Origin: Cordylochernes scorpioides
Lineage: Eukaryota > Arthropoda > Arachnida > Pseudoscorpiones > Chernetidae
NCBI GenBank assembly: GCA_030710605.1
Contig: CP092865.1
Location: forward strand, 144,135,081-144,199,080
DNA: 64,000 nucleotides
Direction of reading: 5' to 3'
Shown here: one piece after another, positions 1 through 64,000 of the stretch
Layout: each line of letters starts with the position of its first letter
How positions within the stretch are numbered: position 1 is the stretch's first letter
The notes under the pieces: model-generated
What the model was told of the DNA's origin: nothing
The model's input: only the letters and a program-made list of their open reading frames with translations
The model's database searches: none
Made by a program: the position numbers and the translations under genes

Positions 1-948
1 CGTATGTCCAATTAGTCATCTTGTGTTGTTTATGGTTTTTAATGAATATTTTGTCCTTTATTTTTCATTTTTTCTTTCGTTTTTGCATTTTGTATTATGC
101 CAGTACGGTTATACCATCAAAAAATTAAGGTAAGAGAGATAACAAAATAATTTTTTGAAAATAATTTTCATTTATTTCCTTCCCTTTAAATATTTGTTTA
201 CCAAATATGAGCAATATATTGCCCGTAGTTCACAGACTTCTCCCCCAATTTTTCATACCTTTTGTTAAAACTTGAATTATATAAAATAATAATTTATCGT
301 CTGTAAAAATTAGTTCGATTTGATATTATTGAAAATAACATTCCTCAATATTTCAAGTTTTTTTTTTTTTTTTTAATATGATATGGGTGTGTATTAGTTT
401 TACAAACCTCGGGTACTCATTTTGTATTATTGCATAATATCTATATTGATAGTATATTATTATATATTTCATAGCTATCTGAAAATACCAATTTTAATAA
501 TTCTATTTTATGGTTGGAGTAATGTCATCCACTAAAAAAAGTATATTTAATATAAGCAGCAGATAGTATTAATAAACAGATCTTTCACAATACCCTATTG
601 TTTACATGTCATTGACTTATTTTAAATCTCTTTTGGAATCTTTATTTATTAATTTTCTCACAGAAGTCTATACATTCAATTTTTTTTTTTTAAATACTGA
701 ATATCAAGCTATATTTAAAAATACATATTAATCCAATACAGTGGCTTTATAAGTATTAATAGATATAATTTTTATCATTTTTATGTTTAGAAAAAAAAAA
801 AAAACTGGAGAAAAAAAGCAAATTTCTGAATTAAGGAATGTTGACATATATTTTAGCTATTCTGTTGTTTTCTGATAAAAATTCATTTTTCTAAGTCTCA
901 TTATTTTCAGTAAATTTAGAAATTTTAAATTTTTTTTATGGTCGAACG
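1..948. other. AT-rich sequence without a gene
   Basis: There are long T and A runs, no credible open frame and no recognisable repeat apart from the duplication itself. Copy B has the same sequence at 31,620-32,567, with length changes in the T runs. Confidence 0.7.
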
Positions 949-1130
949 TTACTCTCTGGGACAACCACAGAGTGGTATACAGAGTGGTCTGTATAGACAG
1001 GGTGTATGTATCACACAGCCGATAACAGGGGTTGTCTAGAGTGTCTGCTATAGACAGGGTGGTCTGTATAGACAGGTGTATGTATCACACTGCTGATAAC
1101 AGTGTTGCCTAAGGTGACCGCTATAGACAG
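949..1130. repeat. Copy-A-specific imperfect tandem block
   Basis: Two diverged units of roughly 75-85 bp share the words GTGGTCTGTATAGACAG, GTGTATGTATCACAC and CTATAGACAG. Copy B lacks this block and has unrelated sequence plus the left arm of a palindromic element (about 32,575-32,720) at the same place. The junctions fall inside otherwise matching sequence, so this is a block replacement rather than a simple insertion. Confidence 0.7.
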
Positions 1131-1235
1131 CATGTTACCATCAGACAAATCCCCGTATTCAGTACTTTTGTCTTGTGATGGTAACAATGCTGTTACTGAA
1201 AGACTGTTTATTTGGATTGGTTCTTATTACCTTGT
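1131..1235. mobile_element. Palindromic element, left arm lost
   Basis: The loop and right arm of the palindromic family remain: GATGGTAACAATGCTGTTAC, then the terminal word TTCTTATTACCTTG. The complete version is in copy B at 32,677-32,826. In copy A the left arm has been replaced by the block at 949-1130. Confidence 0.75.
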
Positions 1236-1338
1236 GTTTCAAAACTATGAGAAAAAAACCTAACATGAACAGAGTAATGGCTACAAGAGCCAATGATATA
1301 AGCAATGTGGTGTCCCACTGAATAATATTCTACAATCA

Positions 1339-1510
1339 CAAGGTAATAAGACCAAATCCAAATAAATAAATAGTGTGTGACGTTTCGGTAACAGCGTTGT
1401 TACCATCTTCAGACAAAAGTACTGAAAAGTACTTGTCTGAAGATGGTAACAACACTGTTACCGAAACGTCACACACTATTTATTTATTTGGATTTGGTCT
1501 TATTACCTTG
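1339..1510. mobile_element. Palindromic element, near-perfect inverted repeat
   Basis: The sequence begins CAAGGTAATAAGACCAAATC and ends with its reverse complement. Two arms of about 85 bp meet with almost no loop near 1424. Internal landmarks are GTGTGTGACGTTTCGGTAAC and the mirror word GTTACCGAAACGTCACACAC. It has no coding capacity; the 69-residue frame across the right arm (1373-1582) follows from the arm sequence and recurs in other copies. Confidence 0.9.
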
Positions 1511-1515
1511 TTTTA

Positions 1516-1629
1516 TATGAAAATTCACTTTCTTAAGTCATTATTTCCATTATATTTAGAAATAAAAAATAAAAAAAAATAGTAGAACATTGATGAAACC
1601 CAATTTAGATTATAAACACAAGGTACTTT
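1516..1629. other. Segment inverted relative to copy B
   Basis: These 114 bases match copy B positions 33,021-33,134 only in reverse complement; for example ATGAAAATTCACTTTC here reads GAAAGTGAATTTTCAT there. The segment lies between two arms of the palindromic family, at 1425-1510 and 1617-1714. Confidence 0.85.
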
Positions 1630-1714
1630 CAGTACTTTTGTCTGAAGATGGTAACAACGCTGTTACCGAAACGTCACACACTATTTATTTATTTGGATTT
1701 GGTCTTATTACCTT
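1617..1714. mobile_element. Solo right arm of palindromic element
   Basis: The arm runs from AGTACTTTTGTCTGAAGATG to GGTCTTATTACCTT without its partner arm. It directly follows the inverted segment and would be its right-hand recombination partner. Confidence 0.8.
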
Positions 1715-1717
1715 CCC

Positions 1718-1935
1718 CGACAGACACCATCAAAAGTCTCAAGCTCTACAAGCTTGATACCTTGATATGATTGAGTGGAGATGAGAAAGAAGAAGATTTG
1801 GCAAAATACACATTATTGACTATTGACTCATCCATTGATGAGCTCTACTCTTCCCCTGCAGACACCATCAACAAACTCTACAAGGTTGATACCTTGATAT
1901 GATTGAGTGGAGATAAGAAAGAAGAAGAAGTTTTT
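1718..1935 (+). repeat. RTE-like LINE 3' tail, two units
   Basis: Two units of about 137 bp carry GACACCATCAA, CTCTACAAG.TTGATACC and TATGATTGAGTGGAGAT.AGAAAGAAGAAG. The same end closes the longer copies at 3963, 35,845, 43,440 and 55,470. The ending in short AAG repeats is typical of RTE-type LINE tails. Copy B has extra units here (33,216-33,775). Assignment to RTE rests on remembered 3'-UTR features and should be checked against a repeat library. Confidence 0.6.
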
Positions 1936-2138
1936 TTGGATTTATTCTTATTACCTTGTTTTTCTAATCTCTAATAAAAATTTTATCTTATTGTTTTAAA
2001 ATTTGTTTTTATACATTTTTATTTACCTCTCTCTCTATAAGACACTTTACTTTGTAACTAAGTGTTGTTGTCTATTTATTGTCTTTTAGCTGCTCTCTGG
2101 TAAGAAGACACTTCTCTCACAAAAGACACTTGGCTCTG

Positions 2139-2222
2139 GAGAGACTTGGTCTGATGATGGTGACAATGCTGTTGTCGAAACTTCACATACTAGTAAATTA
2201 TTTGGATTAGGTCTTATTTTCT
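2139..2222. mobile_element. Palindromic element arm, variant subfamily
   Basis: The word TCTGATGATGGTGACAATGC and the end AAATTATTTGGATTAGGTC match the right arm of the variant copies at 21,750 and 43,944. The left arm is absent. Copy B has the same truncated arm at about 34,014-34,086. Confidence 0.7.
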
Positions 2223-2230
2223 TTTATTCT

Positions 2231-2376
2231 TTTTTTTTGCTTATCCCTAGTACACGTGGTACAGGCCATGGTAATCATGGTGAGTAGTTAGCGACTGCTT
2301 TTACTGTAAGCGCACCACATGTCTACACATGTGAAAAGCAGTTCGACTTTGCACTTACAAATGTGCCAGAGCCCCG
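2231..2376 (-). mobile_element. 5'-truncated tRNA-type SINE
   Basis: Read on the minus strand, the body runs from GGGGCTCTGGCACATTTG to TACTAGGGATAAGCAAAA with an A tail. It is flanked by near-identical 12-base duplications (TTCTTTTATTCT at 2219-2230 and TTCTTGTATTCT at 2377-2388), as in LINE-driven retroposition. The tRNA-derived head present in the copies at 36,539 and 42,592 is missing. Copy B carries the orthologous insertion at 34,097-34,243. Confidence 0.8.
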
Positions 2377-2388
2377 TTCTTGTATTCT

Positions 2389-3025
2389 ATTGTCTATTAG
2401 TTACTCTCTGGTAAAAGGACACTTCTCTCTCTCTATGACACTTGGCTCTGCAACCAGGGGTTGTCTTTTAGAGAGAGGTGTGTCCTACTGTAGTGAGGAA
2501 CCTCTCTGAATGATCATTGTCCATAGACGACCAGACTTGTATCTGGGGGACTGGTGTTCTCTGGAGAACAGACTCAATGCTTGTTCCCTATGTCGGGTCT
2601 CTACCTGCTGATATTGGGCCTTGATGTACCCATAGTCATCCTATCTAAAACCTTCATGTTCTTAATTTAGAAAATTGGCCACTCAATACCTAGTGGAGAT
2701 TATGACAGCAAATGGCAACAAGTTAAATCATTTACAGGTGGCATAATGGCACCCATTAACATTTTCTGACAACCTTGACCTGCGATTAAAATTCTAACTT
2801 TTTTTCTGAAAAAAAAAATTGCTTCACTGGCTTCCAAATTTTTGCACAATTTCAATTATACCACTCATTCATTGCAAGTAACCTAATTGGCCTCTTGTAC
2901 CTTGTAAATGCAAAAGTCAAACTAACTTCTATATATGTAGATGTGTTGTGAAAATTTAAAGCGAAAAACAGTTAAATATTTACCCACCATGAATTCCATG
3001 ACCTGTATCATGTATACTTATCAAA
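2389..3025. other. Non-coding stretch with decayed MITE pieces
   Basis: Around 2397-2510 there are eroded pieces of the CAGTAGAAC MITE family (GGTAAAAGGACAC, GACACTTGGCTCTG). The rest shows no gene and no structure beyond the A/B duplication. Confidence 0.5.
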
Positions 3026-3320
3026 TACACCAATACCCTCGCTTTGCATCGTTTCGTTTTGCTTTTTTTTCGAAGTTGCGTCGCTGCTTAATTTTTACTG
3101 ATTTTTCACTGTGCGTCGTTAGATTTTCGAAGTTGCGTTGTTTTGGATTCGAGTCTTTAATTTTTTTTTTTTTGAATTTTTTTTTTCCTAAAAATATGGC
3201 AACACCTTTGTTTTTGATTGCGCCATGCATCAAAATTTTATTTTTACTTTGCGACGTTTCAATTTGCGTCATGTTTTTTTTTTGGAACGTAACCTCGACG
3301 CAAAGCGAGGTATGGGTGTA
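3026..3320. mobile_element. MITE with CACCC...CTCGCTTTGC inverted ends
   Basis: The left end TACACCAATACCCTCGCTTT is mirrored by AAAGCGAGGTATGGGTGTA at the right end, both bounded by TA, which fits a Tc1/mariner-type target. The interior is T-rich. The 126-residue plus-strand frame at 2941-3321 and the 83-residue minus-strand frame at 3021-3272 lie across this non-coding element. Copy B has it at 34,909-35,202. Confidence 0.8.
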
Positions 3321-3353
3321 GTTAAGAAAAAGAAGAAAAGTAAATCATAATAT

Positions 3354-3703
3354 ACAGTAGAATCTTCATGAAGGATATTCTCGCTAGAGGACACCTCTCT
3401 ACAAAGTACTTTTATAGGACAATAACTCATCATCTATATATAAAAAAATATATATATATTTAAGCACAAAAGTTTCTTTTTTACACATAAATAAAATTTA
3501 TATGGTCCTTACTGAAATGAAAAAAATATTGGGAGGGCTTTTTCATCAGTGGTGAACCCTCACAGCCGTTTCACCAATTTTCATCACCAAAATTACCATT
3601 TTGATAATTAGCTACTCTCTAGTATAAGAGGACACCTCTTCCTAAAGGACACTTTGGCTCCACAGCTAGATGTTGTCCTTTACAGAACTGTAGTTCTGCT
3701 GTA
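3354..3703. mobile_element. CAGTAGAAC MITE with nested insertion
   Basis: The ends TACAGTAGAA and TTCTGCTGTA are imperfect inverted repeats, with internal words GAGGACACCTCTCTACAAAG and AAAGGACACTTTGGCTC seen in many copies in this window. From about 3411 to 3579 it is interrupted by one half of the foldback element found whole at 22,975-23,402 (shared word AAATATTGGGAGGG). The copy B equivalent is 35,234-35,582. Confidence 0.8.
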
Positions 3704-3962
3704 CCTATTCTAATAAATTGGAACTAAATATATATACATGTAACTACATCAGCAAAGTTGTTGATAAACAACAAGACACCAAAATAAGGAAAATACAGCT
3801 GTATCACCAACAGAGATGTGGGCAATAAATCTTTCATATTCAACTCTGTGTTCTACTGTGAATAACTATTCAAGGAAATTATCCAAGATGTTTATCAAAC
3901 TGTACAGTAACCCACAGTAAGTCCTAGATGTCAAGTTCAGGGGTTGTACGACACAATGTTAA

Positions 3963-4325
3963 ACTCCGCCTTTGCCGGTCTCAAACCCGGATGAAAGAGG
4001 AGGAGGAGGAGCAGTAACAAGCTTACTAAAAAACCTGGGCTCAGTTGGCCGGCTGATAGTACCCTGTAAGGGCTCCTAATCCAGGGATACAGGATGAGCA
4101 GTGTTTGTACCTCATGTTAGGAGCAGCTGCATATGGCATCTGTTCCTCATGTCAGAGGCGGCCATTTCTTTTGGAGCTAGTCGGCCTGCCACTGAGTAGT
4201 GCTCCCAGTCTTGATGACAAAGGCAGATGGCATTCTACTTCACCCAGTCATGATGGTTGTCAAACAGACACCATCAAGGGTCACAACTTGATATCCTAAT
4301 ATGATTGAGTGGAGATAAGAAAGAC
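3963..4325 (+). mobile_element. RTE-like LINE 3' end fragment
   Basis: The fragment starts CTCCGCCTTTGCCGGTCTC, passes GGGCTCCTAATCCAGGGATA and TAGTGCTCCCAGTCTTGATG, and ends GATTGAGTGGAGATAAGAAA. Four other copies occur in the window (35,845, 43,440, 51,805 partial, 55,470). The start resembles 3' regions of RTE-clade LINEs. No reverse transcriptase is present. Copy B repeats it at the equivalent place. Confidence 0.65.
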
Positions 4326-4410
4326 AACGTTTAGTGAAAAATGTTATAAAAGTGAATTTTTTGTACTGGAATCAGGTGGATAAATTAAGAAAAAGGTCTC
4401 TCTTGATTGT

Positions 4411-4587
4411 GCAACAAAATGTTGCTAATTGCTTGTGCCATCTGTCAGAAAAATAAACTGTATTTGTTGATTTAGAATTCTTGATTAACCAAGAATGAAT
4501 TTGACCAATTCTGGAATAATTAAAAATCAGCTATTAGTTGATATTTATTCTGGCGGATAGCACAACCCATCAAAAACTTTTTGTTGC
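4411..4587. mobile_element. MITE with GCAACAAAA inverted ends
   Basis: GCAACAAAATG...TTGTGCCATCTGTCAGAA is mirrored by TTCTGGCGGATAGCACAA...TTTTTGTTGC. The second copy is at 56,249-56,430. The scaffold break in copy B falls six bases to the left of this element. Confidence 0.7.
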
Positions 4588-4770
4588 ATGTTCAACAGAT
4601 TCTTTTTTTTTTATTCAGTTAACATTCAGTAGTGTTTTTTTTTTGGTCAATTTAAAGAATTGGAGGCAATTTTTAAAGCCTTTGAATTTACACACACAAA
4701 TATATATATAAAATCTTGAAAATCCAAAATATTCCCAACACCTAATGTAGAGTGTAGGTATTATATATGA

Positions 4771-4938
4771 ATGGACAGTTGCAAGTCTTGGATGGGATAT
4801 TGAAGAGGAATTCAGCCTGGCCAACTCCTCTTTGACATGCTTTCTGAGTTTGGATGTCTCACCCGTCTTTCCCAACTGACTGAAACAATCTTCCCCATCA
4901 CTCTATTGACAAAGGGGTATTTGGCCTCTTCTAATCAG
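4771..4938. other. Exon-like segment next to array 1
   Basis: This is a less AT-rich, complex segment kept almost unchanged beside both arrays (the other copy is about 56,620-56,788). On the plus strand it ends with a good splice donor, AATCAG|GTAAGAAG. On the minus strand a frame reads GKTGETSKLRKHVKEELARL, which is protein-like and follows TTTCAGTCAG, a possible acceptor. Neither strand gives a complete open exon with two borders, so its status is undecided. It could be a remnant of the sequence from which the array expanded. Confidence 0.3.
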
Positions 4939-7900
4939 GTAAGAAGTAATTATGATTCAACACCTCTTATTTGGAATCCCCTACCATAACAAAGACAGGT
5001 TCAACATGTCATGGACTCCATAGATGAACAATGAAGTCCCAATACAACAAAGAACAGGTTCAACATGTCTTGGACTCCATGAGAGGGAACAATGAAGTCC
5101 CAATACAACAAAGAAACGGTTCAACATGTCTTGGACTCCATGGAGATGGGGAACAATGAAGTCCCAATACAACAAAGAACAGGTTCAACATGTCTTGGAC
5201 TCATGGAGATGGGGAACAATGAAGTCCCAATACAACAAAGAACAGGTTCAACATGTCTTGGACTCCATGGAGATGGGAACAATGAAGTCCCAATACACAA
5301 AGAAAGGTTCAACATGTCTTGGACTCCATGGAGATGGGGAACAATGAAGTCCCAATACAACAAAGAAGAGGTTCAACATGTCTTGGACTCCATGGAGATG
5401 GGGAACAATGAAGTCCCAATACAACAAAGAAGAGGTTCAACATGTCTTGACTCCATGGAGATGGGGAACAATGAAGGTCCCAATACAACAAAGAAGCAGG
5501 TTCAACATGTCTTGGACTCCATGGAGATGGGGAACAATGAAGTTCCCAATACAACAAAGAAGAGGTTCAACATGTCTTGGGACTCATGGAGATGGGGGAA
5601 CAATGAAGTCCCAATACAACAAAGAAGCAGGTTCAACATGTCTTGGACTCATGGAGATGGGGGAACAATGAAGTCCAATTACAACAAAGAAGAGTTCAAC
5701 ATGTCTTGGACTCCATGGAGATGGGGACAATGAAGTCCCAATACAACAAAGAAGAGGTTCAACATTCTTGGACTCCATGGAGATGGGGTAACAATGAAGT
5801 CCCAATACAACAAGAAGGAGGTTCAACATGTCTTGGACTCCATGGAGATGGGGAACAATGAAGTCCAATACAACAAAGAAGAGGTTCAACATGTCTGGAC
5901 TCCATGGAGATGGGGAACAATGAAGTCCCAATACAACAAAGAAGCAGGTTTCAACATTCTTGGACTCCATGGAGATGGGGAACAATGAAGTCCCAATACA
6001 ACAAAGAAGAGGTTCAACATGTCTTGGAACTCCATGGAGATGGGGACAATGAAGTCCCAATACAACAAAGAACGAGGTTCAACATGTCTTGGACTCCATG
6101 GAGATGGGGAACAATGAAGTCCCAATACAACAAAGAAGAGGTTCAACATGTCTTGGACTCCATGAGATGGGGAACAATGAAGGTCCCAATACAACAAAGA
6201 AAGAGGTTCAACATGTCTTGGACTCCATGGAGATGGGGAACAATGAAGTCCCAATACAACAAAGAAAGAGTTCAACATGTCTTGGACTCCATGGAGATGG
6301 GGAACAATGAAGTCCCAATACAACAAAGAAGAGGTCAACATGTCTTGGACTCCATGGAGATGGGGAACAATGAAGTCCCAATACAACAAAGAACAGTTTC
6401 AACATGTCTTGGACTTCCATGGAGATGGGGAACATGAAGTCCCAATACAACAAAGAAGAGGTTCAACATGTCTTTGGACTCCATGGAGATGGGGAACAAT
6501 GAAGTCCCCAATACAACAAAGAAGAGGTTCAACATGTCTTGGGACTCCATGGAGATGGGGAACAATGAAGTCCCCAATACAACAAAGAAGAGGTCAACCA
6601 TGTCTTGGACTCCATGGAGTATGGGGAACAATGAAGCTCCCAATACAACAAAGAAGAGTTTCAACATGTCTTGGACTCCATGGAGAATGGGGAACAATGA
6701 AGTCCACAATACACCAAAGAAGAGAGTTCAACATGTCTTGGACTCACTGGAGATGGGTGAACAATGAAGTCCCAATACAACAAGATAAGGTTCAACATGT
6801 CATTGGGACTCCATGAGCGAGATGGGGAACAATGAAGTCCCAACTACAACAAGAAGAGGTTCAACATGTCCTGGACTCCATGGAGATGGGGAACAATGAG
6901 TCCCAATACAAAAAGGTCAACATGCTTGGACACCATTGAGATGGGGAACACTGGTCCCAATACAACAAACGAATGTCTTTGCCTCCCATGGAGATGGGGA
7001 ACAATGAAGTCCCAATACAACAAGAAAGAGGTTCAACATGTCTTGGACTCCATGGACGATGGGAACAATGAAGTCCCAATACAAACAAAGAACGAGGTTC
7101 AACATGTCTTGGACTCCATGGAGATGGGGAACAATGAAGTCCCAATACAACAAAGAACAGGTTCAACATGTCCTTGGACTCCATGGAGATGGGGAACAAT
7201 GAAGTCCCAATACAACAAAGAAGAGTTTCAACATGTCTTGGACTCCATGGAGATGGGGAAACAATGAAGTCCCAATACACCAAAGAAGAGGTTCAACATG
7301 TCTTGGACTCCAAGGAGATGGGGAACAATGAAAGTCCCAATACAACAAAGAACAGGTTCAACATGTCTTGGACTCCATGGAGATGGGGAACAATGAAGTC
7401 CCAATACAACAAAGAACAGGGTTCAACATGTCTTGGACTCATGGAGATGGGGAACAATGAAGTCCCAATACAACCAAAGAAGCAGGTTCAACATGTCTTG
7501 GACTCCATGGAGATGGGGAACAATGAAGTCCAATACAACAAAGAACAGTTTCAACATGTCTTGGACTCCATGGAGATGGGGAACAATGAAGTCCCAATAC
7601 AACAAAGAAAGGTTCAACATGTCTTGGACTCCATGGGATGGGGAACAATGAAGTCCCAATACAACAAAGAAGAGGTTCAACATGTCTTGGACTCCATGGA
7701 GATGGGGAACAATGAAGTCCCAATACAACAAAGAAGAGGTTCAACATGTCTTGGACTCCATGGAGATGGGGAACAATGAAGTCCCAATACAACAAAGAAG
7801 AGGTTCAACATGTCTTGGACTCCATGGAGATGGGGAACAATGAAGTCCCAATACAACAAAGAAGAGGTTCAACATGTCTTGGACTCCATGGAATGGGGAA

Positions 7901-10441
7901 CAATGAAGTCCCAATACAACAAAGAAGAGGTTCAACATGTCTTGGACTCCATGGAGATGGGAACAATGAAGTCCCAATACAACAAAGAAGAGGTTTCAAC
8001 ATGTCTTGGACTCCATGGAGATGGGGAACAATGAAGTCCCAATACAACAAAGAACAGGTTCAACATGTCTTGGACTCCATGGAGATGGGGAACAATGAAG
8101 TCCCAATACAACAAAGGAGAGGTTCAACATGTCTTGGACTCCATGGAGATGGGGACAATGAAGTCCCAATACACCAAAGAAGAGGTTCAACATGTCTTGG
8201 ACTCCACGGAGATGGGAACATGAAGTCCCAATACACAAAGAACAGTTCAACATGTCTTGGACTCCATGGAGATGGGGAACAATGAAGTCCCAATACAACA
8301 AAGAAGACGGTTCAACATGTCTTGGACTCCATGGGAGATGGGGAACAATGAAGTCCCAATACAACAAAGAACAGGTTCAACATGTCTTGGACCTCCATGG
8401 AGATGGGGAACAATGAAAGTCCCAATACAACAAAGAACGAGTTTCAACATGTCTTGGACTCCATGGAGATGGGGGAACAATGAAGTCCCAATACAACAAA
8501 GAAGAGGTTCAACATGTCTTGGACTCCATGGAGATGGGAACAATGAAGTCCCAATACAACAAAGAAGAGGTTCAACATGTCTTGGACTCATGGAGATGGG
8601 AACAATGAAGTCCCAATACAACAAAGAACAGGTTCAACATGTCTTGGACTCCATGGAGATGGGAACAATGAAGTCCCAATACAACAAAGAAGAGGTTCAA
8701 CATGTCTTGGACTCCATGGAGATGGGGAACAATGAAGTCCCAATACAACAAAGAACAGGTTCAACATGTCTTGGACTCCATGGAGATGGGGAACAATGAA
8801 GTCCCAATACAACAAAGAAAGGTTCAACATGTCTTGGACTCCATGGAGATGGGGAACAATGAAGTCCAATACAACAAAGAAGAGGTTCAACATGTCTTGG
8901 ACTCCATGGAGATGGGGAACAATGAAGTCCCAATACAACAAAGAAGAGGTTCAACATGTCTTGGACTCCATGGAGATGGGGAACAATGAAGTCCCAATAC
9001 AACAAAGAAGAGTTCAACATGTCTTGGACTCCATGGAGATGGGGAACAATGAAGTCCCAATACAACCAAAGAAGAGGTTCAACATGTCTTGGACTCCATG
9101 GAGATGGGGAACAATGAAGTCCCAATACAACAAAGAAGAGGTTCAACATGTCTTGGACTCCATGGAGATGGGGAACAATGAAGTCCCAATACAACAAAGA
9201 ACAGGTTCAACATGTCTTGGACTCCATGGAGATGGGGAACAATGAAGTCCCAATACAACAAAGAAGAGGTTCAACATGTCTTGGACTCCATGGAGATGGG
9301 GAACAATGAAGTCCCAATACAACAAAGAACAGGTTCAACATGTCTTGGACTCCATGGAGATGGGGAACAATGAAGTCCCAATACAACAAAGAAGAGGTTC
9401 AACATGTCTTGGACTCCATGGAGATGGGGAACAATGAAGTCCCAATACAACAAAGAAGAGGTTCAACATGTCTTGGACTCCATGGAGATGGGGAACAATG
9501 AAGTCCCAATACAACAAGAAGAGTTCAACATGTCTTGGACTCCATGGAGATGGGAACAATGAAGTCCCAATACAACAAAGAAGAGGTTCAACATGTCTTG
9601 GACTCCATGGAGATGGGGAACAATGAAGTCCCAATACAACAAAGAAGAGGTTCAACATGTCTTGACTCCATGGAGATGGGGAACAATGAAGTCCCAATAC
9701 CAAAGAAGAGGTTCAACATGTCTTGGACTCCATGGAGATGGGAACAATGAAGTCCCAATACAACAAAGAAGAGGTTCAACATGTCTTGACTCCATGGAGA
9801 TGGGGAACAATGAAGTCCCAATACAACAAAGAAAGGTTCAACATGTCTTGGACTCCATGGAGATGGGGAACAATGAAGTCCCAATACACAAAGAAGAGGT
9901 TCAACATGTCTTGGACTCCATGGAGATGGGGAACAATGAAGTCCCAATACAACAAAGAAGAGTTCAACATGTCTTGGACTCCATGGAGATGGGGAACAAT
10001 GAAGTCCCAATACAACAAAGAAGAGGTTCAACATGTCTTGGACTCCATGGAGATGGGGAACAATGAAGTCCCAATACAACAAAGAAGAGGTTCAACATGT
10101 CTTGGACTCCATGGAGATGGGGAACAATGAAGTCCCAATACAACAAAGAAGGTTCAACATGTCTTGGACTCCATGGAGATGGGGAACAATGAAGTCCCAA
10201 TACAACAAAGAACAGGTTCAACATGTCTTGGACTCCATGGAGATGGGGAACAATGAAGTCCCAATACAACAAAGAAGAGGTTCAACATGTCTTGGACTCC
10301 ATGGAGATGGGGAACAATGAAGTCCCAATACAACAAAGAAGAGTTCAACATGTCTTGGACTCCATGGAGATGGGGAACAATGAAGTCCCAATACAACAAA
10401 GAAGAGGTTCAACATGTCTTGGACTCCATGGAGATGGGGAA

Positions 10442-10495
10442 CAATGGTGACCTCAATATAACGTCCAATACAACAATGAAGAAACAAGAAGAGGT
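10442..10495. repeat. Aberrant unit inside array 1
   Basis: Between two normal units the sequence becomes GGTGACCTCAATATAACGTC, then CAATACAACAATGAAGAAAC, before resuming AAGAAGAGGTTCAAC. It adds roughly 22 bases to one unit and is the only clearly non-repeat word in the well-ordered middle of the array. Confidence 0.8.
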
Positions 10496-13400
10496 TCAAC
10501 ATGTCTTGGACTCCATGGAGATGGGGAACAATGAAGTCCCAATACAACAAAGAAGAGGTTCAACATGTCTTGGACTCCATGGAGATGGGGAACAATGAAG
10601 TCCCAATACAACAAAGAAAGGTTCAACATGTCTTGGACTCCATGGAGATGGGGAACAATGAAGTCCCAATACAACAAAGAACAGTTTCAACATGTCTTGG
10701 ACTCCATGGAGATGGGGAACAATGAAGTCCCAATACAACAAAGAGGTTCAACATGTCTTGGACTCCATGGAGATGGGGAACAATGAAGTCCCAATACAAC
10801 AAAGAAGAGGTTCAACATGTCTTGGACTCCATGGAGATGGGGAACAATGAAGTCCCAATACAACAAAGAAAGTTCAACATGTCTTGGACTCCATGGAGAT
10901 GGGGAACAATGAAGTCCCAATACAACAAAGAGAGGTTCAACATGTCTTGGACTCCATGGAGATGGGGAACAATGAAGTCCCAATACACAAAGAACAGTTC
11001 AACATGTCTTGGACTCCATGGAGATGGGGAACAATGAAGTCCCAATACAACAAAGAACAGTTCAACATGTCTTGGACTCCATGGAGATGGGGAACAATGA
11101 AGTCCCAATACAACAAAGAAAGGTTCAACATGTCTTGGACTCCATGGAGATGGGGAACAATGAAGTCCCAATACAACAAAGAAGAGGTTCAACATGTCTT
11201 GGACTCCATGGAGATGGGGAACAAATGAAGTCCCAATACAACAAAGAACAGGTTCAACATGTCTTGGACTCCATGGAGATGGGGAACAATGAAGTCCCAA
11301 TACAACAAAGAAGGTTCAACATGTCTTGGACTCCATGGAGATGGGGAACAATGAAGTCCCAATACCAAAGAAAGGTTCAACATGTCTTGGACTCCATGGA
11401 GATGGGGAACAATGAAGTCCCAATACAACAAAGAAGAGGTTCAACATGTCTTGGACTCCATGGAGATGGGGAACAATGAAGTCCCAATACAACAAAGAAC
11501 AGGTTTCAACATGTCTTGGACTCCATGGAGATGGGGAACAATGAAGTCCCAATACACAAAGAACAGTTTCAACATGTCTTGGACTCCATGGAGATGGGGA
11601 ACAATGAAGTCCCAATACAACAAAGAGAGGTTCAACATGTCTTGGACTCCATGGAGATGGGGAACAATGAAGTCCCAATACACCAAAGAAGAGGTTCAAC
11701 ATGTCTTGGACTCCATGGAGATGGGGAACAATGAAGTCCCAATACCAAAGAAGAGGTTCAACATGTCTTGGACTCCATGGAGATGGGGAACAATGAAGTC
11801 CCAATACAACAAAGAAGAGGTTCAACATGTCTTGAACTCCATGGAGATGGGGAACAATGAAGTCCCAATACAACAAAGAAGAGGTTCAACATGTCTTGGA
11901 CTCCATGGAGATGGGGAACAATGAAGTCCCAATACACCAAAGAACAGGTTCAACATGTCTTGGACTCCATGGAGATGGGGAACAATGAAGTCCCAATACA
12001 ACAAAGAAGAGGTTCAACATGTCTTGAACTCCATGGAGATGGGGAACAATGAAGTCCCAATACCAAAGAAGAGGTTCAACATGTCTTGGACTCCATGGAG
12101 ATGGGAACAATGAAGTCCCAATACAACAAAGAAGAGGTTCAACATGTCTTGAACACCATGGAGATGGGGAACAATGAAGTCCCAATACCAAAGAAGAGGT
12201 TCAACATGTCTTGACACCATGGAGATGGGGAACAATGAAGTCCCAATACACCAAAGAAAGGTTCAACATGTCTTGGACTCCATGGAGATGGGGAACAATG
12301 AAGTCCCAATACAACAAAGAAGAGGTTCAACATGTCTTGGACTCCATGGGATGGGGAACAATGAAGTCCCAATACAACAAAGAAGAGGTTCAACATGTCT
12401 TGGACTCCATGGAGATGGGGAACAATGAAGTCCCAATACAACAAAGAAGAGGTTCAACATGTCTTGGACTCCATGGAGATGGGGAACAATGAAGTCCCAA
12501 TACACCAAAGAACAGGTTCAACATGTCTTGGACTCCATGGGATGGGGAGGAACAATGAAGTCCCAATACAACAAAGAAGAGTTTCAACATGTCTTGGACT
12601 CCATGGAGATGGGGAACAATGAAGTCCCAATACCCAAAGAAGAGTTTCAACATGTCTTGGACTCCATGGAGATGGGGAACAATGAAGTCCCAATACAACA
12701 AAGAAGAGGTTCAACATGTCTTGGAACTCCATGGAGATGGGGAACAATGAAGTCCCAATACAACAAAGAAGAGTTTCAACATGTCTTGGACTCCATGGAG
12801 ATGGGGAACAATGAAGTCCCAATACAACAAAGAAGAGTTCAACATGTCTTGACTCCATGGGATGGGGAACAATGAAGTCCCAATACAACAAAGAAGAGGT
12901 TCAACATGTCTTGGACTCCATGGAGATGGGGAACAATGAAGTCCCAATACAACAAAGAAGAGGTTCAACATGTCTTGGACTCCATGGAGATGGGGAACAT
13001 GAAGTCCCAATACAACAAAGAACAGTTTCAACATGTCTTGGACTCCATGGAGATGGGGAACAATGAAGTCCCAATACACAAAGAGGTTCAAACATGTCTT
13101 GGACTCCATGGAGATGGGGAACAATGAAGTCCCAATACAACAAAGAACAGGTTCAACATGTCTTGGACTCATGGAGATGGGGAACAATGAAGTCCCAATA
13201 CAACAAAGAACAGGTTCCAACATGTCTTGGACTCCATGGAGATGGGGAACAATTGAAGTCCCAATACAACCAAAAAGAGGTTCAACATGTCTTGGACTCC
13301 ATGGAGATGGGGACAAATGAAGTCCCAATACAACAAAGAAAAGGTTCAACATGTCTTGGACTTCCAAGGAGATGGGGAACAATGAAGTCCCCAATACAAC

Positions 13401-16400
13401 AACGAAGAGGTTCAACATGTCTTGGACTCCATGGAGATGGGGAACAATGAAGTCCCAACTGCACCCAAAGAAAGGGTTCAACATGTCTTGGACTCCATGG
13501 AAGATGGGGAACAATGAAGTCCCATACAACAAAGACACTAGGTTCAACATGTCTTGGACTCCATGGAATATGTTTGGGGAATCAATGAAGTCCCAATACA
13601 ACAAAGAAGAGGTTTCAACAGGTCTTGGACTCCATGGGAGATGGGGAACAATGAAAGGCCCAATACAACAAAGAACCAGTTTCAACATGTCTTGGACTCC
13701 ACGGAGATGGGGAAACAATGAAGTCCCAATACAACAAAGAAACAGGTTCAAACATGTCTTGGACTCACGGAGATGGGGAACAATGAAGTCCCAATACACC
13801 CAATGAACAGGTTCAATCATGTCTTGAACACCATGGAGATGGGGAACAATGAAAGTCCCAATACAACAAAGAAGAGGTTCAACATGTCTTGGACTCCATG
13901 GAGTTGGGGAACAATGAAGTCCCAATACAACAAAGAACAGTTTCAACATGTCTGGACTCCATGGAGATGGGGAACAAATGAAGTCCCAATACAACAAAGA
14001 ACAGGTTCAACATGTCTTGGACTCCACGGAGATGGAGGAACAATGAAGTCCCAATACACCGAGAGAACAGAGTTCAACATGTCTTGAACACCATGGAGAT
14101 GGGGAACAATGAAGTCCCATACAACAAAGAAGAGGTTCAACATGTCTTGGACTCCATGGAGATGGGGAACAATGAAGTCCCAATACAACAAAGAAGAGGT
14201 TCAACATGTCTTGGACTCCATGGAGATGGGGAACAATGAAGTCCCAATACACCAAAGAAGAGGTTCAACATGTCTTGGACTCCATGGAGATGGGGAACAA
14301 TGAAGTCCCAATACAACAAGAAGAGGTTCAACATGTCTTGGACTCCATGGAGATGGGGAACAATGAAGTCCCAATACAACAAAGAACAGGTTCAACATGT
14401 CTTGGACTCCATGGAGATGGGGAACAATGAAGTCCCAATACAACAAAGAAGAGGTTCAACATGTCTTGGACTCCATGGAGATGGGGAACAATGAAGTCCC
14501 AATACAACAAAGAACAGTTTCAACATGTCTTGGACTCCCATGGAGATGGGGAACAATGAAGTCCCAATACAACAAAGAAGAGGTTCAACATGTCTTGGAC
14601 TCCATGGAGATGGGGAACAATGAAGTCCCAATACAACAAAGAACAGTTTCAACATGTCTTGGACTCCACGGAGATGGGGAACAATGAAGTCCCAATACAA
14701 CAAAAAGAACAGGTTCAACATGTCTTGGACTCCACGGAGATGGGGAACAATGAAGTCCCAATACACCAAAGAACAGGTTCAACATGTCTTGAACACCCAT
14801 GGAGATGGGGAAACAATGAAGTCCCAACTACACAAAGAAGAGGTTCAACATGTCTGGGACTCCATGGCGATGGGGAACAATGAAGTCCCAATACAACAAA
14901 GAACAGGTTCAACATGTCTTGGGACTCCATGGAGATGGGGAACAATGAAAGTCCCAATACAACAAAGAAGAGGTTACAACATGTCTTGGACTCCATGGAG
15001 ATGGGGAACAATGAAAGTCCCAATACAACAAAGAAGAGTTTCAACATGTCTTGGACTCCATGGAGATGGGGAACAATGAAGTCCCCAATACACCAAAGAA
15101 GAGGTTCAACATGTCTTGGACTCCACGGAGACTGGGGAACAATGAAAGTCCCAATACAACAAAGAACAGGTTCAACATGTCTTGGACTCCATGGAGATGG
15201 GGAACAATGAAGTCCCAATACAACAAAGAACAGGTTCAACATGTCTTGGACCTCCATGAGATGGGAAACAATGAAGTCCCAATACAACAAAGAACAGGTT
15301 CAACATGTCTTGGACTCCATGGAGATGGGGGAACAATGAAGTCCCAATACAACAAAGAACAGGTTCAACATGTCTTGGACTCCATGGAGATGGGGAACAA
15401 TGAAGTCCTAATACAACAAAGAACAGGTTCAACATGTCTTGGACTCCATGGAGATGTGGGAACAATGAAGTCCCCATACAACAAAGAACAGGTTCAACAT
15501 GATCTTGGACTCCATGGAGATGGAGAACAATGAAGTCCCAATACAACAAAGAAGAGGTTCAACATGTCTTGGACTCCATGGAGATGGGGAACAATGACGT
15601 CCCAATACAACAAAGATGAGGTTCAACATGTCTTGGACGCCATGGAGATGGGGAACAATGAAGTCCCAATACAACAAAGAACAGTTTCAACATGTCTTGG
15701 ACTCCATGGAGATGGAGAACAATGAAGTCCCAATACAACAAAGAAGAGGTTCACAGTCTTGGACTCCATGGAGATGGGGAACAATGAAGTCCAAATACAA
15801 CAAAGAACAGTTTCACATGTCTTGGACTCCATGGAGATGGAGAACAATGAAGTCCCAATACAACAAAGAAGAGGTTTAACATGTCTTGGACTCCATGGAG
15901 ATGGGGAACAATGAAGTCCAATACAACAAAGACAACAGTTTCAACATGTCTCTTGACTCCAGGGAGATGGAGAACAATGAAGTCCAATACAACAAAGAAG
16001 AGGTTCAACATGTCTTGGACCTCCATGCGAGATGGGGAACAATGAAGTCCCAATACAACAAAGAACAGTTTCAACATGTCTTGGACTCCATGGAGATGGG
16101 GAACAATGAAGTCCCAATACAACAAAGAAGAGGTTCAACATGTCTTGAACACCATGGAGATGGGGAACAATGAGAGTCCCAATACAACAAAGAACAGTTT
16201 CAACATGTCTTGGACTCCATGGAGATGGGGAACAATGAAGTCCCAATACAACAAAGAAGAGGTTCAACATGTCTTGGACTCCATGGAGATGGGGAACAAT
16301 GAGTCCCAATACAACAAAGAACAGTTTCAACATGTCTTGGACTCCATGGAGATGGGGAACAATGAAGTCCCAATACAACAAAGAACAGGTTCAACATGTC

Positions 16401-16811
16401 TTGGACTCCATGGAGATGGGGAACAATGAAGTCCCAATACAACAAAGAACCAGGTTCAACATGTCTTGGACTCCATGGAGATGGGGAACAATGAAGTCCC
16501 AATACACCAAAGAACAGTTTCAACATGTCTTGGACTCCATGGAGATGGGAACAATGAAGTCCCAATACAACAAAGAAGAGGTTCAACATGTCTTGGACTC
16601 CATGGAGATGGGGAACAATGAAGTCCCCAATACACAAAGAACAGGTTCAACATGTCTTGGACTCCATGGAGATGGGGAACAATGAAGTCCCAATACACCA
16701 AAGAACAGGTTCAACATGTCTTGGACTCCATGGCAGATGGGGAACAATGAATGTCCCAATACACCAAAGAAGAGGTTCAACATGTCTTGGACTCCATGGA
16801 GATGGGGAACA

Positions 16812-17995
16812 ATGAAGTCCCAATACACCAAAGAACAGTTTCAACATGTCTTGGACTCCATGGAGATGGGGAACAATGAAGTCCCACTACAACAAAGGAG
16901 AGGTTCAAACATGTCTTGGACTCCATGGAGATGGGGAACAATGAAGTCCCATACACCCAAGAACAGTTTCAAACATGTCTTGGACTCCATGGAGATGGGG
17001 AACCAATGAAGTCCCAATTACAACAAAGGAGAGGTCTACATGTCTTGGACTCCATGGAGATGGGGAACAATGAAAGTCCAATACAACAAAGAACAGGTTC
17101 AACATGTCTTGACTCCATGGAGTGGGGAACAATGAGAAGTCCCAATACACCAAAGAACAGTTTCACCATGTCTTGGACTCCATGGAGATGGGGAACAATG
17201 AAGTCCCAATACAACAAAGGAGAGGTTTCAACATGTCTTGGACTCCATGGAGATGGGGAACAATGAAGTCCCAATACACAAAGAACAGTTTCAACATGTC
17301 TTGGACTCCATGGAGATGGGGAACAATGAAGTCCCAATACAACAAAGAAAGAGGTTCAAACATGTCTTGGACTCCCATGGAGATGGGGAACAATGAAGTC
17401 CCAATACACCAAAGAACAGTTTCAACATGTCTTGGACTCCATGGAGATGGGGAACAATGAAGTCCCAATACAACAAAGGAGAGGTTCAACATGTCTTGGA
17501 GACTCCATGGAGTGGGGAACAATGAAGTCCCAATACACCAAAGAACAGTTTCAACATGTCTTGGACTCCATGGAGATGGGAACAATGAAGTCCCAATAAA
17601 CAAAGGAGAGGTTCAACATGTCTTGGACTCCATGGAGATGGGGAACAATGAAGTCCCAATACACCAAAGAACAGTTTCAACATGTCTTGGACTCCATGGA
17701 GATGGGGAACAATGAAGTCCCAATACAACAAAGAAGAGGTTCAACATGTCTTGGACTCCATGGAGTGGGGAACAATGAAGTCCCAATACAACAAAGAACA
17801 GTTTCAACATGTCTTGGACTCCATGGAGATGGGGAACAATGAAGTCCCAATACACCAAAGAACAGTTTCAACATGTCTTGGACTCCATGGAGATGGGGAA
17901 CAATGAAGTCCCAATACAACAAAGGAGAGGTTCAACATGTCTTGGACTCCATGGAGATGGGGAACAATGAAGTCCCAATACACCAAAGAAGAGGT
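16812..17995. repeat. Dimeric (128-bp) higher-order stretch in array 1
   Basis: Units ending CACCAAAGAACAGTTTC alternate with units ending CAACAAAGGAGAGGTTC for most of this interval, with a few lapses (17,078, 17,786 and 17,978). Such alternation arises when pairs of units are amplified together by unequal exchange. Confidence 0.7.
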
Positions 17996-20900
17996 TCAAC
18001 ATGTCTTGGACTCCATGGAGATGGGGAACAATGAAGTCCCAATACAACAAAGAACAGTTTCAAACATGTCTTGGACTCCATGGAGATGGGCGAACAATGA
18101 AGTCCCAATACACCAAAGAACAGTTTCAACATGTCTTGGACTCCATGGAGATGGGGGAACAATGAAGTCCCATTACAACAAAGAAGAGGTTCAACATGTC
18201 TTGAACACATGGAGATGGGGAACAATGAAGTCCCAATACAACAAAGAAGAGGTTCAACATGTCTTGGACTCCATGGAGATGGGGAACAATGAAGTCCCAA
18301 TACAACCAAAGAACAGGTTCAACATGTCTTGGACTCCATGGAGATGGGGAACAATGAAGTCCCAATACAACAAAGAAGAGGTTCAACAAGTCTTGAACAC
18401 CATGGAGATGGGGAACAATGAAGTCCCAATGCACCAAAGAAGAGGTTCAACATGTCTTGGACTCCATGGAGATGGAGAACAATGAAGTCCCCAATACAAC
18501 AAAGAAAGAGGTTAACATGTCTTGAACACCATGGAGGATGGGGAACAATGAAGTCCCAATGCACCAAAGAAGAGGTTCAACATGTCTTGAACACCATGGA
18601 GATGGGGAACAATGAAGTCCCAATACACCAAAGAACAGGTTCAACATGTCTTGAACACCATGGAGATGGGGAACAATGAAGTCCCAATACAACAAAGAAC
18701 AGGTTCAACATGTCTTGGACTCCATGGGGATGGGGAACAATGAAGTCCCCTTACAACAAAGAAGAGGTTCAACATGTCTTGAACACCATGGAGATGGGGA
18801 ACAATGAAGTCCGCAATACACCCAAAGAACAGGTTCAACATGTCTTGGACTCCCTGGGGATGGGGAACAATGAAGTCCCAATACAACAAGAACAGTTTCA
18901 ACATGTCTTGGACTCCATGGAGATGGGGAACAATGAAGTCCCAATACACCAAAGAACAGTTTCAACATGTCTTGGACTCCATGGAGATGGGGAACAATGA
19001 AGTCCCCAATACAACAAAGAAGAGGTTCAACATGTCTTGAACTCCATGGAGATGGGGAACAATGAAGTCCCAATACAACAAAGAACAGTTTCAACATGTT
19101 TTGGACTCCATGGAGATGGGGAACAATGAAGTCCCAATACAACAAAGAAGAGGTTCAACATGTCCTTGAACTCCATGGAGATGGGGACCAATGAAGTCCC
19201 AATACAACAAAGAAGAGGTTCATCATGTCTTGGACTCCACGGAGATGGGGAACAATGAAGTCCCAATACACCAAAGAAGAGGTTCAACTTGTCTTGGACT
19301 CCACGGAGATGGGGAACAATGAAGTCCCCAATACAACAAAGAAGAGGTTCAACATGTCTTGGACTCCACGGAGATGGGGAACAATGAAGTCCCAATACAC
19401 CAAAGAAGAGGTTCAACATGTCTTGGACTCCATGGAGATGGTGAACAATGAAGTCCCAATGCACCAAAGAAGAGGTTCAACATGTCTTGGACTCATGGAG
19501 ATGGGGAACAATGAAGTCCCAATGCACCAAAGAAGAGGTTCACATGTCTTGGACTCCATGGAGATGGGGAACAATGAAGTCCCAATACACCAAAGAACAG
19601 TTTCAACATGTCTTGGACTCCATGGAGATGGGGGAACAATGAAGTCCCAATGCACCAAAGAAGAGTTCAACATGTCTTGGACTCCATGGAGATGGGGAAC
19701 AATGAAGTTCCCAATACAACAAAGAACTGTTTCAACATGTCTTGGACTCCATGGAGATGGGGAACAATGAAGTCCCAATACAACAAAGAACAGTTTCAAC
19801 ATGTCTTGGACTCCATGGAGATGGGGAACCAATGAAGTCCCAATACAACAAAGAAGAGGTTTCAACATGTCTTGGACTCCATGGAGATGGGAACAATGAA
19901 GTCCCAATACAACAAAGAACAGTTATCAACATGTCATGGACTCCATGGAGATGGGGAACAAATAAGTCCCAATACAACAAAGAAGAGGTTCAACATGTCT
20001 TGGACTCCATGGAGATGGGGAACAATGAAGTCCCAATACAACAAAGAACAGTTTTCAAACATGTCTTGGACTCCATGGAGATAGGACAATGAAGTCCCAA
20101 TGCACCAAAGAAGAGGTTCAACATGTCTTGGACTCCATGGAGATGGGGAACAATGAAGTCCAATACAACAAAGAAGAGGTTCAACATGTCTTGGACTTCA
20201 TGGAGATGGGGGAACAATGAAGTCCCAATACAACAAAGAACAGTTTCAACATGTCTTGGGACTCCATGGAGATTGGGGAACAATGATAGTCCCAATACAA
20301 CAAAGAAGAGGTTCAACATGTCTTGGACTCCATGGAGATGGGGAACAATGAAGTCCCAATACAACAAAGAACAGGTTCAACATGTCTTGGACTCCATGGA
20401 GATGGGGAACAATGAAGTCCCAATACAACAAAGAACAGGTTCAACATGTCCTTGGACTCCATGTAGATGGGGAACAATGAAGTCCCAATACACCAAAGAA
20501 CAGTTTCAACATGTCTTGGACTCCATGGAGATGGGGAACAATGAAGTCCCAATACACCAAAGAACAGTTTCAAACATGTCTTGGACTCCATGGAGATGGG
20601 GAACAATGAAGTCCACATACAACAAAGAACAGGTTCAACATGTCTTGGACTCCATGGAGATGGGGAACAATGAAGTCCCAATACACCAAAGAAGAGGTTC
20701 AACATGTCTTGGACTCCATGGAGATGGGGAACAATGAAGTCCCAATACAACAAAGAAGAGGTTCAACATGTCTTGGACTCCATGGAGATGGGGAACAATG
20801 AAGTCCCAATACAACAAAGAACAGGTTCAACATGTCTTGAACTCCATGGAGATGGGGATCAATGAAGTCCCAATACACCAAAGAACCCTTGTGTTTAAAG

Positions 20901-21094
20901 GAAGGAACACTCAAGACTTCAAGTAAATAAGTTTATTCTGCTAAAAGATATTTGCTAAAGGGAAGATAAATTAGGTAGATAAAGCTATATTTATGTAAGG
21001 GTTTTAGGTTTCAATGGTGCAGAAATACAACTGACCTGTCAGCATAATTTCAGACTCATCCTTTTCAGGAATGTCAACTTATTCAACATCTTTT

Positions 21095-21590
21095 ACAACC
21101 ACTCAGTGGAGCAGTGATATACACCTCAATTTCTAACTCCCGGGATTGAACCCTGAATTAGGGACTTTTTTCTGAAGAAAATAATTGCTCTAATGGCCTC
21201 CCAATTCTTGTAAAATTCCAACCCCACGAGTGCACTCATAACAAAACTTAAGGAAGTTGTAACTTTCAGTATATTTATCAAGATTCAGACAATAATTATC
21301 AAAGATATTCGATACACAGTGACCTTTATTGAAAACACAAGACAACCAAGTGTGTACAAAATTGCCTCTGTCTTTATAATAAAAAGATAACAGGCAACAT
21401 CAAAGATTTTACACTTCCTTAAGTTTTGTCCACGAGTGTAAGTGCATTTAACATATAGGGCTCTGGCATTTTGTAAGTGAAAAAAGTTTAAGTGCTTTTT
21501 GAATGCGTAGACATCTGATACACTTGCAGTCAAAGTAGTCATTAGCTACTTCCCCCACCTTGATTATTATGGCCTGTACACCATAGCAAC
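21095..21590 (+). mobile_element. Old tRNA-type SINE split by a MITE
   Basis: The left part carries a decayed tRNA-like head (GGATTGAACCCTGAATTAGG) and TTCTTGTAAAATTCCAACCC. The right part continues with the SINE body, GGGCTCTGGCATTTTGTAAG through TGGCCTGTACACC. The two parts are separated by the element at 21,231-21,440. Divergence from the other SINE copies is clearly higher, so this is an older insertion. Confidence 0.75.
21231..21440. mobile_element. Tc1/mariner-like MITE nested in a SINE
   Basis: Inverted ends CACTCATAACAAAACTTAAG and CTTAAGTTTTGTCCACGAGTG bound about 208 bp without coding capacity. Related copies are at 44,254-44,461 and 48,696-48,961. The internal phrase about GTGACCTTTATTGAA is shared in reverse orientation with those copies. 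Confidence 0.8.
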
Positions 21591-21749
21591 AATGTTACCG
21601 AGACATTACACATAATTTATTCATTTGAATGTGATTGTTTTACCTTATGCTTCCACATCTCCAATCCAAATTGTACCATATGGAATGTGAAAGTTAGGAA
21701 GAGATTTGGATAGATGATAGAAACTATTAAAAAAACTAATAAGAAAAAT

Positions 21750-22006
21750 ACAAGAAAATAAGACCTAATCAAAATAATTTATTAGTGTGTGACGTTTCTG
21801 CAACAGCATTGTTACCATCATCAGACAATAGAATAAATGGTGTAAAATAAAGGATATATATAAAATGTAAACATTTACATTCATTTATTCTTTTGTCTGG
21901 TGATTGGTAACAATGTTGTTGCCGAAACGTCACACACTAATAAATTATTTGGATTAGGTCTTATTTCTTGTATCTATAATCTATAATCCAAAATTGTGCT
22001 TTATCA
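21750..22006. mobile_element. Palindromic element, variant subfamily
   Basis: The left arm ACAAGAAAATAAGACCTAAT and the mirrored right arm ATTAGGTCTTATTTCTTGTA enclose a loop of about 70 bp with AAATAAAGGATATATATAAA. The one-sided tail ATAATCCAAAATTGTGCTTT, then ATCA, follows on the right as in the other copies. Confidence 0.85.
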
Positions 22007-22223
22007 TAACTGAGGTGAGTTAGAAGTAGCGGTGTGGAGCCGACTGGAGAAACAAAAGGAAGACAGAATGTAGAGGGATTGTGTAAATTACAGCTATTAC
22101 TGCTGTCATTCCCCTCCCTCCATCTTTGTACTATGACGGCTCACCCGTGACATCTTCTTTTGTTTTATTAGCAATGTTGGATTTGTTATACTCAAATAGG
22201 GCAATAATGTCCTGTATTACATG

Positions 22224-22410
22224 TACAGTAGAACTACCTCCCTGTAAAGGACACCTAATTGCAGAGCCAAAGTGTTCTTTAGGGAGAGGTGTCCTCTTAC
22301 CGGAGAATTACTAAATAGTAAAAATGGTAGTTTTGCAAATGAAAAACTGTCCTTTGTAGAGAGGTGTCCTCTAGCACAAGTACCCTTTCATGGAGTTTGT
22401 TCTACTGCAT
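22224..22410. mobile_element. CAGTAGAAC MITE
   Basis: TACAGTAGAACTACCTCCCT at the left and GTTTGTTCTACTG at the right frame about 187 bp with inner words AAAGGACACCTAATTGCAGA and GAGAGGTGTCCTCTAG. Several other copies occur in the window. TA at the ends fits a mariner-type target. Confidence 0.85.
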
Positions 22411-22677
22411 ATGAACATTTTATCCAACAAAAAACTTTTGCACAGTGGTTACCAAGGCATCCATGTTATTATTACAGCCAATTATGACCATATAATTCTA
22501 AATGTAATAGTTATACAGTTAAACCTCGCTATATAACACATGAAGACTATGGTTGTTATAACACCATTGTCTTTGTTATAACAAAGGTTAAAACAATTGA
22601 AACTTACAACTTGGGACATTAAAATGCTATAACCAAGTTGCTGTTATAAAGAAGTATCATTCTTTTACAAGGTAATA

Positions 22678-22727
22678 AGACCAAATCCAAATAAATTATT
22701 GGTTTGTGACATTTCGGTAACAGCATT
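22678..22727. mobile_element. Left arm of palindromic element, cut by gap
   Basis: CAAGGTAATAAGACCAAATC to TTCGGTAACAGCATT is the left arm of the family; the expected loop and right arm are lost in the gap. Palindromes of this type are a plausible cause of assembly failure here. Confidence 0.85.
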
Positions 22728-22827
22728 NNNNNNNNNNNNNNNNNNNNNNNNNNNNNNNNNNNNNNNNNNNNNNNNNNNNNNNNNNNNNNNNNNNNNNNNN
22801 NNNNNNNNNNNNNNNNNNNNNNNNNNN
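22728..22827. other. Assembly gap, 100 N
   Basis: Exactly 100 N, the usual placeholder for a scaffold join of unknown size. The sequence on the two sides does not continue visibly. Confidence 0.98.
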
Positions 22828-22974
22828 CATTAGGTTCCATTGTCTCAGCTTTTCTATTATAGTCCTGGGGTTTTCCCAGAGGTCTTTTTTGGAGGATTTG
22901 ATACAATAGATGCAAGGCAATAACGTACTATCTATATACAGAAAATGAAAACATTAAGACGTGAATATTTCTTC

Positions 22975-23402
22975 TACGCATCAATCAAACTTCCACTGTC
23001 CTTACTGCGATGAAAAAATATTGGGAGGGTTCGGTTCATCAATGGTAAACTCTCCCAGCGGTTTCACCAATTTAATCTACCAGATCGCTTCTTTAGAGCT
23101 CTAATACTGTATTGAATCATTCTATTTATATATGCAACACTGAAGGGTGGAATCTCAGAAATGTATGTAATTCTACTGTCCTAAAAGCTTATGTTCATAA
23201 TTTGTTTGAATATAATTTCTGAGATTCCATCCTTCACACAGTGAAGCGTATATAAGCAGAATGATCCAATACAGTATTAGAGCTCTAAAGAAACGGTATG
23301 GCAGATTAAATTAGCGAAACTGCTGGGAGGGTTCACCACTGATGAGCCAAGCCCTCCCAATATTTTTCATTGCAGTAAGGACAGTAGAAGTTTGATTGAG
23401 GT
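22975..23402. mobile_element. Long foldback element, about 185-bp arms
   Basis: The left arm (TCAATCAAACTTCCACTGTC, AAATATTGGGAGGGTTC, AGAGCTCTAATACTGTATT) is mirrored by the right arm (AATACAGTATTAGAGCTCT, CCCTCCCAATATTTTTCATT, AAGTTTGATTGA). The centre lies near 23,190. Half of this element is nested in the MITE at 3354-3703 and in its copy B twin. Confidence 0.85.
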
Positions 23403-23992
23403 ATAAAAGATACCTGGATCTGCTCACTCTGTGAATTAAGTTGCAGGATAATCAGTAATGTACACTTTATATAACACGGGGAACACGCATTATCAATATG
23501 GGTGGAATTTTTGTTGCCGAGAAGAAAAAAAAAATTGTATGGTCTAAATAATAATCTTTAATTATTTCAAAAAGTTTCATTAAATATGCACACTGAAAAT
23601 GTGAACTATATATTTCAGCTATTGACACACACACACATTGAAACAATTAGATTTTGAATAAAAAATTAAAGTAGCGGGGGAAACACGTTCATCAATATTG
23701 ATTAAGGAGATTAAAAATTTAGTGAAAAATGAAAATTTTCTAATCAGTTTCTTCATTTTAAATCACATTTTATTAATTAATTACTTAGTTAATTTTTGTG
23801 ATAAATTTTAAATTATAGTCAAATTTATTTTAGTCTAATTATTTCTAAATTTAGAAACATCAGGATAAAGAGCTAATTTTATTGTTACGTCGTACCCTGA
23901 CGCTGTTCTTTGTCTAATCAGGATGCCACAAAGATACACATGTGAGTTCGAAGGGATTGCAGAAAAAGTTAATAGATTTATTGTACGTGGCA
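23403..23992. other. AT-rich stretch, nothing identified
   Basis: There is a short CA run near 23,628 and otherwise low-complexity AT sequence. I see no gene or recognisable element. Confidence 0.5.
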
Positions 23993-24274
23993 CTAAACAG
24001 AAGGAATACAATAAGTGGGATTTGCCTTCAACTTCCCCGTCAGAAGAATTCTTGACGCCGTGGATGTCACTCTTTTGAAATGTCCCGCTTCACAATATAC
24101 ACGTGCAGCTTCCGTCTTGTAGGCCGCTCTGATGTCAGTCTCTCCTGGCACCGCCTTGTAGATCATCCACACACCTGGAGGCAATTCCACACGTTTTATA
24201 CTTGCCGCCGATGTGACCAGACTACCCGTTGTCCTCCCCCCACACAGGAATGCCGTTTTTGGCGCCTCACACAT
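23993..24274 (-). other. Unidentified 93-codon open frame
   Basis: A minus-strand frame from ATG to stop lies in a patch visibly richer in G and C than its surroundings. Its product contains VELPPGVWMIYKAVPGETDI and YCEAGHFKRVTSTASRILL. I do not recognise a family, and no splice borders or promoter are convincing. It might be a fragment of a retroelement gene or of a host exon. The patch between 24,000 and 24,330 has no match elsewhere in the window. Confidence 0.25.
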
Positions 24275-24393
24275 GGCAAGCGGGGGCAGCTGGAGTCTAC
24301 CCCTCTTTCCCCAAATTTACTCTGGAATCTTAGTCTCTCGGAAAGCTTGTCATCCATTTTACAATATATAAATCTAAACAAAATATCTAAATA

Positions 24394-24530
24394 TACAGTT
24401 AAACCTGTCGCCCCCTCTTGGACTCACCAAAATAGGGTGCTATAGACAGGTCACTTTTAATGTAAATCGCATCGTATTACGTATTTAAAATCGGGCGCTA
24501 TAGAGGGGGCGCTAGACAGGTTCAACTGTA
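24394..24530. mobile_element. Small MITE with CAGTTAAACCTGTC ends
   Basis: TACAGTTAAACCTGTC at the left is mirrored by GACAGGTTCAACTGTA at the right, with GGGCGCTATAGAGGGGGCGC inside. A second copy lies at 45,312-45,468. TA-bounded ends suggest a Tc1/mariner-type source. Confidence 0.85.
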
Positions 24531-24965
24531 TATACAATATTAAACACAATATTAGTAATAAAAAACGTTCACTATGATATTAAAAAAAATATATATATAT
24601 GTAAAATAATACATTTACATATACATAATTATGAATATTTGAAACTATTATAGACGTGTATGATTCTTTTGAAAATTAAACAATTTCTACTGCCCTTATT
24701 TTTTTTTATTTATATCATTTACAAAGCACGCGATATCCGTCTTGGATATTTGCATGCATACACAAGTTTTGGAGCTTATTTACAGTAATATTATTAATAT
24801 GATTTTAGTTATTATAAATAGAAATTATTAACGTATTTGTCAATTAGTTAACGATTTAATTACCCTATAATGAATATTAGTGAACATCACAGATAAGAAC
24901 AGAAATTTAGAGCTATTTACAGCATATAACTATATACCAGTTATTACAGCCCAGGCTATCTATTA

Positions 24966-25375
24966 CTAAAAAAACATTCTACAAAATCTATTAAAATTTA
25001 TATACATATATCTATTATTAACTATTTGATTTAAACTATTTATATTTATTCGATTTTTAACTCTCAAGTCCTCTACAAGTCGACAGTCCGTTAGAATATG
25101 TACAGGATTTTCTTCTTCTGCACCACATGAGCATTTAGGCGAATCCGTCTTTCTGACATTGTACAAATATGATCTAAAGTTACCGTGTCCAGTAAAAAAT
25201 TGAACATTGTAAAAATTTGGCTGACATATTTGGGTATTTGGGAATCAGTGAAAAAGGACTTGAAAATGGTATTAGTCTTCTCATAGTATTTCTGCAATTT
25301 TTCCCTTATATAATTAGAAATTATATTCCTACTTGAAGAGTCAAATCGATTGTAATTTATTTCAGTTTTCAACAT
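24966..25375 (-). pseudogene. Non-LTR retrotransposon C-terminal remnant
   Basis: On the minus strand a frame contains TGHGNFRSYLYNVRKTDSPK followed by CSCGAEEENPVHILTDC. The TGHG motif and the C-x-C...H...C pattern are typical of the end of the RNase H/C-terminal region of Jockey- or I-type LINE polyproteins. The upstream part of the same region is in another frame (SFFTDSQIPKYVSQIFTMFN), so there is a frameshift, and the reverse transcriptase proper is missing. It is a dead 5'-truncated copy; the clade cannot be fixed from this piece. Confidence 0.75.
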
Positions 25376-26039
25376 GTTAGATTCAATATATTCAGTAAGT
25401 TTGGGGACTTGTGCAAGTATGTGTGTACAATCCGATGATGTTGTACTGTAGTCCTGTATACAATGTTTTTTAAATATTATATTGAAGAGAATTTAGTTTG
25501 TCCTTAGACTTTTTGTTTATGAATGGATACTATATTGAATAACCATAAGTAATTGTACTTCGATATAATATCAGTCTTCGTCTATATCAGTCTACTGCCT
25601 TACTGCAATGGAAAAATTGAAATATGTAATTATAATATAAAATTACGGAAGGATGATATTCATGTACCAAAAATGGTATTTCTCCCTTTTAAAATGCATT
25701 TAAATAATGAAACAATGTATTTTAGCTTATCACAACGGTACAAAACATAGAGTTGATGATAACGGATAAGCCTGAAAGCCAGTTTTAGAGATTTCAGACA
25801 AAAGTCAATATCCTGTATACCATGGTTTCGGATTTTGGCCCCTCATCAGTACAGGGGTAGCTTCGATTTCATAACGTCCTACGAGGTAAGTTATAAAATC
25901 GGTCGATTTGACCAAAAAGGGAGAGGTGCTACTTTTAATACATGAATATCATCCTCCTGTATCTTTATGTTGTGTTCTTGTCTGAAAATTAGCCCCCGCC
26001 ACTTCGACCGATTTCATAACTCTACGGATAGACACTTCA
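25376..26039. other. No gene seen
   Basis: AT-rich sequence. A 65-codon frame at 25,553-25,750 has no recognisable motif and is not supported. Confidence 0.4.
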
Positions 26040-26883
26040 ACGCGTCCACAATGCATATGCTATGGTGAAGATGGTTGGAACAAGGAAATGCCAGAGTGAC
26101 GTCAGCACGCGTGGACCGACGCATCCGCCGGATGGCGCCCACAGTCCACTTCTGTCGTTCAGGATGTGCAGGACACTCTTGATTCCCCCATATCGACCAG
26201 AACCATTAAGAGAAGACTTCCATTGACCCAATGACACAGATACCTTCGTTTGAAATTTTGTCGGGATAGAGTTCTATGGACAGTGAAATGTCACAGGGTA
26301 GTGTTCTTAGATGAATCTCGCTGCTGTTTTAGCAATGACAGTCACCGAGTTAGAGTTTGGCGCCGTCTTGGTGACAGGTCCAAACGACCGCATCTGTGGA
26401 ACACCGCACCTCACGCCAACATGGCATTATCGTTTAGGGAGCCATCGCCTATGATTCGAATTGAGGTCACTATGACGGCCCAACGATATATGGAGGACGT
26501 ACTGCGGTAGGTGACGCTACTCTTACTTCAGGGATACCAAAGGCCATTTTTCAGCAGTCTAACGCCCGACCTCACACAACACGCATCAGCCAACATGTCC
26601 TGTATAAAACCTTGGTGCTTCCATGGCCACCAGTCTCTCTTAAGATTTATCACCTATAGAACACGCCTGGGACCTAATTGGACGTCGTTTGCGTGCGGTG
26701 CTACAGCTGCGTTTAGAAGATGAACTGTGGCTGATGGTTGACAGGGAATGGGCAGCCATCCTTCTGGGTACCATGCTCATTGAGTCAGTACCAAGACGTG
26801 TTGACATAGCCCGCCCGTGGTGGTCCCACAACATATTGAGTGGACGGCGATGTCACTCAGTGTATAGATGTATTCTGTTCTAA
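26040..26883 (+). pseudogene. Tc1/mariner-family transposase remnant
   Basis: Frame pieces in order: TIKRRLPLTQ, a stop, HRYLRLKFCRDRVLWTVKCH; then RVVFLDESRCCFSNDSHRVR (first catalytic Asp in the DES motif) and TMTAQRYMEDVLR; then QQSNARPHTTRISQ, where the usual catalytic QQDNARPH aspartate is Ser; then DLSPIEHAWDLIGRRLR with the third catalytic Glu; and finally LIESVPRRVDIARP. At least two frame changes and several stops interrupt the gene, and the central glycine-rich segment is largely lost. The right end near 26,996 (CAGTGTCACGTAGTGTA) could be an inverted terminus; I found no matching left terminus. It is an inactive Tc1-like copy. Confidence 0.85.
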
Positions 26884-29800
26884 TAAATATAATTCCTTGT
26901 GTTCGTTACTGGTTTTCTCTTTATTCAGATTTTCACAACTTTTGTCCACTAATTCTTGGTGTTGAAAATTCAGTGTCACGTAGTGTATATATGTAGTAAT
27001 ATAAATGTCAATATTCACTAGATTGTCTTATACATAATTATATTAAGTGTTACCGTCCCAAATGTATATAAATTCAACGCTCCAATTTGACGTTCATGTA
27101 ATCTTAAATGAGATAATAATAAAGTTTCTACAAAGAGGCCAGATACCAGCGGACAACACAGGCGATAGTTTAATTTATAAACAATAATTGTTGAGATTTT
27201 ACATCAGACAAAATGAAAACTTCCTATATGGTCACGTGGACCCTTCCCAGGGATCTTCCACAAGTCATTAGTGAGTTTTACGACCAGCCGCTGGACAACT
27301 TTTATCTCATATAGCAGACCCGCCTGGACTTTGTCCGTGTCGCGTCGCTGAATTCTCTTAGGTGCCATCCAACCTGTCTCGTTCTTTTTGTATTAACCCA
27401 GACACATGAGAAACCACGAGACCGCTCGACTCGTATTGCTTGTGGTACAATATATATATTGCTTGCTGTTTACGAACTATTATACTCATAGTATTTGTTT
27501 GTTTATACTCTCTGTCACGTTTATTCTTAACTCTAAACTATAACTGGGATGTCAATAGTTAACTTCAGAGCATTTTATCTATATTCTTGAAACCAATCTC
27601 TATCTTATTATATGGAAATGGAATGTTATTCAAATTATGTTTATGCCTTAAAAAAAAAAAAAGAAATCACCCGTTGCAACTTTTCAACACATTTAGCGAT
27701 TTTTCTTCAACATTAAACATTTTTTGATTAATTAATTTTGAATTAAACCTTTGTGGCAGTATCAAATATTCAAAGTATTGCGTTCACTTTGGTAAATTTT
27801 TACCAAAAGGAACTTACATTTGGTTTTGTCATTCTTCATTTAAACAAGTAAGGTCTTGGCAATTTTCGGAGGTCTTTGGGTCGTGTTGAAGACTATAATG
27901 TCATCCTTTCTTGGAATCTTGGAGAATAGAAGATTAAGTTTGATTAAAATTCACAACAGTAAAATGATTCAGTCTGACATGGCTTTCATCAATGGAACTT
28001 GAATCTAGGAGTTCTGTTGAAATGTATTCTGCTGAAATGTCTTCTTCACAAGAATTTTGAAGATTTCCATTTCTTGAAGACTCGAGCCAAATCCAAGCCT
28101 CAATTTGGATTCCATACTTAGCTTAATTAATCAGGATCATCTTCAAGGTATCAGATTCTTCGAAAATTGATGGAATTTGATAGAATTCGATTATTTGATT
28201 CCAAAGCAGATTCCTTCTTCTTGTTTAATTAATTATCAGCATCGCCAACAATGAAGCCTCTATTACTAGCAACGAGAAACTTACCCCACAGATCAATGCT
28301 CTCAATCTTTAATTCTCTAAAGTTAGAATATATTTGAATTAAGAACATTTGAGAAACCTTTGAAAATATTTACCCTGAAGTTCAAATATTAAACATTATA
28401 TATAAAGAGAACAAAATTTATATCTAAAAATTTTAATTTAAAGAGGTTATGTGTGCCTTTTAAAAAATAGAAAAGTATATTTATATTATAAAGAAGTCGA
28501 TTTATGTCAAATACATTTGAAGAAGAATTTCGTTGAAATGTTTACCTTAAATTCTCCCTCTCTATGGACTATGTGAAACTGATTAATACAGTCATACAAT
28601 TCTTTAGCATACCCACTTCTTTCAATAAAAATTGCACTTCAAAAATAACCCATTTTAATATATGTCAGAAATTTTTTTACTGGAGGATTTTTAAAAGAAA
28701 AATGGTTCTCTCCCAAAAAAAAATCGACTTCTCAGAAGCAGGTTAGACTGAATATGTATCTATATATTCAAGCATCAAGACTTCACGCAAGGCAAAGGTA
28801 CAGGCAAGAATTAGATGGAATCAACAAATTTTTACGAAAGTTTGATCATGAGGAAAATATATATTTTAGAAACTACAATAGGGACATGTGTGGCTACTAG
28901 GGCAGATAATAAAGCCACTAGATCCAAAAACTATGATGTCCAGCATGAAAGTGGCTTGAAGATCAAGCTCCATAGGGATCAATTAAAATCTAGAGAGAGC
29001 TGCTGTTATTATAAATGAAGATCAGCATCTGTCTGAATGCTCAGCTCTCAGGCGGAAAACCATCAATCAGAAGATTTCTTGAGCCTAGGAAAAGACTAAT
29101 TTACCTCAAGTACTACGATTTGTCATAGATAAACTTTTATCTTATCCAAAAGGCTGAGGATCCTGATTTGCCATAAAGGGGAGAGAGAGAGGTGTTGTAT
29201 ATTCTTTTTATTATTACTAATTATTGTTATTGATGGTGTTCGCCCTTTATAGTCATATAAGGTTTATTGGCTAGTAGCGCTGTTGTTGAAGGATTATGTA
29301 TAAACACAATATATATACTTGAAGTTATAAAAATAATAATCATTACATTCCAAACAAAATTCCATTTATGGTCTCCTATAATTTCCTATAATACAATATA
29401 TACATCGCACGATTCAGTATGTAACACACAAAAGAACAATTATCTGCCGTAAGCCAGGAATGGTTCATGTTGATGTACACTAGTGGTGGGGTGTCATGCA
29501 GACAAGTAAAAATCGTCTTGAATTTTAAAGCAATTTCGTGAAGAGGATGTCTCCTTGTTGTTGTCATCACTTGTCACACCATGGTTATTGCGATCGCTGG
29601 GTTTGTTTAGATTGAATTAGATGGTTTGTTAAACATTTTCAAAAAGTGCATATCAAGATCACAGCATCATCGTGGCAATGTAATAGGGTGTGGGTGGGGG
29701 GCTGCTGATCTCAATCTGGGCAACAGACTGCAGTCCAACAAATGTAGTGTTTCTATTTTTTCTTACTCTACAAAACATTATTTTTAGAACATGTTATGCA

Positions 29801-31619
29801 AACATATTACTTATTACAATCAATACCTATTGAAAATCGCTACTATTTGAAAATCCTCTTTTGGTAAAAAATGGTTAAAACAAATAAATGAATAGTTTAG
29901 GTTACCTCGTGACTTTATGATGTATATAATAAGTACGCCACGATTCACCTAAAACTCTACCTAACCTAACCATGTCTCAACTTTTCCTCTCAAAGCTGCA
30001 TAGCTCTGATGACTAAGGCGTAGATGGAGACTGAAGCCTTCAGTCTTGACAGCACCAAGACAGAGTCTAAGATAGACTTAAACGCCCCTTTCCTCTGGTC
30101 GAGCCACATGACCTATGGTGGCTGACTTGATCCCAACAGCACTAAGCCATAAGCCAGCATGGACTCTACCTAAATGCTTCTTCCCTATGGGCAATCCATA
30201 GATCCGTGGTCCAATTGTAGCCGATCACAGTGGCAAATCTTCAGGCAAAACATCAGCTCCACCACGATCCCTGAACTTTCCCCAAACAAACCCCAAGATA
30301 CCCAAGTCCTATAGTGTTCATTTTATTAGTTTTTAAAATAAGAAATACACTATTTTTACATCCATATTTATTTTTATTGTTGTGAATTTTTAATATCCAA
30401 TTAGGGTTTTTTCCGCAGCGTTTTGAAAGTGGTCCCCAGCAGATTTTCTTGCGGCTTGAAGAGCGATTTGTAGTCATGGCGTCAATAGGGGCATCATCTT
30501 GGAGGGAAGTCTTTGACCAGGCGGTGGGATACTGGAGTCAAAAATAAGAGAAGAAAAACATGAGGAGGACAAGGCAATTTATTTTGATCAAACAATATAA
30601 TTTAAGAACAAAAATAATAAAAATAAGAGAAACAATAAATGAAATATTCAGAATAACAAATACTGTATATACTTTTTTTTTTTCGAAAAAGATACAATAT
30701 TTATTATTTATACCCCACCAATCATTTTAACACACTCTCAATTTTATTTTTAGTAACAAAATTATTTTAGAAAACATAGCATACAGTGCTTGGTTTGAGT
30801 GATTAAAAAGTCCCAATTCCTTCCCCATTACCTAATTTATTTTGTTCTGCCCTTTCGAACGGCCTATTCAAAATATATTACCAAAAGATCCCAGATTTTC
30901 TAAAATCCTTAACACCTCTCCCCAAATACACGCACAGCATCATTTTCTCGACGGAAAACAAGATTTTTGGCTTTCTCTATTGTCAACTTTTGCAAGAAAA
31001 TATGATAAAATCTTTAACGGAATATAATAGAAATGTGCGTCACCTTTAATTTTGCTTTTGATCCTGAACCAATTTTGAAATTTTAAAGGTTAATATTTCT
31101 CAGCCATTAATTTCTCTCTATTGATTTCCTATTCAGTTAATAATCAGTAAAAATAATTTTATTTTGTGGTTAATTTAGAGAAAATGTCGTTATCGTTTAT
31201 CTTTTAAAAGGAGATCATATTGCTTCCAAGTTAAGTTTCCTTTAAGTAGTACCTCTATTTTTCTCTTTAACAGTTCTATGAGACTAAATAATTATTCTAT
31301 CTGAAAAGCCAGTTGGAATACTAATAACAATACAAACAAATAATGAATCAAAATAATATATATTTTTTATTAATAATAGATATATTATTAAAGTATGTAT
31401 ATTTTACATAAATAGTATGAATAAATGTATGAAATAATATATTTCTGATATTAAAAAAATATATTTTAAATAATAATAATTTTTTATTACGTTTATATTT
31501 TATTTATTTAACCCCTCTAATTTTGTTCTTTTATTAATATTATGCTTTTAATTAATTATTACGCCTTGAACAATTAACTAGTTAAACTTTTTCGTCGCTA
31601 GGCGTCTATTTCATACTTC
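26884..31619. other. Long intergenic stretch without recognised genes
   Basis: The sequence is mostly AT-rich with several short frames of 60-75 codons that have no motifs. Less AT-rich patches at 27,230-27,450, 30,000-30,250 and 30,400-30,540 may be old retroelement debris; for example TGGAGGGAAGTCTTTGACCA near 30,500 reads SWREVFDQAVGYWS, but I cannot place it. The block ends at 31,619, where copy B of the duplication starts without an obvious repeat at the junction. Confidence 0.5.
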
Positions 31620-32676
31620 CGTATGTCCAATTAGTCATCTTGTGTTGTTTATGGTTTTTAATGAATATTTTGTCCTTTATTTTTCATTTTTTTCTTTCGT
31701 TTTTGCATTTTGTATTATGCCAGTACGGTTATACCATCAAAAAATTAAGGTAAGAGAGATAACAAAATAATTTTTTGAAAATAATTTTCATTTATTTCCT
31801 TCCCTTTAAATATTTGTTTACCAAATATGAGCAATATATTGCCCGTAGTTCACAGACTTCTCCCCCAATTTTTCATACCTTTTGTTAAAACTTGAATTAT
31901 ATAAAGTAATAATTTATCGTCTGTAAAAATTAGTTCGATTTGATATTATTGAAAATAACATTCCTCAATATTTCAAGTTTTTTTTTTTTTTTTTTTTAAT
32001 ATGATATGGGTGTGTATTAGTTTTACAAACCTCGGGTACTCATTTTGTATTATTGCATAATATCTATATTGATAGTATATTATTATATATTTCATAGCTA
32101 TCTGAAAATACCAATTTTAATAATTCTATTTTATGGTTGGAGTAATGTCATCCACTAAAAAAAGTATATTTAATATAAGCAGCAGATAGTATTAATAAAC
32201 AGATCTTTCACAATACCCTATTGTTTACATGTCATTGACTTATTTTAAATCTCTTTTAGAGAATCTTTATTTCATTAATTTTCTCACAGAAGTCTATACA
32301 TTCAAATTTTTTTTTTTTCAAATACTGAATAGCAAACTATATTGAAAAATACAAATTAATCCAATATAATAGCTTTATAAGTATTAATAGATATAATTTT
32401 TATCCTTTTTATGTTTAGAAAAAACAAAACTGGAGAAAAAAAGCAAATTTCTGAATTAAGGAATGTTGACATATATTTTAGCTATTCTCTGTTGTTTTCT
32501 AATATATAAAAATTCATTTTTTTTAAGTCTCATTATTTTCAGTAAATTTAGTGATTTCAAATTTTTTTTTATGCTCGAACTTTACTTTCTGGAACACCAC
32601 ATTACTTATGTCATTGGATCTTGCGGCCATTACTCTGTTCATGTTAGGTTTTTTTCTCAATTATAGTTTAGAAATA

Positions 32677-32826
32677 CAAGGTAATAAGAACAAATCCAAA
32701 TAAATAGTGTCTTTCGGTAACAGCATTGTTACCATCAGACAAATCCCCGTATTCAGTACTTTTGTCTGATGATGGTAACAATGCTGTTACCGACACTATT
32801 TATTTAGATTGGTTCTTATTACCTTG
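32677..32826. mobile_element. Palindromic element (intact in copy B)
   Basis: CAAGGTAATAAGAACAAATC to its mirror TTCTTATTACCTTG, with the loop AATCCCCGTATTCAGTAC. The flanks TATAGTTTAGAAA and TTTCTAAACTAT extend the inverted repeat further. Copy A keeps only the right half. Confidence 0.85.
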
Positions 32827-32932
32827 TGTTTCTAAACTATGAGAAAAAAAAACTTAACATGAACAGAGTAATGACAATAAGAGCCAATGATATAAGCAAT
32901 GTGGTGTCCCACTGAATAATGTTCTACAAACA

Positions 32933-33020
32933 CAAGGTAATAAGACCACAAATCCAAATAATTAAACAGTGTGTGACGTTTCGGTAACAGCGTTGTTACC
33001 ATCTTCAGACAAAAGTACTG
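32933..33020. mobile_element. Left arm of palindromic element, copy B
   Basis: One arm only, from CAAGGTAATAAGACC to ACAAAAGTACTG, running straight into the inverted segment. Copy A has a complete palindrome here plus a second solo arm about 100 bp further on. Confidence 0.8.
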
Positions 33021-33134
33021 AAAGTACCTTGTGTTTATAATCTAAATTGGGTTTCATCAATGTTCTACACAATTTTTTTTTTTTGAAATTTCTAAATATA
33101 ATGGAAATAATGACTTAAGAAAGTGAATTTTCAT
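33021..33134. other. Inverted segment, copy B orientation
   Basis: Reverse complement of 1516-1629. It begins AAAGTACCTTGTGTTTATAA and ends AAAGTGAATTTTCAT. A decayed arm-like piece (GTTGCTGAAAGTCAGACAAG, then GTTTATTTATTTGG) follows it. Confidence 0.85.
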
Positions 33135-33215
33135 CTGTTATACTGTTGCTGAAAGTCAGACAAGGTTTATTTATTTGGTTTCCCACTATGCACTAAGTGT
33201 CAACCTGCAACCTCA

Positions 33216-33775
33216 AAACACATTATTGACTGTATTGACTCATCCATTGATAAGCTCTCCTCTTCCTCGGCAGACACCATCAAAAGTCTCAAGATTTACA
33301 AGCTTGATACCTTTTTTTTTTTTTGCTTATCCCTAGTACACGTGGTACAGGCCATGATAATCATGGTGGGTAGTTAGCGACTGCTTTTTACTGTAAGTGC
33401 ACCACATGTCTACACATGTGAAAAGCAGTTCGACTTTGCACTTACAAATGTGCCAGAGCCCCTTGATACCTTAATATGATTGAGTGGAGATAAGAAAGAA
33501 GATTTGGCAAAATACACATTATTGACTGTATTGACTCATCCATTGATGAGCTCTACTCATCCCCGGCAGACACCATCAAAAGTCTCAAGATTTACAAGCT
33601 TGATACCTTAATATGATTGTGTAGAGATAAGAAAGAAGAAGATTTGGCAAAATACACATCATTGACTGTATTGACTCATCCATTGATGAGCTCTACTCTT
33701 CCCCTGCAGACACCATCAACAAACTCTACAAGGTTGATACCTTGATATGATTGAGTGGAGATAAGAAAGAAGAAG
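33216..33775 (+). repeat. RTE-like LINE tail units, expanded in copy B
   Basis: Three to four units of about 137 bp with CACATTATTGACTG, GACACCATCAA and GATTGAGTGGAGATAAGAAA, against two in copy A. One unit is split by a SINE. Head-to-tail copies of only the tail suggest unequal exchange. Confidence 0.7.
33314..33462 (-). mobile_element. SINE insertion present only in copy B
   Basis: The SINE body with its A tail (T run on this strand) is flanked by the 10-base duplication TTGATACCTT at 33,304-33,313 and 33,463-33,472. The uninterrupted target (AAGCTTGATACCTTGATATG) is in copy A. The insertion is therefore younger than the separation of A and B, or is polymorphic between haplotypes. Confidence 0.85.
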
Positions 33776-34096
33776 TTTTTTTGGATTTATTCTTATTACC
33801 TTGTGTTTCTAATCTATAATAAAAATTTTATCTTATTATTTTAAAATTTATTTATTATTATTATATTATATTATTTATTATTATTATTATTTTACCTCTC
33901 TCTCTATAAGACACTTTACTTTGTAACTAGGTGTTGTCTATTTATTGTCTTTTAGCTGCTCTCTGGTAAGAAGACACTTCTCTCACAAAAGACACTTGGC
34001 TCTGGAGAGACTTGGTCTGATGATGGTGACAATGCTGTTGTCGAAACTTCACACACTAATAAATTATTTGGATTAGGTCTTATTTTCTTTTATTCT

Positions 34097-34243
34097 TTTT
34101 TTTTTGCTTATCCCTAGTACACGTGGTACAGGCCATGGTAATCATGGTGAGTAGTTAGCGACTGCTTTTACTGTAAGCGCACCACATGTCTACATATGTG
34201 AAAAGCAGTTCGACTTTGCACTTACAAGTGTGCCAGAGCCCCG
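34097..34243 (-). mobile_element. SINE, orthologous to copy A 2231-2376
   Basis: Same truncation point and same flanking duplications as in copy A, so this insertion predates the A/B separation. Confidence 0.8.
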
Positions 34244-34908
34244 TTCTTGTATTCTATTGTCTATTAGTTACTCTCTGGTAAAAGGACATTTCTCTCTCCA
34301 TAAGACACTTGGCTCTTCAACCAGGGGTTGTCTTTCAGAGAGAGTTGTGTTCTACTGTAGTGGGGAAACCTCTCTGAATGATCATTGTCCATAGACAACC
34401 AGACTTATATCTGGGAGACTGGTGTCCTCTGGAGAACAGACTCAATGCTTGTTCCCTATGTCGGGTTGCTACCTGCTGATATTGGGCCTTGATGTAGTAC
34501 ACCTGATGTATCCATAGTCATCCTATCTTAAAACCTCCATGTTCTTAATTTAGAAAATTGGTCACTCAATATCTAGTGGAGATTATGACAGCTAATGGTA
34601 ACAAGTTAAATCATTTACAGGTGGCATAATGGCACCCATTAACATTTTCTGACAACCTTGACCTGCGATTAAAATTCTAACTTTTTTTCTGAAAAAAAAA
34701 ATTGCTTCACTGGCTTCCAAATTTTTGCACAATTTCAATTATACCACTCATTCATTGCAAGTAACCTAATTGGCCTCTTGTACCTTGTAAATGCAAAAGT
34801 CAAACTAACTTCTATATATGTAGATGTGTTGTGAAAATTTAAAGCGAAAAACAGTTAAATATTTACCCACCATGAATACCATGACCTGTATCATGTATAC
34901 TTATCAAA

Positions 34909-35202
34909 TATACCAATACCTCGCTTTGCATCGTTTCGTTTTGCTTTTTTTTCGAAGTTGCGTCGCTGCTTAATTTTTACTGATTTTCACTGTGCGTTGT
35001 TAGATTTTCGAAGTTGCGTTGTTTTGGATTCGAGTCTTTAATTTTTTTTTTTTTGAATTTTTTTTTTTCCTAAAAATATGGCAACACCTTTGTTTTTGAT
35101 TGCGCCATGCCATCAAAATTTTATTTTTACTTTGCGACGTTTCAATTTGCGTCATGTTTTTTTTTGGAACGTAACCTCGACGCAAAGCGAGGTATGGGTG
35201 TA
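34909..35202. mobile_element. MITE with CTCGCTTTGC ends, copy B
   Basis: Matches 3026-3320 with a few changes in homopolymers; terminal TA and inverted ends are kept. Confidence 0.8.
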
Positions 35203-35233
35203 GTTAAAAAAAGAAGAAAAGTAAATCACAATA

Positions 35234-35582
35234 TGCAGTAGAATCTTCATGAAGGATATTCTCGCTAGAGGACACCTCTCTACAAAGTACTTTTATAGGA
35301 CAATAACTCATCATCTATATATAAAAAATATATATATATTTAAGCACAAAAGTTTCTTTTTACACATAAATAAAATTTCTACGGTCCTTACTGAAATGAA
35401 AAAAATATTGGGAGGGCTTTTTCATCAGTGGTGAACCCTCACAGCTGTTTCACCAATTTTCATCACCAAAATTACCATTTTGATAATTAGCTACTCTCTA
35501 GTATAAGAGGACACCTCTTCCTAAAGGACACTTTGTCTCCACAACTAGATGTTGTCCTTTACAGAACTGTAGTTCTGCTGTA
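35234..35582. mobile_element. CAGTAGAAC MITE with nested foldback half, copy B
   Basis: Counterpart of 3354-3703 with the same internal interruption. Confidence 0.8.
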
Positions 35583-35844
35583 CCTATTCTAATAAATTGG
35601 AACTAAATATATATACATGTAACTACATCAGCAAAGTTTGTTGATAAACAACAACACACCAAAATAAGGAAAATACAGCTGTATCACCAACAGAGATGTG
35701 GGCAATAAATCTTTCATATTCAACTCTGTGTTCTACTGTGAATATCTATTCAAGGAAATTATCCAAGATGTTTATCAAACTGTACAGTAACCCACAGTAA
35801 GTCCTAGATGTCAAGTTCAGGAGTTGTACGACACAATGTTAAAC

Positions 35845-36210
35845 TCCGCCTTTGCCGGTCTCAAACCCGGATGAAAGAGGAGGAGGAGGAGCAGTAACAA
35901 GCTTACTAAAAAACCTGGGCTCAGTTGGCCGGCTGATAGTACCCTGTAAGGGCTCCTAATCCAGGGATACAGGATGAGCAGTGTTTGTACCTCATGTTAG
36001 GAGCAGCTGCATATGGCATCTGTTCCTCATGTCAGAGGCGGCCATTTCTTTTGGAGCTAAGTCGGCCTGCCACTGAGTAGTGCTCCCAGTCTTGATGACA
36101 AAGGCAGATGCATTCTACTTCACCCAGTCATGATGGTTGTCAAACAGACACCATCAAGGGTCACAACTTGATATCCTAATATGATTGAGTGGAGATAAGA
36201 AAGACAACGT
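35845..36210 (+). mobile_element. RTE-like LINE 3' end fragment, copy B
   Basis: Counterpart of 3963-4325, ending GATTGAGTGGAGATAAGAAA. Confidence 0.65.
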
Positions 36211-36285
36211 TTAGTGAAAAATGTTATAAAAGTGGAATTTTTTGTACTGGAATCAGGTGGATAAATTAAGAAAAAGGCCTCTCTT

Positions 36286-36385
36286 NNNNNNNNNNNNNNN
36301 NNNNNNNNNNNNNNNNNNNNNNNNNNNNNNNNNNNNNNNNNNNNNNNNNNNNNNNNNNNNNNNNNNNNNNNNNNNNNNNNNNNNN
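36286..36385. other. Assembly gap, 100 N
   Basis: Exactly 100 N. The left side ends AAGGCCTCTCTT, equivalent to copy A up to 4404. The right side starts unrelated sequence. Confidence 0.98.
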
Positions 36386-36538
36386 CATGTGATGTAGTTA
36401 GGAATGTTAGCTGGACATAGTGGGATTCATGTCTTGGGTACCAGGAGTTCTCCAGACATACTTCATCTGTCCAGGGTCACCCCCACCCCCGCCACTTTGA
36501 GGCAGTTAATAGGTCTTGGGGGGAGGTAGTTCTACTGT

Positions 36539-36840
36539 TTTTTTTTGCTTATCCCTAGTACACGTGGTACAGGCCATGGTAATCATGGTGGGTAGTAGTA
36601 GGCGACTGCTTTTACTGTAAGTGCACCCACATGTCTACACATGTGAAAAGCAGTTAGACTTTGCACTTACAAATAAGCCAGAGCCGCGTTTGATTACTTA
36701 CACTCGCTGGTAGGGTTGGACTTTTGCAAGAATCGGGGTCATTTTTTTTTTATATCAGAAAAAAGTGCCCAATGCGGGAATCGAACCCGGGTCCTAGCGG
36801 TCGAAAACCAACGGTTTAGACCATCCTTCCACCGATCCCC
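36539..36840 (-). mobile_element. Full-length tRNA-derived SINE
   Basis: Read on the minus strand it starts with a tRNA-like head (GGATCGGTGGAAGGATGGTC through GGTTCGATTCCCGCATTGGG), which contains a good B box, GGTTCGATTCC, and an A-box-like TGGTCTAAACC. It continues with the body shared by the other copies and ends in an A tail. Flanking duplications are TAGTTCTACTGT (36,527-36,538) and TAGATCTACTGT (36,841-36,852). The tRNA species of origin was not determined. Confidence 0.85.
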
Positions 36841-37377
36841 TAGATCTACTGTACCAGCAATGACAGAGAGCAAAACATCCGTAGTTTATGTTAGGTTACT
36901 GACACAGAAAACCTACAACCATTTAGATGATTCATATGAAAGGATTTTATTTTGCAAACACTATAATATATATAATATAATATTTTATATATGGTATAAT
37001 ATGTACATAAATTATATTCACTAAAAAATGGAGAGAGAATTTTTTTTTTAAAAAGGTCTATATTTCCAAAAAAAAGAGAGAGAAGAGAAAAGAAAAAAAA
37101 AAAAAAGAGACAATCAAGTATGCATAATAATATATAATAATTAAAAAAAAACACATATAAATAATTTAGACTTATATATAATAATTATCATATTGCAGTG
37201 AAATTTGTATTGTTATTTACAGCAATAGAATTAACAACAAGTTACAAAATAAACTTTCACAAAAATATATATATATATATGTTTATATAGGGATAGAGAG
37301 AAAGAGAGAGAGAGAGATGTGGGGGTTGAAGAAGAAGGAAGAAAAAAAGCAACTCAAAATGTGGGATTTGGCAGATG

Positions 37378-37541
37378 TCAGATGAAGCGAGTTCTCTTGT
37401 GTGTGGGGGAGTCCATGGTGACATCCGTGGAAGCCGGCCTCTTGCGGTCCACCGGGGGGTGGTGGTCCTCGCTGCCACTCCGGGGGCGGCTGTAGCCCCT
37501 CCCGCTAGGGGACCCTGCTGAACCCTGCTGTCTGCCAACCC
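37378..37541 (-). CDS. Terminal coding exon of an unidentified gene
   Basis: On the minus strand an acceptor, TGTGTGTCTGGCAG, is followed by an open frame to a TGA at 37,378-37,380. The product is low-complexity and basic: SAGSPSGRGYSRPRSGSEDH, then PPVDRKRPASTDVTMDSPTH, ending KRTRFI. The exon begins with two bases of a split codon, fitting the one base left by the exon ending at 41,720. It is strikingly GC-rich against AT-rich introns. KRP and HKRTR could be parts of a nuclear localisation signal. The protein family is not recognised. A possible poly(A) signal (AATAAA on the minus strand) lies near 36,946-36,951, just beyond the inserted SINE. The overlapping 99-codon frame at 37,257-37,556 is in another phase and is rejected. 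Confidence 0.65.
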
Positions 37542-37594
37542 CTGCCAGACACACACACTGGCTAGAGCAACAGTCTAGAATGGTGCTTTGCCAT

Positions 37595-37780
37595 TACAGT
37601 AGAACTACCTCCCTGTAAAGGACAACACCTAATTGCAGAGCCAAACTGTCCTTTAGGGAGAGGTGTTCTCTTACCAGAGAGTTGCTATATAGTAAAAACG
37701 GTAAATTTGCAAATGAAAACTGTCCTTTATAGAGAAGTGTCCTCTAGTGTGAGTGTCCTTTACAGAAGGGTTCTACTGTA
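37595..37780. mobile_element. CAGTAGAAC MITE, left of an inverted pair
   Basis: TACAGTAGAACTACCTCCCT to GGGTTCTACTGTA. It lies just upstream of the acceptor of the terminal exon, in the presumed last intron, and forms a large inverted repeat with the next copy at 37,814. Confidence 0.9.
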
Positions 37781-37813
37781 TAAGGAAGATATGGGAGGTG
37801 CCCTTACAATATA

Positions 37814-37995
37814 ATACAGTAGAACCTCCATGAGAAGACACTCACACTAGAGGACACCTCTCTACAAAGGACAGTTTTCATTGTCAAATTATCATTTTTA
37901 CTATTTAGCAACTCTCAGGTAAGAGGACACCTCTTCCTAAAGGACACTTTGGCTCTGCAATTAGGTGTTGTCCTTTACAGGGAGGTTCTACTGTA
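37814..37995. mobile_element. CAGTAGAAC MITE, right of an inverted pair
   Basis: Opposite orientation to the copy at 37,595, with the complete ends TACAGTAGAACCTCCATGAG and GGGAGGTTCTACTGTA. The spacer (AAGGAAGATATGGGAGG...CTTACAATATAA) is partly repeated after this copy, which suggests a local duplication. Confidence 0.9.
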
Positions 37996-38340
37996 TAAGG
38001 AAGATATGGCGTGTGTCCTTACAATATAATATAATATAAACAGAAATATCCTTTCCTAATGAAGAAAGGAAAGTAAAATGTAGGGCCATTGGTCCTTGTC
38101 AGTTAGTACTTCAATGAATCCTTCAGTGGCTGGCTATACAGCAGCAGGTACATCCTAATACACTAGTCTCCTGCTGCATTGGTTGCTGAAAGAAGAATAG
38201 GTAGAAAGACCTGAATGAAAACATTACAATTTGGATTATATTGTTGTTGTGTTGTTTCTTATTCCCTTGTGTAAAGATTACACAAATTCCATAAGTTCAT
38301 GCTCCTAGAGCAATTAGGATTATAGAAAAGAAATAAAAAG

Positions 38341-38450
38341 GTAACAAAGACCAAATCCAAATTTATTTATTAACTACCAATTTAATTTGGTTGTGTCTTG
38401 TTACTTTTGTTGTTTCTAATCTATAACCCCAAATTGTGCCTTATTGTTTT
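38341..38450. mobile_element. Decayed palindromic element
   Basis: GTAACAAAGACCAAATCC on the left; TTTCTAATCTATAACCCC and AATTGTGCCTTATTG, the one-sided tail, on the right. Most of the arms are lost. Confidence 0.6.
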
Positions 38451-38929
38451 TTGATAAGACAAACATTTCATTGACTTGGTCTTATTACCTATTTGAAAAG
38501 TATACACAGTTTCCAAGTATTCAACCACAGCCATTGAAATAATCCTCAATCAAAAGACACACACGTTATTAATGAGAAAAACAGTTGACCTAAATGTGAA
38601 ACTAAATGGGGGAAGAAATGCTTCAACAAGGCAACAATGCAATTAGACAGAACTGACTCACCAACCAAATTGGTGGCTTAATCAGTAACTTCTCATTTTA
38701 GATATTGCTAGCTTTCCCAACCAGACAAGATTGTGTAACTCCCATGCCAAGTGAAACCCCACCATGTGAACAATCCCTCTTGAAGCCAATAAATCCATCC
38801 ACCAAATAAACAAGGATCCTCACATTGCAGGAAAAACATTGATGAGAATACAAACATAAAAGGTAACTACACCAAATCCACATGGAATTTGTGTAATCTT
38901 TACACAAGGGGATAAGAAACAACAACAAC

Positions 38930-39066
38930 ACCAAATCCAAATAAATAAATAGTGTGTGACATTTCAGTAACAGTGTTGTTACCCAGACAAAAGACAATAT
39001 ATTTATTTGGATTTGGTCTCTTGTTACCTTTTATTTCTAATCTATAATCCAAATTGTACCATATCA
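38930..39066. mobile_element. Palindromic element with short loop
   Basis: ACCAAATCCAAATAAATAAA to ATTTATTTGGATTTGGTCTC, followed by the tail CTAATCTATAATCCAAATTG and ATATCA. The left end is truncated relative to the consensus and abuts another repeat (GGGGATAAGAAACAACAAC) that also occurs at 39,165 and, inverted, near 38,255 and 44,820. Confidence 0.75.
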
Positions 39067-40244
39067 GAATACAACCCTTTACAGGACCTTTGGGAGAGGC
39101 CGCTGCTTATCATCAAACAGCTCAAAGAGCATGAACTCATGGAATTTGTGTAATATTTACACAAGGGGATAAGAAACAACAGAATACAACCATGTTAGTG
39201 ACTTCAGAAGGGGTTCAGATGAAGAGAATGCTCTAAAGTCAGGAGCCTTTGTAATTTCTTTGATGAAAATAGACTTCACAAATTCTAAACTATGGGGGTT
39301 ATATATATACCTATTTTTCGCATTCCTATGGGACAACTGATGCCCTTCACCTCTCAGCTCCTAATGGTCCATTGAAAGTGATCTTCCCATTCTGATTCAA
39401 CTATGGAGATACTCCAGAAGACCTCCGTTTACTAAGAAACAACAACTCTGGAGCTTCAAAGACATCAAACCTCATCAAATAAAAATCACAAATGCCACAG
39501 TTATTTAAAAGTCTCTTAACAAGATAACATAAAAGCACAGAAACTGTTTTTAAACCTCCTTGAAAAATTTGGATAAAAAATTGATATGAAAACCTTGACA
39601 AATCAGAAATCGGCATCTTTACAATTGATAATCACACATATGAATAATGTAAAAAAAAAAACCCAAATGAGCATTTTAGATGGCAGAGCGCCATCTAGTG
39701 GAACAAAAAAATCAACTAAACGTTGATTTAACTTGTTCCGTGATAATTGGCCAACCCATTTTCTTGAAAAATCAAGAAAAAGCCAACCACGTACATGTTT
39801 CAGGCTGTTGGCTTTCATCTGCGTGCTGCAGGCTGTACCTCTACAAACAAAAATTTGGTCCAAGAGGAATGAATGGAAGATATACCACATTGATAACTAT
39901 TCAACTTCCCACAAACCCTGAATAAACTATAGAACTCAATAAATTGCAAGCTTTGGAAATGTACACAGAAAAATGGTGAGAATCTACACACTCTAATATC
40001 ATTATCGGACAAAGAATTTTGTTGGTACTATTCCTCCAAACACAGAAAGAAAATTTCGACTGCCCAGTCACACATGGTAGTTCTTGATGTAATGATTGAA
40101 AGTGATAAATTTAGTTGCTTTGAGTGTGAATGACAACAAATCATTCTGGAAATTTGTCCTGAGAACTTTATGCAGTAAGCCTAGTACTTGGAAAACCAAA
40201 TGCTGTAGGACTTTCTCTCAGAAATGGTACAATAGTTCACAAAA

Positions 40245-40698
40245 TACAGTAGAACCACCTCTCTCTAAAGGATAACACCTAGTTGCAGAGCTAAAGTGGC
40301 CCTTTAGAGAGAGGGGTCCTCTTACTAGAGAACAGCTAAGTGGTAAAAATAGTTAATTTTGGTGATTAAAACTGTCCTTTGTATAAAAACAAGGTAATAA
40401 GACCAAATACAAAATAGATAGTGTGTGACATTTCAGTAACAGCATTGTCACCATCAGACAAAAGTATTACATTATTAAAAAAATCACAGCATGTTTTTAA
40501 ATAGTTTCTCATTCAGTGCTTTTGTCTAATGATGGTCTAATAATAATAATGCTGCTGTTACCAAAATGTCACACACTATTTATTTATATGGTCTTATTAC
40601 TTTGTGTTTCTAATCTATAATCCAAATCGTACCTTATCATGTCCTTTGTATAGTTTTCCACTTGCAAGGGGGGAGTTCTTCAGGGAGGTTCTAGTGTA
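40245..40698. mobile_element. CAGTAGAAC MITE interrupted by a palindromic element
   Basis: TACAGTAGAACCACCTCTCT at the left and GGGAGGTTCTAGTGTA at the right. The MITE is split at GTCCTTTGTATA by the element at 40,386-40,639, so the palindromic element is the younger of the two. Confidence 0.85.
40386..40639. mobile_element. Palindromic element with 13-bp target duplication
   Basis: Left arm AAACAAGGTAATAAGACCAA, loop of about 70 bp, right arm and the tail TTTCTAATCTATAATCCAAA through CCTTATCA. The 13 bases TGTCCTTTGTATA stand immediately on both sides (40,373-40,385 and 40,640-40,652). The host MITE reads through if one copy is removed, so the insertion borders are certain. Confidence 0.9.
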
Positions 40699-41204
40699 TA
40701 ATGAAACAGATCTCATATAATAATAACTTCTTTGATATGGCACCCAAAAAGTAAAATCACATCCCATATGAGTATAGATGGAAGCAAAATAACAGCTTAA
40801 TTGAATAAATCATCAGCATTCCTCTAACCTCAGCCTTTGATAGGTTCGACCTTTAAAAGAACCTACAAACACATAAATAGGGAGAACAAATGACATTGGT
40901 TCATAGGGATAAAACCTTTATTATCCATTGAGAGCTAGCAATCAGATCAGAGGGAAGTTTAAAACAAGCCACACCAGTGATGAGAGACTTGCCCTAAATC
41001 TACCAATCCCAAAGTATGTCGGAGCCGTCAGAGAGAATCTTTACTCCACAGCAGAAATACTGAAATCTCTAGAACCAGGTGTTACAAGGACTCAAGAACT
41101 TTTTAATAATTCACTCAGTTAATAGCAGAGGTTTTAGTCAATGTGCATAAATATAACATGCGATACTTTGTTCATTTTATATAAAATATATAATTGATCA
41201 TCCA

Positions 41205-41219
41205 CCCCCCCCCCCCCCC
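41205..41219. repeat. Poly-C run
   Basis: Fifteen consecutive C; no function inferred. Length is likely unstable or poorly sequenced. Confidence 0.9.
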
Positions 41220-41258
41220 ATCTCTATACACATGCACACTTCAATTATTCTAAAAATA

Positions 41259-41417
41259 TACAGTAGAACCTCCATAAGAGGACAATATTGACACCTCTCT
41301 ACAAAGAACAGTTTTCATCACCAAAATTAGGAATTTTACCTTCTGGTAAGAAGACAGCTCTCTCTAGCTGAAATATTGGCTCTGCAATTAGGTGTTGTTG
41401 TTTAGAGAGAGATTCTT
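41259..41417. mobile_element. CAGTAGAAC MITE missing its right end
   Basis: TACAGTAGAACCTCCATAAG to TTTAGAGAGAGATTCTT. The expected TCTACTGTA end is replaced by the foldback element at 41,418. Confidence 0.8.
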
Positions 41418-41565
41418 ATCAGGCTTCCAGGTATAAGTAGTTGTTTAGAAAAATTTAATTTAGATCTCTAGGTTTTGGGCATGAAAGCTTTTCTTCCTGC
41501 CCGAAAGATATAGAGATCTGAATTAAAATTTTTCAAAAAACCAAATTTATCCCTGGAAGCCTGAT
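41418..41565. mobile_element. Foldback MITE with ATCAGGCTTCCAGG ends
   Basis: ATCAGGCTTCCAGGTATAA and AGATCTCTAGGTTTTGGGCA are mirrored by TGCCCGAAAGATATAGAGAT and CCCTGGAAGCCTGAT. The loop is only a few bases. One copy is seen in the window. Confidence 0.8.
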
Positions 41566-41719
41566 GATTTCACCTTCATACAAGGGATTATTGAAGATGG
41601 GGGTATCTATTGAACCAGCCTCCAGTCTGAGCAGTGTTCCGAGGCCAGAGCATGGCTTGACTTACAATACAAAGCTAGTTGAGACATCAATCCTATAAAG
41701 TAGGATAACACATGATTAC

Positions 41720-41968
41720 CGCGCAGGGCCTCGCGGAAGGCGTCGTGCAGCGGGGTGGGATCAGCAGGGGCAGTAGTTGAGGTAGCCACAGGCTGGGACC
41801 GCAGCCAGGGGGAAGGAGGGGGACAGCCTGCCAGGAAGGCCAGTAGTTCCTCCCTCCGGATGGTCCTTCTGGGCCGGGACTTGGTCCATTCCACCAGGTC
41901 CCGGTTCCTCTTGTGCATGCCGGTCTTCTGGTTCATGTCGCAGAGCAGAGATGATGACTCCACACAGG
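41720..41968 (-). CDS. Internal coding exon (249 bp) of the same gene
   Basis: On the minus strand, acceptor GTGTGTTGGGGCAG, open frame, donor GCG|GTAATCATG. The exon begins with two bases of a split codon and ends with one. The product includes CVESSSLLCDMNQKTGMHKR, RDLVEWTKSRPRRTIRREEL and AFLAGCPPPSPWLRSQPVA, ending HDAFREALR. Codon use is GC-rich with strongly protein-like composition. Joining to 37,541 keeps the frame and gives a glycine at the border. I do not recognise the family; the basic cluster (SRPRRTIRR) may bind nucleic acid or act in nuclear import, which is speculation. Confidence 0.75.
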
Positions 41969-42264
41969 CTGCCCCAACACACAAACAGCATTATTCATGG
42001 TGGTGCCATGGTTAAACCAATTCCTGAAGTCCACTCCTCTCCAATTTTGTGATGCATTATTCATAGCTTTGCTTAATACAACAATTCCCAAAGAGATGGT
42101 TCTTGAAGTCTTAAGGGGATACTAGTGAGCTTAGAAAGCATTCAGGAAGGCTAGGGGATAGTGGCTCTTTATGAACATACTGCCAACACTTCTCCATAAC
42201 AATTTCAAAGAGAGATTTAAGGATATTCTAGAATTGAATATACCAACATGAATTAAAAAATCAT

Positions 42265-42442
42265 TACAGTATAAGCCCATGAGAGTATACTCACGCTAGA
42301 GGACACCTCTCTACAAAGGACAGCTTTCATTTTCATAATTACCATTTTTATAATTTAGTAACTCTCCGGTAAGAGGACATCTCTCCCTAAAGGACACTTT
42401 GGCTCTGTAATTAGGTGTCCTTTACAGGGAGGTTCTAATGTA
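42265..42442. mobile_element. CAGTAGAAC-type MITE
   Basis: TACAGTATAAGCCCATGAGA to GGGAGGTTCTAATGTA; internal words identical to the other copies. It lies in the presumed 7.1-kb intron. Confidence 0.85.
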
Positions 42443-42591
42443 TTATTATTATTTTTTAAGTGGCTTGAAAATGTTTAGGAGCCTAAAACCAGGTACTTAT
42501 CTTCATCAGAATAGGAATTGGACAGGGTAAATGTCAAAATGAAATTTATCCAAAACAGTCTGAGGATTAGCTTTCCTTACTTTTTTTTTCA

Positions 42592-42892
42592 ATTATCCAT
42601 AGTACACGTGGTACAGGCCATGATAATCATGGTGGGTAGTTAGCGACTGCTTTTACTGTAAGCGCACCACATGTCTACACATGTGAAAAGCAGTTCGACT
42701 TTGCACTTACAAATGTGCCAGAGCCCCATTTGGTTGCTTGCACTCGCTGGTGGGGTTGGACTTTTGCAAGAATCGAGGACCATTTTGGAGCATTTTTTTT
42801 TTTAAATCAGAAAAAGTGTCCAATGCGGGAATCAAACACGGGTCGTAGTGGTCGAAAACCAAACGGTTTAACCAGCCTTCCACCGACCCAGC
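42592..42892 (-). mobile_element. Full-length tRNA-derived SINE with clear TSD
   Basis: Minus-strand head GGGTCGGTGGAAGGCTGG and a B-box-like TGTTTGATTCCCGCATTGG, body, A tail. The 11-base duplication CTTTCCTTACT is found at 42,581-42,591 and 42,893-42,903, proving the borders and showing that the head is part of the inserted unit. Confidence 0.9.
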
Positions 42893-43439
42893 CTTTCCTT
42901 ACTGACAAGACTTAACAAAGAACCAGTTATGGTTGAAATGGGACTCAAACAGCTTGCACACAATGTCCTTCTTCAGTGGCATAACTGATATAGATATCCT
43001 CAAAGCCATCATACAAAGAACCTAGATGTTGTAGGGTGAAAGAAGAGTCAATCTGAAGAGTGTTGGATTTAGTAACCTCCAACATACACTACTGTAGACA
43101 AAAATTGGGAGAGAGAAAACAAAATGTCTTGATGCCTTTTTGCTTAAGCACACACTTGATAAGTTTGTAATATATTTATAATGCTCTTTATTTCCATACA
43201 CAAAGGCCACAAGAAATCCACATTAAAAGAAAGAGAGGCTAGGTATGTAGAGTGAATAAAATTACATTTTAGAGAAGAATTTTAAATTGAAAATAAGCTC
43301 CTAATGTAGCAACATAGTGAAGATATTGCTAGGTGACTATCCCTCTTTAATGCTACTGATGAGAGATAACTGAGTTGGCTGGGGAGAATGCCGTCCACAT
43401 ATGATCTTGAAATGACCTTGTGAGAGGGAGGGAGATTTC

Positions 43440-43768
43440 CACCCTATCTTTCCACCTTTGCCAGTCCCAAGCCTGGATGGAAAGGAGAAAGGGGAGCAGT
43501 AACAAGCTCACTAAAAAACCTGGGTTCAGCTGGCCTGGCTGATAGTACTTTGTAAGGGCTCCTAATCCAGGGATACAGGATGAGCAGCGTCTGTACTCCA
43601 TATTAGGAGTGGCTGTACATGGCATCTGTTCCTCATGTCAGAGGCGGCCATTTCATATTGGAGATAAAGTCAGTGGCTTGTTACTGAGTAGTGCTCCCAG
43701 TCTTAATGACAAAGACAGACACATTGTACTTCACCCAGTCATGATGGTTGTCAAATCACCTTCTGCCT
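43440..43768 (+). mobile_element. RTE-like LINE 3' end fragment, diverged
   Basis: Begins near CCTTTGCCAGTCCCAAGCC, passes GGGCTCCTAATCCAGGGATA, and ends at CACCCAGTCATGATGGTTGT without the terminal AAG-rich tail. Confidence 0.6.
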
Positions 43769-43943
43769 CTCTCTTTTCTTTATTCTAAAACCTCTTCTAT
43801 TTTGGAGACTGTACTGGTTGGTTTCTAGATAAACACAGTAATACCCAAAAACATACACCAGGGTGGTGGTACTTAGCAATGTCAGTGATACCAAGTAAAA
43901 TCACAGCAGACCAAGCTAGAATTAAGACATTACAGTTATTTGA

Positions 43944-44170
43944 TAAAGCACAATTTTGATTAAAGATCCAAGAAAATAAAGACCTAATCCAAATAAATTG
44001 ATAGTGTGTGATGTTTCGGCAACAGCGTAGTTACCATCATCAGACAAAATAATAATTTATTCTTTATTTAAAATAATGATTTATTCTTTTGTCTGATGAT
44101 GGTAACAACGCTGTTACCGAAACGTCACACACTATTAATTTATTTAGATTAGATCATATTTTCTTGCATT
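43944..44170. mobile_element. Palindromic element, variant subfamily, minus orientation
   Basis: The one-sided tail is on the left (TAAAGCACAATTTTGATTAA), then the arms AAGACCTAATCCAAATAAAT and its mirror ending ATTTTCTTGC. AGTTATTTGA occurs on both sides (43,934-43,943 and 44,171-44,180), a likely target duplication. Confidence 0.85.
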
Positions 44171-44253
44171 AGTTATTTGAAAACTATTTTTTGGTATTTG
44201 TATTTAAGGAAACAATAAAGACCTAAACTTTGATAACTTGAGTTAGATATGAA

Positions 44254-44461
44254 ACACTCATGGACAAAACTTAAGGAAGTGGAAAATCTTTGATGTCACC
44301 AGTCATCTATATAATATACATTTTTAAAAAGACAGAGGCTGTTAACACTTGGTTATCTCTTGTGTCTTCAATAAAGGTCACTGTAATATATTTCAGAGTT
44401 ATTGTCTTAATTCCGATATACATAAAAGATAAAACCTCCTTAAAGTTTTGTCCTTGAGTGT
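44254..44461. mobile_element. Tc1/mariner-like MITE, best-preserved copy
   Basis: ACACTCATGGACAAAACTTA and TAAAGTTTTGTCCTTGAGTG are the inverted ends of a 208-bp element, related to 21,231-21,440 and 48,696-48,961. Confidence 0.8.
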
Positions 44462-44668
44462 AAATTAACTTCTAAATGGAAGGCTAAGGCTGTCTATAAT
44501 TGTAACCAATTAATAGGTTAACAAAATACCCTAGTAAAATGGTAACATTTAACTAGATGAAGTGTGGTGTGCTTGAAAGCTTGCATTTTGTTCGCAAGAC
44601 ATACTTCCCCATAGGATCTAATCTCAATACTGAAGAAATAATGAGTGCATCTTTGCACTTTAACCAAT

Positions 44669-44968
44669 TACAGTAGAACATGCTTCATGAGAAGACACCT
44701 CTCTACCAAGGACAGTTTACACTATCAGAATTACATTTTTTTTTTACTAATATGAGCAACTCTCTCTTGTAAGAAGACTGCAACTAGGTGTTGTTTACAG
44801 AGAGGTAGTTCTTTTGTTATTGTTTCTTATCCCCTCGTGCACAAATTCCATGAGTTCATGCTCCTCGAGCCTCATGGAATGGGATGCAGCTTTCATTGAT
44901 CATGGCAACATGATCCAGGCACACTTTGGTGAAAGTCTGTCTTTGCCTGTAGAGGTAGTTCTAATGTA
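44669..44968. mobile_element. CAGTAGAAC MITE interrupted by another repeat
   Basis: Starts TACAGTAGAACATGCTTCAT and ends GGTAGTTCTAATGTA. Between about 44,810 and 44,950 it contains foreign sequence with GTTTCTTATCCCCTCGTGCA, related to repeats at 38,255 and 39,165. GAGGTAGTTCT occurs on both sides of the insert and could be its target duplication. Confidence 0.7.
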
Positions 44969-45311
44969 AATATGTAAATTATAAACAAGAGAGCGGCTTT
45001 CACATCTGCTTCTTGAAGGCTGTGTCAGCGATGTTTATAAACATCTCAGTCTAGGTTCGCCACATTCTGCTGTAGACACCATGGAAGAGGAGGGCTCCCA
45101 TTTAGCAAATAGAACACTTCTATCCCTAGCTGATGGATGGTTCTATATTTAGTTGATGGGGCCTGGCATCTCTTGGTCCACTTTCTTTTTGGCCAGACCT
45201 CTTCAAAATAAAACTTCTCAATACAACAGAGAAATCACATCTGTATACAATTTTTTAAAAATGGTATTTAATAAAAACAGTGTAGAACCTGATACGGTAA
45301 AATTTAGATTA

Positions 45312-45468
45312 TACAGTTAAACCTGTCTAACTTTGGGACTCACCAAAATAGGGTGCTATAGAGAGGTCACTTTTAATGTAAATTGTTTACATTTTAATTT
45401 TTAATATCGGGCGCTATAGAGAGGAAGGCGCTATTTAGAGGGGGGCACTATAGACAGGTTTAACTGTA
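45312..45468. mobile_element. Small MITE with CAGTTAAACCTGTC ends
   Basis: TACAGTTAAACCTGTC to GACAGGTTTAACTGTA; inner GGGCGCTATAGAGAGGAAGG. Second copy of the family at 24,394. Confidence 0.88.
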
Positions 45469-45473
45469 TATTA

Positions 45474-45591
45474 GAAACATAAGGTAACCACACCAAATCC
45501 AAATAAATAAATAGTGTGTGACATTTCAGTAACAGGGTTGTTACCAAAATGTCACACTATTTATTTATTTGGATTTGTTCTTGTTACCTTA
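45474..45591. mobile_element. Palindromic element, short form
   Basis: AAACATAAGGTAACCACACC to its mirror GTTCTTGTTACCTT with almost no loop. It sits six bases to the right of the previous MITE. Confidence 0.75.
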
Positions 45592-45730
45592 AATGTAGAA
45601 CCTCTTTAATTCAAAGCTGACAGAAATTCAACATTTAGTTTAATTCAACTTTTTTTTTTTTCAAATTCCATTAGAATTGATCTACTTCAAATTTAACCAA
45701 CTATAAACATAAGGTAATAAGGCCAAATTT

Positions 45731-45907
45731 TGATTTGAAGGAATAGTATCTTGCCACAAATGAACATTTGTAACTGTACAAAAGTTTAAAATAATAAATC
45801 ATGAATTTTGATCAAACTCTTGTTCGAGAAAGGGCAAGACCCGAAAGCTCCCAATAAATGTATTATTTTAAAAACACCTATACTTGTGGTAAGTCACTTA
45901 TTTAATC
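45731..45907. repeat. Dispersed repeat, about 175 bp, copy 1
   Basis: GATTTGAAGGAATAGTATCT through AAGTCACTTATTTAATC matches 46,297-46,472 almost base for base. Copy 2 lies inside a pogo-like element, so this may be a detached piece of that element or an insertion of its own. Confidence 0.85.
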
Positions 45908-46015
45908 ATGTCCTATGATAATGGATTTTTCTGATCATTTAATTAGCATAAATCTAATTTAGTCTAGTATCTAATCTAAAATCATCATGAAAATCCTAGG
46001 TAAAGTTTCATTAAA

Positions 46016-46145
46016 AACAAGGTAATAAGACCAAATACAAATAAATAGTGTGAAATTTCTGTAACAATGCTGTTACTGTTAAAAACTATTTACTTATTTG
46101 GTCTTATTACCTTGCGTTTCTAATCTATAATCCAAAAATTGTGCA
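46016..46145. mobile_element. Palindromic element, decayed
   Basis: AAACAAGGTAATAAGACCAA, then GTCTTATTACCTTGCGTTTC and the tail TAATCTATAATCC. Arms are shortened by deletions. Confidence 0.75.
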
Positions 46146-46169
46146 TTATTATAATTGTATATTAAAAGA

Positions 46170-46646
46170 TACAGTCGACTCTCAATAATGTGAAACTTGT
46201 TAATTTGAATATCTCGATAATTTGAAATTTTTTCCCAGTTACTTGAAAAATACTCGCAATAAAGGTTGAATAAAATCAATATTAATTGGTAATTGGGATT
46301 TGAAGGAATAGTATCTTGCCACAAATGAACATTTGTAACTGTACAAAAGTTTAAAATAATAAATCACAAATTTTGATCAAACTCTTGTTTGAGAAAGGGC
46401 AAGACCCGAAAGTTCCCAATAAATGTATTATTTTAAAAAGACCCATACTTGTGGAAAGTCACTTATTCAATCTTGTATCAACATAGTATGTATATCCTGA
46501 AACTGCCAAAACTTCAAACTCTTGTTTACTCGATTTTTTTTTCCTCCCTCTATCTTAGTTGTTTAAACTCGTGATATTTTGAACTCTTGATAAATTGAAA
46601 TTTTTCTCTGGTCCCTTTAATTTCAAATTATCAAGAGTCGACTGTA
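46170..46646. mobile_element. Pogo/Tigger-type non-autonomous element
   Basis: TACAGTCGACTCTCAATAAT at the left is mirrored by ATTATCAAGAGTCGACTGTA at the right. TA-bounded CAGTCGACTCT ends followed by TTGAA-rich subterminal repeats (AATTTGAATATC, ATAATTTGAA) are typical of pogo-like elements. There is no transposase. It contains the 175-bp repeat at 46,297-46,472. Confidence 0.75.
46297..46472. repeat. Dispersed repeat, about 175 bp, copy 2
   Basis: Partner of 45,731-45,907, here within the pogo-like element. Confidence 0.85.
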
Positions 46647-48695
46647 AGTCATTTTAAAACAATTTCAGCATTATTACTCTACAATACAAAGCTTACTTGA
46701 AAAAAATTCTGCAAAACTTTGTTGCTTAAAAAACTTTTAGAGTATTAGTGCAATATCTTTGTACCTTTTTATTATCAGAAAATCTTTATTGTCTTTATAA
46801 TGTCTGATACATCTTTTGTTGTTTATTTGCAAACTGCCAAAGTGACAAAAACAAATCAAAAAGGGATGATGATAACCTGCGTCTTGCAGATTAACATTTT
46901 CATAGAAACATATATATACATATTTATTGCTAGCTATATATCAATTAGCTTTTGGAAGTGAATAATTGGGGGTTGAATAATTTGGGAGTGAATAATTTTT
47001 TTCTTCCCAGTTTCTCAACATTATTTTTCTGAAGACTAGATTTAATCTTCTTTTTAACCTGTCCTGCCAGCCATTTCTGGCTTCAAAATAACCATAGTTC
47101 ATGACATGAAAATAATAAACTTTTGTTCCATCATTGACAGTTTAATAAGACATTTTAAGTCTGGCTTGAACTAAACAGATAAAGAACATTTCTAAAAGTG
47201 ATTACTAACACAAACAATCATGGCAAAATTTGATGTTGATTCCTCTTTGTAGCATTTTTTTAAGCTTCTCTTTTGCCTTATGTAGCAGAAATGTTTCATT
47301 TTTAACTTGTTCTGTGATGTTCTGTTTGCTTTTGGTTAACTTACAAAAGCTTTGTCTAGTTTTGTCTAGTGGTATCTTATTACGAACAACTTTTTCTTTA
47401 GTTTTGGAAGCCATTTGAATCTTTTTTTTGTACATTGAATTTGATGAATGTAAATATTATCTATTCATATTTTTCCATTTGTAAAAAAAATGATATAACC
47501 CATGTAAAAATTGGAACATGGATGTTAAAAAAAAAATAAAACAATGCTGCCAAAATGACTTTCGAATCATGATCTGTAAGCTGAAACTTGCTCAAAATTT
47601 TGAAGTTTAAAAAAGTGGTTAGGGTTAAAATTTTGAGCTTTTTAATTAAAAATAGATAAGTTTGGAACTTAAAATTTGGTTCATTATAGCATAGTGTAAT
47701 TTGTTACTTCAAAAAACACAGTTTGATATAACATGGGTATTTTTTCACTGTAATGGAATTGGGGATTACTTTAGATTCATCATATCCACGGCTTTGTTTT
47801 AGAAAGGTTTGACTGTATTACTGTACAACTTGGATTATGAATAAAAATCACAAATAATGGAAACCTGATTTAAAAAAAAAAAAAGGCAATTCATACCTGA
47901 AACATCAGCAAAAGTACGGTCATCCTCTGCTGATGAGAGAATTGGATTCAGTATTCTTGTTTGATGATGGTAACAAGGCTGTTACTGAAACATCATGTAT
48001 AGGTTACTTTTTTAAAATTTGGGTCTTGTTGTTGTTAGTGTCCGTCGACTTTTGGTGACAATTTGGACAAATATTCTCCAATTTGATTTGTTAGTGATCA
48101 ACACTTGCAGCTCATTTAGTTATCTTCTGGTAGTTTTCTTGATCCTTTCTAGCTAGCAGTTCATTGCAGGTCTTTCTGTCTTCCTTCAAATTTTCCCAAC
48201 ATCAACATCTTTTCTAAACCATTTGTTCTCATTTTGTGTCCGAAATAGGTCAGTCTTTGTTTACATATTTTGGATTCTAAGGATCAACCAGGATTAATTT
48301 CATTTAAGATTGAAACATTTGTCTTTTTATATCTGTCTATGACACTCTGAGTAGCTTTCTCTCTGTCTTCATTTCCACAGGTTCAATTCTTTTTCTTTCT
48401 TCATTTCTAAGAGTCCAGCTCTCACATTCATAAGTGACCATAGGGAATACCTCTACTGTGTCTTTATTGAAATGCCTTATAACTTTGTGCGCACAAAATA
48501 TCAAAATATTATAAATTCTTATTTATTTTTTAATTGTGAAAATATTGGTAAATAGAACACATAGCACCATTTGTATGTTGACGATGAGGGAATTATTCAA
48601 GTCCTCCATTTATTTTTATCCTATAGGATAAATTCCTACAATTACAGAAGCTTGGTAACACCATCACAAAGAATTAACCCTCCAATACAGTTTAT
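46647..48695. other. AT-rich stretch, no supported gene
   Basis: A minus-strand frame at 47,205-47,435 (76 codons, very lysine-rich, MASKTKEKVVRNKIPLDKTR) is the only notable frame; without homology or splice signals it stays unsupported. A decayed palindromic arm (GATGATGGTAACAAGGCTGT) lies near 47,960. The stretch would be intronic if the exons on either side belong together. Confidence 0.4.
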
Positions 48696-48961
48696 ATGGA
48701 CTTAAGAAAGTGGAATGTCTTTGACGGTGTCAGTTTCTTTTTTTAAAGGAGACAAGAGGCTGTTTACACTGTTCTCGTGTGTCTTCAATAAAGGCCACTG
48801 TGTATCAAATAATATCAGTTATTGTCTGAATCCCGATATATATGCTAAAAGGTACAACTTCCTTAAGTTTTGTCTATGAGTGTATCTTTCAGAGTTATTG
48901 TCTGAATCCCGATATACATGGTAAAAGGTACAACTTCCTTAAGTTTTGTCCATGAGTGTAT
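48696..48961. mobile_element. Tc1/mariner-like MITE with duplicated right end
   Basis: The element has its right terminus (CTTCCTTAAGTTTTGTC.ATGAGTGTA) twice, at 48,855-48,881 and 48,935-48,961. About 75 bp are tandemly repeated (TTATTGTCTGAATCCCGATA). Related to 21,231 and 44,254. Confidence 0.75.
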
Positions 48962-49069
48962 CTTTAGACTGTACTTACAAAACAAACAAAAGGATCTCAC
49001 ATAGAAGCTCAATATGGAAGATATATGTACGACATAGAGATTTCTGATGGAGAGGGAATGGGAAGTTAC

Positions 49070-49184
49070 CTTTGTACAATGTGGTGGCATTGGTGGCAGC
49101 ATGCTGGAATGGGATCCAAAGGGTTACTTGGCCTGAGTGCTGTTTGTCTGGATACACACAGCAGTTTATCAGCAACCTCGGCCA
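49070..49184 (-). CDS. Internal coding exon (115 bp), same gene
   Basis: On the minus strand, acceptor TCATGTTACAG, then 115 bases without stop, then donor ACAAAG|GTAACTTCC. The frame starting WPRLLINCCVYPDKQHSGQV, continuing TLWIPFQHAATNATTLYK, leaves one base at the donor and fits the two-base start of the exon at 41,968. A second frame is also open over this short exon (AEVADKLLCVSRQTALRPSN) but would not join that exon in phase, so the first is preferred. The product is not recognised. Upstream exons are not securely found. Confidence 0.55.
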
Positions 49185-49551
49185 CTGTAACATGAGATCC
49201 TCCTAGATACATACAAGATGTCCCTAGGATGAGGAATCATCTAGGACTTTCAACCTGGAGAAAACTTTCAAGCAGTACCACAAGTACATAGGATGTTTTC
49301 AGAAGAAAAAAAAAGTTCAGCAAAAAGCTCTGTGAAATAGCAAAGAGGTGCACATCGGTTCATAACACATGGAACAGCTTTATAGCAGCAACATGCTTAT
49401 AACACCATTTGACAGTTTTAAGTCCTAATTTTTAAAACTATGTTTAAAATAATAAAATGTTTATAACAACATAAAATCTTGGTTGTTGTTGTGTCCAATG
49501 AAGAACCTCAGATATCTCCATGCATCTCTATCACAGTAATATCCTCTATCT

Positions 49552-49780
49552 TTATTCTGGGTCCATGTCAATTTTCTGCAAGGCTGCAGCCATTTCTGGA
49601 CATGAGAATATGTGGGTAGGTGTTAGTTCCACACCAGGACAATTGTTACATGTCCTGTAGGTTCTTGTGCCATATGGATATATTGTTCATTCCTTTATAA
49701 TGTTTCATTCTAAGTCTTGTGTCACACATTTGACCTTTCCTTGTCTATAAAATTATGGTCCCTGTGTTCTTATGACAAGA
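49552..49780 (-). pseudogene. Non-LTR retrotransposon C-terminal remnant
   Basis: A minus-strand frame gives TCNNCPGVELTPTHIFSCPE followed by MAAALQKIDMDPE and a stop. The CxxC...TPxHIF.CP pattern is the usual C-terminus of Jockey/CR1-like LINE proteins in arthropods. Upstream sequence is frameshifted. It lies near a host exon and would be intronic. It is a different lineage from the remnant at 24,966. Confidence 0.7.
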
Positions 49781-50178
49781 TTTGAATGTCCATATGGTCT
49801 GGCACTCGCTGGAGTTGGAACCAGCTTCTGAAGGTGGATGGACCTACTATTGGATTAATGGCATGTGGAACACAAAACACCACATTGTTCTTCCCACACA
49901 TACCACAATGAATTCTCAACACCCTCATATTACATTTGTGGATCATCTTGAGAAAGAAACCAGCCAACAACTTTAAAACATCAAAAAGATCCCGGGTTAA
50001 ATTTCTTGGACCATTTTTATTTCTCTAGCTTTCTGGCTAGGCTAACATGGCCTTCATTAGGAGCAACTAGTACTATACCATCTAGTTACCTATACACTTC
50101 AAAAATTAAAATCTATAAATATATTCCAAAATTTTAAAACGGATATACATATATGACTATTACATTGATATTTGTTTG

Positions 50179-50386
50179 ATAAGGCACAATTTGGATTATA
50201 GATTATAAACACAAGGTAATAAGACCAAATCCAAATATATAGTGTGTGACGTTTCGGTAACAGCGTTGTTACCATCTTCAGACAAAAGTACTGAATTCAG
50301 TACTCATTCAGTACTTTTGTCTGAAGATGGTAACAACGCTGTTACCGAAACGTCACACACTATTTATTTATTTGGTCAACCTTGTG
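50179..50386. mobile_element. Palindromic element, minus orientation, 14-bp TSD
   Basis: Tail first (ATAAGGCACAATTTGGATTA), then the left arm CAAGGTAATAAGACCAAATC, a short loop with GTACTGAATTCAGTAC, and the right arm. TTGATATTTGTTTG (50,165-50,178) and TTGACATTTGTTTG (50,387-50,400) flank it with one mismatch. Confidence 0.88.
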
Positions 50387-50454
50387 TTGACATTTGTTTG
50401 TTTACAATTTTTTTAAAAATGCTCTTTTTGGATAATTTAAAATTATAAGTCAGG

Positions 50455-50690
50455 GGACGAAGGTTTATATTAACAACTGTTGTTTGATCATCTTGGGAGA
50501 AACCTGATTGAGGAGTTCCACCAGTTGAGATGGGTTTATGGAGGAGGTTTATTGTTGATGGTGCCTTGAGTTAGAGATGGACAAGGAGCCCATCAAAAGC
50601 ACCAGGTTCTGGAAAGGTTCCTGAAGGATGCTCAGAGCTGAGAGTTATCTCTGCCAGACATTCTTGGAATGCCAGTATCTGTCATAGCAA
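50455..50690 (-). other. Possible broken exon
   Basis: After TTTTGCTATGACAG on the minus strand a frame reads ILAFQECLAEITLSSEHPSG and TFPEPGAFDGLLVHL, then one TAA, then continues LKAPSTINLLHKPISTGGTP and QSGFSQDDQTTVVNINLRPL in the same frame. The composition on both sides of the stop is protein-like. It may be an exon with a sequencing error, a pseudo-exon, or chance. No clear donor is seen. Confidence 0.3.
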
Positions 50691-51035
50691 AAGTAACAAC
50701 ATTATCTCTCTTCCTGAGTCATCATGAAAGCAATGGACAATTTGCCTCACCATCTCTAAGCTGATTTTTTTTTCTCTGAAAATAATGAAAAAAGGGTAAT
50801 ATAGTCAGAGAATAATTGTTGTAAATACTCTGTTGTTAGTTTATCAACTAAAATATTTGGTTACGTCATTACCCACATTACCATGCTTGTAGATTGGCAC
50901 TTGTAAAAGATTACTACATTTTGCATTCCATAGATTTTGTTAATAAATTATATTTAACTTAAAACTTTAGAAATGAACTTGTCTTCTATGCCAAGACAAT
51001 ATTAATAAAAAAACTATAAATTAGACAACAAAAAC

Positions 51036-51485
51036 GCAAGGTAATAAGACCAAAATCCAAATAAATAAATAATGTGTGATGTTTCAGTAACACTATTTAT
51101 TTATTTGGATTTGGTCTTATTACCTTGTGTTTATAATCTAGTGTTTTACCCGATTGAATGTTTGATTCAAATACTATTTGTTACAATTATAAATTGGCGC
51201 CTTAAATAAATGCATATATTAGTTAATAACTATAGCCTATGTGCTTTATCTGTCTATGTACTGTTGGCTTCCGTAGGCATCTCTTACTGGGAAAAAGAGA
51301 GGATTCCATTTAGTTATTAACTAATATATGCCATTTATTTAAGGAGCGACCCGCTCCAAGTGTCTCGCGTAGTGGTGGCGTGATCGTAGCCAACCAATAG
51401 GAGAGCGTCATTCCAAAAAAAAAGCAAGAGATGAGATGATGACGCTCGTAACTGTATATAGAATAATCCAAATTGTGCCTTATCA
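51036..51485. mobile_element. Palindromic element with nested insertion, 14-bp TSD
   Basis: GCAAGGTAATAAGACCAAAA to TATTACCTTGTGTTTATAAT, then foreign sequence (about 51,143-51,458), then the tail AATCCAAATTGTGCCTTATC. TAGACAACAAAAAC stands at 51,022-51,035 and again at 51,486-51,499, tying the two separated parts together as one insertion. Confidence 0.9.
51143..51458. mobile_element. Insert inside a palindromic element
   Basis: About 316 bp containing the inverted pair ATATTAGTTAATAACTA (near 51,216) and TAGTTATTAACTAATATA (near 51,311), and a GC-richer part (GAGCGACCCGCTCCAAGTGT). No coding capacity. The family is unknown and the borders are approximate. Confidence 0.55.
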
Positions 51486-51804
51486 TAGACAACAAAAACT
51501 AGACTTACAGTCCAACTTCTTCAATTCAACATACAAAGGAACCAGAATTTTCAGTTGAAAAATAAAAAAGTCAGTTATATATTAAAGAAAATAGCCTTAT
51601 TGGGATTTGATAATTAAAAAATGAAAGGGGATTGAATTGAAGAGGTTATATATACTGTACAACACAAACTTTAAATTTAACACAAGGTAATAAGACCAAA
51701 TCCAAATAAATAAATAGTGTGTGATGTTTTGGTAACAGCGTTATTACCATCTTCAGACAAAAGTACTGAATGTATATATTTGGATTTGGTCTCATTACCT
51801 TGTG

Positions 51805-51976
51805 GCTGCCATTTCTTTTGGAGCTAAGTTGGCCTGCCACTGAGTAGTGCTCCCAGTCTTAATGACAAAGGCAGACGCATTCTACTTCACCCAGTCATGA
51901 TAGTTGTCAAACAGTCACCATCAAGGGTCACAACTTGATACCCTAATATGATTGAGTGGAGCTAAGAAAGAAGAAG
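51805..51976 (+). mobile_element. RTE-like LINE tail, 5'-truncated, 8-bp TSD
   Basis: GCTGCCATTTCTTTTGGAGC to GGAGCTAAGAAAGAAGAAG, flanked by ACCTTGTG at 51,797-51,804 and 51,977-51,984. This shows the true 3' end of this LINE or its dependent SINE. Confidence 0.8.
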
Positions 51977-51989
51977 ACCTTGTGTTTAT

Positions 51990-52191
51990 GGATAGAATAA
52001 CTTTTTGATTATCATGACTATATTGCAATAAAAGAACAAAAAGGAGCTTCTTTTGTAGAATACGTTTATTCAGCTAGCTTTTAATGACAAGTTCTTCAGT
52101 GGGCATGGTTGAAGAACAATGTTGTTTAAAACCTAGCGGAATAAACGTGTTCTACACAAGAAGCCGCTTTTTGTTCTTTTATCACAATATA
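51990..52191. mobile_element. Second foldback family, 13-bp TSD
   Basis: Two arms of about 50 bp (AAAAGAACAAAAAGGAGCTT, GTAGAATACGTTTATTC and mirrors GAATAAACGTGTTCTAC, AAGCCGCTTTTTGTTCTTTT). ACCTTGTGTTTAT stands on both sides (51,977-51,989 and 52,192-52,204). 202 bp, no coding capacity. One copy is seen. Confidence 0.8.
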
Positions 52192-52454
52192 ACCTTGTGT
52201 TTATAATCTATAATCCAAATTGTGTGCCTTATCATTAAATTTAACAGTGGAAAAAGAAATACACCACCAACTACTAGGTTCATGTGTTTTGTATCTGGGG
52301 CAACATCTCCCCCTAATACCATGTTCCCACAGAGAATCCGTGACAAATGCTCTCCATGTATAACCTGACGGAAGAAACACTTCCATGGCATGAGTACAGA
52401 GAAGGGTAGATAGAAAGATACTGGGAAATATCTGATAGGTGCGTGTTGCTTCAT
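52182..52454 (-). other. Unidentified 90-codon open frame
   Basis: Minus-strand frame with RYFPVSFYLPFSVLMPWKCF. Part of it overlaps the tail of the palindromic element, so the downstream end is certainly not coding. A second frame over 52,250-52,440 (FLPSGYTWRAFVTDSLWEHG) looks at least as protein-like. No splice borders are convincing. Confidence 0.15.
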
Positions 52455-52507
52455 AACACAGCGAGAACTCTAAAGAATTTAAGATCCAAAATATAACCTT
52501 ACATTAG

Positions 52508-52647
52508 AAACACAAGGTAATAAGACCAAATCCAAATAAATAGTGTGTGACAATTCGGTGGTAACAACACTGTTACTGATATGTCACACACTATTTGGAT
52601 TTATTATCTTGTGTTTCTTATCTATATTCCAAATTGTACCTTATATC
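52508..52647. mobile_element. Palindromic element with perfect 15-bp TSD
   Basis: AAACACAAGGTAATAAGACC, arms with a short loop (GGTGGTAACAAC), tail CTATATTCCAAATTGTACCT. ATAACCTTACATTAG is duplicated exactly at 52,493-52,507 and 52,648-52,662. Confidence 0.93.
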
Positions 52648-52831
52648 ATAACCTTACATTAGTTCTTTTTATATAGAGCAATGAGAAATGATACAATTTG
52701 CCATGATTGGAATGGAGTAAATTTGGCCTTATTTATTTTACTCATTTGGAAACATTCTCATGAATATAGTTCGTCATCTTTGAACTTATCTGTGACTGAT
52801 GGACGAGATATTTTGAAAACCAAATTGGTTC

Positions 52832-53014
52832 TACAGTAGAACAAACTCTCTGTAAAAGACACTCAGTTACAGAGCCAAAGTGTCCTTTAGGGAGAGGTGT
52901 CCTCTTACTGTAGAGTTTCTATATGGTAAAAATGGCAATTTTGACAATAAAAACTGACTTTGGTAGATAGGTGTCGTCTAGCGAGAGTGCCCTTTTATGG
53001 AGGTTTCACTACGA
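52832..53014. mobile_element. CAGTAGAAC MITE, right end decayed
   Basis: TACAGTAGAACAAACTCTCT to GGAGGTTTCACTACGA; internal words as in the other copies. Confidence 0.8.
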
Positions 53015-53017
53015 TAA

Positions 53018-53130
53018 GATACAATTTGGATTATAGATTAGAAACAAAAGGTAACAAAATCAAAACTCCAAATAATCAATAATTTGGATCTGGGCTTGTT
53101 TTACCTTGAGGTTCTACCTTATTATAACAT
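53018..53130. mobile_element. Palindromic element, short, minus orientation
   Basis: Tail ATACAATTTGGATTATAGAT, arm AAAGGTAACAAAATC, mirrored GGGCTTGTTTTACCTTG. It is adjacent to the previous MITE. Confidence 0.7.
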
Positions 53131-53314
53131 TACCTTTTATTAACATTTTTTTTTGCTAGAAAAGAGTTTTTGGGGAAAGGCTACAAGAAAATATGGTTTT
53201 GGAGTCTATAAAACTTTGGTATAGGAACTGAACATACAAATGAAATCATTATTATGAAAGAAAGAGAAACTTCTCTGTCACTATCTGTTTCTGTAGTTCA
53301 GTTATATAAATTTG

Positions 53315-53620
53315 AGGGGTCGGTGGACAAGTGGTCTAAACCATTGGTTTTTGCCTGCTACGACCCAGGATTGAATCCCGCATTGGCACTTTTAATAATA
53401 AAAAAAAAAAAAAAATTCTAATGGTCTTCGATTCTTGCAAAAGTTCAACCCCACTAGTAAGTGCAAATAACCAAATCAGGTTCGGGAACCATTATGAGTT
53501 GAAGAGTTGAACTGCTTTTCACATGTGTGAAGATATGTAGTGCACTTATAGTAAAAGCAATCGCCAACTACTACCCTCCATGATTATCCCACATGTACAC
53601 TAGGAATAATAATAATAAAA
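53315..53620 (+). mobile_element. Full-length tRNA-derived SINE, plus strand
   Basis: Head GGGGTCGGTGGACAAGTGGT with GGATTGAATCCCGCATTGGC, then TTCTTGCAAAAGTTCAACCC, body to ACACTAGGAATAATAATAAT. Diverged from the copies at 36,539 and 42,592 but colinear with them over the whole length. Confidence 0.85.
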
Positions 53621-54325
53621 TTAAAATTGGGGGTTGAACCAGTTCATGTCTCTCTCTTTCTTGTTGAGCAGGCCCACAATTTCCTGGGCTCCAAATATCC
53701 ATCCTTTGTCTAAAGAGGCACGGTAAAACCTCCATGAGTGGACACCTCGCTCTAAAAATCACTTTGGCTTTGCAACTAGTACCTAATGGTCAGAAGTGAA
53801 TGTCTACTAAGCAGGGTTTTCTAATATCATACAAGCAACCAAAAGGTTGTTGGTTTTAATTGTGAACTTGAGTTGTGTGGAGGTATTTGTTCTGCAACAA
53901 TTATTTTGACCACACACACAAAAAGACTTGACATCTTATATTCTATAGCAACAATTGCTTTTCCTCATTTTGTTATCTCCCCCAACTTTTTTCCCTTTTC
54001 CTTCATAGACGGTCTTTTTCAGTATGAAACTTCCTAAAAATAATTATAAGAAATAAATTTTCTTTCTCAAGATGTGTTCTTCAGGAACAATCTCTTAGCA
54101 TTTTATTCCACACATTCCTTTGTTGTTTTAGCTCCAAGTGTGATGATATAGAGCAGTGTGACAAAGAAGTGGGAGGAGGTTGTGCAAACAGCTGAGAACT
54201 TCCTTCCTGGGTGGGGGAAGTGCTACCCACTGGGCAGAAGCACTAGGTGGAAAATAATAACAAAGTTCACACATTTATAATCTTTTATAATGCTTTTATA
54301 ATCTTTTTATAGCTTTTATTGCTGA
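53621..54325. other. No gene; CAGTAGAAC fragment
   Basis: A partial MITE (ACGGTAAAACCTCCATGAG, GGCTTTGCAACTAG) lies at about 53,720-53,800. The remainder shows nothing recognisable. Confidence 0.45.
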
Positions 54326-54440
54326 TAAAGCACAATTTGGATTATAGATTATAAACACAAGGTAATAAGACCAAATTAAATAAATAAATAGTGTGTGACA
54401 TTCGGTAACAGCGTTGTTACCATCTTCAGACAAAAGTATC
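54326..54440. mobile_element. Palindromic element, tail and left arm only
   Basis: ATAAAGCACAATTTGGATTA, CAAGGTAATAAGACCAAATT to AGACAAAAGTATCGAAAGAG. The right arm is missing. The 92-codon frame at 54,395-54,673 starts within it. Confidence 0.75.
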
Positions 54441-54966
54441 GAAAGAGAATTAAACTGAAACTTCCTTGGAAGATTTTCCAATCAAATTTTCAACCAACAA
54501 ATGATGTAAAAAAAGTTTTTTTTAAAAATATTTTCATTTGGAACACTAATGTTGTTTCACACCACTTTAACCATTGGAGCAAGGAGGGAAAATACTGGAA
54601 AAGAGTTACCGGACATGAAAACCTTTATAAGAAATTTAAAACTATTTTTGACATGATGATTCTTTTAAAATAAATCAATCATATGTGTCGAGGTTAAATT
54701 TCTTATAACAGATGACCCGCTGATGCATCATATGAATACCTTTGGATCATTACTTTCAAGGGAGTGGATAAATAAATAATTACAGTGATTGCTTCTTTCT
54801 TCACTTATTTACATATGTTTTGATGATAGAAACTCACTCAGGGGGGAGGTGAATAACACAGGGAGAGGAAACTAATGTCAACAAACCACACAAACTTGTG
54901 TATTTACTTCTCCTGTCATTTAACATCAAACGAATATCTTCAAATGATAACACATAGAGAAAACAT

Positions 54967-55251
54967 ATAAACACAAGGTAATAAGACCAAATCCAAATAA
55001 ATAATAGTGTGTGACATTTCGGTAACAGCGTTGTCACCATCTTCAGACAAAAGTACTGAATGAGAAATTTTACCACAGCATGTTTTATAACTTGATACAG
55101 TAACTATTTAAAACATGATGTAGTAAAATTTCCCATTCAGTACTTTTGTCTGAAGATGGTAACAATGCTGTACAGAAACGTCACACACTATTTATTTGGT
55201 CTTATTACTTTTGTGTTTATAATCTATAATCCAAATTGTGCCTTATCACCA
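54967..55251. mobile_element. Palindromic element, full length, 9-bp TSD
   Basis: ATAAACACAAGGTAATAAGA, arms around a loop of about 100 bp that is itself palindromic (GAAATTTTACCACAGCATG and mirrored CATGATGTAGTAAAATTTC), then the tail TATAATCTATAATCCAAATT. AGAAAACAT is duplicated at 54,958-54,966 and 55,252-55,260. Confidence 0.85.
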
Positions 55252-55469
55252 AGAAAACATCTGTTTCTACACAGGTGATGTACCAATATCCCTTACTCTG
55301 AGGTCAATGGTGTGTATGACTGATAATAACTTTTAGTACCAACAGCAGTTGGCAAATTAGGATCTCCCTTTTGGGTTCAGAATTATCAATGCAATCTTCT
55401 AGGTACGGTGTTTCTGTTGTCCTCCATTGGAGAGAGATAGAGTGAACTACTACCATTAGGAATGGATCA

Positions 55470-55835
55470 ACTCCGCCTTTGCCGGTCCCAAGCCCGGATG
55501 AAAAAGGAGGAGGAGGAGCAGTAACAAGCTCGCTAAAAACCTGGGCCTCAGCTGGCCCGGCTGATGGTACCCTATAAGGGCTCCTAATCCAGGGATACAG
55601 GATGAGCAGCGTTTGTCCTCCATGTTAGGAGCGGCTGCACATGGCGTCTGTTCCTCATGTCAGAGGCGGCAATTTCTTTTGGAGCTAAGTCGGCCTGCCA
55701 CTGAGTAGTGCTCCCAGTCTTAATGACAAAGGCAGACACATTTTACTTCACCCAGTCATGATTGTTGTCAAGTCTCAAGCTCTACAAGCTTGATACCCTA
55801 ATATGATTGAGTGGAGATAAGAAAGAAGAAGAGGA
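55470..55835 (+). mobile_element. RTE-like LINE 3' end fragment
   Basis: CTCCGCCTTTGCCGGTCCCA to GGAGATAAGAAAGAAGAAGA. This is the most complete copy, including the CTCTACAAGCTTGATACC part also seen in the tandem tails. Confidence 0.7.
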
Positions 55836-56055
55836 ATGGATTAACCATTTTCCACAACAAACAGGATGTGCAAGAAGGATCCTCAAGATTAAATGGACAC
55901 ATAGGGTGATAAATAAAGAAGTTTAGAGAAGATTTAACCTTTAAATTGAATACTCAAAAGGAAATATGGAAATTTGCAGGCTTAGAGGATCAACAGGAGG
56001 CCATTGTTTGACCATATGGGAGGACGAAGGAAGATGTGGAACAAAGAAGGATTGT

Positions 56056-56142
56056 AAACACAAGGTAACGAAACGTCACACACTATTTATTTGGTCTTAT
56101 TACCTTGAGTTTATAATTCAAATTGTGACTTATCATAAGTCT
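56056..56142. mobile_element. Palindromic element, internally deleted, beside gap
   Basis: AAACACAAGGTAACGAAACG joins the left end directly to the right arm (CGTCACACACTATTTATTTG); then the tail ATAATTCAAATTGTGACTTA runs to the gap. Confidence 0.7.
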
Positions 56143-56242
56143 NNNNNNNNNNNNNNNNNNNNNNNNNNNNNNNNNNNNNNNNNNNNNNNNNNNNNNNNNN
56201 NNNNNNNNNNNNNNNNNNNNNNNNNNNNNNNNNNNNNNNNNN
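56143..56242. other. Assembly gap, 100 N
   Basis: Exactly 100 N. The right side starts GATTGTGCAACAAAATG, equal to copy A from 4405. Confidence 0.98.
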
Positions 56243-56837
56243 GATTGTGCAACAAAATGTTGCTAATTGCTTGTGCCATCTGTCAGAATAAACATCAACT
56301 GTATTCGTTGATTTAGAATTCTTAATTAATCAAGAAAGGATATTTGACAAATTCTGGAATAATTAAAAATCAACAATTAGTTGATATTTATTCTGGCGGA
56401 TAGCACAACCCATCAAAAACTTTTTGTTGCATGTTCAACAGATTCTTTTTTTTTTATTCAGTTAACATTTAGTAGTGTTTTTTTTTTTTGGTCAATTTAA
56501 AGAATTGGATGCAATTTTTAAAGCCTTTGAATTTACACACACAAACACAAATATATATATAAAATCTTGAAAATTAAAAATAGTTCTCAACACCTAATGT
56601 AGAGTGTAGGTATTATGAATGGACAGTTGCAAGTCTTGGATGGGATATTGAAGAGGAATTCAGCCTGGCCAACTCCTCTTTGACATGCTCTCTGAGTTTG
56701 GATGTCTCACCCGTCTTTCCCAACTGACTGAAACAATCTTCCCCATCACTCTATTGACAAAGGGGTATTTGGCCTCTTCTAATCAGGTAGAAGTAATTAT
56801 GATTCAACACCTCTTATTTGGAATCCCCTACCATCCA
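56243..56837. repeat. Large duplication, copy B (right part)
   Basis: Colinear with 4405-4987, including the GCAACAAAA MITE (56,249-56,430) and the exon-like segment (about 56,620-56,788; the donor-like word here is AATCAG|GTAGAAG). It leads into array 2 at the same boundary word, CCCCTACCAT. Confidence 0.95.
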
Positions 56838-59284
56838 ACAAAGAACAGGTTCAACATGTCGTGGACTCCATGGAGATGGGGAACAATGAAGTCCCAATAC
56901 AACAAAGAACAGGTTCAACATGTCTTGGACTCCATGGAGATGGGGAACAATGAAGTCCCAATACAACAAAGAACAGGTTCAACATGTCGTGGACTCCATG
57001 GAGATGGGGAACAATGAAGTCCCAATACAACAAAGAACAGGTTCAACATGTCTTGGACTCCATGGAGATGGGGAACAATGAAGTCCCAATACAACAAAGA
57101 AGAGGTTCAACATGTCTTTGACTCCATGGAGATGGGGAACAATGAAGTCCCAATACAACAAAGAAGAGGTTCAACATGTCTTGGACTCCATGGAGATGGG
57201 GAACAATGAAGTCCCAATACAACAAAGAAGAGGTTCAACATGTCTTTGACTCCATGGAGATGGGGAACAATGAAGTCCCAATACAACAAAGAAGAGGTTC
57301 AATATGTCTTTGACTCCATGGAGATGGGGAACAATGAAGTCCCAATACAACAAAGAACAGGTTCAACATGTCTTGGACTCCATGGAGATGGGGAACAATG
57401 AAGTCCCAATACAACAAAGAAGAGGTTCAACATGTCTTGGACTCCATGGAGATGGGGAACAATGAAGTCCCAATACAACAAAGAAGAGGTTCAATATGTC
57501 TTTGACTCCATGGAGATGGGGAACAATGAAGTCCCAATACAACAAAGAACAGGTTCAACATGTCTTGGACTCCATGGAGATGGGGAACAATGAAGTCCCA
57601 ATACAACAAAGAAGAGGTTCAACATGTCTTGGACTCCATGGAGATGGGGAACAATGAAGTCCCAATACACCAAAGAAGAGGTTCAACATGTCTTTGACTC
57701 CATGGAGATGGGGAACAATGAAGTCCCAATACAACAAAGAAGAGGTTCAACATGTCTTGGACTCCATGGAGATGTGGAACAATGAAGTCCCAATACAACA
57801 AAGAAGAGGTTCAACATGTCTTTGACTCCATGGAGATGGGGAACAATGAAGTCCCAATACAACAAAGAAGAGGTTCAATATGTCTTTGACTCCATGGAGA
57901 TGGGGAACAATGAAGTCCCAATACAACAAAGAAGAGGTTCAACATGTCTTGGACTCCATGGAGATGGGGAACAATGAAGTCCCAATACAACAAAGAAGAG
58001 GTTCAACATGTCTTGGACTCCATGGAGATGGGGAACAATGAAGTCCCAATACAACAAAGAAGAGGTTCAACATGTCTTGGACTCCATGGAGATGGGGATC
58101 AATGAAGTCCCAATACAACAAAGAAGAGGTTCAACATGTCTTGGACTCCATGGAGATGGGGAACAATGAAGTCCCAATACAACAAAGAACAGGTTCAACA
58201 TGTCTTGGACTCCATGGAGATGGGGAACAATGAAGTCCCAATACAACAAAGAACAGGTTCAACATGTCTTGGACTCCATGGAGATGGGGAACAATGAAGT
58301 CCCAATACAACAAAGAAGAGGTTCAACATGTCTTGGACTCCATGGAGATGGGGAACAATGAAGTCCCAATACAACAAAGAAGAGGTTCAATATGTCTTGG
58401 ACTCCATGGAGATGGGGAACAATGAAGTCCCAATACAACAAAGAAGAGGTTCAACATGTCTTGGACTCCATGGAGATGGGGAACAATGAAGTCCCAATAC
58501 AACAAAGAAGAGGTTCAATATGTCTTTGACTCCATGGAGATGGGGAACAATGAAGTCCCAATACAACAAAGAAGAGGTTCAACATGTCTTAGACTCCATG
58601 GAGATGGGGAACAATGAAGTCCCAATACAACAAAGAACAGGTTCAACATGTCTTGGACTCCATGGAGATGGGGAACAATGAAGTCCCAATACAACAAAGA
58701 AGAGGTTCAACATGTCTTGGACTCCATGGAGATGGGGAACAATGAAGTCCCAATACAACAAAGAAGAGGTTCAACATGTCTTGGACTCCATGGAGATGGG
58801 GAACAATGAAGTCCCAATACAACAAAGAACAGGTTCAACATGTCTTGGACTCCATGGAGATGGGGAACAATGAAGTCCCAATACAACAAAGAACAGGTTC
58901 AACATGTCTTGGACTCCATTGAGATGGGGAACAATGAAGTCCCAATACAACAAAGAACAGGTTCAACATGTCCTTGGACTCCATGGAGATGGGGAACAAT
59001 GAAGTCCCAATACAACAAAGAAGAGGTTTCAACATGTCTTGGACTCCATGGAGATGGGGAACAATGAAGTCCCAATACAACAAAGAACAGGTTCAACATG
59101 CTTGGACTCCATGGAGATGGGGAACAATGAAGTCCCAATACAACAAAGAACAGGTTCAACATGTCTTGGACTCCATGGAGATGGGGAACAATGAAGTCCC
59201 AATACAACCTAAAGAATAGGTTCAACATGTCTTGGACTCCATGGAGATGGGGGAACAATGAAGTCCCAATACAACAAAGAACAG

Positions 59285-60093
59285 GTTCAACATGCCTTAG
59301 ACTCCATGGAGATGGGGAACAATGAAGTCCAATACAACAAAGAACAGGTTTCAACATGTCTTGGACTCCATTTAGATGGGGAACAATGAAGTCCCAATAC
59401 AACAAAGAACAGGTTCAACATGTCTTGGACTCCATGGAGATGGGGAACAATGAAGTCCCAATACACCAAAGAAGAGGTTCAATATGTCTTTGACTCCATG
59501 GAGATGGGGAACAATGAAGTCCCAATACAACAAAGAAGAGGTTCAACATGTCTTGGACTCCATGGAGATGGGGAACAATGAAGTCCCAATACAACAAAGA
59601 AGAGGTTCAATATGTCTTGGACTCCATGGAGATGGGGAACAATGAAGTCCCAATACAACAAAGAAGAGGTTCAACATGTCTTGGACTCCATGGAGATGGG
59701 GAACAATGAAGTCTCAATACAACAAATAAGAGGTTCAACATGTCTTGGACTCCATGGAGATGGGGGAACAATGAAGTCCCAATACAACAAAGAACAGGTT
59801 TCAACATGTCTTGGACTCCATTGAGATGGGGAACAATGAAGTCCCAATACACCAAAGAACAGGTTCAACATGTCTTGGACTCCATGGAAATGGGGAACAA
59901 TGAAGTCCCAATACACCAAAGAAGAGGTTCAACATGTCTTGGACTCCATGGAGATGGGGAACAATGAAGTCCCAATACAACAAAGAATAGGTTCAACATG
60001 TCTTGGACTCCATGGAGATGGGGAACAATGAAGTCCCAATACACCAAAGAAGAGGTTCAACATGTCTTAGACTCCATGGAAATGGGGAACAAT
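59285..60093. repeat. Internal duplication within array 2, first copy
   Basis: About thirteen units carry an ordered series of rare variants: CATGCCTTAG, CCATTTAGATGG, CAATATGTCTTTGAC, GTCTCAATACAACAAATAAG, GGAAATGG, GAATAGG, CTTAGACTCCATGGAAATGG. The same series in the same order reappears 3.9 kb later. Confidence 0.85.
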
Positions 60094-63000
60094 GAAGTCT
60101 CAATACAACAAAGAAGAGGTTCAACATGCCTTAGACTCCATGGAGATGGGGAACAATGAAGTCTCAATACAACAAATAAGAGGTTCAACATGTCTTGGAC
60201 TCCATGGAGATGGGGAACAATGAAGTCCCAATACAACAAAGAACAGGTTCAACATGTCTTGGACTCCATGGAAATGGGGAACAATGAAGTCCCAATACAA
60301 CAAAGAAGAGGTTCAACATGTCTTAGACTCCATGGAGATGGGGAACAATGAAGTCTCAATACAACAAATAAGAGGTTCAACATGTCTTAGACTCCATGGA
60401 GATGGGGAACAATGAAGTCCCAATACAACAAAGAACAGGTTCAACATGTCTTGGACTCCATGGAGATGGGGAACAATGAAGTCCCAATACAACAAAGAAC
60501 AGGTTCAACATGTCTTGGACTCCATGGAGATGGGGAACAATGAAGTCCCAATACAACAAATAAGAGGTTCAACATGTCTTGGACTCCATGGAGATGGGGA
60601 ACAATGAAGTCCCAATACAACAAAGAACAGGTTCAACATGTCGTGGACTCCATGGAGATGGGGAACAATGAAGTCCCAATACAACAAAGAAGAGGTTCAA
60701 CATGTCTTGGACTCCATGGAGATGGGGAACAATGAAGTCCCAATACAACAAAGAACAGGTTCAACATGTCTTGGACTCCATGGAGATGGGGAACAATGAA
60801 GTCCCAATACAACAAATAAGAGGTTCAACATGTCTTGGACTCCATGGAGATGGGGAACAATGAAGTCTCAATACAACAAATAAGAGGTTCAACATGTCTT
60901 GGACTCCATGGAGATGGGGAACAATGAAGTCCCAATACAACAAAGAAGAGGTTCAACATGTCTTGGACTCCATGGAGATGGGGAACAATGAAGTCCCAAT
61001 ACAACAAAGAAGAGGTTCAACATGTCTTGGACTCCATGGAGATGGGGAACAATGAAGTCCCAATACAACAAATAAGAGGTTCAACATGTCTTGGACTCCA
61101 TGGAGATGGGGAACAATGAAGTCCCAATACAACAAAGAACAGGTTCAACATGTCTTGGACTCCATGGAGATGGGGAACAATGAAGTCCCAATACAACAAA
61201 GAAGAGGTTCAACATGTCTTGGACTCCATGGAGATGGGGAACAATGAAGTCCCAATACAACAAAGAAGAGGTTCAACATGTCTTAGACTCCATGGAGATG
61301 GGGAACAATGAAGTCCCAATACAAACAAAGAACAGGTTCAACATGTCTTGGACTCCATGGAGATGGGGAACAATGAAGTCCCAATACAACAAAGAACAGG
61401 TTCAACATGTCTTGAACTCCATGGAGATGGGGAACAATGAAGTCCCAATACAACAAAGAAGAGGTTCAACATGTCTTGGACTCCATGGAGATGGGGAACA
61501 ATGAAGTCCCAATACAACAAAGAAGAGGTTCAATATGTCTTGGACTCCATGGAGATGGGGAACAATGAAGTCTCAATACAACAAATAAGAGGTTCAACAT
61601 GTCTTGGACTCCATGGAAATGGGGAACAATGAAGTCCCAATACAACAAAGAAGAGGTTCAACATGTCTTAGACTCCATGGAGATGGGGAACAATGAAGTC
61701 CCAATACAACAAAGAAGAGGTTCAACATGTCTTGGACTCCATGGAGATGGGGAACAATGAAGTCCCAATACAACAAAGAAGAGGTTCAACATGTCTTAGA
61801 CTCCATGGAAATGGGGAACAATGAAGTCCCAATACACCAAAGAAGAGGTTCAACATGTCTTGTACTCCATGGAGATGGGGAACAATGAAGTCCCAATACA
61901 ACAAAGAACAGGTTCAACATGTCTTGTACTCCATGGAGATGGGGAACAATGAAGTCCCAATACAACAAAGAACAGGTTCAACATGTCTTGGACTCCATGG
62001 AGATGGGGAACAATGAAGTCCCAATACACCAAAGAAGAGGTTCAATATGCCTTAGACTCCATGGAGATGGGGAACAATGAAGTCCCAATACAACAAATAA
62101 GAGGTTCAACATGCCTTAGACTCCATGGAGATGGGGAACAATGAAGTCTCAATACAACAAATAAGAGGTTCAATATGTCTTGGACTCCATGGAGATGGGG
62201 AACAATGAAGTCCCAATACAACAAAGAACAGGTTCAACATGTCTTGGACTCCATGGAGATGGGGAACAATGAAGTCCCAATACAACAAAGAAGAGGTTCA
62301 ACATGTCTTAGACTCCATGGAAATGGGGAACAATGAAGTCCCAATACACCAAAGAAGAGGTTCAACATGTCTTGGACTCCATGGAGATGGGGAACAATGA
62401 AGTCCCAATACACCAAAGAAGAGGTTCAATATGCCTTAGACTCCATGGAGATGGGGAACAATGAAGTCCCAATACAACAAAATAAGAGGTTCAACATGCC
62501 TTAGACTCCATGGAGATGGGGAACAATGAAGTCCCAATACACCAAAGAAGAGGTTCAACATGTCTTGGACTCCATGGAGATGGGGAACAATGAAGTCCCA
62601 ATACACCAAAGAAGAGGTTCAATATGTCTTGGACTCCATGGAAATGGGGAACAATGAAGTCCCAATACACCAAAGAAGAGGTTCAATATGTCTTGGACTC
62701 CATGGAGATGGGGAACAATGAAGTCCCAATACACCAAAGAAGAGGTTCAATATGTCTTGGACTCCATGGAAATGGGGAACAATGAAGTCCCAATACACCA
62801 AAGAAGAGGTTCAATATGTCTTAGACTCCATGGAAATGGGGAACAATGAAGTCCCAATACACCAAAAAAGAGGTTCAATATGTCTTGGACTCCATGGAGA
62901 TGGGGAACAATGAAGTCCCAATACACCAAATAAGAGGTTCAATATGTCTTAGACTCCATGGAAATGGGAACAATGAAGTCCCAATACACCAAAGAAGAGG

Positions 63001-63191
63001 TTCAATATGTCTTGGACTCCATGGAGATGGGGAACAATGAAGTCCCAATACAACAAAGGAGAGGTTCAACATGCCTTAGACTCCATGGAGATGGGGAACA
63101 ATGAAGTCCCAATACAACAAAGAAGAGGTTCAACATGTCTTGGACTCCATGGAGATGGGGAACAATGAAGTCCCAATACAACAAAGAAGAG

Positions 63192-64000
63192 GTTCAACAT
63201 GCCTTAGACTCCATGGAGATGGGGAACAATGAAGTCCCAATACAACAAAGAACAGGTTTCAACATGTCTTGGACTCCATTTAGATGGGGAACAATGAAGT
63301 CCCAATACAACAAAGAACAGGTTCAACATGTCTTGGACTCCATGGAGATGGGGAACAATGAAGTCCCAATACACCAAAGAAGAGGTTCAATATGTCTTTG
63401 ACTCCATGGAGATGGGGAACAATGAAGTCCCAATACAACAAAGAAGAGGTTCAACATGTCTTGGACTCCATGGAGATGGGGAACAATGAAGTCCCAATAC
63501 AACAAAGAAGAGGTTCAATATGTCTTGGACTCCATGGAGATGGGGAACAATGAAGTCCCAATACAACAAAGAAGAGGTTCAACATGTCTTGGACTCCATG
63601 GAGATGGGGAACAATGAAGTCTCAATACAACAAATAAGAGGTTCAACATGTCTTGGACTCCATGGAGATGGGGAACAATGAAGTCCCAATACAACAAAGA
63701 ACAGGTTTCAACATGTCTTGGACTCCATTTAGATGGGGAACAATGAAGTCCCAATACACCAAAGAACAGGTTCAACATGTCTTGGACTCCATGGAAATGG
63801 GGAACAATGAAGTCCCAATACACCAAAGAAGAGGTTCAACATGTCTTGGACTCCATGGAGATGGGGAACAATGAAGTCCCAATACAACAAAGAATAGGTT
63901 CAACATGTCTTGGACTCCATGGAGATGGGGAACAATGAAGTCCCAATACACCAAAGAAGAGGTTCAACATGTCTTAGACTCCATGGAAATGGGGAACAAT
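63192..64000. repeat. Internal duplication within array 2, second copy
   Basis: Repeats the variant series of 59,285-60,093 at a constant offset of 3,907-3,908 bp, about 61 units, with only a handful of differences (for example CCATTTAG against CCATTGAG). It reaches the window end and may extend further. Confidence 0.85.

Follow-up and report, generated by a model that had tools for sequence, protein, structure and literature searches.

One-tailed palindromic insertions in a pseudoscorpion genome point to two-sided priming of a Penelope-like element

The genome of the pseudoscorpion Cordylochernes scorpioides carries a large family of palindromic insertions that combine inverted arms, a tail on one side, and target duplications (TSDs) of variable length. 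As judged from their sequence, the palindromes are small dead-on-arrival copies of a Penelope-like element (PLE), and we propose, with a probability of roughly 0.8, that they would be made by two-sided target-primed reverse transcription of PLE RNA. A more specific version, in which the priming is obligately asymmetric, one strand starting from site 1 and the other from site 2, and the one-tailed inverted repeat is the normal product, appears likely at a somewhat lower level of confidence. If true, this would be an integration mode distinct from one-sided LINE priming, under which inverted pLTRs, the optional tail, and head-to-head copies would have a common explanation.

Results

Palindromic insertions in the window

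Within the analysed DNA stretch of 64,000 nucleotides (hereafter the window), an earlier sequence-only reading had named target duplications of 9–15 bp at seven palindromic elements (40373, 50165, 51022, 51671, 52493, 54958, and 43934). We found all seven in the sequence, and each element carries its tail on one side, as that reading had described: on the right in five, and on the left at 50165 and 43934, where the element is reversed (Table 1). Arms of about 80 bp had also been described; we found no fixed length, the 40 mapped TSD-bearing elements spanning 86–534 bp, and copies that retain ORF sequence reach 2–3 kb. Matches to the tail with at most three mismatches numbered nine in the window and zero in each of 100 shuffled windows. 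An automatic duplication test gave a score of at least 9 to four of the seven elements; the remaining three, read by eye, were missed because nested inserts and short or old duplications defeat the test. The insertion at 51022 contains a nested insertion of another repeat (about 51141–51464), and that at 51671 has one at about 51805–52190, as well as a TSD that overlaps the element start in part. The 43934 insertion belongs to a second subfamily (CTGATGA).

Table 1. Coordinates of the 40373 insertion, its sister insertions in the window, and the long head-to-head pairs examined.
Feature	Position	Strand	TSD	Remarks
Left TSD of insertion 40373-40652	40373..40385	.	13 bp, TGTCCTTTGTATA	
Left arm, 40373 element	40386..40506	-		Inverted, without tail, PLE 3'-end piece; site 2 (AAAACAAGG) inward to UTR ~106
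Right arm, 40373 element	40507..40609	+		PLE 3' end; UTR ~137 to site 2 (CTTTGTGTTT)
Tail, 40373 element	40610..40639	+		30 nt, one-sided; ends TTATCA = site 1
Right TSD, 40373 element	40640..40652	.	13 bp, perfect	
Sister insertion	43934..44180	-	AGTTATTTG(A), 9-10 bp	Left tail; other TSD copy at 44171
Sister insertion	50165..50400	-	14 bp, 1 mismatch (50165-50178 / 50387-50400)	Left tail
Sister insertion	51022..51499	+	TAGACAACAAAAAC, 14 bp, perfect	Right tail; other TSD copy at 51486
Sister insertion	51671..52246	+	TTAAATTTAACA, 12 bp, perfect	Right tail (ends 52234); other TSD copy at 52235
Sister insertion	52493..52662	+	ATAACCTTACATTAG, 15 bp, perfect	Right tail
Sister insertion	54958..55260	+	AGAAAACAT, 9 bp, perfect	Right tail; junction 23-mer unique in genome
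Long pair	C8:49.01 Mb		14 bp, perfect	One tail
Long pair	C12:84.05 Mb		12 bp, perfect	One tail
Long pair	C18:6.03 Mb		13-14 bp, perfect	One tail
Long pair	C11:79.02 Mb		12 bp, perfect	One tail
Long pair (L081/L087)	C8:61.14 Mb		None	Two tails; arms 3.2% apart

A further palindromic copy in the window (32630–32875) has no tail, and its inverted symmetry extends into both flanks (ATTACTCTGTTCATGTT...); it is possibly an insertion within a larger palindrome.

Genome-wide, the exact 25-nt tail occurs 19,717 times in 2.62 Gb on 24 contigs (reversed control, 0), and the exact 25-nt arm end 50,649 times. Of 108 unselected tails, 19 were exact; extrapolating from this proportion and the 19,717 exact tails, the genome would hold on the order of 100,000 insertions, which can be used as natural records of single integration events.

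Arms and tail correspond to the 3' end of a Penelope-like element

At locus L017, the right arm and tail directly follow an ORF whose last part carries RT-thumb and GIY-YIG-type endonuclease sequence; the GIY-YIG and PLE RT motifs were recognised by eye, and we take them to be such. A genome search with the L017 protein gave 39,228 first-look candidates and 141 scored hits. In L066 the open reading extends over at least 772 aa, and its protein matched a solved retron-type RT by phmmer (E 0.0038, residues 353–488), while a Pfam search of the PLE protein returned no relevant family. The element has the single ORF of the PLE class, with RT and a C-terminal GIY-YIG, the endonuclease part being assigned from motifs recognised by eye. 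In the PLE loci, the 3' UTR runs from the stop codon for about 236 nt to CCTTGTGTTT (site 2). Past this point some PLE copies stop and others continue for 30 nt to the end of the tail (site 1). In the tandem pair L065/L066, one unit leads through the pLTR and the tail to the next ORF, whose presumed start ATG stands 17 nt beyond the tail; the end of the tail is therefore internal to the element. Other features of the PLE class were also found, namely an inverted pLTR beside the element with a 30–40 nt tail at one end, tandem copies with a pLTR between ORFs (L065/L066; two of the 15 neighbour pairs are tandem), and variable TSDs in AT-rich targets (9–19 bp, A/T-rich flanks).

The proposal of LINE-type target-primed insertion made from the sequence alone stands as regards a retroposed, target-primed type and fails as regards LINE machinery, since arm and tail are the 3' end of a PLE with an RT and GIY-YIG-type ORF. 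As regards the suggested comparison of the tail with LINE 3' ends, the ORF seen joined to the tail is of PLE type, with no LINE partner among the tails examined. Exact tails with foreign sequence upstream are rare: two genome pattern searches for exact tails without family sequence upstream returned 18 places and 1 place. Roughly half of the 18 proved to be short members of the family itself, the remainder being other or nested sequence, and we saw no LINE among these 18; the partner was sought through exact tails, and a LINE with a diverged tail would escape such a search.

The arm also contains a candidate hammerhead core, CTGANGA-stem II-GAAAC-GTC, as a sequence motif. Strings of the form CTGANGA-N14..22-GAAAC were counted 111 times in the window and fetched loci, and the Rfam hammerhead gave no match in the window up to E 5. 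A microRNA gene was considered and rejected: the match to Rfam mir-2513 reached 78.8 bits, short of its gathering score of 89, and was seen on both strands of a perfect hairpin, which we take for a side effect of the palindrome.

Several other repeats adjoin or interrupt PLE sequence. A repeat beginning CTAGCCGAATGACCCGGGCAACGCCCG and ending GACGCTCGTAACTGT lies inside PLE tails at nearly one point (TAATCTA/TAATCC) at 51141–51464 of the window and in L037 and L056, as if it preferred this target. In L037 and L038, near position 1600, insertions resembling TA-target DNA transposons (by eye) lie in an A/T-rich PLE arm. In the flanks of L009, L010, and L012, a second, different PLE-type reading (CEQCPATYVGETGRSV, by eye) adjoins the palindrome, and the genome seems to contain more than one PLE family.

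TSD-bearing insertions carry exactly one tail

We mapped 345 arm ends in the window and 88 fetched loci, and their distance to the tail was bimodal. Among 114 inverted end pairs, 52 reached a duplication score of at least 9, compared with 1 of 332 in a null made from flanks of different loci. With repeats removed, 43 distinct TSD-bearing insertions remained at this threshold, and every one has exactly one tail (43/43). Many of the sampled loci had been chosen through the tail; a strict count that omits insertions reached via tail or similarity gave one tail in 22 of 22 (13 bystanders, 6 in PLE loci, and 3 in the window), these 22 being 24 minus L058 and L088:4642, both also reached by the tail search. 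The remaining 62 pairs, which lack a clear duplication and in which repeats were kept, comprise 35 with one tail, 20 with none, and 7 with two. Thus, none of the 27 pairs with two tails or no tail reached the TSD threshold, and 35 of the 78 one-tail pairs fell below it, a point against the two-sided model that we assume to reflect age, nesting, and mispairing.

Tabulated over the 43 insertions, the TSD measures 9–19 bp (median 13) and is perfect in 25, which bears out the earlier observation of variable duplications with one constant tail end. The other side had been described as ragged. Instead, it is mostly a second fixed end and not a random truncation: at the TSD border, the end without a tail falls between −3 and +5 nt of CACAAGG. 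The range of TSD lengths and the one-sided tail also agree with the view that these are not cut-and-paste elements. Terminal inverted repeats and a high copy number would suit a transposase-mobilised DNA transposon of the foldback or MITE type; the fixed-length TSD and symmetric ends of such an element were not found, and the termini belong to an RT-endonuclease element, which makes this origin negligibly probable.

In the flanks of the 43 insertions, A stands at −2 in 30 (p 1e-6) and T at +2 in 26 (p 1e-4). The two borders look like each other's reverse complement, a pattern that a single endonuclease cutting the two strands with one preference would leave; within the duplication, microhomology blurs the base preferences.

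The arms of one insertion resemble each other

Neighbouring PLE ORFs show the same architecture at a larger scale. Among the 141 ORF hits we counted 15 pairs of neighbours no more than 10 kb apart: 13 are head-to-head with their 3' ends outward, two tandem, and none tail-to-tail. In four of the five head-to-head pairs examined, we found exactly one tail and a perfect TSD (Table 1); the fifth, L081/L087, is read as two insertions. Two more TSD-flanked copies, L070 (1,950 bp) and L058/L088 (2,299 bp), contain ORF sequence and an inverted left part, which is interrupted in L058/L088.

The 3.0-kb palindrome at C8:49.01 Mb (L078/L079) self-aligns at 99.1%, with 10 mismatches and 16 gaps, each pair being counted twice. 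Its outer arms show no mismatch in 1,484 aligned nt, compared with 4.2 per kb for the nearest of 23 other PLE loci. Moreover, each of two 31-mers that contain private variants has exactly two genomic copies, one in each arm; for the first 31-mer, the common allele was counted 38 times. In this insertion, both arms appear to derive from one template. The sharp single-template test rests on this one palindrome, and L070 and L058 do not decide: the arms of L070 are identical, but other loci are equally identical, and those of L058 differ at 5 positions in 510 nt, about as many as against other loci.

The short elements were compared statistically. In 58 one-tail elements (45 columns; 3 of 61 elements with poor arms dropped), rare variants common to both arms numbered 12 against 2.9 expected on permutation, and 1 of 2,000 permutations reached 12. 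With second-subfamily-arm elements omitted, there were 8 against 2.5 (p 0.007). Assigning both arms to subfamilies by edit distance in the 61 elements gave 51 AA, 6 BB, 0 mixed, and 4 unclear; a crude string test found both arms to be second-subfamily in 3 of 7 such elements. Mean distances were 0.095 between left arms, 0.142 between right arms, and 0.119 between left and right, in 62-nt windows that partly cross junctions, so that some distances are inflated; this comparison revealed no side-specific arm lineages. Likeness of the arms could also be produced by gene conversion between them.

The two sides were probably made independently

Junctions between the arms were mapped on the UTR for 40 short TSD-bearing elements, three longer ones being left out. 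Eleven fall inside the inner 18-nt palindrome GGTAACAACGCTGTTACC, where their exact position is indeterminable. The other 29 elements have 28 distinct junction positions. Genome-wide, the junction 23-mer of the 54958 element was found once and that of the 40373 element at four places, the duplicated pair L004/L005 accounting for two of these, compared with 50,649 exact arm ends. The same junction position recurs in L001 and L004, which are inserted at different sites. In five insertions from among the 18 places with foreign sequence upstream of the tail (L041, which adjoins another copy, L048, L049, L052, and L053; TSDs 11–14 bp), the left arm is joined to at most 24–26 nt of tail, and these tail-only right parts consist of sequence absent from the left arm. 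L044 is not of this kind, as a short right arm is present. Together, the one-off junctions and the tail-only right parts indicate that each side is made independently of the other, with no inheritance of the hairpin as one block. Among the 29 elements, the tail-less arm is longer in 19, the tail arm in 9, and both are equal in 1, and the inner ends of the two arms correlate (Spearman 0.66). The palindrome appears to be made at integration.

These observations bear on two other explanations. The first is the retroposed hairpin RNA family suggested by the sequence-only reading, a SINE-like family in which the entire palindrome is transcribed and the transcript is then copied in one piece, beginning at the tail. 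It would give a one-sided tail automatically, together with variable TSDs and a fixed 3' end, and both the position common to L001 and L004 and the four places of one of the two 23-mers tested are in line with it. We nevertheless consider it very improbable and do not retain it, given that the sampled junctions are nearly all one-off, that template variants common to both arms are unexpected for a hairpin copied as a unit, that side-specific arm lineages are lacking, and that 2–3 kb coding insertions, with coding arms of 1.5 kb, have the same architecture.

The second explanation is antisense self-priming, the published proposal for head-to-head PLE repeats according to the portion of PMC3846280 available to us. 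Here, antisense PLE RNA or the first cDNA would fold back, the second arm would be copied from the first, and the hairpin cDNA would be inserted. Identical arms with common private variants would follow directly, as would the 11 of 40 junctions in the inner palindrome and the correlated inner ends, a correlation that would come equally from snap-back and to that extent counts against the two-sided model. On the other hand, the tail-less arm ends about 30 nt short of the tail near a fixed site in 43 of 43 insertions, for which run-off copying offers no explanation, the five tail-only right parts cannot be copies of a left arm that lacks their sequence, and either arm may be the longer one (19 versus 9 of 29). 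Self-priming is therefore an unlikely account, if a less improbable one than the hairpin RNA family.

A model of two-sided target-primed reverse transcription

Two-sided priming, the reading we prefer, builds on what can be read from the DNA itself: the PLE origin of arm and tail, the one-tail rule in our sample, the variable TSDs, the one-off junctions, and the single template of both arms in the one insertion open to a sharp test. The PLE protein would make cuts about 9–19 nt apart on the two strands of an AT-rich target, and each DNA 3' end would prime reverse transcription on PLE RNA at an internal site. One end would start at site 1, the end of the tail (...GTGCCTTATCA), and its partner roughly 30 nt further upstream, at site 2. 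Both minus-strand cDNAs would then extend toward each other, those of short copies halting after tens to about 150 nt, and would be joined by microhomology, bluntly, or with short filler, often inside the inner palindrome. Such an event would leave two PLE pieces head to head, as an inverted repeat that bears exactly one tail and is flanked by duplicated target bases; long cDNAs would yield head-to-head PLE halves of 1.5 kb from the same kind of event. Three parts of this scheme are inferred: priming from both strands, the placing of the two starts on opposite strands within a single event, and the way in which the cDNAs are joined.

In vitro work on a PLE protein from Anolis offers a partial precedent: in the text available to us, the protein cuts and extends both strands, with two internal RT starts bounding the tail, and the start site is alike on top and bottom strands (PMC11167929). 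Strict use of one site per strand would accordingly not be predicted by that assay, as far as the accessible text describes it, and this point argues against the two-sided model (PMC11167929).

Given the one-tail rule and the one-off junctions, what has long been a structural oddity can be framed as a testable model in which priming is two-sided and uses two start sites. For annotators, such palindromes in animal genomes may represent PLE debris, in place of MITEs, hairpin SINEs, or microRNA genes.

Discussion

In LINE-1 twin priming, the RNA is primed from both strands of the target, so that part of a single insertion becomes inverted; it is an occasional variant that inverts the 5' part and comes with poly(A). 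In contrast, the inverted product described here is apparently the usual outcome, with both starts near the same RNA site, giving a palindrome.

Among the closest known systems are Pen2a_Av and other Penelope elements of the rotifer Adineta vaga. The available portion of PMC3846280 describes an RT and GIY-YIG ORF, pLTRs, an added inverted pLTR, a 31-bp tail optionally on one inverted pLTR, TSDs of 8–10 bp, a palindrome at the inverted junction, and head-to-head order. Inverted pLTRs, one-sided tails, TSDs, and junction palindromes are thus already in print for PLEs (PMC3846280). As far as that portion goes, those elements are few and of low copy number, and antisense self-priming was proposed for them, whereas the present family has ends in the tens of thousands, most sampled copies lack an ORF, every TSD-bearing case sampled has one tail, and junctions are mostly one-off (PMC3846280).

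PAc, the Poseidon PLE of Anolis carolinensis, resembles our element, in the accessible text of PMC11167929, in its two internal RT starts bounding a 30–40 nt tail, its AT-rich targets, and a hammerhead core whose stem II lies just before the starts (here the candidate core CTGAAGA-TGGTAACAACGCTGTTACC-GAAAC-GTC). There, a start site of PAc lies 111–118 bp into the ORF, whereas the tail of our tandem copy ends 17 nt before the presumed start ATG, and no strand difference in start site is described in vitro, whereas we find exactly one tail per insertion (PMC11167929). Metazoan retrozymes, as the consulted part of PMC7229834 presents them, share non-autonomous repeats, hammerhead-type motifs, and duplications longer than 4 bp; they are tied to small circular RNAs, whereas ours are inverted repeats, each apparently from one event (PMC7229834).

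The one-tail rule and the same-template evidence look new. We found no report of two-sided priming in PLEs, of a strict one-tail rule, or of a single-template test in the literature searched, which left most subscription papers outside it, and the accessible part of PMC12910113 holds nothing on twin or two-sided PLE priming.

Other repeats in the window

A repeat dispersed over four places (55464–55518, 3957–4008, 35837–35888, and 43441–43493) carries a twister-like ribozyme motif of type P1 (GCCGGTCCCAAGCCCGGAT...). The motif scored 39.4 bits, below the gathering score, and similar stretches, some overlapping, were seen in 22 fetched loci; judged by this motif, the repeat may be an abundant ribozyme-bearing element. 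The window also contains a short 140-bp tandem array of 2.4 copies (33462–33779) and two arrays of one 64-bp satellite with a strong A-over-T skew, at 4988–20885 (about 248 copies) and 56836–64000 (about 112 copies).
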